Shown here: positions 1 to 56,884 of the stretch, piece by piece | How the letters are laid out: each line of letters starts with the position of its first letter | Position numbering within the stretch: the first letter of the stretch is position 1 | DNA from: a virus | IMG/VR virus record: IMGVR_UViG_3300030102_001231 | Coordinates: 574 to 57,457 of that record | Direction: 5' to 3' (one strand) | Length of the DNA: 56,884 nt | Translations under genes and position numbers: made by a program | Notes under the pieces: generated by a model | The model's input: the letters and a program-made list of their open reading frames with translations, nothing else | What the model was told of the DNA's origin: nothing | The model's database searches: none

Positions 1-65
1 CTGCCCAGCATTGCTGAGTAGTCTTGTGCTTTTTGCTCGTCAGAGCGTGCTTCTGATTCAGCCAT
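1..65 (-). CDS. Small acidic protein, partial (N-terminus only)
   Basis: A reading frame starts at ATG 65-63 with a strong AAAGGAGG ribosome binding site just upstream and runs off the left edge of the window after 21 codons (begins MAESEARSDEQKAQDY). It lies directly downstream of the tail fibre gene in the same operon. If the window is part of a circular map, this gene would continue past the window end, but its frame does not join that of the partial frame at 56799-56884. The product is not recognisable from so few residues. Confidence 0.6.
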   Translation of the reverse strand, partial: MAESEARSDEQKAQDYSAMLG

Positions 66-77
66 TGTTAGCCTCCT

Positions 78-3000
78 TTAAGATTCAAGCGCGGCGATAC
101 GCGCAGTAAGTGATTGAATGATTGCGTCTTGGTCTTGGATTGCTTTGACAAGGATTGGTATGAACTTTTCGTACTTGAGTCCGTACTGTTTGCCATCTTC
201 ACTTAGCGATACCGTAAGGTTTTTCTTGTCAGCAATCTTGTAGCCAGCAGCTTCTTCAAGAGTTTGCACAGACTGAGCCTTGAAGCCAATGTCCATCCAA
301 TCTTCTTTATGAGTTCCATCTGGAGTTTGTGCATTTAAATCATAGTCTTCAGCATCTTTATCACCATACTTAGAGCGCTTGTCCCAATAATAAGTAACAG
401 GCTCTAATGCTTTGACAAAATCCAAGCCAAGGTCTAAATCAACAAAGTCTGTTTTGTCACGCTCGTCTGAGGCAACAGTCAAAGCAACTTGGCAATTGAA
501 AGAACCGATGTTTTCATCACCCAAGCCAATTTGGTTGCTTCCTGTCGTAATGTTGCCACCCGGACTTCCTGCTCGACCTGCATCACGCCCTATAACAATA
601 TTATTTGAACCGCTATTAATCGAGTTTCCAGCAAGACCCCCAATTATCGTATTGCTAGTTCCTGTGGTGACTTCCTCACCCGCAGCGTGTCCCACTGCTA
701 CGTTGTAAGTTTCCGTAGCCGTCGTATGATTTTGAACACGAAGAGCATCCTTACCAATAGCAACAGATCTTTTACCTTGGGTATCTCCACTTAAAGAACG
801 GTAGCCCACAGCGACGTTTTCTTTGCCTGTGGTGAGTGCGTCGCCAGAAAGACCTCCGATGAGGGAGTTCTCGACTCCCGTGGTGACTGCATTACCTGCA
901 TCGTACCCAACGGCAGTATTGTAAACATTGGTAGCCGTAGTAAAGTTTTGCGATGCCAAGGCACCTGTTCCGATGGCGGTGCTGAAACTACCGAGTACAT
1001 CTTGACTTAAAGAAGCGTATCCTACTGCAACATTTTGATCCGCATCTGTAAGGGCATCACCTGCAAAACCGCCGATTAGGGTATTAACTATTCCCGTGGT
1101 AATTGATAGACCAGCTTGGAAACCCACAGCGGTGTTATAAGTGGTTGTGGCCGTGGTGAAGTTTTGAGATTGAAGCACCTGTCTACCAATAGCCACAGTG
1201 CCTGAACCCATAGTATCAGTCGTTAATGCGCCTGTTCCTACTACCACGTTATCGTTAACAGCGGTCAAAGCGTCTCCAGCAAGAGCGCCGATGATGGTGT
1301 TGTTCTGGCCCGTGGTGATTGCCGCTCCTGCAAAGTACCCAATTGCGATGTTGTGACAATCCGTAGCAGTCGTGAAGTTTTGATTGAATAAAGCTGTGTG
1401 TCCGATTGCTACACTTCTGCTGCCAAGCGTATCGCTCCCAAGAGCTTGATATCCCAGCGCCACGTTTTCATCAGAATCAGTCAGAGCATCACCTGCAAGC
1501 CCTCCCACTAAAGTGTTCTGGATTCCCGTGGTGACTGACACACCAGCTTCATACCCAACAGCCACATTGTAAGAATCTGTTGAAGTGGTAAAATTTTGAG
1601 CAAACAAAGCTGCTGAACCAATGGCAACATTTCTATCGCCTTGGGTATCAGAACCAAGAGCGTTAAAACCTAAAACGGTGTTATTGTCTCCTGTCGTAAG
1701 AGCATCACCAGCAAGTCCACCAACTAGGGTGTTGCGCACTCCCGTGGTGACTGATCCTCCCGCGAACATTCCGACAGCAGTGTTATAAACCTCAGTGGCT
1801 GTGGTGAAGTTTTGCACGACTAACGTTTGATAGCCGATAGCTACGCTTCTACTGCCCAAAGTATCTGAGCCTAAAGCGCCTTGACCCACAGCTACGTTAA
1901 AATCAGCATCTGTTAATGCATCACCCGCAAGACCGCCGATCAGGGTGTTGCTGACTCCCGTGGTGACTGCTTTCCCAGCCTCATAGCCAACCGCCGTGTT
2001 ATAGTTTGTGGCTTGAGTGTTCTGAGCGGACAGAGCAAGATAACCGACAGCAGTTGACGCACTTCCGCTGGTTTCGTTTGTTAAAGTCCCAAAACCTAAT
2101 ACTGAGTTATATTGTCCAGTTGTAATAGAGTCTGCCGATAAGCCCCCAACAATAGTGTTGCGAATCCCCGTGGTGATTGATTGACCTGCTCCGTAGCCGA
2201 CGCCAATATTGTACATATCAGTCGCTGTGGCAGGATCTTGTGTGTACAAGGCTAAGCGGCCTACAGCAACAGAGTTACTACCATCTACGTTAGTGTAAAG
2301 CGCACCTTCACCAACAGCTACGTTGTACAGTCCAACGGTGTTTGAGTACATAGCGTCCTTACCCAAACCCGTATTATTAAAGCCAGTTGTTGTAGCTTGA
2401 CCAGAACGACCGCCTAAAAACGTGTTGCTCGTTCCCGTGGTGACTGCCTTACCTGCTTGGAAGCCTACGGCGGTATTGAATGTATCGGTGGCAGTAGTGA
2501 AATTTTGGGTAGCTAATGCTTGATAACCGATTGCAGTAGTTTTGCTTCCTCGAGTGTCATCGCTTAAAGAGGAAAAACCTACAGCGGTGTTAAAATCACA
2601 ATCCGTTAAAGCGTCCCCCGCAAGACTGCCAATAAGAGTTAACGCTGTTCCCGTGGAGACATTTCCTCCAGCGTTATTACCCACGGCAGTATTGTGAGTA
2701 TCAGTGGCTGTCGTTAAGTTTTGGTTGGCTAAAGCATAAGCACCTAACGCCGTAGATTTAGACCCTAACGTGTCTGTACTTAAAGCCCCTGTGCCAACTG
2801 CCGTATTAAAATCTACATCAGTCAGTGCGTCACCAGCTATAGATCCAATAAGCGTGTTCTGAGTACCAATTGTGATTGATACTCCTGCAAAATAGCCCAC
2901 TGCGGTGTTGTTACTATCTGTGTCCGACGTAAAGTTTTGAGTTGCTAAAGCACTTCTGCCTACGGCTGTGGAATGATTGCCTTTGGTATCGAGCGTCAGA

Positions 3001-4283
3001 GAAGCCCAGCCTAAACTTGTGTTGTCGCTCCCTGTATCAATCGCATCGCCAGTCCTATTTCCAAAAAAACTATTTTGCAGTCCCGTTGTAATCGCCGTAC
3101 CTGCTTCATCGCCCACGAGAGTATTGTTGTTGCCGCCAGATTGGATGCTGTTGCCTGCGTTGACACCAAAGCGGACGTTGGAAGTTCCTAGCGTCGGAGT
3201 AGATAGAGAGCCGTCGGAGGCTATGCGGAAGCGTTCTGTAAGAGTGCTTGTAGTCCCAGTATGAAAGGCCAAAGCACCTAGTCCTTGGAACGAGCTTTCG
3301 TTGACACTTCTAATTTTACTGACAACTCCAGCACCATCTCCGCTGGGGTCGCTTTGGTGAAAATTTATGTCACCAAGAGTCTGGGCATCCCCTAAAGAGG
3401 TGTCTGTGTTTTCTATCTTTAAGGTTGGGGCAGAAGCAGCCGCTATGTTTAAGGCATCCGTAGTCACGCTACTGTTAAACGTAGCCGCTCCCGCCGCTGA
3501 CATATCGAAGGTAAGGGCGTCTACATTAGAGCCTCCATCATTCCCTCGTATTGTCACATCTCCATCAGAAACGGGTGCTTGGATAAAATATGTACTGCTC
3601 GACAAAAAGTGATGGGCAAATTCTGTGCCGCCATCTTTGAAACGGACTGATCCATCACTATCAGCATCAAGAATGATGTCTCCAGCAACATCTATAGTCA
3701 GATCGCCCGAAGACAGATCAATCTCTGTACCATCAATCGTGATGTTATCTACGACTACGCCAGCGTTGGCAGTAAGAACACCAGTGACACCCAAGGTGCC
3801 TCCCACGCTCAAATCATCAGTTATCGTCAGATCGTCTTCGACAGTCAGGTCTACGACGTTGAGGTGAGCAAACGCATCCACCATCGCGCCGCCTGATCCA
3901 GCGCCGTCTGAGTAGATGGCCTTCGTCTGGCCGTTGGGGACTGTGACCGTAGCCCCACTGCCCTGCTTGATGATGATGTTCTGTGAGCCGCTAGTGGCGT
4001 TCTCAATCAGCCACAGCTTACTTACGGTATTTGGGCCAATGGTAATTGTGCAAGCAGAGTCGAGTGTTCCAGTATACTTGAGGAACAGACTCCTACCGGG
4101 ATCAGTAGAACCATCAGCAATAGTAGTGGTATGAGTATCCGCATTGGTGGTGATTGCCTCTGTGCCGAATGAAAAGGCTTCAGCAACTAACGATAAGTTT
4201 GTATTTGTGCTCGTGCCCCAAGTTCCGCTTTCGTCCCCGGTGGCGATCTCTTTGAGACGTAAATCGTTGGTGTAAACTGCCAT
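78..4283 (-). CDS. Tail fibre/adhesin with C-terminal S74 self-cleaving chaperone
   Basis: 1401 aa receptor-binding fibre. The N-terminal ~130 residues (MAVYTNDLRLKEIATGDESG) form a probable virion-attachment domain of a type I recall from marine phages. Residues ~140-280 are beta-helix-like (DLTVEDDLTITDDLSVGG). The centre holds eleven ~72-residue super-repeats built of YadA-head-like NTAVGY/SVAIGY strands. The last 130 residues match the intramolecular chaperone of endosialidase (peptidase S74): SDERDKTD begins at Ser1272, the expected self-cleavage serine, followed by an IGFKAQSV motif and a terminal coiled coil (ILVKAIQDQDAIIQSLTARI). In this family the chaperone drives trimerisation and then cuts itself off. 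The gene starts one base after the stop of the upstream repeat protein, so it is part of the late operon. Host target unknown. Confidence 0.9.
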   Translation of the reverse strand: MAVYTNDLRLKEIATGDESGTWGTSTNTNLSLVAEAFSFGTEAITTNADTHTTTIADGSTDPGRSLFLKYTGTLDSACTITIGPNTVSKLWLIENATSGSQNIIIKQGSGATVTVPNGQTKAIYSDGAGSGGAMVDAFAHLNVVDLTVEDDLTITDDLSVGGTLGVTGVLTANAGVVVDNITIDGTEIDLSSGDLTIDVAGDIILDADSDGSVRFKDGGTEFAHHFLSSSTYFIQAPVSDGDVTIRGNDGGSNVDALTFDMSAAGAATFNSSVTTDALNIAAASAPTLKIENTDTSLGDAQTLGDINFHQSDPSGDGAGVVSKIRSVNESSFQGLGALAFHTGTTSTLTERFRIASDGSLSTPTLGTSNVRFGVNAGNSIQSGGNNNTLVGDEAGTAITTGLQNSFFGNRTGDAIDTGSDNTSLGWASLTLDTKGNHSTAVGRSALATQNFTSDTDSNNTAVGYFAGVSITIGTQNTLIGSIAGDALTDVDFNTAVGTGALSTDTLGSKSTALGAYALANQNLTTATDTHNTAVGNNAGGNVSTGTALTLIGSLAGDALTDCDFNTAVGFSSLSDDTRGSKTTAIGYQALATQNFTTATDTFNTAVGFQAGKAVTTGTSNTFLGGRSGQATTTGFNNTGLGKDAMYSNTVGLYNVAVGEGALYTNVDGSNSVAVGRLALYTQDPATATDMYNIGVGYGAGQSITTGIRNTIVGGLSADSITTGQYNSVLGFGTLTNETSGSASTAVGYLALSAQNTQATNYNTAVGYEAGKAVTTGVSNTLIGGLAGDALTDADFNVAVGQGALGSDTLGSRSVAIGYQTLVVQNFTTATEVYNTAVGMFAGGSVTTGVRNTLVGGLAGDALTTGDNNTVLGFNALGSDTQGDRNVAIGSAALFAQNFTTSTDSYNVAVGYEAGVSVTTGIQNTLVGGLAGDALTDSDENVALGYQALGSDTLGSRSVAIGHTALFNQNFTTATDCHNIAIGYFAGAAITTGQNNTIIGALAGDALTAVNDNVVVGTGALTTDTMGSGTVAIGRQVLQSQNFTTATTTYNTAVGFQAGLSITTGIVNTLIGGFAGDALTDADQNVAVGYASLSQDVLGSFSTAIGTGALASQNFTTATNVYNTAVGYDAGNAVTTGVENSLIGGLSGDALTTGKENVAVGYRSLSGDTQGKRSVAIGKDALRVQNHTTATETYNVAVGHAAGEEVTTGTSNTIIGGLAGNSINSGSNNIVIGRDAGRAGSPGGNITTGSNQIGLGDENIGSFNCQVALTVASDERDKTDFVDLDLGLDFVKALEPVTYYWDKRSKYGDKDAEDYDLNAQTPDGTHKEDWMDIGFKAQSVQTLEEAAGYKIADKKNLTVSLSEDGKQYGLKYEKFIPILVKAIQDQDAIIQSLTARIAALES
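600..3120 (-). repeat. Eleven degenerate ~216-bp repeats inside the tail fibre gene
   Basis: The encoded unit is about 72 residues: a TAVGYEAG-like strand, TTGxxNTLIGGLAGDALT, xxNVAVGxxALGSDTLG, SRSVAIG, then xLxxQNFTTATxxYN. Eleven QNFTTAT-type segments can be counted. Copies are diverged at the DNA level, so this is an old expansion. Edges are approximate. Confidence 0.8.
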
Positions 4284-4284
4284 A

Positions 4285-5178
4285 TTAAGCTACCTCTTCC
4301 CAATCAGGGGTTTGACTTGTAGATACATCTGCCCAACTGACCCCTTGTGATGAGTCTATGGTACTCCAGTTTGGCGTTTGTGCATCATCTATTAGTCCCC
4401 AGACATTTACTGGGGTTATTTCTCCTGTGCCGCTGACTCCTGTGAGCGTGACATTTGCATCGGATGTAGTGGATACACTTCCGACTTGTCCTGTTCCTGA
4501 TACTCCTGTTGGGCTGACTGTAATGCCCAACTCGATAGATACTGTGCCAGCCGCTCCAGTGCCTGCAACACCTGTTGGGGTAACTGATGAATCCCCAGTA
4601 ATAGATACCGAACCGACTGCACCAGTGCCGCTAACCCCAGTGGCAGTAACGCCAGCATCGCCAGTGGCAGTAACAGTCCCAGCAGCGCCAGTTCCGCTAA
4701 CACCTGTGACTGAAGTGTTTGCTGTGCCTGTGACCGTAACCGCGCCAATGGCTGAAGTGCCAGCAACACCAGAAGGACTGACATTCGCAGAAGCGGTAAC
4801 TGCAACAGTTCCCACCGATCCTGTCGAAGATACTCCGGTGACTGAAGTATTTGCATCCGCGCTGACGGAAACCGAACCGATTGCGCCAGTGCCTGCGACA
4901 CTAGGTGACGTAACATTAGCTGTTCCCGTAACCGATACAGACCCAACAGCCCCCGTCCCAGCAACGCCTGTAACCGAAGCATTAGCGGCTGCTGATACAG
5001 AGACTGTTCCGATTGCACCTGTTGCTGAAACGCCTGTGACAGCGGTAGTTGCGCTCGCCGTAACCGTGACTGAACCGACGGCTCCAGTTGCGGATACACC
5101 CGTAACATCGACGAGATCAGGTTCACCCCACGCATCTTCGCCCCAAGTGCCTCTGCCCCAACCAGTAATAGCCGCCAC
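4285..5178 (-). CDS. Repeat-rich virion protein (22-residue GVSGTGAVGSV repeats)
   Basis: 297 aa. The N-terminus is Trp/Gly-rich (GWGRGTWGEDAWGEPD); residues 25-244 are ten 22-residue repeats of the form VTGVSGTGAVGSVSVTGDAN, plus a partial eleventh; the C-terminus has a duplicated motif (TPNWSTID, TPDWEEVA). The composition (Gly/Ser/Thr/Val with alternating hydrophobics) suggests an extended beta fibre or spacer. It is placed immediately upstream of the tail fibre (1-bp gap), so a fibre-associated or baseplate-associated role is likely; that is inference. The same DNA is also stop-free in two other frames because each repeat is a whole number of codons; I regard those as by-products. Confidence 0.8.
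   Translation of the reverse strand: MAAITGWGRGTWGEDAWGEPDLVDVTGVSATGAVGSVTVTASATTAVTGVSATGAIGTVSVSAAANASVTGVAGTGAVGSVSVTGTANVTSPSVAGTGAIGSVSVSADANTSVTGVSSTGSVGTVAVTASANVSPSGVAGTSAIGAVTVTGTANTSVTGVSGTGAAGTVTATGDAGVTATGVSGTGAVGSVSITGDSSVTPTGVAGTGAAGTVSIELGITVSPTGVSGTGQVGSVSTTSDANVTLTGVSGTGEITPVNVWGLIDDAQTPNWSTIDSSQGVSWADVSTSQTPDWEEVA
4447..5106 (-). repeat. Ten tandem 66-bp coding repeats
   Basis: Ten 22-codon units encode GVxGTGAVGSVxVT-type repeats. They diverge at synonymous and non-synonymous sites. The period is a multiple of three, which explains the overlapping long open frames on both strands here. Confidence 0.85.
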
Positions 5179-5188
5179 ACATTAAGCC

Positions 5189-5620
5189 CTATGCGATGCG
5201 AATGATCGCGTTGCTAGCATCTGCTGTAGGGAACGTAATCGTAAAATCTCCAGCCGTGCTGGTCTTGTCACCACCAAAAGCTAGAGTACATACGGACGTG
5301 TCACCTGACGTATCTTCATTGAATATCAACGCTCCATTAGCAGTAATGGTGCTGCTGGAAAAAGTTACGTTAGCAAAATCAGTAAAAGCTGTAGTGCCAC
5401 TGGTTGACGGATCTACGCGAGTCAGCGTTTCTCCTTTTGCGGTGTAGCCTGTGCCAGATACTTCATTTGAAGTGCTGTAAGCGGTGGTGGCTGCACCTAA
5501 AGATGCCGAACTCGTATACAAAGCTATTTTGAAGGTGTCACCACCAGAGTTCAAAAAGTTGTGCTTTGCCTCCATAAGCTCTTTCTTAAAGCTCGTACAC
5601 ATAGCGGTTGATATAGCCAT
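5189..5620 (-). CDS. Conserved virion protein, unknown function
   Basis: 143 aa starting MAISTAMCTSFKKELMEAKH, with a good AGGAGG site 5 nt upstream. After a short N-terminal helix it is Ser/Thr-rich and beta-dominated (FKIALYTSSASLGAATTAY near residue 30). From memory this family is common near tail genes in marine and temperate phages and has no assigned role. Its start overlaps the stop of the upstream 96-aa gene (TGATG), implying coupled translation. Its location between adaptor and fibre genes suggests a virion component. Confidence 0.8.
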   Translation of the reverse strand: MAISTAMCTSFKKELMEAKHNFLNSGGDTFKIALYTSSASLGAATTAYSTSNEVSGTGYTAKGETLTRVDPSTSGTTAFTDFANVTFSSSTITANGALIFNEDTSGDTSVCTLAFGGDKTSTAGDFTITFPTADASNAIIRIA

Positions 5621-5910
5621 CAGATCCTCCTAAGTATTTCAGCCATATCCTCATGGCCTTGTTTCAATAGTTCTGCGATTAACGTAGTTCTGTCGCTACG
5701 TATAGCTTCTTTCATGTAATGACAGACCGCAGCCTGCACGACTTCTTTGAACGCTTCTGCTTGCTGAGCTATGGCTGGGTGACAGTTACCTCCGACACTC
5801 ACAATACGGCTAGTAGCCTGCTCAGCCCAATACTCTGGGTCATGCCCCCTGTACTCAGTAGTATCTACTGTGACCTGCCCTATCTCCATTACTGGCGCTT
5901 TAATAAACAT
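5620..5910 (-). CDS. Small conserved phage protein, unknown
   Basis: 96 aa, mostly helical after residue 30. It begins MFIKAPVMEIGQVTVDTTEY and ends with a helix (LIAELLKQGHEDMAEILRRI). No enzyme motif is seen. It sits between the 212-aa adaptor-like protein and the 143-aa virion protein with one-base or near-zero spacing, so it is cotranscribed and probably cotranslated with them. A structural or assembly accessory role is the most that can be inferred. Confidence 0.75.
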   Translation of the reverse strand: MFIKAPVMEIGQVTVDTTEYRGHDPEYWAEQATSRIVSVGGNCHPAIAQQAEAFKEVVQAAVCHYMKEAIRSDRTTLIAELLKQGHEDMAEILRRI

Positions 5911-5911
5911 G

Positions 5912-6550
5912 CTACGTAACTACCTGCGTATACTGACCTTCTCTATACGTATCGCCACGTAACTTACCATCGCCTAAACCCTTCAGCAGAGTTAGCGACT
6001 GCGCAAACATTTGTTGGTATAACGCGACCATATCTGGCTCACCTTTTGTAAACCGTATTGCTTCGACCAGAGAGCCGTTTAGTAACGCAGAATCAAAGTT
6101 TTCTCCAAGCCACGGTAGTGTGCTAGCCGTAACAATAGACTCCGGGTAATACCCATAATGAAGCTCTACAGTGAGGCTAGCGTTTGGCGTAGGGCCAAGA
6201 ATAAACGTCTCATCATTAAAGTTTGCGTAATGCTTAGGTGTGCCTGTAGATGCAGGTGTGGGGTACGCTTCACGAATGAAGTTAACGTCTTTGTTTAACA
6301 AAAAGTCGAACGACCCATCAGTATTAACCACAGCCAAACTGTAGGTATACAGATAATCTGAAGGCACAGTTAGGTACTTATTACCTGACGTTATGGTGCC
6401 TGACACATTTTTTCTCAGAGACGGAAGCTGAACAGTGTTGTATATAAACTGCTCTGTCTGTTGCACAAACAGGGCAAGCTGGTCACTTGTGAATGTGGTT
6501 TCACAAACGTCCTGTATGTTCGCCGTCAACTGTGAGTAGGTCATACTCAT
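5912..6550 (-). CDS. Head-to-tail adaptor-like protein
   Basis: 212 aa: MSMTYSQLTANIQDVCETTF, an N-terminal helix pair, a central beta region (ILGPTPNASLTVELHYGYYP around residues 117-136) and a C-terminal helical half (LLNGSLVEAIRFTKGEPDMV). This layout resembles phage adaptor proteins that sit under the portal (SU10/P22 gp4-type adaptors, by memory). A second adaptor-like protein is encoded at 7058-7747, as in other short-tailed phages with two connector proteins. Function is inferred from resemblance and context. Confidence 0.65.
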   Translation of the reverse strand: MSMTYSQLTANIQDVCETTFTSDQLALFVQQTEQFIYNTVQLPSLRKNVSGTITSGNKYLTVPSDYLYTYSLAVVNTDGSFDFLLNKDVNFIREAYPTPASTGTPKHYANFNDETFILGPTPNASLTVELHYGYYPESIVTASTLPWLGENFDSALLNGSLVEAIRFTKGEPDMVALYQQMFAQSLTLLKGLGDGKLRGDTYREGQYTQVVT

Positions 6551-6553
6551 AAT

Positions 6554-6691
6554 TTATGCCATAGGCCCACGGGCCATAGTTCCTTTTGTAGCAGCGCCTG
6601 TGCCACGAACTTTTATGCCTGTGGTCTTAACGCCTTTCATGTCTGGCTTAGGAGCGTCTTTTACTGGCTTTACTGTGCTCAAATTTTTCAT
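6554..6691 (-). CDS. 45-aa cationic mini-protein
   Basis: A short frame between the two adaptor-like genes: ATG at 6691-6689, stop TAA at 6556-6554, preceded by TAGGTGACCTT. The product starts MKNLSTVKPVKDAPKPDM and ends GAATKGTMARGPMA; it is Lys/Gly/Thr-rich without acidic clusters. It fits tightly between its neighbours (8-nt and 3-nt gaps), which supports it being real. It resembles in composition the other cationic mini-proteins encoded at 7748-10380. Function unknown. Confidence 0.65.
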   Translation of the reverse strand: MKNLSTVKPVKDAPKPDMKGVKTTGIKVRGTGAATKGTMARGPMA

Positions 6692-6699
6692 AAGGTCAC

Positions 6700-7065
6700 C
6701 TAAGTTGTTGTTACCGTTACTGTACCTACTTCCCCTGTAGCGACAAGGTTATTAGGTGTTAAACCAAAAGGGTCTCTGCCTACACCGACAGGATTAAACC
6801 CATACTGTATTTGCCTGCTGCTGTTCTTACCCGCTTCCCCAAGACTTCTATCAGGTCTTGGATTACGTATGGCCTGTGGATCATCTACAGGAAACTCGCC
6901 TAACTTCAACTGTGGATGATCCGGGTTCCAGCACTCAGGGCACGCTTTTAAATTAGTGTCACGCCCCTTACGTATTAGGTTCTTTAGCTCCCGTAGCTTA
7001 AATTGAAACCCACAAATATCGCATTCAGCTATGGCCCTGCGTGCGGACGCAAATCTATTAGACAT
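6700..7065 (-). CDS. Zinc-finger-like small virion-operon protein
   Basis: 121 aa. A four-cysteine pattern (C15, C18, C42, C45; AECDICGF and KACPECWNPDHP) indicates a zinc ribbon or knuckle with a basic segment between the two halves. The C-terminal half is Gly/Asn/Thr-rich and ends VGTVTVTTT. It overlaps the upstream adaptor gene by 8 bp. It could bind DNA at the portal or serve as a small structural zinc protein; the sequence does not decide. Confidence 0.75.
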   Translation of the reverse strand: MSNRFASARRAIAECDICGFQFKLRELKNLIRKGRDTNLKACPECWNPDHPQLKLGEFPVDDPQAIRNPRPDRSLGEAGKNSSRQIQYGFNPVGVGRDPFGLTPNNLVATGEVGTVTVTTT

Positions 7066-7747
7066 ACCCTATTCTCGGCACGAATCTAGCGGGCGTCTTT
7101 ACTCTGTCTTCCTCCGCTGCTAGCTGAAACTGCTCTTCATACACCTCTTTTAACAATGGTATACGAGAAGCTAAATCCGGGTCTTTCATAGATATGTAGT
7201 ACGCCAATCCCGCCACAAGACACGGTAAGAACCTAAAGTTCATGTCAGCAGTCTCTACGCCGCTGCCCGCATCTTGTATCCTACGCATACGGTAATACTT
7301 AAATATGTAAGTATCGTTTTTGTCTGGAACAGGCCACACGTTTATAGTCGGGTTGTCACGCAACCGCTCTATCCAAACTTGAATCGGCCTACCTTGAGTC
7401 AACTTGTTCGGTATGGATGCATACGTGCTAACACTTATGCGACTGATGGTTAAATCAGATTGTGTAGCAGTATCGCCGCTATTTGTGCGTATAACTTGTT
7501 CTAGCAGGTCAATGGTATCGGCGGGTAAATTGTACTCTGACGTACCTTTAACAAGTGACACAGTGCCCTCGTCAATAGTCCACAAGTTAATTCCACGATT
7601 TTGCCACTCTATAGTCAGCAAATTCATAGACCTACGTGCTGTGCGAAGATCATACCCAGAACGCATTTCACGGCCCGCACGTTCCCACGCTTCTTCAGCG
7701 ATCTCCGTGAAGTCCATATCAAATGCTGTTGTTCCAGAGGTAGTCAT
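7058..7747 (-). CDS. Head-tail adaptor / tail accessory protein (P22 gp4-like)
   Basis: 229 aa. It begins with a helical region containing AEEAWERAGREMRSGYDLRTARRSMNL, then WQNRGINLWTI, a beta segment ending YNLPADTIDLLEQVI, a loop with RPIQVWIERLRDNPTINVWPVPD, and a C-terminal helical bundle ending RVKTPARFVPRIGYV. This pattern is typical, from memory, of the gp4-type adaptor ring that docks on the portal of short-tailed phages. Its start follows the stop of the 73-aa gene directly (TAA ATG). Confidence 0.7.
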   Translation of the reverse strand: MTTSGTTAFDMDFTEIAEEAWERAGREMRSGYDLRTARRSMNLLTIEWQNRGINLWTIDEGTVSLVKGTSEYNLPADTIDLLEQVIRTNSGDTATQSDLTISRISVSTYASIPNKLTQGRPIQVWIERLRDNPTINVWPVPDKNDTYIFKYYRMRRIQDAGSGVETADMNFRFLPCLVAGLAYYISMKDPDLASRIPLLKEVYEEQFQLAAEEDRVKTPARFVPRIGYV

Positions 7748-7969
7748 TTACTTCTTCTTAGCAGTAGCTTTTTTAGCTGGAGCCTTTTTAGGTGCCGCTT
7801 CTTTCTTAGGTGCGGGCTGTAGCTCAGCTAATGCTGCGTTTGCCTCTGCTTCGCTCATCAAATTAGCGTTAACAACAGTATAAGTGCCGTCTTCATTCTT
7901 ACTCCCAACCTGAAATACGGGCCTACCATCAGAAAAATTACCGTTCTGAAAAACCTCTAACTTACCCAT
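7748..7969 (-). CDS. 73-aa protein with histone H1-like cationic tail
   Basis: The first ~50 residues form a small folded part (GRPVFQVGSKNEDGTYTVVN); residues ~52-73 are an Ala/Pro/Lys tail (PKKEAAPKKAPAKKATAKKK) like histone H1 or bacterial HU-extension tails. It overlaps the upstream 113-aa gene by 8 bp and abuts the downstream adaptor gene. A DNA-binding or condensing role in the capsid is plausible but unproven. Confidence 0.75.
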   Translation of the reverse strand: MGKLEVFQNGNFSDGRPVFQVGSKNEDGTYTVVNANLMSEAEANAALAELQPAPKKEAAPKKAPAKKATAKKK

Positions 7970-8303
7970 TCTTAGTACCTCTCACGTACAAAGTTTTCTT
8001 TCTACGGTTGCCCATTACAGCCCCGCAACCCTTGTGGTTTTCGCGGATCATACCGCCTGCTTTTGCAGTCCTTACCTTCGCCTTTGGCGTATTCGATACT
8101 ACTGTCTTACCTTTTGCTCCAGCCTTTTTCTTCTTGCGTGCTGTAGTAGCACGTTCAGACTGACTTAGTGACTGCGCCTTAGCTTTGGGCAAACAGCGGT
8201 CTGGGTTCTTTTTGTCTTTAGACGTACCGCACGGCCCCTTGATCTTGCCATCAGTGCCAATACGAACCCATTGTTGGTCACGCCATTGTTTTAGCTGTCC
8301 CAT
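7962..8303 (-). CDS. 113-aa Lys-rich conserved phage protein
   Basis: It begins MGQLKQWRDQQWVRIGTDGK and carries GPCGTSKDKKNPDRCLPKAK (two Cys), then a strongly basic stretch (ARKKKKAGAKGKTV) and a C-terminal MIRENHKGCGAVMGNRRKK. The conserved-looking Trp/Cys core plus basic linker suggests a small nucleic-acid-binding fold, but no known domain can be assigned with confidence. One-base overlap with the 94-aa gene upstream (TAATG-type junction). Confidence 0.75.
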   Translation of the reverse strand: MGQLKQWRDQQWVRIGTDGKIKGPCGTSKDKKNPDRCLPKAKAQSLSQSERATTARKKKKAGAKGKTVVSNTPKAKVRTAKAGGMIRENHKGCGAVMGNRRKKTLYVRGTKNG

Positions 8304-8587
8304 TACTCTACCTTCCGTGCCCTACGTATGGCTTCCTTACCCCGTTTTGCAATGCCCGCTTGCGTATGTTTACCCGCTGCCTTCGCCCGCTGCTCCAATA
8401 CCGTAAGTATTTGTATCTTTCTAGCAAAAGGCTTTCGTATTTTCTTTACTCTAGCCACGGTATCACGGGCATCCTGTGCAGTAGCGTACTTTATAGGCAC
8501 TGTATCTCTAGGATTTTCGTCCGTGTACAGCCTTCTGCCACTACCCTTTGGCTTTTTACCTGTCCCTACTTTTGGGTCTTTAGCCAT
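8303..8587 (-). CDS. 94-aa basic conserved phage protein
   Basis: It starts MAKDPKVGTGKKPKGSGRR, followed by LYTDENPRDTVPIKYATAQD and a basic helical half (VARVKKIRKPFARKIQILTV and IAKRGKEAIRRARKVE). Overall it is very basic. From memory similar short proteins occur next to capsid genes in marine phages; no function is known. Its start overlaps the stop of the upstream 59-aa gene by one base, so translation is probably coupled. Confidence 0.75.
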   Translation of the reverse strand: MAKDPKVGTGKKPKGSGRRLYTDENPRDTVPIKYATAQDARDTVARVKKIRKPFARKIQILTVLEQRAKAAGKHTQAGIAKRGKEAIRRARKVE

Positions 8588-8766
8588 TACTTCTTCTTTT
8601 TCTTGCTGCCCTTGGCGTAGTTAGGGTCTTTGCAATACTTAGACGCAGCCATATTTGCGTAAGCAGACGGGTAAGTATCAAAGGTGCGTTTAGCCCACGC
8701 CTTGCCCTTCGGGCAGATTTTACCACCCGACTTAACCTTCCCGCCTGACTTGTAGTAGCGTCTCAT
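8587..8766 (-). CDS. 59-aa cationic mini-protein
   Basis: ATG at 8766-8764, TAA at 8589-8587. The product starts MRRYYKSGGKVKSGGKICPK and ends KYCKDPNYAKGSKKKKK: Lys/Gly/Tyr-rich with two Cys. Its start overlaps the stop of the 204-aa gene (ATGA) and its stop overlaps the next start (TAATG). The MRRYYKSGG start resembles the MRSYYKKKADSC start of the 107-aa protein at 10057-10380, suggesting paralogy within this basic cluster. Confidence 0.75.
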   Translation of the reverse strand: MRRYYKSGGKVKSGGKICPKGKAWAKRTFDTYPSAYANMAASKYCKDPNYAKGSKKKKK

Positions 8767-9377
8767 CGCATCTTCGCTGGACGTACACCCTTACGAGCGA
8801 TACCGGCACCGCGAACCTTCTGCTTAGTAGCTTTTTTCTTAGTAGCCATCTTGGACTTCATACCACCTGCGGCATAACCCTTGGTCTTCATGCCGCCTTT
8901 AGCATAGCCCTTGGTCTTCATCATGCCGCCTTTGGCCTTGAACCCCATCTTGTTACGCACTTTTTTAGGTAACTTCTTAAGACCCTTGTTACCCTCTGGC
9001 GCGTCTTTCAACCCCCCAGCCATATAGCCTTTGGTCTTCATGCCACCCTTCGCCATGCCTTTGGCTTTCATCTTGCCGCCAGCTTTCATACCTTTGGCTT
9101 TCATTTTAGATTTCATCATGCCGCCTCTTGCTTTTTTAGTTGCTTTTTTGGCATCTTCAATTTCTTTTCTTCTTCTACGCAGCTCTCTTTGCTCTGCCAT
9201 GATGCTTTCTTGTGTCTTGCCAAAAGTGCCGGGGATATTGTCAGATTCTCTGACTCTTCGCACTTTCACTCCATTAACATTAGCCGTTCTGCCGCTATCT
9301 ATTATTTTTTTGAGTCTTGGGTCTTCTAAGAGCCTATTTCCGCCCTCACCAGCTTTCGCTTTTTTCTTCATCGCCAT
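8763..9377 (-). CDS. 204-aa Lys/Gly/Met-repeat cationic protein
   Basis: The N-terminal ~95 residues are charged and helical (RLLEDPRLKKIIDSGRTANV; MAEQRELRRRRKEIEDAKKA). The C-terminal half is a run of short repeats of the form KGGMKTKGYA/AGGMKSKMKAKG with very high Lys, Gly and Met content and hardly any acidic residues. Such polycationic repeats would bind DNA or the acidic inner capsid surface. Its position among capsid and adaptor genes supports a virion-internal role; this is inference. Confidence 0.75.
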   Translation of the reverse strand: MAMKKKAKAGEGGNRLLEDPRLKKIIDSGRTANVNGVKVRRVRESDNIPGTFGKTQESIMAEQRELRRRRKEIEDAKKATKKARGGMMKSKMKAKGMKAGGKMKAKGMAKGGMKTKGYMAGGLKDAPEGNKGLKKLPKKVRNKMGFKAKGGMMKTKGYAKGGMKTKGYAAGGMKSKMATKKKATKQKVRGAGIARKGVRPAKMR

Positions 9378-9380
9378 AAC

Positions 9381-10055
9381 TTACTCCGCATATAAGTTGT
9401 TAAATATCTGGTTGGTATCTAACGTGTAATCCAAATCAGATTTGCTGTAATGCACATACTGAGAAGGCCTAAAATCTGGTGCCCCCTCCCCTGTCTCAAA
9501 CCATGCTGGGTGAGTAACACGTACTCTGTTATTGGGCAGGGCTATGATGTTGCCCGTCCACTCGCCAGCATCTAAGAGTTCCATAACGTGACTTTGCTTG
9601 TGCTGTGCAGGGTCATCGCCTATTTCCGAATCTGTATAGTCCACCGTAAACATGTACTTCGCTGGATACATCTCGCCGTCTATTTTTGCCAGCCAAGGGC
9701 ATGGTGTTGCCCTGTCAAGTACGTAAACAGCGTGCGTGCGAGAACTACAGTCCCAAGGCTGCGCGGCCCATACGTCCATAGGCACCGGCCACTCGTCATA
9801 CGGAGTGTCACCGCATAACGCTGTTATAGGCATACGTGCCCACATAGCGCCGCCGTGTACGTTGGGTTCATTCTCGTCATCGTAAGTTTCTGCTCCAGTA
9901 AAAATTACCTGAAAACTCAAACACCTGCAGGGTATGGTCGTAACCGCGATAGCCATAGCGTGAATAAACTCGCCGTGGTACTTCTCATGGTTATGGGTAT
10001 ACTCCCGCCGCACCCAGCACTTGAAGTGCGGGATGTTGCTTTGTAAATATGCCAA
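9381..10055 (-). CDS. Conserved protein of the capsid-adaptor cluster, unknown
   Basis: 224 aa starting MAYLQSNIPHFKCWVRREYT. It is aromatic and Trp/His-rich (HNHEKYHGEFIHAMAIAV; DEWPVPMDVWAAQPWDCSSR), unlike its cationic neighbours, so probably a compact globular beta-rich protein. I recall similar proteins in marine phages, without a function. His/Cys/Asp residues are frequent but no recognised catalytic arrangement stands out. It lies between two basic-protein genes with gaps of only 1-4 bp. Confidence 0.75.
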   Translation of the reverse strand: MAYLQSNIPHFKCWVRREYTHNHEKYHGEFIHAMAIAVTTIPCRCLSFQVIFTGAETYDDENEPNVHGGAMWARMPITALCGDTPYDEWPVPMDVWAAQPWDCSSRTHAVYVLDRATPCPWLAKIDGEMYPAKYMFTVDYTDSEIGDDPAQHKQSHVMELLDAGEWTGNIIALPNNRVRVTHPAWFETGEGAPDFRPSQYVHYSKSDLDYTLDTNQIFNNLYAE

Positions 10056-10056
10056 T

Positions 10057-10380
10057 TTAGCATCTCCATCTTTTTCGCGCCTGTCGCAGCCTTGAGTTAG
10101 GGTCTTTTGCTGCTTTAGGGAATTTTTTCATTTGACCCGCTGAACGCGCACAGAAAGACTTTCTGCGTGCCGCTCGTTTGCCCGTAGGACTTTTCTCAGT
10201 AACCGCCGTCTGCAATTTGCTTCCGGGGTTCTGTCGTCTGTACTTCGCAACGCCTTTCTTTGTCATCCCAGCGCCAGATTTAGTGGGGCGTTTATCCCCA
10301 CTTTTTACAGACATACCAGCCATACCACCCTTCTTAAACGAAGGGCAACTATCAGCTTTCTTTTTGTAGTAACTACGCAA
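10057..10380 (-). CDS. 107-aa basic protein with RRKSFCARSAG motif
   Basis: It begins MRSYYKKKADSCPSFKKGG, continues with a Lys/Gly stretch, and has a conserved-looking core TEKSPTGKRAARRKSFCARS, then DPNSRLRQARKRWRC at the end. A family with a very similar TGKRA..RRKSFCAR core exists in phages and large eukaryotic viruses (a DUF, recalled from memory; exact number uncertain). Highly basic; probably nucleic-acid-binding. It belongs to the run of cationic genes after the beta-rich virion proteins. Confidence 0.75.
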   Translation of the reverse strand: MRSYYKKKADSCPSFKKGGMAGMSVKSGDKRPTKSGAGMTKKGVAKYRRQNPGSKLQTAVTEKSPTGKRAARRKSFCARSAGQMKKFPKAAKDPNSRLRQARKRWRC

Positions 10381-10385
10381 GGCTA

Positions 10386-10793
10386 TTAGCCGAACTTCTT
10401 ACGTAGGTACATTATGACGGTGTAGGTGTCACCGCTGCTGGCTCCGACTGTGGTGAACTTTATGTCCCCCGTCTTGCCGGTTCCTGCATTGTTGACTAAT
10501 CCACCAAAGATAGAGTAGTCGTGATCTCCACTTTGGTTTTCACCTAACTCTATTGCCATAACATCTGTGTCTGCATCAAACAAGATGCGGACTTTCATGC
10601 CTATGCACTGCCACCATATACGCTCTATGTTTACGTCAGTGCAAGACAATCCAGTGCGTGAATCTGCTTCCAACGCACTCACATCTATTTTGGTCACGGC
10701 AGACTCGCCAGTACCGTCAGAGATGTTTGTTAGTTTGATAGCCACATAAGATGGCCCATCAACTATTGTTTGAGAAGCTACTGCATCAGCCAT
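10386..10793 (-). CDS. Beta-rich virion protein, unknown
   Basis: 135 aa, MADAVASQTIVDGPSYVAIK. Alternating strands, an acidic middle (DADTDVMAIELGENQSGDHD) and a C-terminal YTVIMYLRKKFG. It pairs with the similar-sized beta-rich 162-aa protein just upstream (10803-11291); both follow the major capsid gene and its terminator. Likely capsid decoration or a minor virion component. Confidence 0.75.
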   Translation of the reverse strand: MADAVASQTIVDGPSYVAIKLTNISDGTGESAVTKIDVSALEADSRTGLSCTDVNIERIWWQCIGMKVRILFDADTDVMAIELGENQSGDHDYSIFGGLVNNAGTGKTGDIKFTTVGASSGDTYTVIMYLRKKFG

Positions 10794-10802
10794 GACTGCC
10801 TC

Positions 10803-11291
10803 CTAAGATGCGTCAGAAGAACTACTGATACCAAAGAACTTCAATACAATTACAGTGTCGCCACCCGGATCACCAGACACGACAAGCTCTACCTCATCTG
10901 CGGTAGCTCCTGCGGCAGTGGTGGTTCCACCAGACATACCAAGAACACCGTTACAAGGGAAAAAGCCCTTAAAACCAGTGCTGTTTATAGCAGCAGAAAT
11001 ACCGTCTACAAACCCATCAGTGTCTGCATCCGTACCAATGTCATTCAAAGTAACAGAGTTAGCCGCAGCAGTTGTCACAGCTACAGTTACGCCCATAGGG
11101 ATGAAGTTTACTGGGATTCCAATAGATCCTTCTTTACCTGTGGTATCACCATTAGCGACAGTGATAGTCGTGGTGTAGGTTTGCAGGGTCATGGTGCTTG
11201 TTACGCCACCAATGCTGCTGTCTTTTGTGATTGCTTGAAAACCGTTTTCCGAACGGACGGGGCCGTTAAACGTAGTGTTAGCCATTGTCAT
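10803..11291 (-). CDS. Beta-rich virion protein following the capsid gene
   Basis: 162 aa starting MTMANTTFNGPVRSENGFQA. The sequence is Thr/Val/Gly-rich and beta-dominated (TMTLQTYTTTITVANGDTTG) with GSIGIPVNFIPMGVTVAV and a C-terminal DTVIVLKFFGISSSSDAS. It is the first gene after the terminator that follows the major capsid gene and has a CAGGAGA ribosome binding site. Size and position fit a capsid decoration or fibre protein; no domain is recognised. Confidence 0.75.
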   Translation of the reverse strand: MTMANTTFNGPVRSENGFQAITKDSSIGGVTSTMTLQTYTTTITVANGDTTGKEGSIGIPVNFIPMGVTVAVTTAAANSVTLNDIGTDADTDGFVDGISAAINSTGFKGFFPCNGVLGMSGGTTTAAGATADEVELVVSGDPGGDTVIVLKFFGISSSSDAS

Positions 11292-11351
11292 CTCCTGTCG
11301 TGGCTAGGTCAGGCACGGGATGCGCCTGTCAGGGATAAGAGTTTTATACAG

Positions 11352-11390
11352 TAGAAAAAGAAAAGGGGCAACAAGTGCCCCCTTCTTTGT
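11352..11390 (-). terminator. Intrinsic terminator after the major capsid gene
   Basis: On the minus strand a GGGGCA stem (plus-strand 11376-11381) and TGCCCC (11365-11370) enclose the loop CTTGT and are followed by TTTTCTTTTTC. It is the only gap over 100 bp in the late structural run and would make the capsid message more abundant than the genes downstream. Confidence 0.8.
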
Positions 11391-11398
11391 GTAGCGTT

Positions 11399-12307
11399 TT
11401 ACGCTCCGGGTGATCCGAAAATCCCAAGTGGGTCGGATACGCCAAAAGAGTAGCGCTCACGGGCTTTATATCGCGAGTTGCCCGTATCGAAGTCTGCATC
11501 CATAGATGTAGCCATCGGAGCACGGACAAAGTGCTTCAAGCCATTTGGAATGTCAGTGGTCAAGAACCACGCATCCGTGTCGGTCAGGTAATGATTGATC
11601 GTGTAACCGCCCGATATAGAGCCATTGTTACGAATTGCGTTCAAGTCATTATCCGCCGTGCCAGTTCTACCTTCCGTCTCTAGCAAACGAGTTGCTACAA
11701 ATTGGAGGTTAGTTGGTACGACCAACTTAACAGGTCGTGAAGCAATCAACAGTCCACGCTCATCAGTCCAACCAGCGATCTGAATTACAGCGGCTTCCAA
11801 AGAAGTCTCGTTCAAGTCAGCACCAGTTGAAGGTCTGTTTGAGTTGGTTCCACCAGAAACTAGCGGGTGATCTGTTGCACAAAGCGTCTTGCCGTCACCG
11901 TAAGTAGTGCCTGAAGCAAACGCATTGTTGAGGATTGCAGCACCTTTCACCTGCTTGGTGTACGCCATAGCGCGTGCCAGAGCCTTCGTATAACGTGCAG
12001 AGAGCGAATCGTAGAGATTATCTTCGATTGCTTCCTCAGTGATCGAAAAGCCCATAGCCACGGTCTCGTGCGTATAACGAGCAGTGAATGCTTCCTGTGC
12101 GTTGTCATACTCAATCGCGGCACCTTCGTCCTTGACGGGTGCAGCGGAGAAACCTGACAACTTGGTTTCTTCTTCAAACGAACGATCAGAAGTTTCTTGC
12201 TCAAAAATTTCTGTGTGCTCATTTTCGTACTTAGCGTACTCCATGCCAAATAAAGCGTTCAGCCCCGGCAGGAGTTCTTTAAGTAATTGCGCTCTTGAAA
12301 TAGCCAT
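11399..12307 (-). CDS. Major capsid protein (Mu gpT-like family)
   Basis: 302 aa: MAISRAQLLKELLPGLNALF; an E/D-rich N-arm (residues ~24-75) as in HK97-fold capsids; the FSITEEAIEDNLYDSLSARY spine helix near residues 105-125; AFASGTTYGDGKTLCATDHP around 148-167, a hallmark I recall from gpT-like major head subunits; a KLVVPTNLQF beta strand; and C-terminal RERYSFGVSDPLGIFGSPGA. It lies downstream of scaffold, as expected, with a GGAGTAGAGTAAA leader before ATG. A strong terminator follows it. Confidence 0.88.
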   Translation of the reverse strand: MAISRAQLLKELLPGLNALFGMEYAKYENEHTEIFEQETSDRSFEEETKLSGFSAAPVKDEGAAIEYDNAQEAFTARYTHETVAMGFSITEEAIEDNLYDSLSARYTKALARAMAYTKQVKGAAILNNAFASGTTYGDGKTLCATDHPLVSGGTNSNRPSTGADLNETSLEAAVIQIAGWTDERGLLIASRPVKLVVPTNLQFVATRLLETEGRTGTADNDLNAIRNNGSISGGYTINHYLTDTDAWFLTTDIPNGLKHFVRAPMATSMDADFDTGNSRYKARERYSFGVSDPLGIFGSPGA

Positions 12308-12320
12308 TTTACTCTACTCC

Positions 12321-12914
12321 TTAAATGCCAGTGGTGTTATCGAACGCATGGCCTGCATTCCACTTAACATACGCTTCAGTAAATCCACCAGAAGAGTTCT
12401 TGGTTTCTTCAACCAACTCAACGATGCGGAAAGGAAGTGTAGCTGTGGTAGCAGACGTGTCTGAAATAGCACTTGCAGAATTACCTGTTATGGTACTTCC
12501 GGTGTTGTCTACTCCAGCAACATTTGCGCCAATATCAGTGATAGCCAAGTCACCAATCGTTGTACCAGAAGATACAACCGCGACCTTGAACAATACGTCC
12601 GTAGCATCACACACATACGCTTTAATATCTGAAGCGGCAGTGCTAGCTGGATAGTTTTGTCGGAAAGTCACTTGTGAAGTGCTTGGGTCGGTGTAAGTCA
12701 CACCCATGAAGACTCCGATTGGAGTCATGGCAGCATCAAACGTATCACGCTCGACAGTGCCACCAGTGACTAGCTTAACAGCGTCCCCGTAGAAAATATC
12801 CGTCCCATAGCCACTGGCTATGCTGTACTGACGGGTAGTACCTACGTATGGAACACCACTAAGTAGCTTTACTGGCCTTAGCCCATAGGGGGCCGCTACT
12901 GTTGGATAAGCCAT
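12321..12914 (-). CDS. Capsid-associated (decoration-like) protein
   Basis: 197 aa beginning MAYPTVAAPYGLRPVKLLSG; Gly/Ser/Thr-rich and beta-dominated, with PIGVFMGVTYTDPSTSQVTF and a C-terminal EAYVKWNAGHAF. It lies immediately upstream of the major capsid gene with a 13-bp gap and its own AAGAGGTTAAC leader. I recall this family next to capsid genes in marine phages. Decoration or head-completion function is inferred from context. Confidence 0.75.
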   Translation of the reverse strand: MAYPTVAAPYGLRPVKLLSGVPYVGTTRQYSIASGYGTDIFYGDAVKLVTGGTVERDTFDAAMTPIGVFMGVTYTDPSTSQVTFRQNYPASTAASDIKAYVCDATDVLFKVAVVSSGTTIGDLAITDIGANVAGVDNTGSTITGNSASAISDTSATTATLPFRIVELVEETKNSSGGFTEAYVKWNAGHAFDNTTGI

Positions 12915-12933
12915 GTTAACCTCTTAACAAAAA

Positions 12934-13380
12934 TTAAGTTCCTTTACCAAAATTGGTAACTTTTGTACTGCGCTCGTTGAATAAAGGCATACGAGGGTCA
13001 TTTTCGCGCATGAAGTTGTTGTCTACAGATTGCATCTGCTGCCTAGCTTGAGTTTCGTAATGTTCATTACGTTCCTCAACCATTTCTATTGGAGCTTTAC
13101 AAAGCAACAGCCCGCCCTGAGTAATATTGCCTTCAAACCTTTCGTTATGGTCAGACAATATTTCTGGATGATCTTCTGCTTTTATCGGCTCCCAACCTTC
13201 ACGTAGTTTAGAGGAGACATTGCTAGCGTCTGTTATTCCCAGAGTAGAAAGACGTACCCAGCGTGTTGTATAGCCTGCTTCGACTTCAACTTGAGGTAGA
13301 ACTTCAGGCTTTACCCAATGTCTCTTGCGAGACTTGGTTTCGCGCGTGTCGTTATCTCTCTTGATTCTGTTCTCAGCCAT
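12934..13380 (-). CDS. Conserved head-cluster protein, unknown
   Basis: 148 aa from ATG at 13380-13378, chosen over an upstream TTG because GAGGA lies 8 nt before this ATG. The product starts MAENRIKRDNDTRETKSRKR and has a Lys/Arg-rich N-terminus, a central YTTRWVRLSTLGITDASNVS and a C-terminal helical region ending TKVTNFGKGT. It lies between scaffold and the decoration-like protein; probably an assembly factor or minor capsid protein. Confidence 0.7.
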   Translation of the reverse strand: MAENRIKRDNDTRETKSRKRHWVKPEVLPQVEVEAGYTTRWVRLSTLGITDASNVSSKLREGWEPIKAEDHPEILSDHNERFEGNITQGGLLLCKAPIEMVEERNEHYETQARQQMQSVDNNFMRENDPRMPLFNERSTKVTNFGKGT

Positions 13381-13382
13381 TA

Positions 13383-14408
13383 TCAATTTCCTCTTTCTAG
13401 TGCAGCCATTTGTTTGGCGTATTCTTGTGGAGTTATACCTAGACGTTTTGTTAAAGCCATCTGTGTTGCGTTTAATGTGACCTTTCTAGGGCCGGTGCTC
13501 CGCGTGGCGGGGGCAACTACATTTGACTGTCGTTTTGGTCTCTCCTCCTCAAAAACTTCTTCCACGGAGTCATTGAACTCCTCGGGAAATACTTTTCGCA
13601 TACGAGCATCAATCGTCTCGTAGTATTCATCCGATTGGGGACTAACCCCAGATTTTATTAACCTGTCGTGAACGGTTAGGGCGACCTGTCGCATACCTAT
13701 GTCTTGCACAAACCAAGGATTGTCCTGTACCCATTTTGCGGCTCGTTCATCAAGAGGTTCTGGAGTGACTTGTACCGAAGTTTCTTCTTCTTGTAAAGGC
13801 TCTACTTCAAAGTTATCTAGCTTATCAGAGCGTATTTTCGCATTAGTTAGCGCTTCTTGTGCGTCTACAACGCGCTCTGTGTCGCCAGCCTCATAAGCCT
13901 CTGCATACGCTTTCTTTGCAGCGGCTAGCTCAGCCTCTGTATTTTTCTTAGCTTGTTCTAATAGAAGCTCTTGGTTCTTATTGACTGTGCCTTTCAGCTC
14001 TTTGTTTTCATCAACAAGCCGTTGCGTCAGCTTCTCTAGCTCCGTTCGCTCTCTTTGGGCTGCCTCTTTTGCACGTCGTTCGTCGTGGTATCCCTTGCTA
14101 AAATGTTGAATGCGTTTACGAACCTTGTCAGAGTAGTTCTCCAACTCTTCGTCCGTAACATCAGCCGGTGGCTCAGAGGGCTTACGGTTCCTATCAGCTT
14201 TTGGGGTATCATCGACAACTTCGACTTCAATATCTTCTTCTGCCTCTGCAGTCTCCACTTCAGGTTTACTAGAAGTATCTGCATAGTCGTCGGCGGTCTT
14301 TTTTCCTGACAAGTCGATCTCCACTGCATCGGAACTCTCCACTTCTATATCAGTGGAATCGACACTATCATCTTCAGGAAACTCGTACTCTACTTTTTGA
14401 AATGGCAT
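13383..14408 (-). CDS. Scaffold protein (probable)
   Basis: 341 aa. Residues 1-90 are extremely acidic (EFPEDDSVDSTDIEVESSDA; AEAEEDIEVEVVDDTPKADR), residues ~100-200 form a long charged coiled coil (RAKEAAQRERTELEKLTQRL), and the C-terminus is basic with RLGITPQEYAKQMAALERGN, a capsid-binding-type helix. This composition and its place between portal and capsid genes are typical of internal scaffolds. It carries no recognisable protease domain, so scaffold removal would occur without a fused protease. Confidence 0.8.
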   Translation of the reverse strand: MPFQKVEYEFPEDDSVDSTDIEVESSDAVEIDLSGKKTADDYADTSSKPEVETAEAEEDIEVEVVDDTPKADRNRKPSEPPADVTDEELENYSDKVRKRIQHFSKGYHDERRAKEAAQRERTELEKLTQRLVDENKELKGTVNKNQELLLEQAKKNTEAELAAAKKAYAEAYEAGDTERVVDAQEALTNAKIRSDKLDNFEVEPLQEEETSVQVTPEPLDERAAKWVQDNPWFVQDIGMRQVALTVHDRLIKSGVSPQSDEYYETIDARMRKVFPEEFNDSVEEVFEEERPKRQSNVVAPATRSTGPRKVTLNATQMALTKRLGITPQEYAKQMAALERGN

Positions 14409-14418
14409 AACCTACTCC

Positions 14419-14796
14419 CTATACTCTTTCTATACCACGGGGATCTGGCACAACAGCTTCAATAGAATCGTCGTTCATCAAACGATATTCATTACCATCT
14501 ATTGAGAACCTAGTCCCTGTATTAGCACGGAACATTACGTAGTCCCCTTGCTTACACCACGGGCCAGTGGGGAATCGGTCTGTGTCAGAATAGGCTTGTT
14601 CGCCCATATCCAGCACAAGTCCGATAATCGACATGACTTGTTCGTGGTTCTTTGTGGTTACAGATTTTAGTAGGTCAGTGCCATCAAATGTCTCTTCAAC
14701 ATGCGGCATAGCAATCAGCACTCTATACCCCACAGGCACGGGTATCTGCGCTTCAAACTCGTCTTCAGTAACAGTTGCTTGTGCAACATCACTCAT
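14419..14796 (-). CDS. GroES-like co-chaperonin
   Basis: 125 aa. After ~18 variable residues it has PVGYRVLIAMP (21-31, first barrel strand), a variable loop at ~36-52 where GroES has its GroEL-binding mobile loop, SIIGLVLDMG (57-65, like GroES GKVLAVG), KQGDYVMF (82-89, like VKVGDIVIF) and LMNDDSIEAVV (106-116, like IMSESDILAIV). This order is that of Cpn10. The gene lies between the scaffold gene and a short gene after portal. By analogy with T4 gp31 it may replace host GroES for folding the capsid protein; that is inference. Confidence 0.78.
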   Translation of the reverse strand: MSDVAQATVTEDEFEAQIPVPVGYRVLIAMPHVEETFDGTDLLKSVTTKNHEQVMSIIGLVLDMGEQAYSDTDRFPTGPWCKQGDYVMFRANTGTRFSIDGNEYRLMNDDSIEAVVPDPRGIERV

Positions 14797-14983
14797 CTTC
14801 GTACTCCAAGTTTCGCAAGAGGTCTTCTATGTGCTGCAAACAGGTGTCGTGACCCCGAATCAACCCTGTCGCTTCTTTGTACGCGGAGAAGTCTTTAGCC
14901 CCTCCCGTAGCAATGAACTCTATTGCAGAGGCTCTTTCAGCCTCGATCCTTTCTTTAAGCACGTCTATGACGGTTTTAGCCAC
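14789..14983 (-). CDS. 64-aa helical protein between portal and co-chaperonin genes
   Basis: Begins MAKTVIDVLKERIEAERASA and ends with a helix (CLQHIEDLLRNLEYEDE). All-helical by appearance, probably a small dimer. It shares one base with the portal stop and overlaps the GroES-like gene by 8 bp, so translation of the three is likely coupled. No function recognised. Confidence 0.75.
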   Translation of the reverse strand: MAKTVIDVLKERIEAERASAIEFIATGGAKDFSAYKEATGLIRGHDTCLQHIEDLLRNLEYEDE

Positions 14984-17451
14984 TATCTATCCTTGTTTCG
15001 GCTTTCCTGTATAGCCTTTAGTGTGTCTAGATCTGACTTGGCGTTGTCCCTACGGCGCTCTGCGGCCATCTTGACTCCAGCCTTTCTAGCGTCTATTTGC
15101 ATCTCTTGTTGTTCTATCTTCAACTGTTCTGCGTCGATCATCGCATCTGCTTGATCTTTCTGAGTTTTTCTTTGTAATTCAGCGGCTTGCAACTGTGCGT
15201 CGGTCTGATCTTTCTGCATCTTACGCTGCACTTCTTGTTGTTTGACCTGCAGTTCTGCTTGCTTTAACTGCATTAGCGGGTCTTGCGCTTGCTGCTGCGC
15301 TTGCTGTTGTGCAGCCTGCTGTTGACGCGCCTGTGTGATCTGCTGTCCTGCTTGTGCTGCCAAACGAGCTAGATTCAACTCTACTTCTTCTGACAGTTCT
15401 GCGTTCGGTGCAGGTAGCGGTGCGCCCAACTTCTCTTCCATCTGCTTGCGATATAAGAAGGCTGTGTGTTCTGCGATGTGTGCTTGTAGCGACGCCATGA
15501 TTCTCTGTGCCTGTGGGTTCTGCCCTAACATTTGAGCGATCATTGGATCTTTCATAAAAGCTGTATGTGCCGCGATATGCGCTTCGTGATCTTGGTATAT
15601 AAATGCTTTCAACGGTTTACCATTCAATGCGTTCATATTCTCACTTATAGGATCAACAGGTTTGGCATCATCCTCTGTCGGCACTAACTTGTCTGCGTTC
15701 TTCACGCCCAGCACTTCGATCATCTGCCTATGTAACTGCGGCAGGTCGTATATCTGCGGTGCAGACTGCGACATTTGTAACACAGCTTGATACTGAACCA
15801 CTCGCTGAGCCATCGTAGAGCTATTAGGATCACTGACAGGGATCACGTCCACCATCATATAGTCCATCTGACGAGCGGTTATCTCTCCGCGTATCGGCTC
15901 GTACCCGTACTCCGCTGGAGCATACTCAGCCATTATCGCTTTAAGCAGCTTAAACTCCTGCTTCATAGCGTAGTGAACGCGGGCTTGAACTGCAGCCATC
16001 GGTTTTAGAGTACGCTCTAGAAGGGCCAGAGTTGTCCCCACAGGGGCGTTTGCTGACATGTCCGAAATGTTCATGTCACTTATGGCACCCAGCCTACGAC
16101 CTTCCTGAGTGATCTTATCTAGTAGTTGTAGTAGGGTCTGGCTCGGCTCCTTGTATGGGAGCGGCATTATGTTGTCACGGATGCTGCCAGACGGCACATC
16201 TACATCCTTAAACTCCCCCGGCTCTATCGGTACATCATCACCCTTTATACGTAACCCGCGAGACTTTAGACCTCCGGGCAGATTAGATAACGTACCAGCG
16301 TCCACAAGCTGCCGTATGATGGAGGTGCCCGCTTTAGCGTACCCCCCTATTATGTGAATCAAACCTAGCCCGTAAAAGCCAAATCCGGGCACGTATGCAT
16401 AGTGTACGAAGTGTTGACGCTTGAGCATCAGGGGATCTTCTTCGTTCCAGTTACGACGTATCGCTAATATTTCACCTGTTCCACGCTCAATAGTTACGAC
16501 GTAAGGCTTTGCTATTTGGTCTTTCTCGTCGCCATCTTCTTCATCGACACCTTCTATAATGATGTCAGCGTGTATCTCGTAGACCGCGTACCTATTATCG
16601 TCTGTTATAGAGTAGCCACCTTCTTCAGCCTTACGCTCTTCTATGTCAGTGTGGTAAGGCTGTGGGCTTCCTAGATCTACATCTCTGTAAAACCCAGACA
16701 CTTGTAACTTCTTAAGCTCGTTCTTAGTCTTACGCATGATGTGCGTAACACGTTCAGCACTCTCTATATTAGACGCGCCGTATGGCACAACTACATCTTC
16801 GGCGGGTATGTACAATGCAACCTGCCTACCTATGTTCGGATCAAAATAAACTTTTTTGAACGCACTACCAGCCAAGCCAAGGCTGTATAACAGGCGCTCA
16901 TGCTCGGGTCTGTACTCCACCATGCGCTCGGTGAGTTCGTAGTTCATATCGGCTTTTACGCGCTGTGCAGCCTCATCCTTGTCTTTAGTTTCTTCACCAA
17001 GGATCTTTACACGTACAGGGCCAGCGGCGGGAAAAGTCTCAGACATGGTTTCTGCTTGAAAGCGTATAGCTGCTTCAGCAAGGACTGTGGAGTACACACC
17101 ACACGCGCCTTCCCACGGCTCGTTACGCTCTTCGTACTTAAAACCAAGAACGTCCAACCCCCTGACAAAGCTATCAGCCCAATCCTTGCGGCTGTGCGTA
17201 TCGGCATCCACTGCACCGATAAGCTCGCTAGATATTTTGTTTAGCTCGTTATCCTCTAAAAACTCTGCAATGTTGTCGCCAAATTGCATCATGTCGCCAA
17301 TGTCAGCGTCGGGAATAATCGTAATCTCTACAGAGCCGTCATCCAGAGTTACCATCTCTGGGTCTACAATCTCTATCTCCAGACTTGCGCCAGTTTCGCT
17401 TTCTTGCTCTATGCCTAATGGAGCAGCGTACAATCCTTTATCAACAGCCAT
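14983..17451 (-). CDS. Portal protein (large, P22/podovirus-type)
   Basis: 822 aa, close to the size of P22-like portals. Residues ~75-110 contain RKDWADSFVRGLDVLGFKYE and EPWEGACGVYSTVLAEAAIR, followed by the wing/stem region (YIPAEDVVVPYGA; HFVHYAYVPGFGFYGLGLIH), which is characteristic of these portals. The C-terminal ~130 residues are a Gln/Lys-rich coiled coil (QQAAQQQAQQQAQDP, KMQKDQTDAQLQ), matching the helical barrel that projects into the capsid in P22. It forms the dodecameric DNA gate and packaging-motor docking site. Abuts TerL with one-base overlap. Confidence 0.85.
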   Translation of the reverse strand: MAVDKGLYAAPLGIEQESETGASLEIEIVDPEMVTLDDGSVEITIIPDADIGDMMQFGDNIAEFLEDNELNKISSELIGAVDADTHSRKDWADSFVRGLDVLGFKYEERNEPWEGACGVYSTVLAEAAIRFQAETMSETFPAAGPVRVKILGEETKDKDEAAQRVKADMNYELTERMVEYRPEHERLLYSLGLAGSAFKKVYFDPNIGRQVALYIPAEDVVVPYGASNIESAERVTHIMRKTKNELKKLQVSGFYRDVDLGSPQPYHTDIEERKAEEGGYSITDDNRYAVYEIHADIIIEGVDEEDGDEKDQIAKPYVVTIERGTGEILAIRRNWNEEDPLMLKRQHFVHYAYVPGFGFYGLGLIHIIGGYAKAGTSIIRQLVDAGTLSNLPGGLKSRGLRIKGDDVPIEPGEFKDVDVPSGSIRDNIMPLPYKEPSQTLLQLLDKITQEGRRLGAISDMNISDMSANAPVGTTLALLERTLKPMAAVQARVHYAMKQEFKLLKAIMAEYAPAEYGYEPIRGEITARQMDYMMVDVIPVSDPNSSTMAQRVVQYQAVLQMSQSAPQIYDLPQLHRQMIEVLGVKNADKLVPTEDDAKPVDPISENMNALNGKPLKAFIYQDHEAHIAAHTAFMKDPMIAQMLGQNPQAQRIMASLQAHIAEHTAFLYRKQMEEKLGAPLPAPNAELSEEVELNLARLAAQAGQQITQARQQQAAQQQAQQQAQDPLMQLKQAELQVKQQEVQRKMQKDQTDAQLQAAELQRKTQKDQADAMIDAEQLKIEQQEMQIDARKAGVKMAAERRRDNAKSDLDTLKAIQESRNKDR

Positions 17452-19016
17452 TAGTAGTACCCGCCTCTGCGTTGTTTAAAATACCGCTGTTCTTCAGGCT
17501 CATCTGTCGGTAGGCGTATGAACCCACCCTGCCTAAAACGCATGAGCGCCATGACCGTGGAGTCAACCAAGTCATCATGGCTCATAAATGGGAACCCAGC
17601 GATTTCTTCAATTACTTCTTCCGCCCACCTCGTAGGAGGCACCCAGCATATACCACTTGCTACAATATCTGCTACTGAGTTTAGTCGTGCCAGTTTGTCA
17701 CCTGACCCTCTATGTGGTGTGTATTCAGACACGGGTAGACCCATACGCCGCATCTCTTGATACAGCGCCGTGCCTGCCGACTTCTTCTCCACTATGAATG
17801 CGTCTGGCTCCCACTCCATATACTCTTCCATAGCCATGTCTTTTAGCTCTGGAAACTCTAGTCGCTTCTTTATACTGTTTAGCAGCACTATATTGTACGC
17901 ATCTACCTCTTCATTCATAAACACGCCCCACGTAGTGAGTGCTGTGTAGTCCGCACGGTTGTGAGTCTCGGCTGCAGCATCCAGTGACATGATTATATAT
18001 TCACAACTGGGCGGGTTGTCCTGATCCCATATCTGCCACCATTCGCGTTTGACCAACGCGGCTTCTTCTGCGGTAGGTTCTTGTTGGTATTGTGCGTTCC
18101 ATTGGAATGTAGGCATGGATGCCTTGGTGCGAAGCAGTGCTTCTAGGTCAAAAAACTCAGGCCACAGCGGTTTCTCTACTATATCGCCCGTTTCTGCGTC
18201 TTCTATATCCAAAATTGCAGGAAATTCTACGATTTCGTACTGATCTGCCCGCTCATTCTGCGTCATATCCTTGGTTACACGCCCAGTTAGGTCATCCATG
18301 TGCCATCTGGTCTGAATTATGGCTACACGACCCCCCGGCATGAGACGAGTACGCGCTCCAAACGTGAACCAATCGTATGCTTTGGCAAAAACTTCAAAAT
18401 TACCGTTGATTACGTCCTGTTCTGAGTGCGGATCGTCCACTAAAAGCAAGTCCGCGCCCCTTCCTGCGATTGACGAGCCAATTCCACAGGCGTAATACTC
18501 TCCACCAACGCTTGTGTTCCACCTTCCTGCTGATTTTGAGTCTATCGCCAGCTTCACGGTAGGGAATATCGTTGCGTACTCCTCCGTTGCAATCAGATTT
18601 CGCACCTTTCGGCCAAAATCTACCGCTAAATCGGTGGTGTGCGACACCATCATTACCTTTTTGTTTGGGTTTCTCCCCAAAAACCATGCTGGGTACATGA
18701 TAGACACTAGGTTTGACTTCCCGTGTCGCGGAGGAATGTTCACGCATATACGATCTTTGTTACCTTGCTCAATATCCATGAGCATGTCAGCTAGTATTCT
18801 ATGGTGTTTGCCGACAATGAAGTCGGGTTGCATACGTTTGCAGAACTCTATTAGGTCATCGTAGGCTGCTTGATTGCTTTTACGTGCCTCTAACTCATCA
18901 ACAAGTCGGTCTATCTCTGCAACTTCTTCCGCTGTATACACATTCAAGTTGTCCAACATCTGCTGGACTTCCTCTTCAGTAAAATCAAAAGCGGAATCAG
19001 TCATCATACTCGTCAT
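17451..19016 (-). CDS. terL: Terminase large subunit
   Basis: 521 aa DNA-packaging ATPase and nuclease. Walker A is NIPPRHGKSN with K100; VMMVSHTTDLAVDFGRKVRN follows; Walker B is LLLVDDPHSE (D194/D195); WNTSVGGEYYACGIGSSIAG and RVAIIQTRWHMDDLTGRV are typical of this family. The C-terminal nuclease half has YIIMSLDAAAE (first acidic residue), DAFIVEKKSAGTALYQEMRR, and SHDDLVDSTVMALMRF near the end. It overlaps the small-subunit gene by 20 bp and shares one base with the portal gene. Confidence 0.93.
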   Translation of the reverse strand: MTSMMTDSAFDFTEEEVQQMLDNLNVYTAEEVAEIDRLVDELEARKSNQAAYDDLIEFCKRMQPDFIVGKHHRILADMLMDIEQGNKDRICVNIPPRHGKSNLVSIMYPAWFLGRNPNKKVMMVSHTTDLAVDFGRKVRNLIATEEYATIFPTVKLAIDSKSAGRWNTSVGGEYYACGIGSSIAGRGADLLLVDDPHSEQDVINGNFEVFAKAYDWFTFGARTRLMPGGRVAIIQTRWHMDDLTGRVTKDMTQNERADQYEIVEFPAILDIEDAETGDIVEKPLWPEFFDLEALLRTKASMPTFQWNAQYQQEPTAEEAALVKREWWQIWDQDNPPSCEYIIMSLDAAAETHNRADYTALTTWGVFMNEEVDAYNIVLLNSIKKRLEFPELKDMAMEEYMEWEPDAFIVEKKSAGTALYQEMRRMGLPVSEYTPHRGSGDKLARLNSVADIVASGICWVPPTRWAEEVIEEIAGFPFMSHDDLVDSTVMALMRFRQGGFIRLPTDEPEEQRYFKQRRGGYY

Positions 19017-19602
19017 CTAGCTCCGCAAGTTCGGCCTCAACATCTATAGGTGAGTTGTCTATGACAACAGCATCTTCAATATCGTCTTCGGGGTTGACTA
19101 GTTTTTCTAACTTAGCCCGTAATTTAGCGCGTAGATCGTCAGTTGACTGATGCGTTATTGTAACTTCTGACTTCTCAGCAAACAATCCTACGTCTGAGAT
19201 CTTACCCAGCAACTCCAATGCACGAATACGTATGCGCGGGTCATCATTCTCAGACTCCAGCAGTAGCTTATTTGTGACTAAATGCCGTATCTGGGTAGCG
19301 CTTTCTGCTACAGAGTGACCGAACTCGTTGAGTATGTGGTTGGTAAGTACAAGAGATGCAGGTGTTAAAGTTGCTGCACGCTTAGTTGTTACTTTTTTGG
19401 ACGTTGCTTCGGGATCATCTGCATATGCAACGGCAAGTTTAGCCGCCACATCCTTATCCTCTCTCGTTGGTTCTATGTCCAGCCCATGCTCTGCAAGTTC
19501 TTCTGCAGTATTACACGCTGCTTCGGCACGCTCCCTAAGATCTTCATAGGGAGTATCAGCATCTATAGGTACACCAATCTCAGGTTCTATATGCAAGGTC
19601 AT
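18997..19602 (-). CDS. Putative terminase small subunit
   Basis: 201 aa, first gene of the late minus-strand operon and overlapping terL by 20 bp. It has an acidic N-terminus, a central helical region (PASLVLTNHILNEFGHSVAE), then DPRIRIRALELLGKISDVGL followed by a charged coiled coil and an acidic tail ending AELAELDDEYDD. The RIRALELLGKISDVGLF segment is, from memory, typical of the small-terminase-like protein of marine phages. Role: recognises the packaging start and loads TerL. The HTH is not obvious, so moderate confidence. Confidence 0.7.
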   Translation of the reverse strand: MTLHIEPEIGVPIDADTPYEDLRERAEAACNTAEELAEHGLDIEPTREDKDVAAKLAVAYADDPEATSKKVTTKRAATLTPASLVLTNHILNEFGHSVAESATQIRHLVTNKLLLESENDDPRIRIRALELLGKISDVGLFAEKSEVTITHQSTDDLRAKLRAKLEKLVNPEDDIEDAVVIDNSPIDVEAELAELDDEYDD

Positions 19603-19634
19603 AAATTGTTCGCTGGCGTTAAGCCGTTGCGCCG

Positions 19635-19662
19635 AATATACACAACAAAAAATTTTTTACAA
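19635..19662 (-). promoter_or_regulatory. Candidate late promoter upstream of terS
   Basis: On the minus strand, TTGTAA (19662-19657) and TATATT (19640-19635) are separated by 16 bp containing an A/T tract. Matches to TTGACA/TATAAT are 4/6 and 5/6. It would start transcription just upstream of terS and of the whole late unit. No strong terS ribosome binding site is visible. Confidence 0.4.
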
Positions 19663-19833
19663 TCAGGAGGTTGGGACTCCTATAGGGGGGTGTTCCTATA
19701 TAGAGGGGGGTGGGGTCTGGGATTTGAGAAAATTGCAATTTATTCGTGGAAATTAGTAATACATAGGCGCATGGGACTCCTGTGCTAGACAGCGGGTCAT
19801 AGGGGTAGGGTAGGGGCCGCGATACACCGTTTT

Positions 19834-19858
19834 TAGTCTTGTCTGGACTAGAATTGAC
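19834..19858 (+). promoter_or_regulatory. Regulatory block copy 1: TAGTC-N7-GACTA dyad plus GAATTGAC
   Basis: A 17-bp dyad (TAGTC, 7 bp, GACTA) is followed at once by GAATTGAC, the -35 of the promoter for the 230-aa gene. The same block, 19 of 25 positions identical, recurs at 28182-28206 upstream of another plus-strand gene. Looks like an operator or activator site for a dimeric protein. Confidence 0.6.
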
Positions 19859-19881
19859 TTTTAACTAAATATCATTAAACT
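19854..19881 (+). promoter_or_regulatory. Sigma70-like promoter of the 230-aa gene
   Basis: TTGACT (19854-19859), 16-bp AT-rich spacer, TAAACT (19876-19881). Matches are 5/6 and 4/6. It lies about 50 bp upstream of the start codon at 19931 and is overlapped at its -35 by the dyad block. Confidence 0.5.
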
Positions 19882-19930
19882 GTATTAGGTCGAATCAATC
19901 GACATTAACTAAAACTACTTGGAGTCAATT

Positions 19931-20623
19931 ATGACTGATCTAAACCACAATTTACCGCCACTACCTACTGCAATACGCGAAGCAATCATTGCCGACGGCA
20001 AAGCTGGCAAGGCAGACGCGAGAGCGGAGCGCTCATTAGATGAGGCGATTGCCGCGCACAATGCCGACTCACCAGAATCCGACCGCATTACTGTGGAGCG
20101 ATTGTCCGCTGGGTATGCATCCAAGCATGGCGGCATCTTCGCTGAATGGCGGCTCGATATCTTCTGCAATTATGTCGGATCGGTAACGACACCGACTATC
20201 GCCCGAGCGTATCGAGATGCGAAGGGTAGTCTGCCCAAGGCGAAAAAAGCGCTGAGCAGTACCCAAGCCGCCACGCTATCGGATACCCGCGCAATCTGGA
20301 ATGGTAAATTCAACAGGCTAATCAGCCGATTGACTACTGCCGAACGCGATGCCGCCGTGCTAGCAATCCAAGCTAAGCAAGATGCGGGCGAGGATCTTAC
20401 AGCAGAAGAGCAATTGCAGATTAACCCACCGCTCCCCAGCGCGGTAGACGCGACAGTTAAGCAAGTCAAAAGCCTGCAGAAAATCGTACAGCCCGAAGAT
20501 GGCGCGGAAAAATACCGCAACGATTTTCCAGAAGGTGGAATGCTTAAGATTGCAATGCTAGTCGGGCAGATCGAAACCGAACTGGGCAAGTTAAAGCCTG
20601 CCGACGAATCCGACAACAGCTAA
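19931..20623 (+). CDS. Stand-alone protein of unknown function
   Basis: 230 aa from ATG 19931 with TTGGAG 7 nt upstream; an in-frame TTG at 19919 is less likely. The product begins MTDLNHNLPPLPTAIREAII and is Ala-rich and helical (ADGKAGKADARAERSLDEAI), with a central SAGYASKHGGIFAEWRLDIF segment and AYRDAKGSLPKAKKALSS. No family recognised; it could be a DNA-binding or antirepressor-like protein, but no motif proves it. It has its own promoter, dyad block and UUCG terminator, and appears more GC-rich than the early genes: a moron-like, independently regulated unit. Confidence 0.8.
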   Translation: MTDLNHNLPPLPTAIREAIIADGKAGKADARAERSLDEAIAAHNADSPESDRITVERLSAGYASKHGGIFAEWRLDIFCNYVGSVTTPTIARAYRDAKGSLPKAKKALSSTQAATLSDTRAIWNGKFNRLISRLTTAERDAAVLAIQAKQDAGEDLTAEEQLQINPPLPSAVDATVKQVKSLQKIVQPEDGAEKYRNDFPEGGMLKIAMLVGQIETELGKLKPADESDNS

Positions 20624-20630
20624 ACCAACC

Positions 20631-20680
20631 GGCCCCTTCGGGGGCCATCCATTTGGCCTCGCTTCGGCGGGGCTTTTTTT
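20631..20680 (+). terminator. Double UUCG hairpin terminator
   Basis: GGCCCC-TTCG-GGGGCC (20631-20646) is followed by a second hairpin GCCTCGC-TTCG-GCGGGGC (20656-20673) and T7 (20674-20680). It ends the transcript of the 230-aa gene. A further GGTTTC-T5-GAAACC hairpin lies at 20681-20697. Confidence 0.9.
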
Positions 20681-20688
20681 GGTTTCTT

Positions 20689-20826
20689 TTTGAAACCAGT
20701 GATAAATGTTGCGCTGCGTCTCACTGCTGTACTTGAGCCGGAGAAGCGTAACGTATGTTGCACTGTAAGAATTTAGTACGGAACAGACTAATTCTTTGAA
20801 ACCAGTGATGAAAGTTGCGCCGCGTC
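20689..20826 (+). repeat. Two 32-bp direct repeats, starts 106 bp apart
   Basis: Copies at 20689-20720 and 20795-20826 match at 29 of 32 positions; each starts TTTGAAACCAGTGAT and ends GCGTC. They are non-coding and directly precede the AATGTTC array. They could be replication, recombination or regulatory elements. Confidence 0.8.
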
Positions 20827-20828
20827 CT

Positions 20829-21181
20829 AATGTTCGCAAAAAGGGGCTAATGTTCTTGCAATGTTCTTATAATGTTCGCAAATTTTTAGCCAAAAACGAA
20901 CATTACAAACGTATCATCCAGTTGTATCTGGTGGTATCTAGTATTAATTAAACTAATTTATTGTATGTATATATATATAAATCTAACAATGTTCTAAAGT
21001 TAGGGTAAATTTATGGCGATATTTTAGAAAAAATTTATTTTCTCTCCCTCTATACGCGATTCCGCACCCTTTTTTCTCACCCCTCGCACCGCCTAAATTT
21101 TCCAATATTTTTACTACATTAGAACATTACTTATATATCAAGCACTTGCGCACCTACCTACAAGAACAATTTAGGAACATT
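20829..21181. repeat. Iteron-like array of eight AATGTTC/GAACATT sites; candidate origin
   Basis: Plus-orientation AATGTTC at 20829, 20849, 20860, 20871 and 20988; inverted GAACATT at 20898, 21122 and 21175. Several copies extend to TAATGTTCGCAAA. The first four are spaced 20, 11 and 11 bp, close to helical turns. The surrounding DNA is very AT-rich (for example 20935-21050). No gene lies in 20624-21316. Iterons plus an AT-rich segment next to early genes suggest a replication origin or a multi-site repressor region. Confidence 0.65.
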
Positions 21182-21238
21182 ACAGTACATTTCAGTACAT
21201 TACATTACCTACTCTCAAATAACATAATCTGACTTCAC

Positions 21239-21267
21239 TTGACATTACCTGTGTAACATGTTATAAT
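21239..21267 (+). promoter_or_regulatory. Consensus sigma70 early promoter
   Basis: TTGACA (21239-21244), 17-bp spacer, TATAAT (21262-21267): a perfect match to both hexamers at the optimal spacing. It drives the early plus-strand operon starting at 21317. A perfect 10-bp palindrome TAACATGTTA (21254-21263) overlaps the -10 element. Confidence 0.9.
21254..21263. promoter_or_regulatory. Palindrome over the early promoter -10, candidate operator
   Basis: TAACATGTTA is a perfect palindrome covering the spacer end and first bases of the -10 box. A bound dimer would block host RNA polymerase. Short palindromes can arise by chance in AT-rich DNA. Confidence 0.4.
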
Positions 21268-21316
21268 AGTCGGGTGTTTCGTCATTTCAAAATTTTTACA
21301 TTGGAGGTTTTCAGTC

Positions 21317-21577
21317 TTGAGAAGATACAAACCAGTCCGCAAGCCACGGCGTCCCGCACGTCCGTTCCGCGCACTTTCTGTGCAGCCCACACTTGGGCAA
21401 GAGCGCATGGTCGCACATCGTGAGATGTATCCATCGCGCAAGCTGTCACCCCCGACAGCCGAATCTAGTACAGCCCGTACTAAAAATGAGCAGTCCACAT
21501 TCACTGTGGCACCTGCCTACAACAAGGGCGCGTATCAAGTGATACCTGCGTCTGACATTCAATACATTGGGAAGTAA
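21317..21577 (+). CDS. 86-aa basic protein, first early gene
   Basis: Probable TTG start at 21317 with TTGGAGG 9 nt upstream; no in-frame ATG occurs before codon 31. The N-terminus is strongly basic and Pro-rich (MRRYKPVRKPRRPARPFRAL). No domain recognised. As the first product of the strongest promoter it may be a host-takeover protein, for example binding nucleic acid or host RNA polymerase; this rests only on position and charge. Confidence 0.65.
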   Translation: MRRYKPVRKPRRPARPFRALSVQPTLGQERMVAHREMYPSRKLSPPTAESSTARTKNEQSTFTVAPAYNKGAYQVIPASDIQYIGK

Positions 21578-21579
21578 CT

Positions 21580-21939
21580 ATGAAAGAACTAGAAAGCATG
21601 GAGCGGCATGACATGCCCTTTATTTGCACTTGGAATAGCCGTAAGCAGTATGGGAACGGCGATGGAGTTGTCGCTAACATCTTTATCAGGGACTCCCTGC
21701 TCTTTGGGCGCGAAGTGGGCAGTGACTCTGAGGGCTGCTTTTTCTTCGATCTAAACGAAAATATGACCGAGGATGAAAACCACGATTCGGCTGCTTGGCA
21801 AGTGCTTAAAAGACTTGATTTGCAGGACATATACACACTGATACGTACTTGCCGTTGTCCAGACGAACCTAGTTATCAGGACAAAGAGTACCTTGGTGGG
21901 TGGATATACGTGCTGACGCGCAGAATCGTATCTAAATAA
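21580..21939 (+). CDS. Early protein of unknown function (119 aa)
   Basis: ATG 21580 follows the previous stop by 2 nt with GGGAAG upstream. The product starts MKELESMERHDMPFICTWNS, with GREVGSDSEGCFFFDLNENM in the middle and a Cys pair (RTCRCPDEPSY) near the C-terminus. Mixed alpha/beta, acidic. No match to a known family. Confidence 0.7.
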   Translation: MKELESMERHDMPFICTWNSRKQYGNGDGVVANIFIRDSLLFGREVGSDSEGCFFFDLNENMTEDENHDSAAWQVLKRLDLQDIYTLIRTCRCPDEPSYQDKEYLGGWIYVLTRRIVSK

Positions 21940-21948
21940 GGAACAAGT

Positions 21949-22143
21949 ATGAACTTAGAAAAAGTAACAGGGGGTATCGCCCTCTTCTCAGGTCTTATGA
22001 CCTACATAGTATTACTAGGTGTGGTCGAGGACATCGCCGTGCCTGTAAGCCATACACACGCAGCAACCTTCTGGGTGTGTTTCACCGCGACTGTGATGTT
22101 CGCAGTCGTTCACTTTCTTTGCAGATTGGAGAACCGCAAATGA
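21949..22143 (+). CDS. Small two-span membrane protein
   Basis: 64 aa with two hydrophobic stretches, residues ~8-28 (GGIALFSGLMTYIVLLGVV) and ~40-58 (ATFWVCFTATVMFAVVHFL), a short polar loop with PVSHTHA, and a basic end (CRLENRK). Ribosome binding site AAGGAA. Its stop overlaps the next start (ATGA). It is in the early operon, away from the lysis genes, so a membrane-based early role such as superinfection exclusion is possible; no direct evidence. Confidence 0.75.
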   Translation: MNLEKVTGGIALFSGLMTYIVLLGVVEDIAVPVSHTHAATFWVCFTATVMFAVVHFLCRLENRK

Positions 22144-23195
22144 TTACTGAGTTTGGAAAACTTATAACCGAGGAGCCAGCAATGGACGAGCATGAAGAGT
22201 TGAATAAGATCAACGAGGAGGAACAAACGGTATTCCCGTTTGCCCAAGAAGAAGTTAGTGTGGATTACACTGAATTACAGGACATACAGTCCTCGACAGT
22301 CAGTGCGCCCACCATGCGTGAAGCAGCAGCAGTCGTAACCTTTCATACAGGTGTGTGGAACAACCAACGACGTGACCTCAAAGCCACAGCCCAGATCAGG
22401 CAAGCCAACGGTCTGGCTACCGAAGGTGTGTTTGGCGGTAAGATACTATTGCCTCACTGCAAATCCTTTCTGGAAGCCAAGCGACTCAGTGGCCTAGCGC
22501 GTAACACGTATTACCGTGCAACCAAGCCGTGGGTAAAAGGTGGGGGCGCAATGCCCAACCAAGACATACCCTCGTTCATCACAACCATGACTGCGATCAA
22601 GAACGACTTTGAGCGTGCAGCAGATCAGTTTGTGTGGGTCGATTACGATGATGCGGTAGTTGATGAACAGGTGCGGCTACAGGGTAGCGTGGACAGTCTG
22701 TTCAACCCTGACGATTACCCGCCCAAGGATGAGCTTCGTAAGATGTTCTACATCGACTTTGAGATCCAGCAGATCACACCCGACTGGCGCACCGACGTGG
22801 TGGACGAGGGCCATGAGGTTATCAGTGACTTCTACAAGAAGCAGCACACCAAGCTGATGCAGGGGTTCTCAAAGACCATCATGGGTGAACTAACGGGTAA
22901 GCTGGTTACGCTATCTGAGAGGTTGGCATATTCCGGTGTAAGTAGTACCAAAAATCCCAACTACAAGAAGTGGGGCGATCCAGTGTTGAACAATGTGGTG
23001 GACATGATCGACGTGCTGGAGCGGTTCAACTTTGGTGGTGACAACACCATGAGAGAGATTAGGCGGCAACTCAACCAAGCCCTACAAGGGCGAACCCTGA
23101 CAGCAGACATGCTCAAGACAAACGAGAGTTTGCGAGTGACAACTAAACAACAAATTGACGAAGTGTTGTCTGCACTTCCGTCACTAGACCAATAG
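22140..23195 (+). CDS. DUF3150-like partner of the AAA/VWA module
   Basis: 351 aa from ATG 22140 (GGAGAACCGCAA leader; a longer frame from 22077 lacks such a site). It has an acidic N-terminus, a conserved-looking TFHTGVWNNQRRDLKATAQI at ~67-86, LPHCKSFLEAKRLSGLARNTYY, and a helical C-terminal half (LMQGFSKTIMGELTGKLVTL). Gene order before a MoxR/CobS-like ATPase and a VWA protein, and the NTYY segment, recall the DUF3150 family found in such phage modules. Role unknown, probably substrate or adaptor for the ATPase. Confidence 0.65.
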   Translation: MITEFGKLITEEPAMDEHEELNKINEEEQTVFPFAQEEVSVDYTELQDIQSSTVSAPTMREAAAVVTFHTGVWNNQRRDLKATAQIRQANGLATEGVFGGKILLPHCKSFLEAKRLSGLARNTYYRATKPWVKGGGAMPNQDIPSFITTMTAIKNDFERAADQFVWVDYDDAVVDEQVRLQGSVDSLFNPDDYPPKDELRKMFYIDFEIQQITPDWRTDVVDEGHEVISDFYKKQHTKLMQGFSKTIMGELTGKLVTLSERLAYSGVSSTKNPNYKKWGDPVLNNVVDMIDVLERFNFGGDNTMREIRRQLNQALQGRTLTADMLKTNESLRVTTKQQIDEVLSALPSLDQ

Positions 23196-23214
23196 CTGAA
23201 ACAAGGAGAACCAA

Positions 23215-24315
23215 ATGAACTCAGCAGAACAAATGTACGCAGTCGGCTTGAACGACATTGTAGATACCCTGATGGATACAGGTACGGACGTGACCTATCT
23301 TATCCAAGGGCACATGGGTACCGGCAAGTCAGAGCTTCTTAAGATGCTTATTAAGAAGTTAGGCGCAACACACTTGGGTTGCTACTTCGACTGCACGACC
23401 AAGGACTTGGGTGACATCACCATACCAAACATAGCCAAGATGGATGATGGCACAGGCTACGTGACGTATCTGACCAACGAGGAACTGGGTATGCACGTCA
23501 ACAAGCCCATCGTCCTGATGCTCGATGAGTACGGCAAAGCGAACAAGGCTGTTAAGAACTCGCTGCTACGTGTGATCTTAGAACGGAAGATAGGCAGCTA
23601 CGAGTTACACCCTGACTCAATCGTGTTTGCGACAACCAACCTTGGTGCAGAGAACGTGGGCGACAAGCTAGAACCACACCAACGCAATCGTGTGTCTACT
23701 CTGTTGGCACGCAAGCCAACGGCAGAAGAGTGGCTGGTGGACTTTGCGATCCCGAACGAACTAAATCCTAGCGTTATGGGTTTCGCCAAGGAGTACCCAC
23801 AGATCTTCCAAGGCTTCGAAGAAATTAAAGATCCATCGGATAACCCGTACATCTTTCACCCACGCGAAGATCGTGCGGCGTTTATCACACCAAGGTCGTT
23901 GCACACAGCGTCCAAGATACTGACCAAGGGCGTCAACATGAGCGAGCACGCACTGCACGCAGCGTTGATCGGTGCCATCGGTGCGCGTGGCGCTTTGGAT
24001 CTTATGGCGTTTGTGACTATGGCAAACCAACTGCCATCCATCGAATCCATCAAGCAAGACCCAGCGGGTGCCAAGGTGCCAGACGGTGCGAGCGCGGTGT
24101 GTATGACGGTGTTCAAGGTGTTGGGTGCGATGGAGCGTGAGCTAATCAACCCTTGGATGGAGTACATGGGGCGACTCAGCAAAGAGGCACAGGCTATGTT
24201 TGTGCAGGGCGCTATGAACCCCGACTACAAATTCCACACTGAGATTGTCCGCAACGGCAAGTTTGGGCAGTGGGCCATCGAAAACAACTACATGTTCACA
24301 GCAGACAAGAAGTAG
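23215..24315 (+). CDS. MoxR/CobS-type AAA+ ATPase
   Basis: 366 aa. Walker A GHMGTGKS (residues 32-39, K38), Walker B LMLDEYGK (D104, E105), sensor 1 FATTN (138-142), then HQRNRVSTLLARKP as the arginine-finger/sensor 2 region and a C-terminal helical domain with ITPRSLHTASKIL. This order is typical of MoxR-like ATPases such as CobS, which act as chaperones or metal-insertion motors together with a VWA partner. Good GGAGAACCAA leader. The adjacent VWA-metallopeptidase gene starts 9 bp after its stop. Confidence 0.88.
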   Translation: MNSAEQMYAVGLNDIVDTLMDTGTDVTYLIQGHMGTGKSELLKMLIKKLGATHLGCYFDCTTKDLGDITIPNIAKMDDGTGYVTYLTNEELGMHVNKPIVLMLDEYGKANKAVKNSLLRVILERKIGSYELHPDSIVFATTNLGAENVGDKLEPHQRNRVSTLLARKPTAEEWLVDFAIPNELNPSVMGFAKEYPQIFQGFEEIKDPSDNPYIFHPREDRAAFITPRSLHTASKILTKGVNMSEHALHAALIGAIGARGALDLMAFVTMANQLPSIESIKQDPAGAKVPDGASAVCMTVFKVLGAMERELINPWMEYMGRLSKEAQAMFVQGAMNPDYKFHTEIVRNGKFGQWAIENNYMFTADKK

Positions 24316-24324
24316 GAGAACTAT

Positions 24325-25626
24325 ATGTTTGGAGCAGTGACGGCAGAACAACGACTAGAGAAGAACGTCGTTAAGATCTTTTCAAATCCGAAATACGCAG
24401 CGCTCTCTGGAGTGCTGTTGATCGGCGAACGTAGTGTGGATGACACCATACCTACAGCGTGTACCAACGGGCGCGACGAGCGGTATGGCCGCGAGATGAT
24501 CGACGCACTGTCGGATGCAGAGCTACGGTACGTAATCTTGCACGAAGTACGGCACAAGCTGTACCGACACTTGAAAACGTGGAAGCACTTGAACGACATC
24601 AACCACAGTCTAGCGAACGCAGCGTGTGACTACGTTATCAACCTAGAACTGAATGATGAGAACAGCGATGACGGGTTTGCCGTTATGCCATCGGGTGACT
24701 ATCAAGGTCTGGTGGACGAGCGGTTCCGTGGTATGGACTCAGCACAGGTGTTCAACATACTTCTTAACGAACAGTCCGAACAACCCGAACTTCCTGAAGT
24801 GCCCGGAGGAGGTGGACAAGGTACATCGGGTGTAGGTACTCAAGCAGGAACTTCCCAACAAGGGTGTTCTAACCCCACGGGTAACGACAACACACCTGTA
24901 GGTTTCGATGACCACGATTGGGAGGGTGCGCAGCAGCTTACCGATGAAGAGAAAAAGGAGCTAGACAGACAGATCGACCAAGGCATACGGCAGGGTGTGC
25001 TGGCTGCGAACAAGATGCGTGGCTCTGGCAAAGGTGGGCATGGTATCAATCTGGAGGATTTGTTGAAGCCGCAGATCTATTGGCTTGACGTACTGCGAGA
25101 GTTTGTAACCGCAACGTGCAGCGGCAATGACTACTCAACGTACAACAGACCCAACCGCAGATATATGCACGCGGGTATGTACTTACCAAGCGGCATCAGC
25201 GAGACGGTCGAAGAACTTGTGTTCGCTGTCGATACGTCTGGATCATGCTTCAACAGCAGAGAGCTTACAGGCTTTATGACTGAGGTGGTGGATGTGGTCG
25301 AGACGGTAGCGCCAGAACGTGTACGCATACTGTACTGGGGTAGCCACATTGTTGAACCGGAAGAAGTTTACGAGCAGGGTGACTACGACAACCTAGTAAA
25401 AGCTACCAAGCCGAAGGGCGGTGGTGGCACCAATATCAACTGTGTGGTGGAGCACATCAAAGAAAACAAGATCGACGCGCAAGCAGTGATCGTGTTGACC
25501 GATGGGTACTTGGGTGGCGATTGGGGCGAGTGGAACTGTCCTGTTCTATGGTGCATCCAAGACAACCCACGCGCAGTACCCGACTGCGGCAAGATGCTGC
25601 ACATCAGAACTTCAGATCTAGTGTGA
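24325..25626 (+). CDS. VWA-domain protein with N-terminal metallopeptidase motif
   Basis: 433 aa. The N-terminal domain has VILHEVRHKLYRH (HExxH at 73-77) followed by ANAACDYVINLEL (D102, a likely third ligand): a DUF2201-type putative zinc metallopeptidase. Residues ~150-200 are a Gly/Gln-rich linker. The C-terminal VWA-like domain has an intact MIDAS: DTSGS (303-307), T369 in GGGGTN and LTDGYLG (D393). Together with the upstream MoxR ATPase this is a MoxR-VWA pair. It would bind divalent metal and deliver or process a target protein. GGAGAAC leader. Confidence 0.85.
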   Translation: MFGAVTAEQRLEKNVVKIFSNPKYAALSGVLLIGERSVDDTIPTACTNGRDERYGREMIDALSDAELRYVILHEVRHKLYRHLKTWKHLNDINHSLANAACDYVINLELNDENSDDGFAVMPSGDYQGLVDERFRGMDSAQVFNILLNEQSEQPELPEVPGGGGQGTSGVGTQAGTSQQGCSNPTGNDNTPVGFDDHDWEGAQQLTDEEKKELDRQIDQGIRQGVLAANKMRGSGKGGHGINLEDLLKPQIYWLDVLREFVTATCSGNDYSTYNRPNRRYMHAGMYLPSGISETVEELVFAVDTSGSCFNSRELTGFMTEVVDVVETVAPERVRILYWGSHIVEPEEVYEQGDYDNLVKATKPKGGGGTNINCVVEHIKENKIDAQAVIVLTDGYLGGDWGEWNCPVLWCIQDNPRAVPDCGKMLHIRTSDLV

Positions 25627-25654
25627 ACCACACTAAAAACTTAAGGAGAATCTA

Positions 25655-26674
25655 ATGCATACATTCGATCAAGTAGCAGAGAAGTATCACAGCACCAAGC
25701 CTGTGATAAGCAAGAACCACACAGTCGAGCAGGACGTTCGACCGATAGGTAAGCGGTATAGGAAGTGGGAGCGCATCAAGAAGGTGAGCGATGACATGTA
25801 CCTGTTTATAGATAGCTACGGTTACGGCGATGACGTGTTTGGCCGTGAGTGGGCGGGGGGTGTAACCAACCCAACCATAGATGAGCAGATAATGCTCGCG
25901 CCGATGGTGTGGTTCAGAAACGCGGAAGGTGAGTCGTTCTTGAAGGTACGCAACGGCACTGGACTAGACCATGCGCACACTGGGCGGTACTACTTCCTTA
26001 CAGAGTTTCTACCTAGAGGTCTTAACTTTGTAGTGGAAAAGGGCAAGCAGTATGTATCTGCTAGGGGTAAGGATGGAATGCTCAAGCGGCACTACCTCCC
26101 CAAGTCTGTTACGTGTGGGCCTACAGTTAAAGCAAATATGGATTGGTTGCTTCAAAACGGAATGCGGTATGCCTACCACACCGTTAGTAAGTATGAGGCC
26201 GAAGATGACGAGGCGTTTCTAGTGTTTCAGTGTGTGGGTGATCGTGTATGGCAACTTATAAGTGAGCCACTAGCCGAGCCTGTGAAGCAGACCCGTGTGG
26301 ATAAAGAAGCTAAGGCCAAACTGAAACCATATTTAGATACATTCTGGGAGTGGGCTTGCGCCTACGCACCGCTGCTACCGACGTTTGACTATCAGTATGT
26401 CGGTAAACAGTTGGAGATACTGAATAAGTACAATCTGATCGGCTCTGCGCATTGGCACTCTGATGTGCATTTTCATTCAGAGGAAACCATAGAAGTGCTC
26501 AAAGATGTTAAGCACGAAGCAGCGCTTCCGTTGCTGGTGTTTTACCTAAGCGAGTCGGACTTAAAGGACGCAGCAGACATCGAAGATCTGCGTAAGTGCC
26601 GTGCGCACTTTAACAACTGGGCCAACCGAGTGTGCGGTCTGGTAACTACAACTACTGTTTACAAAGGGAACTAA
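25655..26674 (+). CDS. Unknown protein linked to the AAA/VWA operon (339 aa)
   Basis: 339 aa starting MHTFDQVAEKYHSTKPVISK, with RPIGKRYRKWERIKKVSDDM, then an aspartate/Tyr-rich loop (DSYGYGDDVFGREWAGG), WFRNAEGESFLKVRNGTG and a C-terminal helical half (FYLSESDLKDAADIEDLRKC). No catalytic signature recognised. The leader is AAGGAGAATCTA and the gap to the VWA gene is 28 bp, so it is probably in the same operon. Confidence 0.7.
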   Translation: MHTFDQVAEKYHSTKPVISKNHTVEQDVRPIGKRYRKWERIKKVSDDMYLFIDSYGYGDDVFGREWAGGVTNPTIDEQIMLAPMVWFRNAEGESFLKVRNGTGLDHAHTGRYYFLTEFLPRGLNFVVEKGKQYVSARGKDGMLKRHYLPKSVTCGPTVKANMDWLLQNGMRYAYHTVSKYEAEDDEAFLVFQCVGDRVWQLISEPLAEPVKQTRVDKEAKAKLKPYLDTFWEWACAYAPLLPTFDYQYVGKQLEILNKYNLIGSAHWHSDVHFHSEETIEVLKDVKHEAALPLLVFYLSESDLKDAADIEDLRKCRAHFNNWANRVCGLVTTTTVYKGN

Positions 26675-26676
26675 TT

Positions 26677-27567
26677 ATGAGCATCAATAGATATTTTCAT
26701 CGCGTGTCGGAATTGACAAAGGATGGGTTTACTGGGGGCGAAAAGCCTATCGAGTGGAGAAATATGGTGAGTGTGGTGGAGGACATGGGGCTTTCGGTGG
26801 CTAAGTATGACTATCAGACTTTTGCGGTCTATAAGCCTGACGAGCACTTCATCCGTGGGATCATTGGTTACGGTAACTTCTTTGACCACTCCGAAGCAGA
26901 TAAACCTGATCGCTTTATGGTGGGTGCTAGGCATATCCGTAACGGGCGTTACAAAGGACGTAGTAGGCAATACACCATGCGGTTGAGTAAGAACTTAGAC
27001 GTAGCCGCCAAAGCAGCGAGAACTTACTTCACACCTGTGAGTGTGTTGGAAATAGTACGTCATTACGTGAATGATGTTCGGGACGCACATAACAACTTGA
27101 AGGACGATAGAGTTACGAAGAGGCGTGCGGCTACTGATAAGTTTCTCGTCCGTGGTGACTACGAGTTACGTAATTCACCTAAGTTTATGGACGAGCTTTT
27201 GAATCTTGTGAACTCCAACTACATATTCAAGGATGCTGAACTCAAAGCGAGCATCAAGGAGTGGGCGGAATACCATAAAGATATTAAGTTTATGGAAGAG
27301 AGGCAGCACACCATGCGGATTATTATCATGGAGCACGGCAAGATCAAGGTCACAACGCCGTTTGATCCTATGAACTGCGTAGCCACCAACGGCGCATCGT
27401 ATCCCATTAAATCTAACCTTGAGGTTGATTTTACTGAGTACCCTGTAAAGGAGGCACTTCCTCCAGAAATACTTAGCAAGCTAGCGGTTCTGTTTGTCGT
27501 CGAGGAAGGTAGGTTTACACCTGATGTCGGCGTGCGGCTGAACGATGAGGTGCTGTGTGTTTACTAA
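26677..27567 (+). CDS. Unknown early protein (296 aa)
   Basis: ATG 26677 has AAAGGGAACTAATT upstream; an in-frame upstream start within the previous gene is less likely. The protein begins MSINRYFHRVSELTKDGFTG, is basic and helical in the middle (YTMRLSKNLDVAAKAARTYF; VRHYVNDVRDAHNNLKDDRV) and ends with VVEEGRFTPDVGVRLNDEVL. No family recognised. It is tightly linked to the 339-aa gene (2-bp gap) and overlaps the next gene. Confidence 0.7.
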   Translation: MSINRYFHRVSELTKDGFTGGEKPIEWRNMVSVVEDMGLSVAKYDYQTFAVYKPDEHFIRGIIGYGNFFDHSEADKPDRFMVGARHIRNGRYKGRSRQYTMRLSKNLDVAAKAARTYFTPVSVLEIVRHYVNDVRDAHNNLKDDRVTKRRAATDKFLVRGDYELRNSPKFMDELLNLVNSNYIFKDAELKASIKEWAEYHKDIKFMEERQHTMRIIIMEHGKIKVTTPFDPMNCVATNGASYPIKSNLEVDFTEYPVKEALPPEILSKLAVLFVVEEGRFTPDVGVRLNDEVLCVY

Positions 27568-27862
27568 GAAATCTAGTGTGGAACACACTGAAAAGCTAAG
27601 ACTAAACAGCGCTCTGGCTAAACACGTTATGCAACCAAACCATACTTCATACCTTGTCTCGACTGATGAGGTAATAAAAGTACAGTGTATTGGTGTAGGA
27701 TGTGTTGACTCAAATGTACAAGAGGTGTACCGTAGCGTCAAAGATATGCCAAATTGGTTGCAGACCAAGATCGCAGTCTTGGCGGTTGCACCAGAAGGAT
27801 ACTCTATGGATGGCATAGGACGTAAGATCTCAGAGACTACGTTCATGGTTGAAGTAGATTAA
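27545..27862 (+). CDS. Conserved small phage protein, unknown (105 aa or slightly less)
   Basis: The frame opens at ATG 27545 and overlaps the previous gene by 23 bp; a GTG at 27557 with GAGG 6 nt upstream is an equally good start. The core YLVSTDEVIKVQCIGVGCVD, VQEVYRSVKDMPNWLQTKIA and APEGYSMDGIGRKI look conserved and resemble a short family I recall from marine phages. No function known. An AGTGTG-GAA-CACACT dyad lies at 27575-27589 within it. Confidence 0.65.
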   Translation: MRCCVFTKKSSVEHTEKLRLNSALAKHVMQPNHTSYLVSTDEVIKVQCIGVGCVDSNVQEVYRSVKDMPNWLQTKIAVLAVAPEGYSMDGIGRKISETTFMVEVD

Positions 27863-28074
27863 GAATGGATTGTGCGGATTGAAAGTGTCGGGTGAGTATT
27901 AGCGTCCGACCGTCCATCTCCTTCCTACGGGGATAAAGAATAGATGTGATGAAGTGCCGCCGCACGCCTCTCTCATTGCGGGGTTTCATACGGTGAATTG
28001 CATCGACTAATACGAATAGACCAGCAGCCCTTGTCCTTTGTTCTTTCTCCTTTGTGGCAAGGTTCTGGGTTAGC

Positions 28075-28171
28075 GCGTTCCCGTCCGCGTTGGTCGAAGG
28101 CGGGACAGTTTAGGCCAAGACGTACCCTCGTCTATTGCAGCGCTCCCCGTCGGCGTGGCCGAAGGCGGGAC
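28075..28171 (+). repeat. Two related 32-nt hairpin units
   Basis: Units at 28075-28106 and 28140-28171 both fold as CCCGTC...GGCGGG (arms 28080-28085/28099-28104 and 28146-28151/28164-28169) with loops of 13 and 12 nt that end in CGAA and CCGAA. A third hairpin with arms GCCGTC/GGCGGC and a 13-nt loop occurs at 32665-32689. Confidence 0.7.
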
Positions 28172-28177
28172 TTTTAG

Positions 28178-28206
28178 AATCTAGTCTTATTCAGACTAGA
28201 TTTGAT
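28178..28206 (+). promoter_or_regulatory. Regulatory block copy 2 within a 10-bp inverted repeat
   Basis: AATCTAGTCT (28178-28187), 5-nt TATTC, AGACTAGATT (28193-28202): perfect arms. The inner part matches the block at 19834-19858 (TAGTC-N7-GACTA then GATTTGAT). It lies 22 bp before the start at 28228. It could be an operator or, read as RNA, an AT-rich stem-loop. Confidence 0.65.
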
Positions 28207-28227
28207 ACCAGTAAAAATAGGTGGGTA

Positions 28228-28389
28228 ATGAGTAACGCACGAGATGTTTTTATAGTTCCGAAAGACTATGTTTTTCGTCCGCTTGGATGGAGGGAGAGCA
28301 GTGTAGTGGTCGATGGAAAAACTTATCGTATGTTGTTCAACACCTACCGCGTGACCGAAAACGAAACTAATAAAGAAACCAAGCGATGA
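28228..28389 (+). CDS. 53-aa protein, unknown
   Basis: ATG 28228 with AGGTGGG just upstream; the frame stays open upstream but without a site. The product starts MSNARDVFIVPKDYVFRPLG and ends NETNKETKR. Small beta-rich core with basic end. Its stop overlaps the start of the next gene (ATGA). No function can be assigned. Confidence 0.6.
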   Translation: MSNARDVFIVPKDYVFRPLGWRESSVVVDGKTYRMLFNTYRVTENETNKETKR

Positions 28390-28652
28390 ATAATTTTTTA
28401 GCGGCGATAAAAGCACAACAAGCATGGCACAAAAAAGAAAAACCAGCGCGACCAAAAATATTGCCCGATAAGAGAGAACCAATAAAAGACTCAACAATTA
28501 TGCGGATACTCACGATGCTGGATAAAGAAGTACCAAGTAGAGTTGTCGCGAAAGAAGTCGATGTGCCAGTGCAGACAGTCTACAACGTAAAGCAGCGTTA
28601 CATTCTTATTGACGTTAAGAACGGCACCAAATGGTACAAGTGGATAGGCTAA
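28386..28652 (+). CDS. Small helix-turn-helix protein
   Basis: 88 aa. The C-terminal half reads STIMRILTMLDKEVPSRVVA followed by KEVDVPVQTVYNVKQRYILI: a resolvase-like/sigma-like HTH (helix, ALxDxxVPVQTVYNVKQ recognition helix). The N-terminal half is Lys-rich. Probably a DNA-binding regulator; it lies close to the 28182 dyad block, so autoregulation is possible but unproven. Confidence 0.7.
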   Translation: MNNFLAAIKAQQAWHKKEKPARPKILPDKREPIKDSTIMRILTMLDKEVPSRVVAKEVDVPVQTVYNVKQRYILIDVKNGTKWYKWIG

Positions 28653-28658
28653 AGACAT

Positions 28659-28880
28659 ATGGAGTACAAAATAAATAAGAACTTACTGCTCCCCGAACCC
28701 AAGGAACGACGTTGGAGTAAGTGGGCAGAGCTTGTCAGCGAGATGGAAGTAGGCGACAGCATAGAGTTTAGTGATGTGAAAGAACTTAATGCGTGCCGAA
28801 AGCATATGCGTGATAGAGGTTATGGCACAGCACAGCGCCAGTTGAAAGACGGTGTGTGGGGGCTTTGGCGCACCGAATGA
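28659..28880 (+). CDS. 73-aa protein, unknown
   Basis: Begins MEYKINKNLLLPEPKERRWS, followed by EMEVGDSIEFSDVKELNACR and HMRDRGYGTAQRQLKDGVWG. The VGDSIEF... ACRKHMRDRGYG...VWGLWR layout resembles a short phage family with a beta-hairpin and helix; no function known. Its stop overlaps the next start (ATGA). Confidence 0.65.
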   Translation: MEYKINKNLLLPEPKERRWSKWAELVSEMEVGDSIEFSDVKELNACRKHMRDRGYGTAQRQLKDGVWGLWRTE

Positions 28881-29050
28881 AGATCTTATTTGAGATAGAA
28901 GAAAGTGACGTAGAACGACTGCTAGACACGCAGAACGAAATGTTGGACACACTAATTCGCATAGAACGATTGCTTAAGGAATTAACCAATGGCTACGACA
29001 CCGGAAGCAAAAGTAAAAAGAGTCGTAGCTCAGCAGCTACGCGAGATTAA
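28877..29050 (+). CDS. 57-aa helical protein
   Basis: ATG 28877 overlaps the previous stop. The product is MKILFEIEESDVERLLDTQN, then a helix (MLDTLIRIERLLKEL) and a Ser/Lys-rich tail. Its 3' end overlaps the VRR-NUC gene by 62 bp in another frame, so the tail is probably less constrained. Function unknown. Confidence 0.55.
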   Translation: MKILFEIEESDVERLLDTQNEMLDTLIRIERLLKELTNGYDTGSKSKKSRSSAATRD

Positions 29051-29273
29051 AGCATACTACTTTTACCCAGCGACAGGAGGCTACGGTAAGAGCGGAGTGC
29101 CCGACATAGTGGGGTGCTACAAGGGTAAGTTCTTTGGGATCGAATGTAAGGCAGGGAAAAACAAACCCACAGCACTGCAGGAAAAGAACCTTAAAGATAT
29201 TACAGAAAGTAATGGCATCGCTTTGGTGGTGAATGAAGCGAATATGCACAACATTACAAAACTACTAACTTGA
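28989..29273 (+). CDS. VRR-NUC domain nuclease
   Basis: 94 aa. Stand-alone VRR-NUC (PD-(D/E)XK superfamily): an N-terminal helix (KVKRVVAQQLREIKAYYFYP), then GVPDIVGCYKGKFFGIECKA carrying D39 and the catalytic E-x-K (GIECK), followed by LQEKNLKDI and a C-terminal strand/helix. Acts as a structure-specific endonuclease, probably on branched replication or recombination intermediates, working with the polymerase, helicase and RecB-like nuclease encoded downstream. Confidence 0.85.
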   Translation: MATTPEAKVKRVVAQQLREIKAYYFYPATGGYGKSGVPDIVGCYKGKFFGIECKAGKNKPTALQEKNLKDITESNGIALVVNEANMHNITKLLT

Positions 29274-29285
29274 TTGGAGAATCAA

Positions 29286-29846
29286 ATGGCTAATAAATTA
29301 AAGAAATTAAAATCTCTGCGCAAAGAGGTCATGGCATACCTAGACCGTAACCCAGACACAAAAGAAGCTGAACTGGCTAAACTTTTTAAGCGCCCATACA
29401 ACACTATGTGGGGCATTCGCAACCGTTGGTTAGAGCAGCGGACAGATCCCAACGCGCCAGAGCAAGCCACGCTCGCGTGGGATGAACCTGATACCAGTAC
29501 AGAGGTAGAGGGCGCGCTCAGTAGCGTTGCGCCTCGCGTTAAGTCTAATAACTACATTCCACAGGGACGTCTGGTAACACAGTCGAGAACTATAACACAG
29601 CAGTTGGCAGTCAAGGATGTTCCTTGTAAACAAGTTAGCGACGGTAGCACCGCGTCTTACTACGAATTGCCCGAAGGCGCGAAGGAGCTACAAGACTTAA
29701 TCTCGTACAAGAATATGAACGCACAGATTGGTGAGATCTTCCGCGCGTGTATGCGCTACGGCGAGTCATCTCACAGTGATGAGCTACGTGATGCCAAGAA
29801 GATCCGCTTCTATATCGACGCTGAGATCAAGCGGCTGGGGGGTTAA
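29286..29846 (+). CDS. HTH-DUF3310 (gp1.7-like) protein
   Basis: 186 aa from ATG 29286 (GGAGAATCAA leader). The N-terminal ~55 residues form an HTH-like region (LRKEVMAYLDRNPDTKEAEL; RPYNTMWGIRNRWLEQR). The C-terminal ~70 residues, YYELPEGAKELQDLISYKNM and IGEIFRACMRYG with RDAKKIRFYIDAEIKRLGG, match DUF3310, the family containing the nucleotide-kinase-like T7 gp1.7 type proteins. So it may link DNA binding with nucleotide metabolism; the fusion is read from sequence, the activity is inferred. Confidence 0.72.
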   Translation: MANKLKKLKSLRKEVMAYLDRNPDTKEAELAKLFKRPYNTMWGIRNRWLEQRTDPNAPEQATLAWDEPDTSTEVEGALSSVAPRVKSNNYIPQGRLVTQSRTITQQLAVKDVPCKQVSDGSTASYYELPEGAKELQDLISYKNMNAQIGEIFRACMRYGESSHSDELRDAKKIRFYIDAEIKRLGG

Positions 29847-29850
29847 GTAA

Positions 29851-31680
29851 GTGGATCTTATAACTGTAGATTTTGAGACGTACTACAGTAAGGATTTCTC
29901 ACTGTCGAAATTGACCACAGAAGAATACATACGTGATCCTCGCTTTGAGATCATCGGTGTAGCTGTGAAGGTAAACAATGGGCCGACAGAGTGGGCCAGT
30001 GGTACACACGAAGAATTTAGAGAGTATTTCAATGACTTTGATTGGGCGAACAGTATGGTATTGGCTCACAACACCATGTTTGATGGGGCTATATTGTCTT
30101 GGCTATTTGATATTCGCCCTCGCGCTTGGGCTGATACTATGTGCATGGGGCGTGGCTTACATGGCGTGGAAGTTGGTGCAAGCCTCAGAGCGTTATCAGA
30201 ACGATACGAAGTCGGCGAGAAGGGAACCGAAGTGCTCGACGCGCTCAGTAAACGGCGCGAGGACTTTACAGCGTCAGAACTAGATAAGTATGGCGACTAC
30301 TGCATCAACGATGTAGAACTGACTTATAAACTGTTCTCGATAATGAGCCAATCGTTTCCCAAGAAAGAACTTAAAATAATAGACTGCACACTGCGCATGT
30401 TTATTGAGGCCCGTCTTGAACTGGATCTTGGCCTGTTGGAACAACATCTAATCAGCATACGTGATCGCAAGGACGAACTATTAGAAGCCGCAAACATAAC
30501 TGACAAAAAGCAGTTGATGAGCAACGAAAAGTTTGCAGAACTTCTTATAGAGCAAAGTGTGGTGCCTCCCACTAAAAAAAGCCCAGCGACAGGCAAAAAG
30601 ACCTATGCGTTTGCTAAAACAGACGAAGGGTTCAAAGCACTAGCGGAGCACGATAATGTGAACGTGCAAGCCTTAGTAGCTGCGCGTCTTGGTAACAAGA
30701 GCACGTTGGAAGAGACACGGACGCAGCGTTTCATAGACATTGCGAAGCGTGGAACTTTGCCGGTTCCAGTGAGGTACTACGCAGCGCATACGGGTAGATG
30801 GGGCGGGTCAGATAAGATCAACCTACAGAACCTACCGAGTCGTGGGCCTGACGGTAAGATGTTAAAGAAAAGCATCATGGCCCCCGAAGGTTACATGCTC
30901 ATAGACTGTGACTCATCGCAGATTGAGGCGCGTGTACTAGCGTGGTTTGCTGGGCAAGACGATTTGACCGAAGCATTCCGCAACAAGGAAGATGTCTACA
31001 TCAAGATGGCCGCACGGATATACGACGTGCGAGAAGAAGACATAACTCCACAGCAGCGGTTTGTCGGTAAGACCACAATACTTGGCGCTGGGTATGGTAT
31101 GGGCGCTTTGCGCTTTCAAGCACAGCTTAAAAACTTTGGGGTTGAACTACCTTTAGAGCAGTGCCGTAGAGTTATTAGTATCTACCGTGATGTTAACTGG
31201 AAGATCAGCAAGTTATGGCGCGATGCTAATGTTATGCTGGAAGAGTTGTCTAAGAACACAGTGGTCAATATAGGCGAGAAGGCTGTTATAGAACCTATAG
31301 CTGCGTTACAAGGTGTGCGGCTGCCATCAGGTCTAATAATGCGATATGAAGATCTTAAGGCTGAGCAAAACGAAAGAGGGCTAGAGTTCACATACAAGAC
31401 TAGACGAGGCCGCACCAAGATATACGGCGGCAAGTGTGTAGAGAACATATGTCAGGCAGTGGCACGTTGCATCATAGCCGATCAGATGCTACTAATAAGT
31501 AAGAGATACGCACCCGTACTAACGGTGCATGACTCTATAATAGCGTGCGTACCAGAGGAAGAAGTTAGTGAGGCACAGCAGTATATTGAAGAATGTATGC
31601 GGTTCGTGCCAGATTGGGCAGAAGGACTGCCGCTCGATTGCGAGAGTGGTGTGGCTAGAGCATATGGGGATTGTGGGTAG
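29851..31680 (+). CDS. DNA polymerase, family A
   Basis: 609 aa from GTG 29851 (no ATG nearby; GGGGGGTTAAG upstream). The N-terminal 3'-5' exonuclease has TVDFETYYS (D7, E9), AHNTMFDGAILSWL and DYCINDVELT. The polymerase domain has motif A DSSQIEAR (D354, E359, R361), motif B RFVGKTTILGAGYG (R403, K407, Y415) and motif C TVHDSI (D561), all catalytic residues present. Shorter than E. coli Pol I, lacking the 5' nuclease; comparable to T7 gp5-type replicases. Probably the genome replicase. Confidence 0.92.
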   Translation: MDLITVDFETYYSKDFSLSKLTTEEYIRDPRFEIIGVAVKVNNGPTEWASGTHEEFREYFNDFDWANSMVLAHNTMFDGAILSWLFDIRPRAWADTMCMGRGLHGVEVGASLRALSERYEVGEKGTEVLDALSKRREDFTASELDKYGDYCINDVELTYKLFSIMSQSFPKKELKIIDCTLRMFIEARLELDLGLLEQHLISIRDRKDELLEAANITDKKQLMSNEKFAELLIEQSVVPPTKKSPATGKKTYAFAKTDEGFKALAEHDNVNVQALVAARLGNKSTLEETRTQRFIDIAKRGTLPVPVRYYAAHTGRWGGSDKINLQNLPSRGPDGKMLKKSIMAPEGYMLIDCDSSQIEARVLAWFAGQDDLTEAFRNKEDVYIKMAARIYDVREEDITPQQRFVGKTTILGAGYGMGALRFQAQLKNFGVELPLEQCRRVISIYRDVNWKISKLWRDANVMLEELSKNTVVNIGEKAVIEPIAALQGVRLPSGLIMRYEDLKAEQNERGLEFTYKTRRGRTKIYGGKCVENICQAVARCIIADQMLLISKRYAPVLTVHDSIIACVPEEEVSEAQQYIEECMRFVPDWAEGLPLDCESGVARAYGDCG

Positions 31681-32352
31681 TTGAGTGCTGCGCCTTGGTC
31701 ATTTAGTAGGATTAAGGCATTTCAGCAGTGTCCTAAACAGTTTTACTACGAGAAGGTGGTAAAGAAATACCCGTTTAAGATGAGCGATGCCATACGATAT
31801 GGCGACGAATTTCATAAAGCAGCGGAGATATACATACGCGACGGTGGTGAGTTAGACCCAAGATTTAAGTATGCACAGGGCATGCTTGACGCACTCAACG
31901 CCAAGAAAGGCGAGAAGCTATGCGAAATAAAAATGGGGCTTACTGAAGACTTAGAACCATGCAGCTTCTACGATAGTGACGTTTGGTTTAGGGGTATAGC
32001 GGACTTACTTATCTTAAATAAAGAAGATAAGCTGGCTTGGGTCATTGACTATAAGACAGGCAAGTCGGCAAGATACGCAGACAAGGGGCAGTTGGAGCTT
32101 ATGGCGTTATCAGCGTTTAAGCATTACCCCGAAGTAGAAACTGTCCGAGCGGGGCTTTTATTCGTTGTAAGTGAAGATCTCATAAAAGATCGTTATGCAC
32201 TTGAAGATGAGACCGCGCTGTGGGATAAGTGGATGAATAATTACGACAACATGCAGTCTGCCTTCGACAATGATGTGTGGAACCCAAAGCCCAACGGACT
32301 GTGTAAGCAGTGGTGCCAAGTTCTAGAGTGCCCACATAACGGAAGGAACTGA
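31681..32352 (+). CDS. RecB/Cas4-like PD-(D/E)XK nuclease
   Basis: 223 aa, TTG start at 31681 directly after the polymerase stop. It opens SAAPWSFSRIKAFQQCPKQF (Cys near the N-terminus), then DEFHKAAEIYI, GIADLLILNKEDKLAWVIDY with D-Y-K-T-G-K (motifs D and DxK), LELMALSAFKHYP (QxxxY-like helix), and a C-terminal KQWCQVLECPHN with two Cys. The Cys pattern (one N-terminal, two C-terminal) suggests an Fe-S cluster as in Cas4. Probable exonuclease in replication or recombination. Confidence 0.82.
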   Translation: MSAAPWSFSRIKAFQQCPKQFYYEKVVKKYPFKMSDAIRYGDEFHKAAEIYIRDGGELDPRFKYAQGMLDALNAKKGEKLCEIKMGLTEDLEPCSFYDSDVWFRGIADLLILNKEDKLAWVIDYKTGKSARYADKGQLELMALSAFKHYPEVETVRAGLLFVVSEDLIKDRYALEDETALWDKWMNNYDNMQSAFDNDVWNPKPNGLCKQWCQVLECPHNGRN

Positions 32353-32621
32353 TGCGTAGGCGACAACGAAACTATAAGAAAGAGTATCGTCAGCAAGTAG
32401 CAAGGGGCGAGCACGGGGATCGTATGGAGCGACAACGCGCACGTCGAGCAATGGATAAGACAGGACGCGATGCCAATAAAAATGGCAAAGCAGACAAACG
32501 CGAAGGCAAAGATGTTAGCCATAATAAAATGTTAAGTAGAGGTGGTACTAACAAGGATGGCTACAAGGTGGAAAGCCGAAGCAAGAACCGTAGTAGAAAC
32601 GGGCATAGTAAAAAAAGATAG
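32352..32621 (+). CDS. Small very basic protein, degenerate HNH-like
   Basis: 89 aa, extremely Arg/Lys-rich (MRRRQRNYKKEYRQQVARGE), then a GKADKREGKDVSHNKMLSRG segment and KVESRSKNRSRNG. The VSHNKMLSRGG...VESRSKNRS order resembles a small HNH-endonuclease-like phage family (VDHKxxxxxNxxxNLRVTSRxxNRS), but the HNH histidines are not all present. Shares one base with the previous stop. May be a DNA-binding or inactive nuclease remnant. Confidence 0.6.
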   Translation: MRRRQRNYKKEYRQQVARGEHGDRMERQRARRAMDKTGRDANKNGKADKREGKDVSHNKMLSRGGTNKDGYKVESRSKNRSRNGHSKKR

Positions 32622-32655
32622 CACACTCTTCTGATTCGCAGTATCGGGAGGGACA

Positions 32656-32690
32656 CACCCACGCGCCGTCCGTGGGTGCTAAAGGCGGCA
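32656..32690 (+). other. Intergenic hairpins before the helicase gene
   Basis: CACCCACG (32656-32663) pairs with CGTGGGTG (32671-32678), an 8-bp perfect stem. Overlapping it, GCCGTC (32665-32670) can instead pair with GGCGGC (32684-32689), like the hairpins at 28075-28171. The two folds exclude each other, so a switch is conceivable. Confidence 0.55.
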
Positions 32691-32703
32691 TTTGGAGAGC
32701 AGC

Positions 32704-34239
32704 ATGAAGGTTGTGGATAACAAAGCCTTGTTGCTTAGGTTGCGTGACCCTAAAAAAGTTACGAGTGTTATACCTAAGAGCAAAGAGCTTCAAGACAACA
32801 AAGTAATTGTGAACTGGGGGCTAGAAGAAGCCCACGTTCTAAAGAACTTAAATATAAATGTGCCTTCCCCGATACGTACACGATACGATTGGACGGGTAA
32901 GCACACACCGATGAAGCACCAGAAGACTACTTCTGAGTTCTTCACTTTGAATAAAAGAGCGTTCTGCTTTAACGAGCAAGGCACTGGCAAAACAGCAAGT
33001 GCTATATGGGCCGCTGACTACTTAATGAGTAAAGGGTATATCTCGCGTGTTCTCGTGATATGCCCACTATCAATCATGGAGTCAGCGTGGATGGATGATC
33101 TGTTCACCTTCGCCATGCACAGAAGTGCGGATATAGCCTACGGCGCTGCAGCTAAGCGTCGTAAAATAATAGAAAGCGGTGCCGAGTTCGTGATTATCAA
33201 TTACGACGGTGTTGAGATAGTGGCTGATGCTATAGCCGCTGGGGGCTTTGATCTAATCATAGTGGACGAAGCTACACACTATAAGAACCCACAGACTAGA
33301 CGTTGGAAGACGTTGAATGCGTTGTTAGCTCCGCACATGTGGTTGTGGATGATGACGGGCACGCCAGCAGCACAAAGTCCTGTAGATGCGTTTGGTCTAG
33401 CAAAGCTGGTCAACCCGAACGCAGTACCTAGATTTTTCAGTTCCTTCCGCGACATGGTGATGCAAAAAGTCACCAACTTTAAATGGGTGCCCAAGGAGAA
33501 CGCTACAGACACGGTATTCAAAGCACTGCAGCCAGCGATTAGGTTTACAAAAGAAGAGTGTCTAGACCTACCAGATATGGTGTACGTCAAGCGCACGGTT
33601 GAGATGACTAGGCAGCAGAAGAAATACTACAAGCAACTTAAAGATACTATGGTCATGCAGGCCGCTGGAGAGCAGATAACAGCAGCCAACGCCGCCGTGA
33701 ACATGAATAAGTTACTGCAGATCTCAAGCGGTGCAGTGTACACAGATGACGGTGACTCTCTAGAGTTTGACATCAAGCATCGCTATAAAGTTCTTCGTGA
33801 GGTGATAGACGAATCAACTAAGAAGGTCTTGGTATTCGTACCGTTCAAGCACGTCATAGATATATTAGCGGACAAACTTATAAACGACGGTATACCCACT
33901 GAGATTATCAGGGGAGATGTAAGTGCTGCTAAGCGCACAGACATATTTAAACGATTTCAAACCAGCGCCTCGCCACAGGTGTTGGTTATACAACCCGCTG
34001 CAGCAGCCCACGGGGTGACACTAACTGCGGCGAATACAGTGGTATGGTGGGGGCCGACAAGTTCACTAGAGACTTACGCGCAGGCCAACGCTCGCGTGCA
34101 TCGCTCTGGACAGGATCACAAGTGTACGGTGGTGCAGTTGCAAGGTTCTTTTGCAGAGAAACGTGTGTACTCATTACTAGACAATAGAATTAATGACCAC
34201 ACAAAAATAATAGATTTATATAAGGAAATACTTGATTAG
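32704..34239 (+). CDS. SNF2-family helicase/ATPase
   Basis: 511 aa from ATG 32704 (TTTGGAGAGCAGC leader). Motif I NEQGTGKT (K96), motif II VDEATH (D188/E189; DEAT instead of DEAH), motif III TGTPAAQ, FVPFKHVIDIL, TEIIRGDVSA and motif VI ANARVHRSGQ with the two Arg. This is a complete SF2/SNF2 core with no additional domains. In phages such proteins act as replication or recombination translocases. It sits between the RecB-like nuclease and the ssDNA-binding gene. Confidence 0.9.
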   Translation: MKVVDNKALLLRLRDPKKVTSVIPKSKELQDNKVIVNWGLEEAHVLKNLNINVPSPIRTRYDWTGKHTPMKHQKTTSEFFTLNKRAFCFNEQGTGKTASAIWAADYLMSKGYISRVLVICPLSIMESAWMDDLFTFAMHRSADIAYGAAAKRRKIIESGAEFVIINYDGVEIVADAIAAGGFDLIIVDEATHYKNPQTRRWKTLNALLAPHMWLWMMTGTPAAQSPVDAFGLAKLVNPNAVPRFFSSFRDMVMQKVTNFKWVPKENATDTVFKALQPAIRFTKEECLDLPDMVYVKRTVEMTRQQKKYYKQLKDTMVMQAAGEQITAANAAVNMNKLLQISSGAVYTDDGDSLEFDIKHRYKVLREVIDESTKKVLVFVPFKHVIDILADKLINDGIPTEIIRGDVSAAKRTDIFKRFQTSASPQVLVIQPAAAAHGVTLTAANTVVWWGPTSSLETYAQANARVHRSGQDHKCTVVQLQGSFAEKRVYSLLDNRINDHTKIIDLYKEILD

Positions 34240-34287
34240 ATAGTTGCTTATAATTAAAGTGTACTGCTAGGTAATTGGAGAACCTAA

Positions 34288-34689
34288 ATGCAAACAAACA
34301 GCGTGGATACAGATAAGCTGATAAAGGTTTATCTGAAGATCAGGGACAAGCGTGCTGAGCTTAAATCTGACTTTGATAAAGAAGACAGCAAACTAAGCGA
34401 ACAGCAGGATCTCATCAAAGACGAAATGATGAAGCATCTTGACGCTACCAAAGCTAAGAACGTGTCAACCGACACGGGCACTTTCTATAAAACTACCAAG
34501 ACCGTGTACCAGACTAATAACTGGGAAGAGATGCGTCAGTTCATTATAGAAGAGCAGGTGCCAGAGTTCTTACAGCAGCGGCTTCACCAGAAAGCCATCA
34601 AAGAATGGTTGGAGGAGAACCCTGAGAAACTACCCAAAGGTTTGAATGCTAATACTGAGTACACAATCAACGTAAGGAAAAAGAAGTGA
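34288..34689 (+). CDS. Conserved phage protein with coiled coil (133 aa)
   Basis: GGAGAACCTAA leader before ATG 34288. The N-terminal ~60 residues form a helical coiled coil (KIRDKRAELKSDFDKEDSKL), followed by KNVSTDTGTFYKTTKTVYQT, LQQRLHQKAIKEWLEENPEK and a basic C-terminus ending NVRKKK. I recall the C-terminal part from other phages without a known function. Probably interacts with replication proteins; inference from neighbourhood. Confidence 0.7.
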   Translation: MQTNSVDTDKLIKVYLKIRDKRAELKSDFDKEDSKLSEQQDLIKDEMMKHLDATKAKNVSTDTGTFYKTTKTVYQTNNWEEMRQFIIEEQVPEFLQQRLHQKAIKEWLEENPEKLPKGLNANTEYTINVRKKK

Positions 34690-34961
34690 CAGAGCAAATA
34701 AACCTAGTGGACATTGACGAGGTAGCAAAGCAGCTAAAAGTGTCTGTGAGCACCGTGCGTTCATGGCTGCGAGCTAATCTCATACCTGAGAACACCTACA
34801 TACACGTAGGCAAGACATACCGTTTTGACCTTAACCGTGTTGTATTTGCTCTTATGCACACGGACTTGAATGCGGCAGATATTCCTGCAGAAAACGAAGA
34901 GCCTACCGGAGAAGCCGAAGAGCACGTCGAAACAGTAGGGGATCTGGACGAAGATCTGTAG
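34686..34961 (+). CDS. Excisionase/MerR-like HTH protein
   Basis: 91 aa, GTG start overlapping the previous stop (GTGA), with AAGGAAAAAGAA upstream. Residues 8-55 (VDIDEVAKQLKVSVSTVRSW; NTYIHVGKTYRFDLNRV) form a winged HTH of the excisionase/HTH_17 type; the C-terminus is an acidic tail (AEEHVETVGDLDEDL). In a genome without a visible integrase it may regulate transcription rather than excision. Confidence 0.75.
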   Translation: MTEQINLVDIDEVAKQLKVSVSTVRSWLRANLIPENTYIHVGKTYRFDLNRVVFALMHTDLNAADIPAENEEPTGEAEEHVETVGDLDEDL

Positions 34962-34962
34962 T

Positions 34963-35640
34963 ATGGGTTTTAAGAAGATCAGCATACGGGACGGTAAGTT
35001 TCGTAAGGTAGTAGACGGTAAAGAGGTAGAGGTAGGCTCTGATATTCTAGATGTAGTGATCGTAAATGCAGCAGGCATGTCACGCATGTTTTACTCAGGA
35101 GTCTATAACCCAAACCGAGCAGCTACTCCTAGTTGTTGGTCATCTAACACACAGGCACCCGATCCAGATGTTCCAGCGGAAACTAGGCAGTCATCACGCT
35201 GCATAGACTGCGAGCAAAATATACGGGGGTCAGGAGGAGGCGGTTCAAGAGCTTGTAAGTTCTTACAACGGATCGCTATTACTTTTGTAGAGGACAATCT
35301 ATACGACGTGTTTCAGCTACAGCTACCAGCAACGAGTTTGTTTGGTGAGGCTGAACGCGGTTGGATGTCGATGCAAAACTATGTAAAGCACTTAGTGAAG
35401 CACGATACGTCTGCTACAACCGTCGTGACTAGGATCTGTTTTGAGCAGACAAGTTACGCACCAAGGCTACGTTTTAGACCCATGCGGGTGTTAGACGAGG
35501 CTGAACTTAAGATTGCTATGGAGCTTGAGAGACACCCCGATACATTGAAAGCGATTACCTTCAGTGCCCCACCAGTGTGGAGTAGTGCAGTATCGCCGTT
35601 CGATGAGGTGGAGGGGTTTACTGTGAGTGAAATAGCATAA
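34963..35640 (+). CDS. Possible ssDNA-binding-related protein with C4 site
   Basis: 225 aa. The N-terminal half is beta-rich; a cluster C58-W-S-S and SSRCIDCEQNIRGSGGGGSR followed by ACKF supplies four cysteines that could bind zinc. The C-terminal half has LRFRPMRVL and ends SPFDEVEGFTVSEIA. The next protein has LRPRAVQVL and DPFEEEEGFTIEGG, so the two share an element, suggesting common ancestry or a shared partner. Probably a nucleic-acid-binding protein; role inferred. Confidence 0.6.
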   Translation: MGFKKISIRDGKFRKVVDGKEVEVGSDILDVVIVNAAGMSRMFYSGVYNPNRAATPSCWSSNTQAPDPDVPAETRQSSRCIDCEQNIRGSGGGGSRACKFLQRIAITFVEDNLYDVFQLQLPATSLFGEAERGWMSMQNYVKHLVKHDTSATTVVTRICFEQTSYAPRLRFRPMRVLDEAELKIAMELERHPDTLKAITFSAPPVWSSAVSPFDEVEGFTVSEIA

Positions 35641-35663
35641 ATACAAATGTTTAGGAGAACATA

Positions 35664-36386
35664 ATGGCTGATACAGCAACACACTTGTTGAAAGGCGTCG
35701 AAGCGCTATATCCAAGGATCGACAAGACTTACCGATGGGACAACGCTAAGAACAAAAGCGTACCGTGCGAAGCTACAGAGAAAGGCGCGGAGTTCTCGCT
35801 TAGCTTTGTTATGAGCACCGATCAGGCTAAAGGTCTGTGGTCTGCTATGAAAGATGCGTATGAAACTAAACGCGCTGATGGCAACAGCAGTTGGCCTGAT
35901 ACGTTTGACCGCCCCTTCAAGAAGGATGAAAACGGTAACTGGACGCATAGATCCAGAACCGAGGGGGCTTTTAACGGTGAAGCTAGCAGACCGCCCTCAC
36001 AGGTGGACGCGAAGAGAACGCCACTGCCTAATGGGTTTATGTTGACCAGCGGCAGCACAATAAACGTGCAGGTGTCTCTACATCCGTACTTTGTAGACGG
36101 TACAGCAGGGGTCAAACTACGACCAAGAGCCGTGCAGGTGCTTAAATATGTGCCTCTGCAGGCTAGAGATCCGTTTGAGGAAGAAGAAGGGTTCACCATT
36201 GAAGGAGGTGATGGCGGTGCATTCGCTGTCGAGTCAACACCAGAACCTGCGGCTGTTACTTCCACAGAAGACGAGTGGGAAGAGGATGTTCCAGTAAAAG
36301 AACCTAAGAAAATGGTGAAGAAGTCTGCAGCTCCAAAGGAAGAAAAAGCATCGGTCACCGCTGTTATTGATGAGTGGGACGACTAG
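35664..36386 (+). CDS. Probable ssDNA-binding protein
   Basis: 240 aa (GGAGAACATA leader). The core from ALYPRIDKTYRWDNAKNKSV to PHPYFVDGT has OB-fold-like alternation; LRPRAVQVLKYVPL follows. The last ~75 residues are an acidic/Pro-Glu linker ending VTAVIDEWDD, an acidic tip as in SSB proteins that recruit partners. I recall phage proteins with a PRIDxxYRFD start annotated as ssDNA-binding. Located between helicase and primase genes. Confidence 0.68.
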   Translation: MADTATHLLKGVEALYPRIDKTYRWDNAKNKSVPCEATEKGAEFSLSFVMSTDQAKGLWSAMKDAYETKRADGNSSWPDTFDRPFKKDENGNWTHRSRTEGAFNGEASRPPSQVDAKRTPLPNGFMLTSGSTINVQVSLHPYFVDGTAGVKLRPRAVQVLKYVPLQARDPFEEEEGFTIEGGDGGAFAVESTPEPAAVTSTEDEWEEDVPVKEPKKMVKKSAAPKEEKASVTAVIDEWDD

Positions 36387-36398
36387 AACTTCATAACT

Positions 36399-36450
36399 AC
36401 CATCGTGGCTAGAGCAATCGAAGAGGGCGCACCGACGCCCCTGCCACGGT
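36399..36450 (+). other. Structured leader before the primase gene
   Basis: CGTGGC (36404-36409) pairs with GCCACG (36443-36448); inside it, GGGCG (36425-36429) pairs with CGCCC (36436-36440) across a 6-nt loop. The nested stems occupy most of the 88-bp gap between the ssDNA-binding gene and the primase gene. It lacks a T tract, so it looks more like an RNA leader or processing site than a terminator. Confidence 0.55.
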
Positions 36451-36474
36451 GTCTTTCGGTTATGAGTAATAGTC

Positions 36475-39297
36475 ATGCACACCAAGCAATTTTTAAGCAG
36501 GGTGCTAAGTGACACAGGTAACTACTGTGTATTCGCTAACCACCTAGCAAACGACCAAAGAAAACAGATGTTCTTCACGTCGCTAGATGACGTGGTGGAC
36601 ACCGCTAGTGACCTTGATACACAGGGATACGACGTTTATTTTGCATTAGCTACGTTCTCTGAAGCTGGGTCGCGTCGTGTAGATAATACGTTGTCATTCA
36701 AGGCGTTCTTCTTAGATTTAGACTGTGGCCCTAGTAAAGATTTCACAACACAAGAAGAAGCAGTAGCTGAACTACGTAGGTTCTGCAAGATACTTAAACT
36801 ACCTAAACCCCTGATGGTTAACTCAGGGCGTGGGATACACGTTTATTGGGCTTTACAAGAGTCTGTACCTACAGATGATTGGGTGCCTGTAGCAGAGCGG
36901 TTGAAGGCGCAGTGCGCAGAGCACAGCTTCTTAGCAGACCCCGCCGTTACTGCTGATGCAGCTAGAGTTTTGCGTGTAGTAAGCACGCACAACCACAAAA
37001 CTAACCCGCCTAGCGAAGTGGTTATATATGGGGTGGAGCCTCCACCACTTGTAGATTTTGATGAGTTCTCAGAATTACTGGGTAATAACCCACTGCCTGT
37101 ACCTCAACGCAGTCCGCGTAACGGCGTAAATGCTGTAACGCAAGCCCTGATGGGTAACAGCGAGAACAAGTTTGGGACGATAGTAAACAAAATAAAGATG
37201 GAATCTGGTTGTAAGCAACTAGAGATGATAATAAATGACCAAGAAAACTGCTCTGAGCCTATGTGGAGAGCGGGGCTATCTATAGCAAAGTTTTGCTCTG
37301 ATTCAGAAAAAGCAGCGCACTTTATATCTAGGGGGCACGAAGGCTACACACCAGAAGACACAGCGTACAAAATGGACTTGATAAAAGGCCCGTACCAGTG
37401 CATTAAGTTTGATGAGTTCAACCCAAAAATATGTCGAAAGTGCCCGTACTGGGGCAAGATAAAGTCTCCCATAGTGTTAGGCCGACACATAATCGAAGCG
37501 ACTGATAAAGATAACGTAGTAGAAACAGTATCTGCTTCGCTACCAAACGCACCTACTAAAACGTATGTGATACCTGAGTACCCAAGACCATACTTCCGTG
37601 GGGCGAATGGCGGTATATACGTAAGAGCGAACGGCCCAGATGGTGAGCCAGAAGATAAACTTATTTATCATAATGACATATATGTGGTTAAGCGCGTGCA
37701 TGACCCCGAACTTGGTGAATCTGTCGTTATGTGCTTGCACTTACCAAAAGACGGTATGCGTGAATTTACGCTTCCTTTGACTGCTGTTACTTCACGGGAA
37801 GAGTTCCGTAAAAACATGAGCGCTCAAGGCGTAGCTATAAAGAGGATGGATGAACTCATGGATTACACGACTACGTGGGTAAACGAGCTACAGGCTAAGT
37901 CTGTGGCGGAAACCGCCCATCGTCAGTTTGGTTGGACAGATGATGATATGAAGTCGTTTATACTAGGTAACCAAGAGATATTTGGTGACCGCGTGGACTT
38001 CAACCCCCCTGCGTCAAATACTATTTCTATGTTCCCCGCATTTGAATCTAAAGGCACGTTAGAAGGCTGGAAAGAAACAATGGCCTTTCTAAACCAAGAC
38101 GGGCAGGAGGCATATCAGTACGTCTTAGGTGCATCATTCGGCTCCATACTGATGAAACTCATGCCTGTGTCTTGCTCCATGCTTCATCTACATAGCGATG
38201 ATTCTGGGCTTGGTAAAACTACCGCACAATTCGCAGGGCTGGGTGTATGGGGTAATCCAGAAGAACTTATCCTGAGCAAAGAGGACAAATACTTAGCCAA
38301 GATGAATAGGGCTGAGATTTATAACAACCTACCGTTCTTCATGGACGAAGTTACAAACATGAACTCTAGCGAGCTTAGTGATATGGCCTACCAGTTATAT
38401 AGCGGTAAGCAGCGGCGTAGGCTAACTAGCAGTGCAAACATAGAGCGTTTCAATGGGTATGCATGGAGCTTTATGACCGTATCCAGCGCGAACACTAGCC
38501 TGATCGAAAAGATAATGATGGACAAGCAAGCGCCGAAAGCAGAAGCACAGCGCATACTTGAGTACAAAGTAAATAAGCATTACAAGAGTGCAAACACTAA
38601 AGAAGCTACCGATGCATTCGCTCTAGCCCTACAAAGCGATTACGGCCATGCGGGTGTGCCGTTTGTGCAGTACGTCATAAACAACCTAGATGACGTTAAA
38701 GAGTTACTAAAGGCCACGCAGTTGAAGGTGGACTCTAAGGCTGGCTTGGCTGCTGAGAACAGGTTTTGGTCTGCAGGTGCAGCGTGCACGCTTACTGCGC
38801 TGGTGATCTGCAAGAATATGGGCTTATTACCCTACAGCACAAAGAAGGTATATAGATGGATATTGAGCGTGCTAGAAGAAAACAAAAGGAGTGTTGCTGA
38901 TATGAGTAGTTCTGCAGAACAAGTGCTTAATGATTATTTGAACGATCATTACGGTAACGTGCTTTGGATTAAGAGTACGGATGACTTACGAAAAGCCAAT
39001 AACAACGGGCTAGATGAGCTTGTAATACCTGACTTGAACCCACGCGCTAGACTTGTGGCTAGGTATGAAACAGACGTGAAGCGTGCCTACCTTGTGCCGA
39101 AACCGCTGCGAGAGTGGTGTGGTAAGCACCAAGTAAACTACGCATCTTTCGTTCAAGACTTGAAGTCTAAGATGAGTGCTAAAAAGTCAAAGATGCGATT
39201 GAGTAAAGGTACGCATCTACGCCTGCCGCCCACCGACGTTATAGTCGTAGACTGTTCTGTACAATTACCACAAGGAGATGTGGATGAAGCGGTATGA
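36475..39297 (+). CDS. PrimPol-type primase with fused SF3-like helicase
   Basis: 940 aa. The N-terminal archaeo-eukaryotic primase domain has KAFFLDLDCGPS (D81, D83), VNSGRGIHVYWAL (S117-H122) and RVLRVVSTHNHK, the three AEP motifs. A short cysteine knuckle (ICRKCPYWG) links to the C-terminal ATPase: Walker A SGLGKTT (K581), Walker B FFMDEVTNM (D624/E625), and SSANTSL as sensor. So it combines primer synthesis and unwinding. No good ribosome binding site precedes ATG 36475; translation may depend on the upstream structure. Confidence 0.85.
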   Translation: MHTKQFLSRVLSDTGNYCVFANHLANDQRKQMFFTSLDDVVDTASDLDTQGYDVYFALATFSEAGSRRVDNTLSFKAFFLDLDCGPSKDFTTQEEAVAELRRFCKILKLPKPLMVNSGRGIHVYWALQESVPTDDWVPVAERLKAQCAEHSFLADPAVTADAARVLRVVSTHNHKTNPPSEVVIYGVEPPPLVDFDEFSELLGNNPLPVPQRSPRNGVNAVTQALMGNSENKFGTIVNKIKMESGCKQLEMIINDQENCSEPMWRAGLSIAKFCSDSEKAAHFISRGHEGYTPEDTAYKMDLIKGPYQCIKFDEFNPKICRKCPYWGKIKSPIVLGRHIIEATDKDNVVETVSASLPNAPTKTYVIPEYPRPYFRGANGGIYVRANGPDGEPEDKLIYHNDIYVVKRVHDPELGESVVMCLHLPKDGMREFTLPLTAVTSREEFRKNMSAQGVAIKRMDELMDYTTTWVNELQAKSVAETAHRQFGWTDDDMKSFILGNQEIFGDRVDFNPPASNTISMFPAFESKGTLEGWKETMAFLNQDGQEAYQYVLGASFGSILMKLMPVSCSMLHLHSDDSGLGKTTAQFAGLGVWGNPEELILSKEDKYLAKMNRAEIYNNLPFFMDEVTNMNSSELSDMAYQLYSGKQRRRLTSSANIERFNGYAWSFMTVSSANTSLIEKIMMDKQAPKAEAQRILEYKVNKHYKSANTKEATDAFALALQSDYGHAGVPFVQYVINNLDDVKELLKATQLKVDSKAGLAAENRFWSAGAACTLTALVICKNMGLLPYSTKKVYRWILSVLEENKRSVADMSSSAEQVLNDYLNDHYGNVLWIKSTDDLRKANNNGLDELVIPDLNPRARLVARYETDVKRAYLVPKPLREWCGKHQVNYASFVQDLKSKMSAKKSKMRLSKGTHLRLPPTDVIVVDCSVQLPQGDVDEAV

Positions 39298-39457
39298 GCT
39301 TGAGCTTTATCTAACGACAGTTAAGTATTTTGCAGTTGAAGCAGAGTCTTTAGAGGAAGCTAAAAGCAAAGCCACGGACGAAGCCCGTAAACACATGGGT
39401 GAGGATTGGCGGTCATTAGAAATAGTAGAGTCAAACAAAACGTCAGCGACGAAGTAA
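39284..39457 (+). CDS. 57-aa protein, unknown
   Basis: ATG 39284, 3' end of the primase gene overlapped by 14 bp, AAGGAGATGTGG leader. The product starts MKRYELELYLTTVKYFAVEA and continues EAKSKATDEARKHMGEDWRS. It has the strand-helix look of a small ferredoxin-like or ribosome-associated protein, but no family is recognised. Overlaps the next frame by ~50 bp. Confidence 0.65.
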   Translation: MKRYELELYLTTVKYFAVEAESLEEAKSKATDEARKHMGEDWRSLEIVESNKTSATK

Positions 39458-39669
39458 TACTTGTTGATGATCTTTGCCCGGACGGAGTAAGGGTAGTGGT
39501 GTGCTGGAGTAAGATGTTAGTAGGGATGTCTATTTTCATCCCTTGTATTGATACGCAAACTGCATACCTACAAGCAAAACAAATTATGGAGTCTAAAGGG
39601 TGGACTTTTGAGCACCGAGTCCGAACTGAGGACAATAAATTAGGTGTGAGACTCTGGAGAACTACGTGA
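39406..39669 (+). CDS. Conserved small phage protein, unknown start
   Basis: A frame from TTG 39406 to 39669 encodes 87 aa: VSDEVILVDDLCPDGVRVVV, CWSKMLVGMSIFIPCIDTQT and GWTFEHRVRTEDNKLGVRLW. The C-terminal two thirds look like a family I recall from cyanophages and other marine phages (WRT end). The start is uncertain: no clear ribosome binding site; the TTG lies inside the previous gene and translation may be coupled. Last gene of the plus-strand unit. Confidence 0.6.
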   Translation: MAVIRNSRVKQNVSDEVILVDDLCPDGVRVVVCWSKMLVGMSIFIPCIDTQTAYLQAKQIMESKGWTFEHRVRTEDNKLGVRLWRTT

Positions 39670-39679
39670 TACCATACGA

Positions 39680-39741
39680 CACGCAGCGGAACGCTGTGGT
39701 TCTCCAAAACCGGCCCACCCTCTTACCACCGAGGGGGTGGG
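39680..39741. terminator. Convergent terminator region between early and late units
   Basis: CGCAGCG-GAA-CGCTGTG (39682-39698, one G-T pair) follows the last plus-strand gene. CCCACCCTC (39714-39722) and GAGGGGGTGGG (39731-39741) form a second, bulged stem which on the minus strand is followed by CCGGTTTT, so it can end the late transcript. Only 77 bp separate the two convergent units. Confidence 0.65.
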
Positions 39742-39746
39742 TCACC

Positions 39747-42700
39747 CTAGAAAAAACCTTCAGCTTCTACAGTCGCTCGCGTGGCAGGAGATAACAACAC
39801 ACCGTTGTGCATTCTAGTGGTTGTACGTTCGTGAGCTTTCATAGACCGTTCAATAGTCTCTGGTGTTATAGCCAGTTTTGGATCTTGCTGCACCGCCCTA
39901 GAGTTACTAAATTCAGCCATTTCTAGTCGTATGTTGTCTGCCTCCATGAAATCGCCAAACCGCATTGCTACATAATATCTTTTTAACAATCTTCTTCGTT
40001 TGTTTGCAGCGGCGTCATTCATACGCTTGGCTTTAGAGGACTCTTCCATGTTGTTCATATACTCTGTAGGCGGGAACCCAAGCAACTGCGCGAACAACTG
40101 TCCGCCGGTTATATCGTCGTACATGGGGTCACCTCTACGAGTGAGGATGCCTTCGTCTCTGGGGTATCTACGCAGAGCACGGTAAGCGTTACGTATGGCT
40201 CCCGGTGCCATACCCTCAAACGCTCGCTCCATATCTTCTCCACGCCAAAGATCTTCAAAACTCTCCCAAGCCCTAGAGCCTACGCTCCACGCTGGGCCAC
40301 CAAAGAAGTGCATAAACGACTCTTCGGGTGATGGATTAGAGTTAAATCTGTCTGCTTCAAATAACAAGTTAGTTAACGCCACACGTTTAGATACATCCAG
40401 CCCAGTTACTTCTGACAGAACTCCCTTGTATAGCATCTCGTTGTCTAAAGATCGGCGTACAAACGTCTCAAAGTCTTCTTCTGATTCATCACCTACCAGC
40501 ATGTCGTATATCATTGTGGCTGCGCCGTACAGTGGTAATCCCTGCACCCCTGCTAGCAACAGTGCGGACATATGCACCCCTGCCAACTGCTTAAATGCCA
40601 CTTTAGCTGCCTCTGTGTCCCCACCGTAAGCTGCTTTTGTGCCCTCCCATGCGGTCTTCAGCATCTTGTAGTACATGGTGATGCCGTAGTTCTTATACAT
40701 AAGAGCCACACGACCAACGCCAGAGCGTGCAAATCTTGGCCCAGTTTCTAGGTTAGCCCCGCCGTTTATCTGTTGGGTCTCATACACTGCGTCTGCAGCG
40801 GCTTTCTGTTCTGCTTCTCTTAGTTGAGATTCTGTAAGATCTTTACCTTTTGTAGCCTTGTCCAAAGCAAGTTTGTACGCCGCTACCAATGTGGTTTGGC
40901 GGTTCATAACTTCTGCGGTATGAAACATCAAAGCAGACATATTAGTTATAAAATCGGCTCTACTTATGTCTCTTCCAGAAGTATCTACGCTAAGTGTCTC
41001 TGCTATGAAAGAAGAACCCAACTGCCCACGTCTAGCAGCTAAGCGAACTAGAGGCACCAAGTTTTCAAGCTCCGTCTTCATCTCTTGCGAAAGGTCTAGG
41101 TCTTCTCGCACCGCATATGTAAGTTGACCGTCAGACTCTGTAACTGTGTAGTAGTTCTCCAATGAAGGCTGCGCTTTATCCTGCGTAGCTTCCATAACAT
41201 TTTTAAGTTTATCTCTACCCTTTAACGCTTCTCTTATTGATCTAGCATTACGAGTGCCGCCAAACAAAGTTTCTTGTGTTTGGTTTAGGGGTGTGCCTAC
41301 AAACAACTTACCCGCATCTTTTATAGCCGCACTTGTGTTGGCATAACCATACTTACCAGCGAGCATTGGGTACGCAAAAAGTGGTATCTGAGATAAGTTG
41401 ACCAAGGCAGAAGAGGCATTGAAACCGATAGTCCACAAGAACGCCATGCGGTTTAAGTTCTTTGCAAAGTTGTCTTTGGGCGGGTTCATCGCAAACTTCG
41501 CTCGTTCGCGTATTTCTCTAACTACTTCTGCATCTCCGCCCTTACTTTTTTCTAAAAACGACGTTAGTTTGGACTGAATTATAGCGCTGTTCTTTATGCG
41601 TGAGGCCTGTCTAGCTAGGTCGTAGCCTTTTGTTCTAGCAGCTTCTAATGCATCTTTGTCGTAGCCTTCTGTTTTCTTACGTTTCTGCAGCCCTTTCGCA
41701 AAAGAAGATTCTGGCAGTGATTGTATAAATAACTTAGTTATCTGCTCTCTTGCCGCTTCATAGCCTATTTTTTGGTTTGGTTCTAATGCGCCTACTTGAG
41801 CGTCTAGTGTCCGCAGGACGTTAGCGACAAACGCTGGGGGCACCGAGTCACCCGTATACATAGTTGAGTCATTAGGGTCAAAGATCTCAACGTCCATGCC
41901 CATCTCTGTAAACTCATCTATAGCCATGTTTCTGTCGCCATTGTTCTCAAACGAAAACACGGCAGAATTAGCCTGTGCCTTGGGGTCTTTAACAGCTAAG
42001 AAATATGTACCTTTACGAGTCAGAGGAAAGTATGGGTCTTCTTTTGCTTGTCGCAGTAGTTGACCAAGCAGTTCGTTCTTGAGATTAGTCTTAACTTCTT
42101 GGGGTGCTTCTAGCTCGTCTATCCTACCCTCTAGCGCTTTTAGCAGTTGGTTATATTGGTACTTGTAGAAGTCACGCAGGTTGGTGTACGCCCTTCGTCC
42201 ATCTGGGCCTAACTTATCAAACTCTCTTCTAAGCTCTTTATAGATGGTTAACTTTTTACCTGTATAAGCAGACAAATCTTTTGACGGGTCTACTCCTTCT
42301 ATGGTGCTGATGTATACAACATCGTTAAATCTGTCTCTTATCTCTTTAGTGGCTTTGTTGCCCCACTGCAGTATGGGCAGCAGTTTTCTTCGTGTGACTT
42401 GCTCTGACCTACTAAGATCGCCACGTTGATTTTCTATAGCTTCAAGTACGTCTGTGGCACCGTCTAAACCTAGTGAGTCCGCCCAATCCCCAATACTACT
42501 GTTCGGTAAGAACCCACCTACTACCCTTTTGGCTGCTACAGAAGCAGGGTTTTGGGGGCCAGAAAATATACCCTTTATCCTGTTTGCTAAGACTTTCCTA
42601 CTCGTTTTACTAAACGCGCCCGCAGTGCGGTTCTTCAAAGCCTCACCTATAGCAGCCACTTCTCTAGGCGAAGAACTATTAGATATTGTGCCTAGCCCTC

Positions 42701-45700
42701 TATACTGTGGAGCGGGCGCTAGTATTTGTTCTATAAGGGCATTAACTTCTTTGGATACGGGCTTAGTATCTTTCTTTATGGGGAGTCTAAATAGCCTGCG
42801 TATAGCGTTCTTGAATCGGTCAAAGGCACTTAGTTGCTCGCCTTTTATGTTTATCCTAGCGAGCCTCTGCTGAAACATGGGGTTACTAAACGCTTCTGCC
42901 ACAAACTCTTCTAGGCTTTCTGAACCATACAGCCCCTGTAACTGCTCTTTTACACTATTGTATATGGTTCGTAACTGCGTCGTTACTGGGTTTGACGGTT
43001 GAGCCAATGTATTTATTGTAGCTGCGTGCGTCATCTCATGTAGCAATGTAACTACAGACATACCTTCTGCAGTGTCTTGATTTAGGACTATGGTGTTTTC
43101 TATCTCGTCAGCAAGCCTAGCCTGTATTCTAGCTTCCTCTATAGTCGCATCAGCAGACAGTTGGTTTAATACACTTTCTGCACCGGGGTAGTACTGTCCG
43201 AACACAGGGCTACCTTCTGTGATACGACTAACTTTTCTGGACAAGAATCTGTCTATTGCAGAAGCGTTTTCTGGTAAGTTTTCTTGTAGTCGCGCAAACC
43301 TTACCCTAGTGGTGCCCACTAAAGGTATTAACTTCCTAGCAATTTGCCGTATATCCTTGTTAGACGTACTTTTTGCAACAGTTTCTAGGGCACTTTTTAT
43401 ATCACCGGCCTGTAACGCCGTGACAGCATTGCTCGGTAGCGGTGCGTCCAGACCTTTTACGCCCCTGCCTAGTAGATATAGTTCGCCAACATCTAGGTTT
43501 AAGCCTTCTATACCAGCTAGCACTGCATCTGTGTATTCTTTAGCCTCTGCAGTGGACAGCCCCATAGCCCTAGCTTCCTGCATTAGTTCTTTACGGCTTA
43601 ATACGGCTTCTCCGCCTGTATCCTCTTTAGATAGCGCTACTTCTCTTTTGGTTGATATGCCTTCGACTACATCTTCTGTAGGAGTTACGGTCTCTTCAGT
43701 TTCTACTGCGGGTAGTTCTGCTTGCCCTGCTATAGCTCTACCCGCTTGTGCTTCTAACCCAGCACCCGCTACTTTTGTTTGTAGCTTTCTTACCGCTTCG
43801 TTCTTAGAAAACGCTGTAATTTCTGGTGCGCCTTCTATATCTATGACACCTTCTTTTTGCTTACCTCTAAATACCGGCCCTGTGTCGCCAAACTTAAATT
43901 CAAGTTCGTTGTTAGGTAGTTCTGTTACTGTGGGTGCTTCTACACCAGCTACCTGTTGAGGCTTTGGCTCTTGTTTCTTTTTCTTACCCTTCCTGCCGTT
44001 AATCTTAAAGCCCATACCTTCAAGTGTTTCTACTTTACTTGCTGGGGTTAGTGCAGGGTCGCTTCTTCCAGTTCCAGTAGCAGGTCGTCCAGAGCTATCG
44101 TCAACATCTCCCACTGTTCCTCGTCCAGACTCAACAGTGCTGGCGGTATCGCCGTCTCCTTCTGGCTCTGGTGCGCCTTGTATATCACTCGGAACGCTGA
44201 CTCCACTTGACTCTTCTGTAACTTCCGTAACTTGGGCTTGTCGTTCATTTTCAAGAGTCCTAGCTATGTTGTCTTGTATTGCCAAGCTGTTCTTTAACTT
44301 ACCAACAGCAGCCTTAAAATCACTTCTTACTTCTGCGTTGTTTAAGTCTTGACCTACAAACTCCGCTGCCTTTGAACCTTTACGAATACCAAAATTTTTA
44401 AGATCTTCAGCAGTTATGGGTCTTTCTGGTGCGGGCTGCGCTTCTGTTTCTACTTCGGGGGCGGTCTCTACTGCCGCTTCTTCAACGCCGCCAGTTTCAG
44501 TAGCTTCGCGTGCCGCTTCTGTCTCGGTGGTAGCTGCTAGTGTTTCATCAGTTACAGCAGCCATTCTTTGACTAATTTCTTCTTCTGTAAGCTCTGCCCC
44601 TGCAGCCAATCTTGAGGTAATTTCTTCTCTTTCTTTTTGCGCAGCCTCCACTACTCTAGGGTCTGCGGCTACCTTTGCTTTAACTTCTTCCCGTGTGGCT
44701 GTGGGGTCTCTAGCTAATATCTCCTCTAAAGCTAGCTGTGTAGCAGTCCTGTCCGCGCCTTCAAGCTCTTGAGAACTTACAAACTCTGGGTCTAAGAAGC
44801 GACTAGCAATGCCGCCTGTGTCATCCGCAGCCTCTACACCTGCATCGGGGTCAGAGATGGGTGTAGGAGTTGGCGTTGTATCTGAAGTATCGTCTGTATC
44901 AATACCAATACCGGCAGCGCTTGTGGTTCCTCTAATGGCACCACCTAATAAGCCGCCTGCTATGCCTGCCTCTCTATATTCAGCAAGCGCTTCTTCATTA
45001 TCTAAAGGTAAACCAGCTTGGGCACGCTCCAGTATCTGTTGACCTATCTCTGTGGGTGCCTCTACAACCGCACCTAAACCTGCGCCCTTTGTACTTCTAG
45101 TAAATATACCGCCGCCGGTAAGTGCTTTTTCTGTAACACCTAACTTAGAAACACCACCAACTAACAAGCGGTCAACAATACCGTCCAACAACGCCTGAGG
45201 CAGTGCAGTAAGAAAAGCAGCGCCTTCACTTATTTCGGTTCTAAACCCTTGTTCTATAGCTTCTTTCTGACGTTCACGGTTCATACCGTAGAAGAACGGT
45301 AGGTTTGCAAGAGTGGCACCAGCAATACCGGCAGCGACAGCACCTACGCCTATAACGGGAGCAGCGGCAGCGGCAGCAATACCGCCAGCAATACCAGCAG
45401 CCGTAGCAGGGGCGCTCTCAGCAGCTACACCACCAAGGTAGGAGAAAAAATCTCCAGCACCTTCAATATCGTCAAACTTAGTTTGGTAACGAGATTTACG
45501 CTGTATATCAGCTTCGTTCTCTAGGGCTACTTCAGCACCATACTCTTCAAGCCCTTCTAACCCAAGTAGGCTACCTATACCCTCTAAACCAGAGCCAGTA
45601 GCTTGAGCTACAAGATCAGTTCCTATATCTAGACCGCGAGAAAAACTACCTCTTTGCGCTTCACTAGCCCTTTCTCTAGCTTCAGCTAATTCGCTTCTTA

Positions 45701-45875
45701 GCTGTGCTAATTTAGTACGTCGTCTTTCTACTGCCTCTTTACTATAGGCTTCATATATGGAGGGGCCGACACGCTTCCTGTTTATGGCTGCGGCTAACTG
45801 TTCCTTAGTGGCATCATCAGGAGCCTCTACTGTTTCGCTAGTGCCATCATTTAACAGTACGTTATATAAGCGCAT
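39747..45875 (-). CDS. Giant polyvalent/internal virion protein with metallopeptidase motif
   Basis: 2042 aa. Residues ~1-80 contain a small N-terminal domain (MRLYNVLLNDGTSETVEAPD), then a hydrophobic, Ala/Gly-rich segment at ~150-200 (GIAGGIAAAAAAPVIGVGAV, LPFFYGM), a disordered Thr/Glu-rich linker, a possible LxxL domain, and HEMTH at 946-950 (LLHEMTHAATINTLAQ), typical of zincin-like domains. Near the end AETLSVDTSGRDISRADFIT, QQINGGANLETGPRFARSGV and ALMYKNYGITMYYKMLKTAW resemble the LPD38 type of large polyvalent proteins that are ejected with DNA. Protects or prepares DNA entry; inference. Confidence 0.78.
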   Translation of the reverse strand: MRLYNVLLNDGTSETVEAPDDATKEQLAAAINRKRVGPSIYEAYSKEAVERRRTKLAQLRSELAEARERASEAQRGSFSRGLDIGTDLVAQATGSGLEGIGSLLGLEGLEEYGAEVALENEADIQRKSRYQTKFDDIEGAGDFFSYLGGVAAESAPATAAGIAGGIAAAAAAPVIGVGAVAAGIAGATLANLPFFYGMNRERQKEAIEQGFRTEISEGAAFLTALPQALLDGIVDRLLVGGVSKLGVTEKALTGGGIFTRSTKGAGLGAVVEAPTEIGQQILERAQAGLPLDNEEALAEYREAGIAGGLLGGAIRGTTSAAGIGIDTDDTSDTTPTPTPISDPDAGVEAADDTGGIASRFLDPEFVSSQELEGADRTATQLALEEILARDPTATREEVKAKVAADPRVVEAAQKEREEITSRLAAGAELTEEEISQRMAAVTDETLAATTETEAAREATETGGVEEAAVETAPEVETEAQPAPERPITAEDLKNFGIRKGSKAAEFVGQDLNNAEVRSDFKAAVGKLKNSLAIQDNIARTLENERQAQVTEVTEESSGVSVPSDIQGAPEPEGDGDTASTVESGRGTVGDVDDSSGRPATGTGRSDPALTPASKVETLEGMGFKINGRKGKKKKQEPKPQQVAGVEAPTVTELPNNELEFKFGDTGPVFRGKQKEGVIDIEGAPEITAFSKNEAVRKLQTKVAGAGLEAQAGRAIAGQAELPAVETEETVTPTEDVVEGISTKREVALSKEDTGGEAVLSRKELMQEARAMGLSTAEAKEYTDAVLAGIEGLNLDVGELYLLGRGVKGLDAPLPSNAVTALQAGDIKSALETVAKSTSNKDIRQIARKLIPLVGTTRVRFARLQENLPENASAIDRFLSRKVSRITEGSPVFGQYYPGAESVLNQLSADATIEEARIQARLADEIENTIVLNQDTAEGMSVVTLLHEMTHAATINTLAQPSNPVTTQLRTIYNSVKEQLQGLYGSESLEEFVAEAFSNPMFQQRLARINIKGEQLSAFDRFKNAIRRLFRLPIKKDTKPVSKEVNALIEQILAPAPQYRGLGTISNSSSPREVAAIGEALKNRTAGAFSKTSRKVLANRIKGIFSGPQNPASVAAKRVVGGFLPNSSIGDWADSLGLDGATDVLEAIENQRGDLSRSEQVTRRKLLPILQWGNKATKEIRDRFNDVVYISTIEGVDPSKDLSAYTGKKLTIYKELRREFDKLGPDGRRAYTNLRDFYKYQYNQLLKALEGRIDELEAPQEVKTNLKNELLGQLLRQAKEDPYFPLTRKGTYFLAVKDPKAQANSAVFSFENNGDRNMAIDEFTEMGMDVEIFDPNDSTMYTGDSVPPAFVANVLRTLDAQVGALEPNQKIGYEAAREQITKLFIQSLPESSFAKGLQKRKKTEGYDKDALEAARTKGYDLARQASRIKNSAIIQSKLTSFLEKSKGGDAEVVREIRERAKFAMNPPKDNFAKNLNRMAFLWTIGFNASSALVNLSQIPLFAYPMLAGKYGYANTSAAIKDAGKLFVGTPLNQTQETLFGGTRNARSIREALKGRDKLKNVMEATQDKAQPSLENYYTVTESDGQLTYAVREDLDLSQEMKTELENLVPLVRLAARRGQLGSSFIAETLSVDTSGRDISRADFITNMSALMFHTAEVMNRQTTLVAAYKLALDKATKGKDLTESQLREAEQKAAADAVYETQQINGGANLETGPRFARSGVGRVALMYKNYGITMYYKMLKTAWEGTKAAYGGDTEAAKVAFKQLAGVHMSALLLAGVQGLPLYGAATMIYDMLVGDESEEDFETFVRRSLDNEMLYKGVLSEVTGLDVSKRVALTNLLFEADRFNSNPSPEESFMHFFGGPAWSVGSRAWESFEDLWRGEDMERAFEGMAPGAIRNAYRALRRYPRDEGILTRRGDPMYDDITGGQLFAQLLGFPPTEYMNNMEESSKAKRMNDAAANKRRRLLKRYYVAMRFGDFMEADNIRLEMAEFSNSRAVQQDPKLAITPETIERSMKAHERTTTRMHNGVLLSPATRATVEAEGFF

Positions 45876-45885
45876 GAGTACTTAA

Positions 45886-47544
45886 CTACTGCGGCAGTGC
45901 AGCAAAATTCTCTATTTGGTCAACAGAAATTTCTCGCTTACTTCTTACGGCATCGGCCTGCTCAGTTAGACGTTGTAGTATTTCGTCGCTTGCACCTAAC
46001 CTTTCGTATATTACCGTTTCTACAGATTTTTTAAGTTCGTTAAGCTCTTCTGCTTCTTCTTCGTCTAATTTACCTTGCCGCTCTAGTGCTTTTAACTGTA
46101 GGTATCTTTGATTGGTACTAAGTACTTCTTTAAGCACGTCTGCTCTAGTAGCCCTAATATCGTTTATAGCAGAAGTTAGTGTATTAAGATCTGTTACGTC
46201 TCTACTCACTTGCCTATCTAACTGCCTACTAACTAGCTCAGCCCTTCTAAACGCTTGTAATGCTCCTTCACTTTGGAAGTCAAATTGGTCGCGTACAAAC
46301 TGCCTGTTCTGACGAGCAGTTTCGGCTGTTAAATTAGATATAGTATCCATCGCTTGTCGTCTATCTGCTTTAGCAGCGTCTATAGCAGCGTTTATAGACT
46401 GATTTGTTTGATCCGCAACCTTTACATCTAGCTCCATCGCAAGCGTATCAACACCCTGTTTCTTAGATAGTGCTAGCTGCTTAAGCTGATCTTGCCCCGC
46501 CTCAGTTCTACTTATCGCAGTTAAAGCATTACCCATCAACTGACCAAACGAATTACCGCCACGACCAAACGCTGCAAAGATGTTACGACGCATTTGTGCT
46601 TGTTGTTTATCAGGGTCTTGCAGCTCGTTGTATAAGCGTTCTTGTTCTTCACGCATACGCTCAAACTTCTGTGCTTTATCTGTTCTACCTGCAATTCTTT
46701 CGGCTCTACGTTCTGCTTCACCTGCAGCCGCCGCTATACCCTCTGATCCCATATTAGCCATACTTGTTAGGCTATCTTTAAGCCCTGCTGGTAGTTGATC
46801 TATTACAGGATCAGGCTTTGTAAATGGGGTTGTCGTTGAAGTGACATCTGCAATCCCACCACCACCAACATCAGCAACGCCACCAGCACGATCAGCAGCG
46901 CCACTAACAACGGTCTTATCAGTAGTATCAGTGGTAGCTTTCTCAGTCTGCTTCTTTGGTGCTAACACTCCGAGACCACCCATGTCGGGTATAGTTCTAG
47001 GAGCGGGTTTTGGTTCTACAGCAGCGGTGTCTTGTTCAGGAGAAGCAAGGGCTTCCGCTGCGGCTCTGGCTGCAACTATCCCCTCTCCGCGTATCAACGG
47101 CTCCATAAATGTCCGGGCTTCTCTTCTTTTTAGTATTGTTTGCCTTATCTGCTCATCTGAAAGACGCCTACTTCTAGGATTACTGCGTTTATAATCTGCA
47201 ATATCTTCGTCAGTAACACCACCACCGCTAGTAAATCCAACAATACCGCCGCTAGCCATCATGCGCTGCTGTCGCTGTCTTCTTTGGGCCTCTTGTTGAG
47301 CTATAGTGCCAGACACTTGACGTAGTTTTTCTTGAAAGACTTGTCCTTCCATCTGGTCTTTTATAGTTCCGGGCTGCTGCTGTTGGCTCATAGCCAGTTG
47401 GTTTTGTGCAGCCTTCATATCTGACTGAACTTTCTGCAAAGCAAGCAGGTACATAAGTTCTTGTGTAACTTTATATTTTTGTTGTAGCTGCTGTGGGCTG
47501 TATACTTCAGCAAGCTCATCGACTTCTCTGTCCATCGGGATCAT
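45886..47544 (-). CDS. Coiled-coil virion/ejection-type protein (552 aa)
   Basis: Mostly helical: the N-terminal third is Gln-rich (LQQKYKVTQELMYLLALQKV; AQNQLAMSQQQQPGT), an ASGGIVGF motif occurs near residue 97, a Thr/Gly/Pro linker spans ~180-270, and the C-terminal ~270 residues are coiled coil (RAERIAGRTDKAQKFERMRE; LDRQVSRDVTDLNTLTSAIN). It resembles internal or tail-lumen proteins of podoviruses in length and composition. ATG overlaps the previous stop (ATGA); followed by the 2042-aa gene. Confidence 0.7.
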   Translation of the reverse strand: MIPMDREVDELAEVYSPQQLQQKYKVTQELMYLLALQKVQSDMKAAQNQLAMSQQQQPGTIKDQMEGQVFQEKLRQVSGTIAQQEAQRRQRQQRMMASGGIVGFTSGGGVTDEDIADYKRSNPRSRRLSDEQIRQTILKRREARTFMEPLIRGEGIVAARAAAEALASPEQDTAAVEPKPAPRTIPDMGGLGVLAPKKQTEKATTDTTDKTVVSGAADRAGGVADVGGGGIADVTSTTTPFTKPDPVIDQLPAGLKDSLTSMANMGSEGIAAAAGEAERRAERIAGRTDKAQKFERMREEQERLYNELQDPDKQQAQMRRNIFAAFGRGGNSFGQLMGNALTAISRTEAGQDQLKQLALSKKQGVDTLAMELDVKVADQTNQSINAAIDAAKADRRQAMDTISNLTAETARQNRQFVRDQFDFQSEGALQAFRRAELVSRQLDRQVSRDVTDLNTLTSAINDIRATRADVLKEVLSTNQRYLQLKALERQGKLDEEEAEELNELKKSVETVIYERLGASDEILQRLTEQADAVRSKREISVDQIENFAALPQ

Positions 47545-48500
47545 GTAATCTGCCTCCCAACATTGGGGTCAGTAGTTTCTTCTTCTTTTTCTTCTTTTTT
47601 ACCGCCAGCCCCGCCAAGCAAGGCTGCTATTACATCTGCTATTCCGCCACCACCAAGTATGTTGCTCAACTGACTAGGTTGTGAATAGGTGTAAGACTGC
47701 GTTTGAAGCGGAAGACCACTAAGCAACGATTGCATAAATTGTACGTTTTTGTATGGGAAGTCTCGTTCTTCTTCAAACTGTGCTAAATCAGCAGCAATAC
47801 CTTCTGCCTCTATACCGCGTTGTATCTCTCCCGCTCTGGTCTGCGCTGCAAGTGCATCAAGCCCAAAACGATTTGCAGCGTCTCTAGCTGTCTGCTGTCG
47901 TTGTTGTTCTTCATTGAACTGCCGTCTAGCGGCATCGAAAGCTGACGCATACCCTTTACCTGTTATATCAGCTAAATTACGTTGTAGAATATTGTCGCGT
48001 TCTAAATCTGCAATGGCTTGGCGGGAGCCGCCAAATGCACCTGATCTAGTGAACCTACCCGCTTCTGCTTGCCTACTTATCTCTGCCTGTCTACGTGCTT
48101 CTTCTAGTTGTGGGTTTAGCACTGCGGATAGGTAGGGGTTCATGTATTCTCCCACTATACCCGTAGCAGCGGGAGCATCTGCACCTTCGGTAGTCATAGC
48201 AGGAGCCGCAGACGCAGCAAAAGTTCCGGGCGTAAATGCTCCCATGCTCGTAGTAGGTACAGTCAGGTTAGCTATACCTTGGAACGCTGTGTCTTGTAGT
48301 TGAGATTGCCCTGCGGTAAGCGGCCCTGTGTAGGCTTGATAGCCTTGGTCAGCAAGTGCCCGCCCCCTACCCAACATATCGGTAACATAGGGGCCAGCAT
48401 AAGTAGAAAGTGCAGATTCGGTGCCTGTTTGTTGAGAGGTAAAGTCTGTGTAATCACCTGCTCCAGCAACACCACCTGTACCAGTGGTTCCGTTCGTCAT
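47541..48500 (-). CDS. Helical virion protein (319 aa)
   Basis: Begins with a Gly/Thr stretch; the central region MNPYLSAVLNPQLEEARRQA followed by GRFTRSGAFGGSRQAIADLE is highly patterned, then RRQFNEEQQRQQTARDAANR coiled coil, LAQFEEERDFPYKNVQFMQS, SGLPLQTQSY, and a C-terminal GGGGIADVIAALLGGAGGKK tail. From memory this architecture is conserved in marine phages near ejection-type proteins. Probably an internal virion protein; function otherwise unknown. Confidence 0.7.
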   Translation of the reverse strand: MTNGTTGTGGVAGAGDYTDFTSQQTGTESALSTYAGPYVTDMLGRGRALADQGYQAYTGPLTAGQSQLQDTAFQGIANLTVPTTSMGAFTPGTFAASAAPAMTTEGADAPAATGIVGEYMNPYLSAVLNPQLEEARRQAEISRQAEAGRFTRSGAFGGSRQAIADLERDNILQRNLADITGKGYASAFDAARRQFNEEQQRQQTARDAANRFGLDALAAQTRAGEIQRGIEAEGIAADLAQFEEERDFPYKNVQFMQSLLSGLPLQTQSYTYSQPSQLSNILGGGGIADVIAALLGGAGGKKEEKEEETTDPNVGRQIT

Positions 48501-48508
48501 AACGCCTC

Positions 48509-49261
48509 CTACTTCAAAAGCATAGATAGCTCTTTACCTGCATCTATGTTCTTCTGTTGTGTTTCTTTGCCTGTACCTTGTTTACGTACTCTGTCCATAA
48601 ACTCATGCAGTTTTCTAGCACCTGCATTAGAGTTGCCGTTACCTAGAAGCGCCACTAAATCAGCAGGCAGTACAAACTCACCATCACTAAGCCTAGCTTC
48701 TTGTCCGTTATCTATTCTAGCGGGCACTTTATCAGCCTGCCCGTCTGTGGTGCCACCTAAATACCTACCCTGTGATAGATTTGCTATGCCTCCCGACGCA
48801 TACATACGGTCTGGCCCTGCCATGCCCACCTCTTTTGCATCAGGATCGTATTCTTTTTCTACCGGAGCAGCTACTGGAGGTTGTTCAGCAGCTATACCTT
48901 TAGCTTGCGCCGCTGCTTGTGTGCGAGCTTGCTCTACAGTCATGGGTTCTGTTTCAGGTTTTTGTGCGAATATAGTATCAGAAAAGTATCTGCGCCCTGT
49001 TGATCCGGGTCTTCTGTTAGGATCTGCTTGCATAGGCACGCGCTCGCGCACTGCAGTGTACTCAGGAATACTGCCTTGATACCCAACTACAGGCAGTTTG
49101 GGGTCAGCTATACCAGATTTATCTGCAATATACCCAAGACCTAAACCAAGCAAAGTGCTCCCCAAATTGTCAGCACCTCCAATATATTTGCCTATATCCT
49201 CTGTAAAGAAATCACCGGCATCTTCTATCTGCTCGTTTATGAACTCATCAAACCAACCCAT
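48509..49261 (-). CDS. Virion-associated protein with ASGGI motif (250 aa)
   Basis: Starts MGWFDEFINEQIEDAGDFFT with possible membrane-proximal segments. It carries YASGGIANLSQGRYLGGTTD and QEARLSDGEFVLPADLVALL with GNGNSNAGARKLHEFMDRVR, a pattern common to marine phage virion proteins in my memory. One-base overlap with the previous gene. Related ASGGI/AAGGV motifs occur in the 552- and 1227-aa proteins. Confidence 0.7.
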   Translation of the reverse strand: MGWFDEFINEQIEDAGDFFTEDIGKYIGGADNLGSTLLGLGLGYIADKSGIADPKLPVVGYQGSIPEYTAVRERVPMQADPNRRPGSTGRRYFSDTIFAQKPETEPMTVEQARTQAAAQAKGIAAEQPPVAAPVEKEYDPDAKEVGMAGPDRMYASGGIANLSQGRYLGGTTDGQADKVPARIDNGQEARLSDGEFVLPADLVALLGNGNSNAGARKLHEFMDRVRKQGTGKETQQKNIDAGKELSMLLK

Positions 49262-52200
49262 TACTTTCCTCCAATGATACGGAACAAATCTTCCATCGTA
49301 TCAGCAGGTTTTTTCTTACGTTCTAACTGCTTCATTATAGTATCAGTGTCTGAGCGTATCACGCCACCTGCAGCGACCTTACGCACACCATAAGGCGTAA
49401 TAAATTTACCCGCCTGTTCTTTGTCTGCAAATATACTACTGAAGTCGTAGGGCGTGCCTATATCTGCAACTGGGGCTGATTTTACTTGGACTTGTTGCGG
49501 TTGCATAAGAGCAGCAAATATTTGGTCACCTATGCCTGTGCCCCTGCCTGACCCTCGACCACTACCTTCTCCCGGCCCTTCTCCTGCTCCTGTACCCGTA
49601 CCCGTACCAGACCCTGTACCGCCCCCCGTACCACTACCCGTACCTACTCCTGTACCCGTACCTTCACCTACATCACCGGGATCGCCTACATCGCCAGCAC
49701 CTGCACCGGGAGTACCAGAAGCACCTGTACCTGTACCCGTAACATCTGCGGCACCTGTACCCGTGCCTGTAGCATCAGCATCACCAGCACCCACCTCATC
49801 CGCAGGGCCAGTAGTTCCTGTGCCTGCCCCGTCAGCACCTGCACCTGCCTGATCTTCATTCGCAGCGGTATCACTTGTACCTAGATCCGCACCTGTACCA
49901 GCCCCACCTGTGGTCGTTTCGGTAGGTGTTGTAGTTGCACCAGCCGTGCCTGTAGACGTAGTAGCTGTGGATGTAGCGTCGGTGCCTGTAGTAGTGCCAG
50001 TGGTGGTTGTAGAACTAACCCCAGTTGTGGAAGAAGCCGGTGTTCCTAAATCAGTGTCACCTGTTGTTCCAGAAGGCGCAGTTGTAGTGTCTGTAGAATT
50101 GGGGGTGTCTGCCCCTCCACCTAGTCCAGTTCCTGCCCCGGTAACTTCTATAAGTTCTTTATCTTCATCTGTGCTTTCTGTGGGTTCAGTAAACTCTTCA
50201 ACTACCTCTCCAGTGCTTTTATTTCTCCACTTTCCCCCCTGCCCTTCTTCAAAAGTGGTGCCGGTAAGAATATGAATCCACCCATTAGGGTCATCAGGAT
50301 CTCGTCTCCATTTGCCGTCTATTGGTTCACTTACCCCTAAACCTACATCAGCAGTCTTCGCTGGAGTTTCTGTTGTTTCTGTTGTTTCTGCTTTAGTTTT
50401 TTCTGCAGCCGTAGTAGTGCCTACTTCAGCATCGGCTCCTGTATCACCACCTTGTCCGGCACCAGCGCCCTCACCAGCACCGCCTCCGCCGCCTCCAGCA
50501 TCGGTTTCGGTTTCAGTGGTTTCTACAGGTTCTTCTACAGGTTCTTCTACAACAGGCTTTTCTATGTCTAACGGTGGGTCTTCGGGCTTTTCAACCGGCT
50601 CGACCTCAGTAGTGACTTCTATGGGGTCATCTTCTGGTACGTTAGCTGCTTTAGCCGCTGCTTCTAGTTCTTGTCTTTCTTTTTCTGCCGCCGCTGCCTC
50701 TTCAGCAGCCTTTTTAGCCGCCTCTTCAGCTTCTTTCTTATTAGCAGCCTCTTCTGCTAACCTAGCTTCTTCGGCAGCTTTAGCTTTAGCCTCTGCTTCA
50801 GCCTTGGCCTTAGCCTCTGCTTCAGCCTTAGCCTTAGCCTCGGCCTCCTCTGCCGCTTTAGCCTTAGCAGCAGCTTCTTCAGCAGCCTTTTTAGCTTCAG
50901 CCGCCGCTGCTATTTCTTTTTCTTCCGCTGCTCTTTTGGCTGCAGCTTCTGCTTCGGCTTTAGCTTTAGCTGCTTCTTCCGCTGCTTTTTTAGCTGCAGC
51001 CTCTGCTTCCGCTTTAGCTTTAGCCGCTGCTTCCGCTTTAGCTTTAGCCTCTGCCTCTGCAACTACTTTGTTTGTAGCTTCTTCTACAGCATCTGTAAGG
51101 GTCGTTATGTCTCCTACCGTCTCAACAGCGGAGTTATTTGCGTTGGTGTTGGACTCTTCTAAGGCGCTGTTATACGCCTCTTGATCTGTGGTTGTAGTGG
51201 TTTGTATTTCTTCTAGTTTTTCTTTTCTAGCCGCATTTCTAGCGTCTATCTCTGATCGTCGTTTATTAGCTTCAGCTTCAGCGTCACGGATAGCTTTAGC
51301 GCGAGCACTTTTATACGCATCATCTGCATCGCGAGCAGCGCCTGCCGCTGCTTTTCTAGCGTCTTCTAGCTCAGCTTGTGCCACACTAGCTGCGGTTCGT
51401 GCCTGATTTATCTTGTTCCGTGCGTCTAGCTTGGCTTTATCCGCTCTCTTCTTAGCGTTTCTATAAGAATAACTACGTGTGCCATAACGACTGGCTATAT
51501 ATTTAGCGTAAGAATCTGCACCGTCTGCTTTTGCGGTTTCTTCCTCCACTACAGTGGCTACAGTACCTGCAGCTTCTTCTAATCCTGCCTCTGCTTCGCT
51601 CACTGCAGTGTTAGCAGCTATAACAGCTTCATCATCATCTGGATTAGATATAGAGGCTAGGGCGGCTGCGGCTAGCTCTGTTACATCTATTGCTGCGGCT
51701 GCTTCTTCGTCTTCCGCTGCCCCGTTATTTGCTGCAGCTATCTCGGTAAGGTTGTAAATAACATTTGGGTCAAATACACCGTCGCCACCAGCACCGGGGC
51801 CAGAGTAAATAACACCCCCACCGGGAAGCCCGTTTGCAGCTACGCTAATAGCTCCACCTATGGCTTCAGCAGCCTGCTGATCTTGGTATTGTTCTGCATA
51901 AGATATACCTTTAGAGGCAGCAGTTATCGACCCCAAAATATCTATGGTTGGAGCTATCGCCTCTGCACTAATACCCGGAAGAACTGTCGCTATACCCTCT
52001 GCTATAGCCCCACTTACAGCGCTTGCAACTGAACCTATCGTAGAACCCACAGCATTTATAGCGTTTGATATGGTACTAGTTACGCCAGCCGTGGCAGTGT
52101 TGTAACTAGCCGCTGTAGGCACGCGAGAAATAACTTGCGCGTAGGTTAATTCACCTGCTGCCCCTACCCCCGCTGTACTCGTTCCTGCAGCCTTTGCCGA

Positions 52201-52944
52201 TATTGCTGGCCCTATTACTGATATACCAACAAATGCAGCTACAAACGGTATAGATGCTTCAAGACTGTCTTTCCAATCAGTTTTCTTTTCTTTTACATAA
52301 TATGTGCCGTACTCACCTACCCCACCTAGCTGTTTGTAGTAGTCTCCAGTAGCGCCGTTTTTAAATTTTTGTGAGACCCTACCGCCGTCATTTTGTTCGT
52401 TGTAATACATGGGCGATATACCCAGATTTAAGCTCATCTCTACCCCATCAGGAGTAGTTACGGATGTAGGTATATCTTCTTGTTCTACGTATTCAGTTAT
52501 CTTTTTGTTGTGCGCCTGTAACGCCAAAGAATAAGCACCGAAGTCAGAGTAAATAGCACCGGGGGTTTTTGATGCTTCTGCCATTCTTTGTTGCCGTCTG
52601 TTCCCCTCTCCGGGCACTATAGGCACATACTTAGGCTGTGAAGCTGCAAATACTTTGAGTTGGAATAGTTGGTCGTTTTCTAGAAAGCTATTGTTATTGT
52701 CGTCTGTGACTTGGTTTTGGCTTTTCCACGCTTCTAATGCATCATTATCTAGCGGCTTAACAAAACTAAGTGCTCCTGCAACATCGGACGCTCCCGACTC
52801 TGCAAGCGAGGCTTTTGTATACTCATCACTACTACCCGCAGCAATCTCTTCAGACTTCTTTTTCCACTCTTCACTATTAAAGTAGTCATTTAGCCTTTTT
52901 TGTAGTTCTTCTGGGGTAAGTGCTGCTAGCTCTTCGGCTGTCAT
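49261..52944 (-). CDS. Long low-complexity virion protein (1227 aa)
   Basis: The N-terminal ~450 residues are partly folded (ELTYAQVISRVPTAASYNTA and Ala/Ser-rich segments). Residues ~590-800 are an almost uninterrupted Ala/Lys/Glu coiled coil (AEAEAAAKKAAEEAAKAKAE). Residues ~840-1160 are Thr/Gly/Asp low-complexity sequence (GTGTGAADVTGTGTG) with a short conserved island (GKWRRDPDDPNGWIHILTGT). The C-terminus ends KPADTMEDLFRIIGGK after an AAGGVIRS motif. The coiled coil and flexible arms suggest an extended, possibly internal or ejected protein; no domain known. Confidence 0.7.
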   Translation of the reverse strand: MTAEELAALTPEELQKRLNDYFNSEEWKKKSEEIAAGSSDEYTKASLAESGASDVAGALSFVKPLDNDALEAWKSQNQVTDDNNNSFLENDQLFQLKVFAASQPKYVPIVPGEGNRRQQRMAEASKTPGAIYSDFGAYSLALQAHNKKITEYVEQEDIPTSVTTPDGVEMSLNLGISPMYYNEQNDGGRVSQKFKNGATGDYYKQLGGVGEYGTYYVKEKKTDWKDSLEASIPFVAAFVGISVIGPAISAKAAGTSTAGVGAAGELTYAQVISRVPTAASYNTATAGVTSTISNAINAVGSTIGSVASAVSGAIAEGIATVLPGISAEAIAPTIDILGSITAASKGISYAEQYQDQQAAEAIGGAISVAANGLPGGGVIYSGPGAGGDGVFDPNVIYNLTEIAAANNGAAEDEEAAAAIDVTELAAAALASISNPDDDEAVIAANTAVSEAEAGLEEAAGTVATVVEEETAKADGADSYAKYIASRYGTRSYSYRNAKKRADKAKLDARNKINQARTAASVAQAELEDARKAAAGAARDADDAYKSARAKAIRDAEAEANKRRSEIDARNAARKEKLEEIQTTTTTDQEAYNSALEESNTNANNSAVETVGDITTLTDAVEEATNKVVAEAEAKAKAEAAAKAKAEAEAAAKKAAEEAAKAKAEAEAAAKRAAEEKEIAAAAEAKKAAEEAAAKAKAAEEAEAKAKAEAEAKAKAEAEAKAKAAEEARLAEEAANKKEAEEAAKKAAEEAAAAEKERQELEAAAKAANVPEDDPIEVTTEVEPVEKPEDPPLDIEKPVVEEPVEEPVETTETETDAGGGGGGAGEGAGAGQGGDTGADAEVGTTTAAEKTKAETTETTETPAKTADVGLGVSEPIDGKWRRDPDDPNGWIHILTGTTFEEGQGGKWRNKSTGEVVEEFTEPTESTDEDKELIEVTGAGTGLGGGADTPNSTDTTTAPSGTTGDTDLGTPASSTTGVSSTTTTGTTTGTDATSTATTSTGTAGATTTPTETTTGGAGTGADLGTSDTAANEDQAGAGADGAGTGTTGPADEVGAGDADATGTGTGAADVTGTGTGASGTPGAGAGDVGDPGDVGEGTGTGVGTGSGTGGGTGSGTGTGTGAGEGPGEGSGRGSGRGTGIGDQIFAALMQPQQVQVKSAPVADIGTPYDFSSIFADKEQAGKFITPYGVRKVAAGGVIRSDTDTIMKQLERKKKPADTMEDLFRIIGGK

Positions 52945-53267
52945 TACGACACCTCTAGCAAACTAGCCACCACATGCAGCCTATCTGCTGTAGCTGCGGT
53001 AACTTTAACTATCTCAGACTCTTCGATAACAAGCGGTGCTGTAAGCAGTTCTATAGTGGTGTTCGCACCCACTGCTTTGACCTTGAACACGCTAAATACT
53101 GCCGAAGCAGAATCGGTAATAGTTACGGTAATCGTGTCAGCGTTGCCTGAGTCCTCAGACACAAGAATAGACTTAATAATTGCTGTCGTAGCTGTTGGGC
53201 ATGTGTACAACGTAGTCGCAGTGGTGGCCGTCAAATCCACCTTAGCGTTCTTGTATACGTTAGCCAC
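52944..53267 (-). CDS. Small beta-rich virion protein (107 aa)
   Basis: Translation most likely starts at GTG 53267, where the upstream stop forms TAGTG, giving MANVYKNAKVDLTATTATTL; a longer TTG start at 53282 is less likely. Beta-rich with KAVGANTTIELLTAPLVIEE. It resembles, from memory, a short capsid- or tail-associated family of marine phages (with KxxxVDLT...YTCP). Function unknown. Its stop overlaps the start of the 1227-aa gene. Confidence 0.7.
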   Translation of the reverse strand: MANVYKNAKVDLTATTATTLYTCPTATTAIIKSILVSEDSGNADTITVTITDSASAVFSVFKVKAVGANTTIELLTAPLVIEESEIVKVTAATADRLHVVASLLEVS

Positions 53268-53461
53268 TAGCCTAAGAACCAAGCAGTGGCTTGTGCAGCG
53301 GGGGACATCGAAGCGTCTCGTATGCCTTTATCAAGCTGGTTAAAGTATATGCGCAACGTGTTGTTTAACTGATTGAACATTCGCACGTCATACTCGTTCA
53401 ATGGGTCTGGAAGGACTGGCGCTTTGAAGTCTATGCCATAACTTGTTTTATCTATAGCCAT
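53267..53461 (-). CDS. 64-aa protein between stabilisation and beta-rich genes
   Basis: Begins MAIDKTSYGIDFKAPVLPDP, then LNEYDVRMFNQLNNTLRIYF and a C-terminal AWFLG. Helical middle. Shares one base with the upstream stop (TAATG) and with the downstream GTG start, so its translation is coupled on both sides. Small accessory tail protein by context. Confidence 0.7.
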   Translation of the reverse strand: MAIDKTSYGIDFKAPVLPDPLNEYDVRMFNQLNNTLRIYFNQLDKGIRDASMSPAAQATAWFLG

Positions 53462-55302
53462 TACCGCCTCCCGTCAGGCCGCATATCTAGTCTAGGAGAG
53501 CCTAGCTGCCACTTTACTCCAAGATCGCTAGATTCTATCTTTAATGCTAACTGCCTGCCACGCACCCGTAAGTCAAGCCTAGAAGTAAACGCTTCAATCG
53601 GCGCAGTTGCTGTTCTAGTTATAGAGCCTGTGTTTGTGCCTCCTTCAGAAGCAGGCGAGTTACGCCCTGATCCAGAGTTTTGCGCCGCAAACAAAGATAA
53701 TGTAGCACTGGGGCTGTCTACAGTAGACCCGTCAAACGTCACGTCTGGATACACTTTCTGTATAAATGCAAATCTGTGACCATCATCTAAGTCAAACTGC
53801 GCTGAAGATATAAAAGAATCTATACCTGCAGCCGTGCCGGTCTCATTATCATCAATGCCATCTTCGTGGTTTACGACATTGTTGTTATACGTAGCCGCCA
53901 TAGGAAAATCACGTATACCGGAGTCAATCCAAGCGGTTCTGCCCAAGTTACCGAAGTACCAGATATTCTGCTCATAGTTGTAGATGACATATCGGTCTAT
54001 GGTTGTGGCACCGCTAGAGCAGTAAAACCACCAAATCTCACTGAACCCTTCGTTTGTGCCTGCAAATACTTGGTCGTACTGTTCTACGTTGAAGTCGTTA
54101 AATATGTACCGCTTAAGTGTGCACGGCAGCGTCTGCACGCGCCCATCGTATAAGTAGAATCCGCCTACACCCATCCAGTAGGCCACACCGTTCGCATAAG
54201 CAACCGTATTCGGCGATGCAATAGACAGGTTTTCTCCAACTGTCTGTGCCCCCCACACTGCAGGAGCACCAACATACTGCAATGCGTAGAGCGCGGAGTC
54301 AGTCCAAACAAGTATTTCTTGCCTGCCTTGTATGGCCGTTATTATCTCAGAGCCTTTAGAAAGTCTAAGATCTCCAGCTTGATTAGTAGCAGAGGGTGTC
54401 CAATTGACTGCATCTTCTTGGTCTGACCAACGCAAAAGCATTGGGTCTATATCACTACTACCAAGCACGTTCGTGCCAAAACAAAAGACAAAACGATTAT
54501 CTGAGACAAGTACGGTGTTTACTTTCACGGGTACATTAGAAGCACCGCTTTCACTAGACAGCAATACACCGCGAGTTGTTAACGCATCGGTTGCATCCCA
54601 GAAAAACAGACTGCCTCCCCGCGCAGCAAAGATAAGATCTTCGCCAAAATTAGACTGAGACCATAGCCGTAGTGCATCGGTAGACGTTATACCTACACCC
54701 CACGTTCCAAGACCCCAACCAGCGGCACCCCAACCCACTAAAGCCTCTGCGACAGCGGGGCCAGTGTTTATCTGGTATGTAGCAGTAACCGACCCGCCGC
54801 CTGTAGCTGAAGAGCTTGCGGCTTCGCTAGCAGTTATGGTGTACGTATTACCTGTCAAATACGTTATTTGGAACTCACCGTTTAAGGTAAGTCCTCCCAC
54901 TGCAGAAGCACCGCTAAACGTGACGAAATCACCGTTTATATAGCCCCCAGCAGCGTCTGTAACTGTAACTGTGGTAGACCCACTTACGGTGGTAAAAGGG
55001 TCTGTGAGCGACACAGCGGCTCGTATAGGCGTGATATCGTAATACGTTCCACCCTGTTCTATATAAAACTTAAGATTAGTGCCTACACCAAGTAGCTTTT
55101 GGCTACCTAGCGTGACCCAAGAAAACAAAGACCTAGCGACACCCAAAAAAGAATTAGTAGAAATACGATTCCACCCACCCAGCTTTTCCGGCATACCCCG
55201 TCTAAACCGTACTTTGTCGCAGTCGTACCAACCACCTTCACTTGTGTAGCGTGTATTCTCTCTATCCACTCCCGGCTTGAAGACCATTTTTTGTAGTGGC
55301 AT
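53461..55302 (-). CDS. gp10-like DNA-stabilisation/tail protein
   Basis: 613 aa starting MPLQKMVFKPGVDRENTRYT, then GGWYDCDKVRFRRGMPEKLG GW, SWVTLGSQKLLGVGTNLKFY and a series of beta-propeller-like repeats (VFCFGTNVLGSSDIDPMLLR; ALQYVGAPAVWGAQTVGENL). An Ig-like insertion (FTTVSGSTTVTVTDAAGGYI) occupies residues ~105-160. This matches the P22 gp10-type packaged-DNA stabilisation family, which closes the portal below gp4. Length and location near adaptor-like proteins agree. Confidence 0.8.
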   Translation of the reverse strand: MPLQKMVFKPGVDRENTRYTSEGGWYDCDKVRFRRGMPEKLGGWNRISTNSFLGVARSLFSWVTLGSQKLLGVGTNLKFYIEQGGTYYDITPIRAAVSLTDPFTTVSGSTTVTVTDAAGGYINGDFVTFSGASAVGGLTLNGEFQITYLTGNTYTITASEAASSSATGGGSVTATYQINTGPAVAEALVGWGAAGWGLGTWGVGITSTDALRLWSQSNFGEDLIFAARGGSLFFWDATDALTTRGVLLSSESGASNVPVKVNTVLVSDNRFVFCFGTNVLGSSDIDPMLLRWSDQEDAVNWTPSATNQAGDLRLSKGSEIITAIQGRQEILVWTDSALYALQYVGAPAVWGAQTVGENLSIASPNTVAYANGVAYWMGVGGFYLYDGRVQTLPCTLKRYIFNDFNVEQYDQVFAGTNEGFSEIWWFYCSSGATTIDRYVIYNYEQNIWYFGNLGRTAWIDSGIRDFPMAATYNNNVVNHEDGIDDNETGTAAGIDSFISSAQFDLDDGHRFAFIQKVYPDVTFDGSTVDSPSATLSLFAAQNSGSGRNSPASEGGTNTGSITRTATAPIEAFTSRLDLRVRGRQLALKIESSDLGVKWQLGSPRLDMRPDGRR

Positions 55303-55724
55303 TACTGATACTCCCCAGTTCGGATCATCTCAGTGACTTCTACTGCACGGCTACCGACCTGCTCGCTCCAGCGAGAATCCATAAACTCATCAGCAGCTAT
55401 GTCAAACTGCTCGCGGGACATTGCTTCTAGAGCTTTGATAAACCCTCGCAGTCGCGTTAGGCCAAGGTTAAAGCATATGTCGATCATAGCGTCTTGCCGT
55501 GCTTCGTTGAGTGCTGCAAACCAAAAATACGTGTCTTCGAGTTCCTCGCGCACACGTTTGATGTCATTGTTTAAAAGAAACTCTATTTCGTCTTCGGATA
55601 AACCCAGCCCCGACTCCGCTATATTTCTGCCAACTGCTATGGTTTCGTAGCCAGCGGAACACAGGTACACATGACTACGCACACCTTCGTGACGTTTTAG
55701 CATGTTAATCAATTGTTCTGACAT
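55302..55724 (-). CDS. T4-type (GH24) lysozyme, endolysin
   Basis: 140 aa, the compact phage lysozyme size. LKRHEGVRSHVYLCSAGYET aligns with the T4 motif around E11-D20-T26: E13, then 8 residues, C22, then 5 residues, T28. Thus the Asp is Cys, the E-8-(D/C)-5-T form reported for several phage lysozymes. C-terminal helices (DICFNLGLTRLRGFIKALEA, SRWSEQVGSRAVEVTEMI) match the family. No signal peptide is visible, so it needs the adjacent holin to cross the membrane. Confidence 0.88.
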   Translation of the reverse strand: MSEQLINMLKRHEGVRSHVYLCSAGYETIAVGRNIAESGLGLSEDEIEFLLNNDIKRVREELEDTYFWFAALNEARQDAMIDICFNLGLTRLRGFIKALEAMSREQFDIAADEFMDSRWSEQVGSRAVEVTEMIRTGEYQ

Positions 55725-56108
55725 CTATTTCTCCCGACTAACGCCTTGCACTTTTTCGTAGGATCTCATAGCGCCAAGACCCAGCATGCCCATCATAACG
55801 GGGACAAGCAGCGTAGTATCTATTTCTGGCACCTCTACCCAGATGCCCAATATGTTTGAAAGAATCGTATTGTATAAAAGACCCAGCGCACACACCCAAC
55901 CAATACAAGGTCGCCACCCAGATACGAAGATGCTGTGGTGCGCCGCCTCGACCTTATTGATTTCTAATTGGCCCTTGAGTGCTTCCTGAGCGTGGCGCTC
56001 TGCCATAGTCGCAATCTCATGCGCCAAGGCGTTCTTTTGGTCTTTATCCTCAATTACTTTATCTAGTAGCTGGGTGGCTGGGCCTATAAGTGATCCAAGT
56101 ATGCCCAT
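55725..56108 (-). CDS. Holin, 3TM superfamily
   Basis: 127 aa from ATG 56108, which overlaps the stop of the 43-aa gene (TGATG); a longer TTG start at 56147 is unlikely. MGILGSLIGPATQLLDKVIE, helical KNALAHEIATMAERHAQEAL, then SIFVSGWRPCIGWVCALGLL (TM), a further hydrophobic stretch and LLVPVMMGMLGLGAMRSYEK. The WRPxIGWVC...LLGMLGLGAMRxYEK pattern is that of GTA/3TM-type holins. It lies directly before the lysozyme gene with an intact stop-start junction. Confidence 0.85.
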   Translation of the reverse strand: MGILGSLIGPATQLLDKVIEDKDQKNALAHEIATMAERHAQEALKGQLEINKVEAAHHSIFVSGWRPCIGWVCALGLLYNTILSNILGIWVEVPEIDTTLLVPVMMGMLGLGAMRSYEKVQGVSREK

Positions 56109-56239
56109 CACGCCCACCCACTCAAACGAGAGAAGCACTTCCCACAAACGGTTTTAAACTTCAAATGCACAAAATCCATCACCCCGCCCTTTTTCTTGCA
56201 GCGTGCGCAGCGCAGCGTGACACGATTTTCGTCGCTCAT
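56108..56239 (-). CDS. 43-aa zinc-ribbon mini-protein
   Basis: ATG 56239-56237, stop TGA 56110-56108, leader AAAGGTAG. The product is MSDENRVTLRCARCKKKGGV with CARC and later VCGKCFSRLSGWA: two CxxC knuckles, so zinc binding is likely. Its start overlaps the stop of the EF-hand gene (ATGA) and its stop overlaps the holin start. It resembles in size the Mu Com-type zinc-binding translation regulators, but similarity beyond CxxC pairs cannot be claimed. Confidence 0.7.
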   Translation of the reverse strand: MSDENRVTLRCARCKKKGGVMDFVHLKFKTVCGKCFSRLSGWA

Positions 56240-56559
56240 CTACCTTTCGCCATGTACGCAGTAGCGCCAAAGTATAGCCCCACAATAGATGCTTGACTAA
56301 GAAATAACATATCGCTTAAAGAGGCAAGGGTGGACAAGCGCGACTCAGGAACGAAGGGCAGTAGTGGTAGTAGAGCGAAAACCACCATACTAGCAAGACT
56401 AACCCAAGCCATTCTTCGTTGACTATCTGCCTTCTCTTCACGCAGTTCGATTTCCACAAGTTCTTGATTTCTTGCAAGTTCTTCATCGCTGACCACTCCA
56501 TCTCCGTCGAGGTCGTACTGAGCATACCGTGATTTTGGTTCTAACTTCTTAGGACTCAT
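56236..56559 (-). CDS. EF-hand membrane protein of the lysis cluster
   Basis: 107 aa from ATG 56559 (TGATG junction with the previous gene). Residues ~14-30 are a complete EF-hand loop: DLDGDGVVSDEE, with Ca ligands at positions 1, 3, 5, 7(backbone), 9 and 12. A charged helix follows, then two hydrophobic segments (VSLASMVVFALLPLLPF and SQASIVGLYFGATAY). It sits upstream of the holin. A Ca-dependent membrane protein, perhaps holin-regulating, antiholin or spanin-like; inference. Confidence 0.75.
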   Translation of the reverse strand: MSPKKLEPKSRYAQYDLDGDGVVSDEELARNQELVEIELREEKADSQRRMAWVSLASMVVFALLPLLPFVPESRLSTLASLSDMLFLSQASIVGLYFGATAYMAKGR

Positions 56560-56801
56560 CAATCCTCCGACTTTTTAGGGTCTCTAAATAGTATCTTAGT
56601 GCCAGCATCTGCCACATTGATCTGACGGACACGACAATAGGATTCAAAGAACCTGTTTCTGCTACCGCTTTGGAAGCCTACCGACTGGTTATTAAGTGCA
56701 TCTGAGTATTCAAGGCAAGACGTAAGTTCTTGAAAGTAAAACTCTTCTCCTGTGGGCACACCTCGCTCCACGATAATAAGCACAAAGATCATCATAGTCA
56801 T
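56559..56801 (-). CDS. 80-aa protein with hydrophobic N-terminus
   Basis: Begins MTMMIFVLIIVERGVPTGEE: a short hydrophobic stretch that might act as a weak membrane anchor or secretion signal. The rest is polar with CLEYSDALNNQSVGFQSGSR and C-terminal VADAGTKILFRDPKKSED, two Cys. Its start overlaps the stop of the partial upstream frame (ATGA). Possibly a lysis accessory protein; otherwise unknown. Confidence 0.65.
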   Translation of the reverse strand: MTMMIFVLIIVERGVPTGEEFYFQELTSCLEYSDALNNQSVGFQSGSRNRFFESYCRVRQINVADAGTKILFRDPKKSED

Positions 56802-56884
56802 GCGCTTACATCCAATTGAAACTGGTCATAGACTTTAAGCGTCGTAGTCAGCACCTCACCACTGCGATACTCGTACACAAACTC
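56799..56884 (-). CDS. Small protein, partial (C-terminus only)
   Basis: An open frame enters from the right edge and ends at TGA 56801-56799: the last residues are FVYEYRSGEVLTTTLKVYDQ then FQLDVSA. It overlaps the next start by 4 bp (ATGA). In circular order it would lie between the 21-aa partial frame at 1-65 and the lysis genes, but the two partial frames do not join without a frame change. Confidence 0.6.

Follow-up and report, generated by a model that had tools for sequence, protein, structure and literature searches.

Machines in which a MoxR-clade AAA+ ring works with a MIDAS-bearing partner, as at the locus described here, include NorQD, CobST, CbbQO, RavA-ViaA and Rea1/midasin. These have other targets, NorQD and CobST being metal-insertion machines, and to our knowledge none includes a DUF2201_N metallopeptidase domain or DUF3150. 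The MoxR-VWA pair of this locus is not new in phages: it corresponds to N4 gp24/gp25 and has been described in jumbo phages (Iyer 2021). Phage records with the VWA protein of this pair number in the hundreds and are in many cases N4-like; the protein has no known function, and many of the records label it 'HNH endonuclease'. Ternary conflict systems built on MoxR and vWA, VMAP among them, also include a third protein (Kaur et al. 2020), as does the present locus, but that third protein is a different one and they are cellular systems of multicellular bacteria. The VMAP, iSTAND, FtsH and beta-propeller Pfam domains were not found among the proteins studied here, whose third component is DUF3150-like.

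The locus lies in a window of 56,884 nucleotides from the IMG/VR virus record IMGVR_UViG_3300030102_001231 and forms a cassette of six ORFs on the + strand, all of them confirmed where an earlier note had placed them. They encode, in order, the DUF3150-like third subunit (22140..23195, 351 aa from an ATG, with a GTG start at 22077 also possible), a MoxR-type AAA+ ATPase (23215..24315, 366 aa; phrog_1297, 2.6e-42), a VWA co-chaperone with an N-terminal metallopeptidase-like domain (24325..25626, 433 aa) and three followers. These are U339 (25655..26674, 339 aa), U296 (26677..27567, 296 aa from an ATG or 311 aa from a possible GTG) and U105 (27545..27862, 105 aa), which overlaps the U296 stop. 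The coordinates also bear out the position of the DUF3150-like gene 5′ of MoxR and the gap of 9 bp between MoxR and VWA; these three genes are intact. A nucleotide search of phage records gave no match.

The MoxR protein carries Walker A (GHMGTGKS, residue 32) and Walker B (VLMLDE, residue 100) motifs, and these, together with sensor 1, the arginine finger and sensor 2, are all intact, as expected of the MoxR clade. Residues G35, G37, K38, D104, E105, N142, R159 and R227 are conserved among relatives, most Walker residues at about 94-95% (64-70 relatives). The best PDB matches of the family profile are midasin (6e-19) and NorQ (3.5e-5); the bpMoxR Pfam match of the cassette protein is below cut-off. 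The VWA protein combines HEVRH (residue 73) with DTSGS (residue 303), and HExxH and DxSGS occurred together in only 1 of 20,000 shuffles. Its residues H73, E74, H77, D303, S305, S307, T369 and D393 are invariant (100% of 64-70 relatives; 70 for HExxH and the MIDAS), and HExxH, H82, D102, N106 and the MIDAS are retained even in the N4, phage G and plasmid homologues. Family scores agree with both motifs in identifying it as a DUF2201 VWA-metallopeptidase: DUF2201_N (PF13203) is matched at E=3e-23 (83.2 bits against a Pfam cut-off of 23.2) and DUF2201 (PF09967) at E=1e-12 (48.8 bits against 26.4). Its profile is also weakly similar to MJ1213 (E 0.018), a minigluzincin. Since they are conserved across relatives, the intact Walker motifs and the combination of HExxH with a complete MIDAS, both proposed earlier, can be regarded as real.

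The third protein is more divergent. It matches PF11348 at E=0.0049 with 16.7 bits, under the gathering cut-off of 24.9; in its family of 59 proteins, 25 reach E<=0.01 against this model (best 1.5e-6). A profile of the phage family retrieves the plasmid proteins encoded between MoxR and VWA at 4e-57 and the IncC DUF3150 at 1.2e-5. On these profile scores we class the window protein as a distant DUF3150 homologue and not as a formal PF11348 member. A tblastn search of phages with this protein as query found nothing, although one with a relative from another lineage did find matches. The DUF3150 assignment is weak for the window protein by itself and better through its relatives.

Conservation of gene order, a test named beforehand, was assessed in the 40 viral relatives with enough flanking sequence, and it held. 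MoxR and VWA always occur together (40/40). The DUF3150-like protein accompanies them in 37 of these loci, and the two larger follower families do so in 32 (339 aa) and 39 (296 aa); the cassette genes lie on a single strand in all 40, in two gene orders. Contig scans with VWA and the three unknown families used single proteins or close pairs as queries, and loci retrieved through U339 or U296 alone also contain MoxR, VWA and the DUF3150-like gene unless the contig ends. In the isolated phage MinM2 the order is MoxR-DUF3150like-VWA, with small genes in between. A DUF3150-like protein as partner of the MoxR-VWA pair is supported, and the core triad is well supported. That these are unrelated neighbours with chance motifs, a reading favoured by the weak Pfam score of the window's DUF3150-like protein and by nothing else, is contradicted by the conserved order, strand and residues, and we give it practically no credence. 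MoxR divergence tracks that of the family A DNA polymerase, PolA (rho 0.75), as does that of U339 (rho 0.87), whereas the DUF3150-like protein tracks VWA best (0.59). By these correlations the cassette is inherited vertically together with PolA.

The N4 gp24/gp25 and jumbo-phage pair has the same domain order as the window pair and is homologous at the profile level (AAA+ 1.5e-29, VWA-metallopeptidase 1.4e-40), but its neighbours, where tested, are not U339 or U296. Moreover, N4, Presley and phage G, unlike the window phage, have no detectable DUF3150-like gene, and the third subunit is therefore not essential to every MoxR-VWA pair. In Burkholderiales plasmid operons of the MoxR-hypothetical-VWA type, all three proteins are homologous to those of the window and contiguous, but their order (MoxR-DUF3150like-VWA, in 48/51 loci) differs from that of the window phage, and U339 and U296 were not detected there. 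One such triad adjoins T4SS genes. The Burkholderiales plasmid triads have no obvious replication or recombination neighbour. The IncC-type plasmid (order AAA-hyp-ssb-bet-exo-DUF3150-VWA) shares the three-part architecture, a homologous DUF3150 and a DNA recombination context; its CobS-like AAA+ and CobT-like VWA belong to other subfamilies (CbbQ_C and CobT) than the phage proteins. Across seven bacterial regions with canonical DUF3150, a CobT-like VWA is adjacent in all seven and a CbbQ-type AAA+ in six, with bet and exo in three (two closely alike) and ssb in three. Plasmids carrying DUF3150 are predicted to be conjugative in 971 of 1119 cases, and the triad is rare in chromosomes.

The match of the IncC VWA to Pfam CobT, and metal insertion by NorQD and CobST, could suggest a viral CobST-like chelatase helper which would increase cobalamin or deliver metal to a phage or host metalloenzyme. 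Viral MoxR/VWA pairs have indeed been read as CobS/CobT (PMC8651126). The window VWA, however, is of the DUF2201 type without a CobT match, and CobN (PF02514) is absent from the contig, where controls were positive. We consider such a role very improbable and have rejected it.

Downstream of the triad, the three followers were described earlier as proteins of 339, 296 and 105 aa. These sizes stand, but U105 is not an independent protein: it duplicates the C-terminal domain of U296 as a free-standing gene, matched by the U296/U105 profile at 2e-21, and the gene for this domain overlaps U296 by a median of 14 bp (-14 bp) in 43 loci. U339, found in 54 loci, lies either 3′ of VWA or 5′ of MoxR in relatives. 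Its AlphaFold2 model (pLDDT 89.5) found no match in the PDB and only uncharacterised phage proteins in BFVD. The model of U296 (pLDDT 86.7) shows a beta/alpha N-domain, long helices and a C-terminal domain, and likewise found no PDB match; the fold search did not bear out a polo-box similarity of U296 (PLK4, 9e-4), which we take for a chance match. There is no relationship between U339 and U296. The followers diverge 2.0-2.4x as much as VWA, compared with 0.55-0.88x for replication proteins. Such divergence would suit a machine that dismantles or cleaves a host complex, for instance the RecBCD nuclease or a defence system, with followers setting specificity. The spread of the triad across phages, conjugative plasmids and IncC-type elements, and rarely chromosomes, points the same way, as does the suggestion of an ExoV inhibitor, yet to be identified, in SXT, which lacks gam (PMC2786100). 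In Pag-Yong1 the followers are replaced by other genes, one labelled AcrVA2, but on checking we found no support for this label. Furthermore, comparison of the DUF3150, VWA and follower proteins with the PADLOC models gave no match, the ATPase giving weak partial matches only, and vertical inheritance with PolA is unlike that of typical swapped anti-defence cargo. We regard a role in counter-defence or host takeover as possible but doubtful.

The cassette stands at the head of a set of replication and recombination genes, all on the + strand. These encode an Hjc/endonuclease-like nuclease (28989..29273; PF01870 2e-4, phrog_93 3e-14), PolA with a 3′-5′ exonuclease (29851..31680; PF00476 1.7e-37), a PD-(D/E)XK exonuclease (31681..32352; PF12705 2e-16, phrog_69), a SNF2-type helicase (32692..34239; PF00176 1e-22, phrog_62 2e-109), a Gp2.5-like ssDNA-binding/annealing protein (35664..36386; phrog_112 3e-15) and a primase/helicase with DUF927 (36475..39297; PF06048 1e-21, phrog_8841 1.4e-37). 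Reading into the cassette is a sigma-70 promoter, TTGACA-N17-TATAAT with TG (21239..21267, + strand, 12/12 match). Related loci reach at least 11/12 upstream in 26 of 58 cases, shuffled upstream stretches in 7 of 290; scanned over the region as a whole, promoters were not enriched. In the search of the contig for a phage RNA polymerase, no control matched.

These observations bear on the proposal, published for the same domain pair of jumbo phages (PMC7824862) with the Acidianus two-tailed virus as the analogy, that it serves as a virion assembly chaperone folding or proteolytically maturing structural proteins. Roseophages indeed carry a second structural module near their N4 gp24/25 homologues (PMC4193335). 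The cassette, however, lies on the strand opposite the terminase, portal, capsid and tail genes, is likewise placed with replication genes in relatives and is preceded by sigma-70 promoters; strand, position and promoter together disfavour the proposal. In addition, N4 gp24/25 are middle genes and the conjugative-plasmid triads have no virion. We consider this function unlikely, and a cassette for viral DNA metabolism more likely than one for particle assembly. A replication neighbourhood does not by itself define the target, and the Burkholderiales plasmid triads, which show no obvious one, count against this view; but among the defence, envelope and replication complexes considered earlier, context, promoter and co-inheritance lead us to favour DNA replication/recombination.

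Our leading interpretation, to which we give somewhat less than an even chance, is that the cassette encodes a three-part AAA+ machine, made early, whose task is to remodel and perhaps clip a protein of the replication/recombination complex, with the followers as clients or adaptors. We infer its complex formation, activity and target, on a mechanism modelled on NorQD (PMC13036017). Expressed early from the early-type sigma-70 promoter, the MoxR ring would use its ATP cycle to twist or pull the VWA protein, whose MIDAS site would grip the target and whose HExxH domain may nick it, the DUF3150-like protein serving as adaptor or third subunit. The likeliest target would be a phage polymerase, nuclease, helicase or annealing protein, or a competing host factor, and U339 and U296/U105 may be dedicated, fast-evolving clients or adaptors. 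On a broader proposal, AAA+-DUF3150-VWA triads would serve mobile elements in general, from phages to IncC plasmids and conjugative elements of other kinds, by protecting the invading DNA or passing it on. They might remodel or inactivate the host machinery that processes DNA ends, standing in for the absent Gam beside bet-exo, or alternatively load the element's own recombination proteins; we judge this generalisation quite unlikely.

What appears to be new is the DUF3150-like third subunit, recurrent beside MoxR-VWA machines; no mention of DUF3150 was found in the literature searched. Its recurrence in one phage lineage, plasmids and IncC-type elements provides a unit open to purification, deletion and testing, and a role in DNA metabolism, if true, would represent a new use for MoxR-VWA machines.

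The six genes that an earlier note had read as a MoxR-VWA module from the sequence alone were recovered as ORFs where it had placed them, all on the + strand of this 57.4-kb IMG/VR virus contig. They encode a DUF3150-like protein (22140-23195), a MoxR AAA+ ATPase (23215-24315), a VWA-metallopeptidase beginning 9 bp further on (24325-25626) and three followers named by their length in amino acids, U339 (25655-26674), U296 (26677-27567) and U105 (27545-27862). The VWA protein has strong Pfam support (DUF2201_N, 3e-23; DUF2201, 1e-12). The ATPase reaches Pfam AAA models only below threshold and matches PHROG 1297 (2.6e-42), while its family profile finds midasin (6e-19) and NorQ (3.5e-5) in the PDB. 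The DUF3150-like protein of the window scores under the Pfam cut-off, and 25 of the 59 members of its family match PF11348 (DUF3150). The VWA family is called "HNH endonuclease" in PHROG 1314 and in many GenBank/RefSeq phage records, including that of phage N4 gp25 (locus L086). Since no HNH is found among its Pfam domains, this looks like a spreading mis-annotation.

The VWA protein as query retrieved 80 viral loci, and U339, U296 and other queries retrieved more; families were built by iterated profiles and gene order was then read across loci. Gene order proved conserved, in two arrangements, with the cassette genes on one strand in all 40 loci with sufficient flank: DUF3150like-MoxR-VWA-U339-U296-U105-nuclease-PolA-exonuclease-helicase and U339-MoxR-VWA-DUF3150like-U296-nuclease-PolA. 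MoxR is present in 40/40 of these loci, DUF3150-like in 37 (25 before VWA and 12 after), U339 in 32 and U296 in 39. Loci fetched by U339 or U296 alone encode the same machine, save where the contig ends. The HExxH motif and complete MIDAS noted earlier are invariant across relatives together with several adjacent residues, and these are also kept in N4, phage G and plasmid homologues; likewise, the Walker, sensor and arginine-finger residues of the ATPase are nearly invariant.

Related genes occur in bacteria. In Burkholderiales, including their conjugative plasmids, the phage DUF3150-like protein has a homologue (4e-57), annotated as hypothetical, whose gene lies between those for MoxR and VWA. 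A bacterial genome scan gave 51 loci, with MoxR-DUF3150like-VWA contiguous in 48; the other three seem to reflect a contig end or a truncated or disrupted gene. The phage-type profile occurred in the chromosomes of 1/398 sampled genomes, the seed genome itself, and canonical DUF3150 exceeded the cut-off in 8/398. A CobT-like VWA gene lies near canonical DUF3150 in 7/7 regions read, a CbbQ-type AAA+ gene in 6/7 and bet and exo in 3/7 (two of them closely alike), as in IncC plasmid pSN254 (AAA-hypothetical-ssb-bet-exo-DUF3150-VWA). Among 1119 plasmid records with DUF3150, 971 are predicted conjugative. Phage isolate MinM2 carries MoxR, DUF3150 and VWA in a single run with small genes interspersed and different followers. 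These loci indicate that DUF3150 recurs as a putative third subunit in two separate MoxR-VWA subfamilies and that the followers are lineage-specific. DUF3150 was not detectable in N4, Presley or phage G, though all three have the MoxR-VWA pair.

The MinM2 record is the same size as those of Pag-Yong1 and Pra-JY27. Phage records OQ594354.1, OL906435.1 and PP438419.1, each 65,014 bp and identical where compared, carry three host names and represent either a single genome deposited under different names or a contamination. In unrelated bacteria, plasmids pSYSA (L090) and pSna507_unt13 (L092) encode MoxR and DUF2201-VWA without adjacent DUF3150, close to DUF262 genes.

Relative to VWA, the three followers diverge 2.0-2.4x as fast, DUF3150-like 1.5x and replication proteins 0.55-0.88x. 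U105 shares homology with the C-terminal region of U296, and the two genes overlap. Structures of U339 and U296 were predicted with confidence and matched no solved fold. In Planktothrix phage Pag-Yong1, a gene after the triad (L182:8051-8828) is labelled anti-CRISPR AcrVA2, without Pfam or PDB support. DUF3150-like distances track those of VWA best (rho 0.59), a hint that the two proteins may be in direct contact. MoxR and U339 distances track PolA (rho 0.75 and 0.87), which indicates that the cassette is inherited together with replication genes.

Downstream of the cassette lie genes for a nuclease, PolA, a PD-(D/E)XK exonuclease, an SNF2-type helicase, a Gp2.5-like annealing protein and a primase; terminase, portal, capsid, tail spike and endolysin are encoded on the opposite strand. 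A perfect extended sigma-70 promoter match (21239-21267) precedes the cassette, and a match of 11/12 or better is found in 26/58 related upstream regions, which are not independent, against 7/290 shuffled ones preserving base rather than dinucleotide composition. Immediately after the promoter, 21317-21577 encodes a small, very basic protein (LRRYKPVRKPRRPARPFR...); it is the first gene of a presumed early transcript. At 39747-45875 (-) lies a 2042-aa protein similar to DarB-like antirestriction proteins (phrog_10089, 1e-50). A role in virion assembly has been proposed for the MoxR-VWA pair (PMC7824862). The replication neighbours, the virion genes on the opposite strand, the sigma-70 promoter with its predicted early timing, and the assignment of N4 gp24/25 to the middle genes (PMC4193335) speak against it.

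Beyond the conserved triad, the early-type promoter and the replication neighbourhood, we infer each step of a possible mechanism. By analogy with NorQD (PMC13036017), the MoxR ring would twist its VWA partner, the MIDAS of which would grip a target protein; the HExxH domain might clip it, and DUF3150 would act as adaptor. The most economical reading is that the gripped protein would belong to the replication/recombination apparatus, with host nucleases or defence complexes as the leading alternative.
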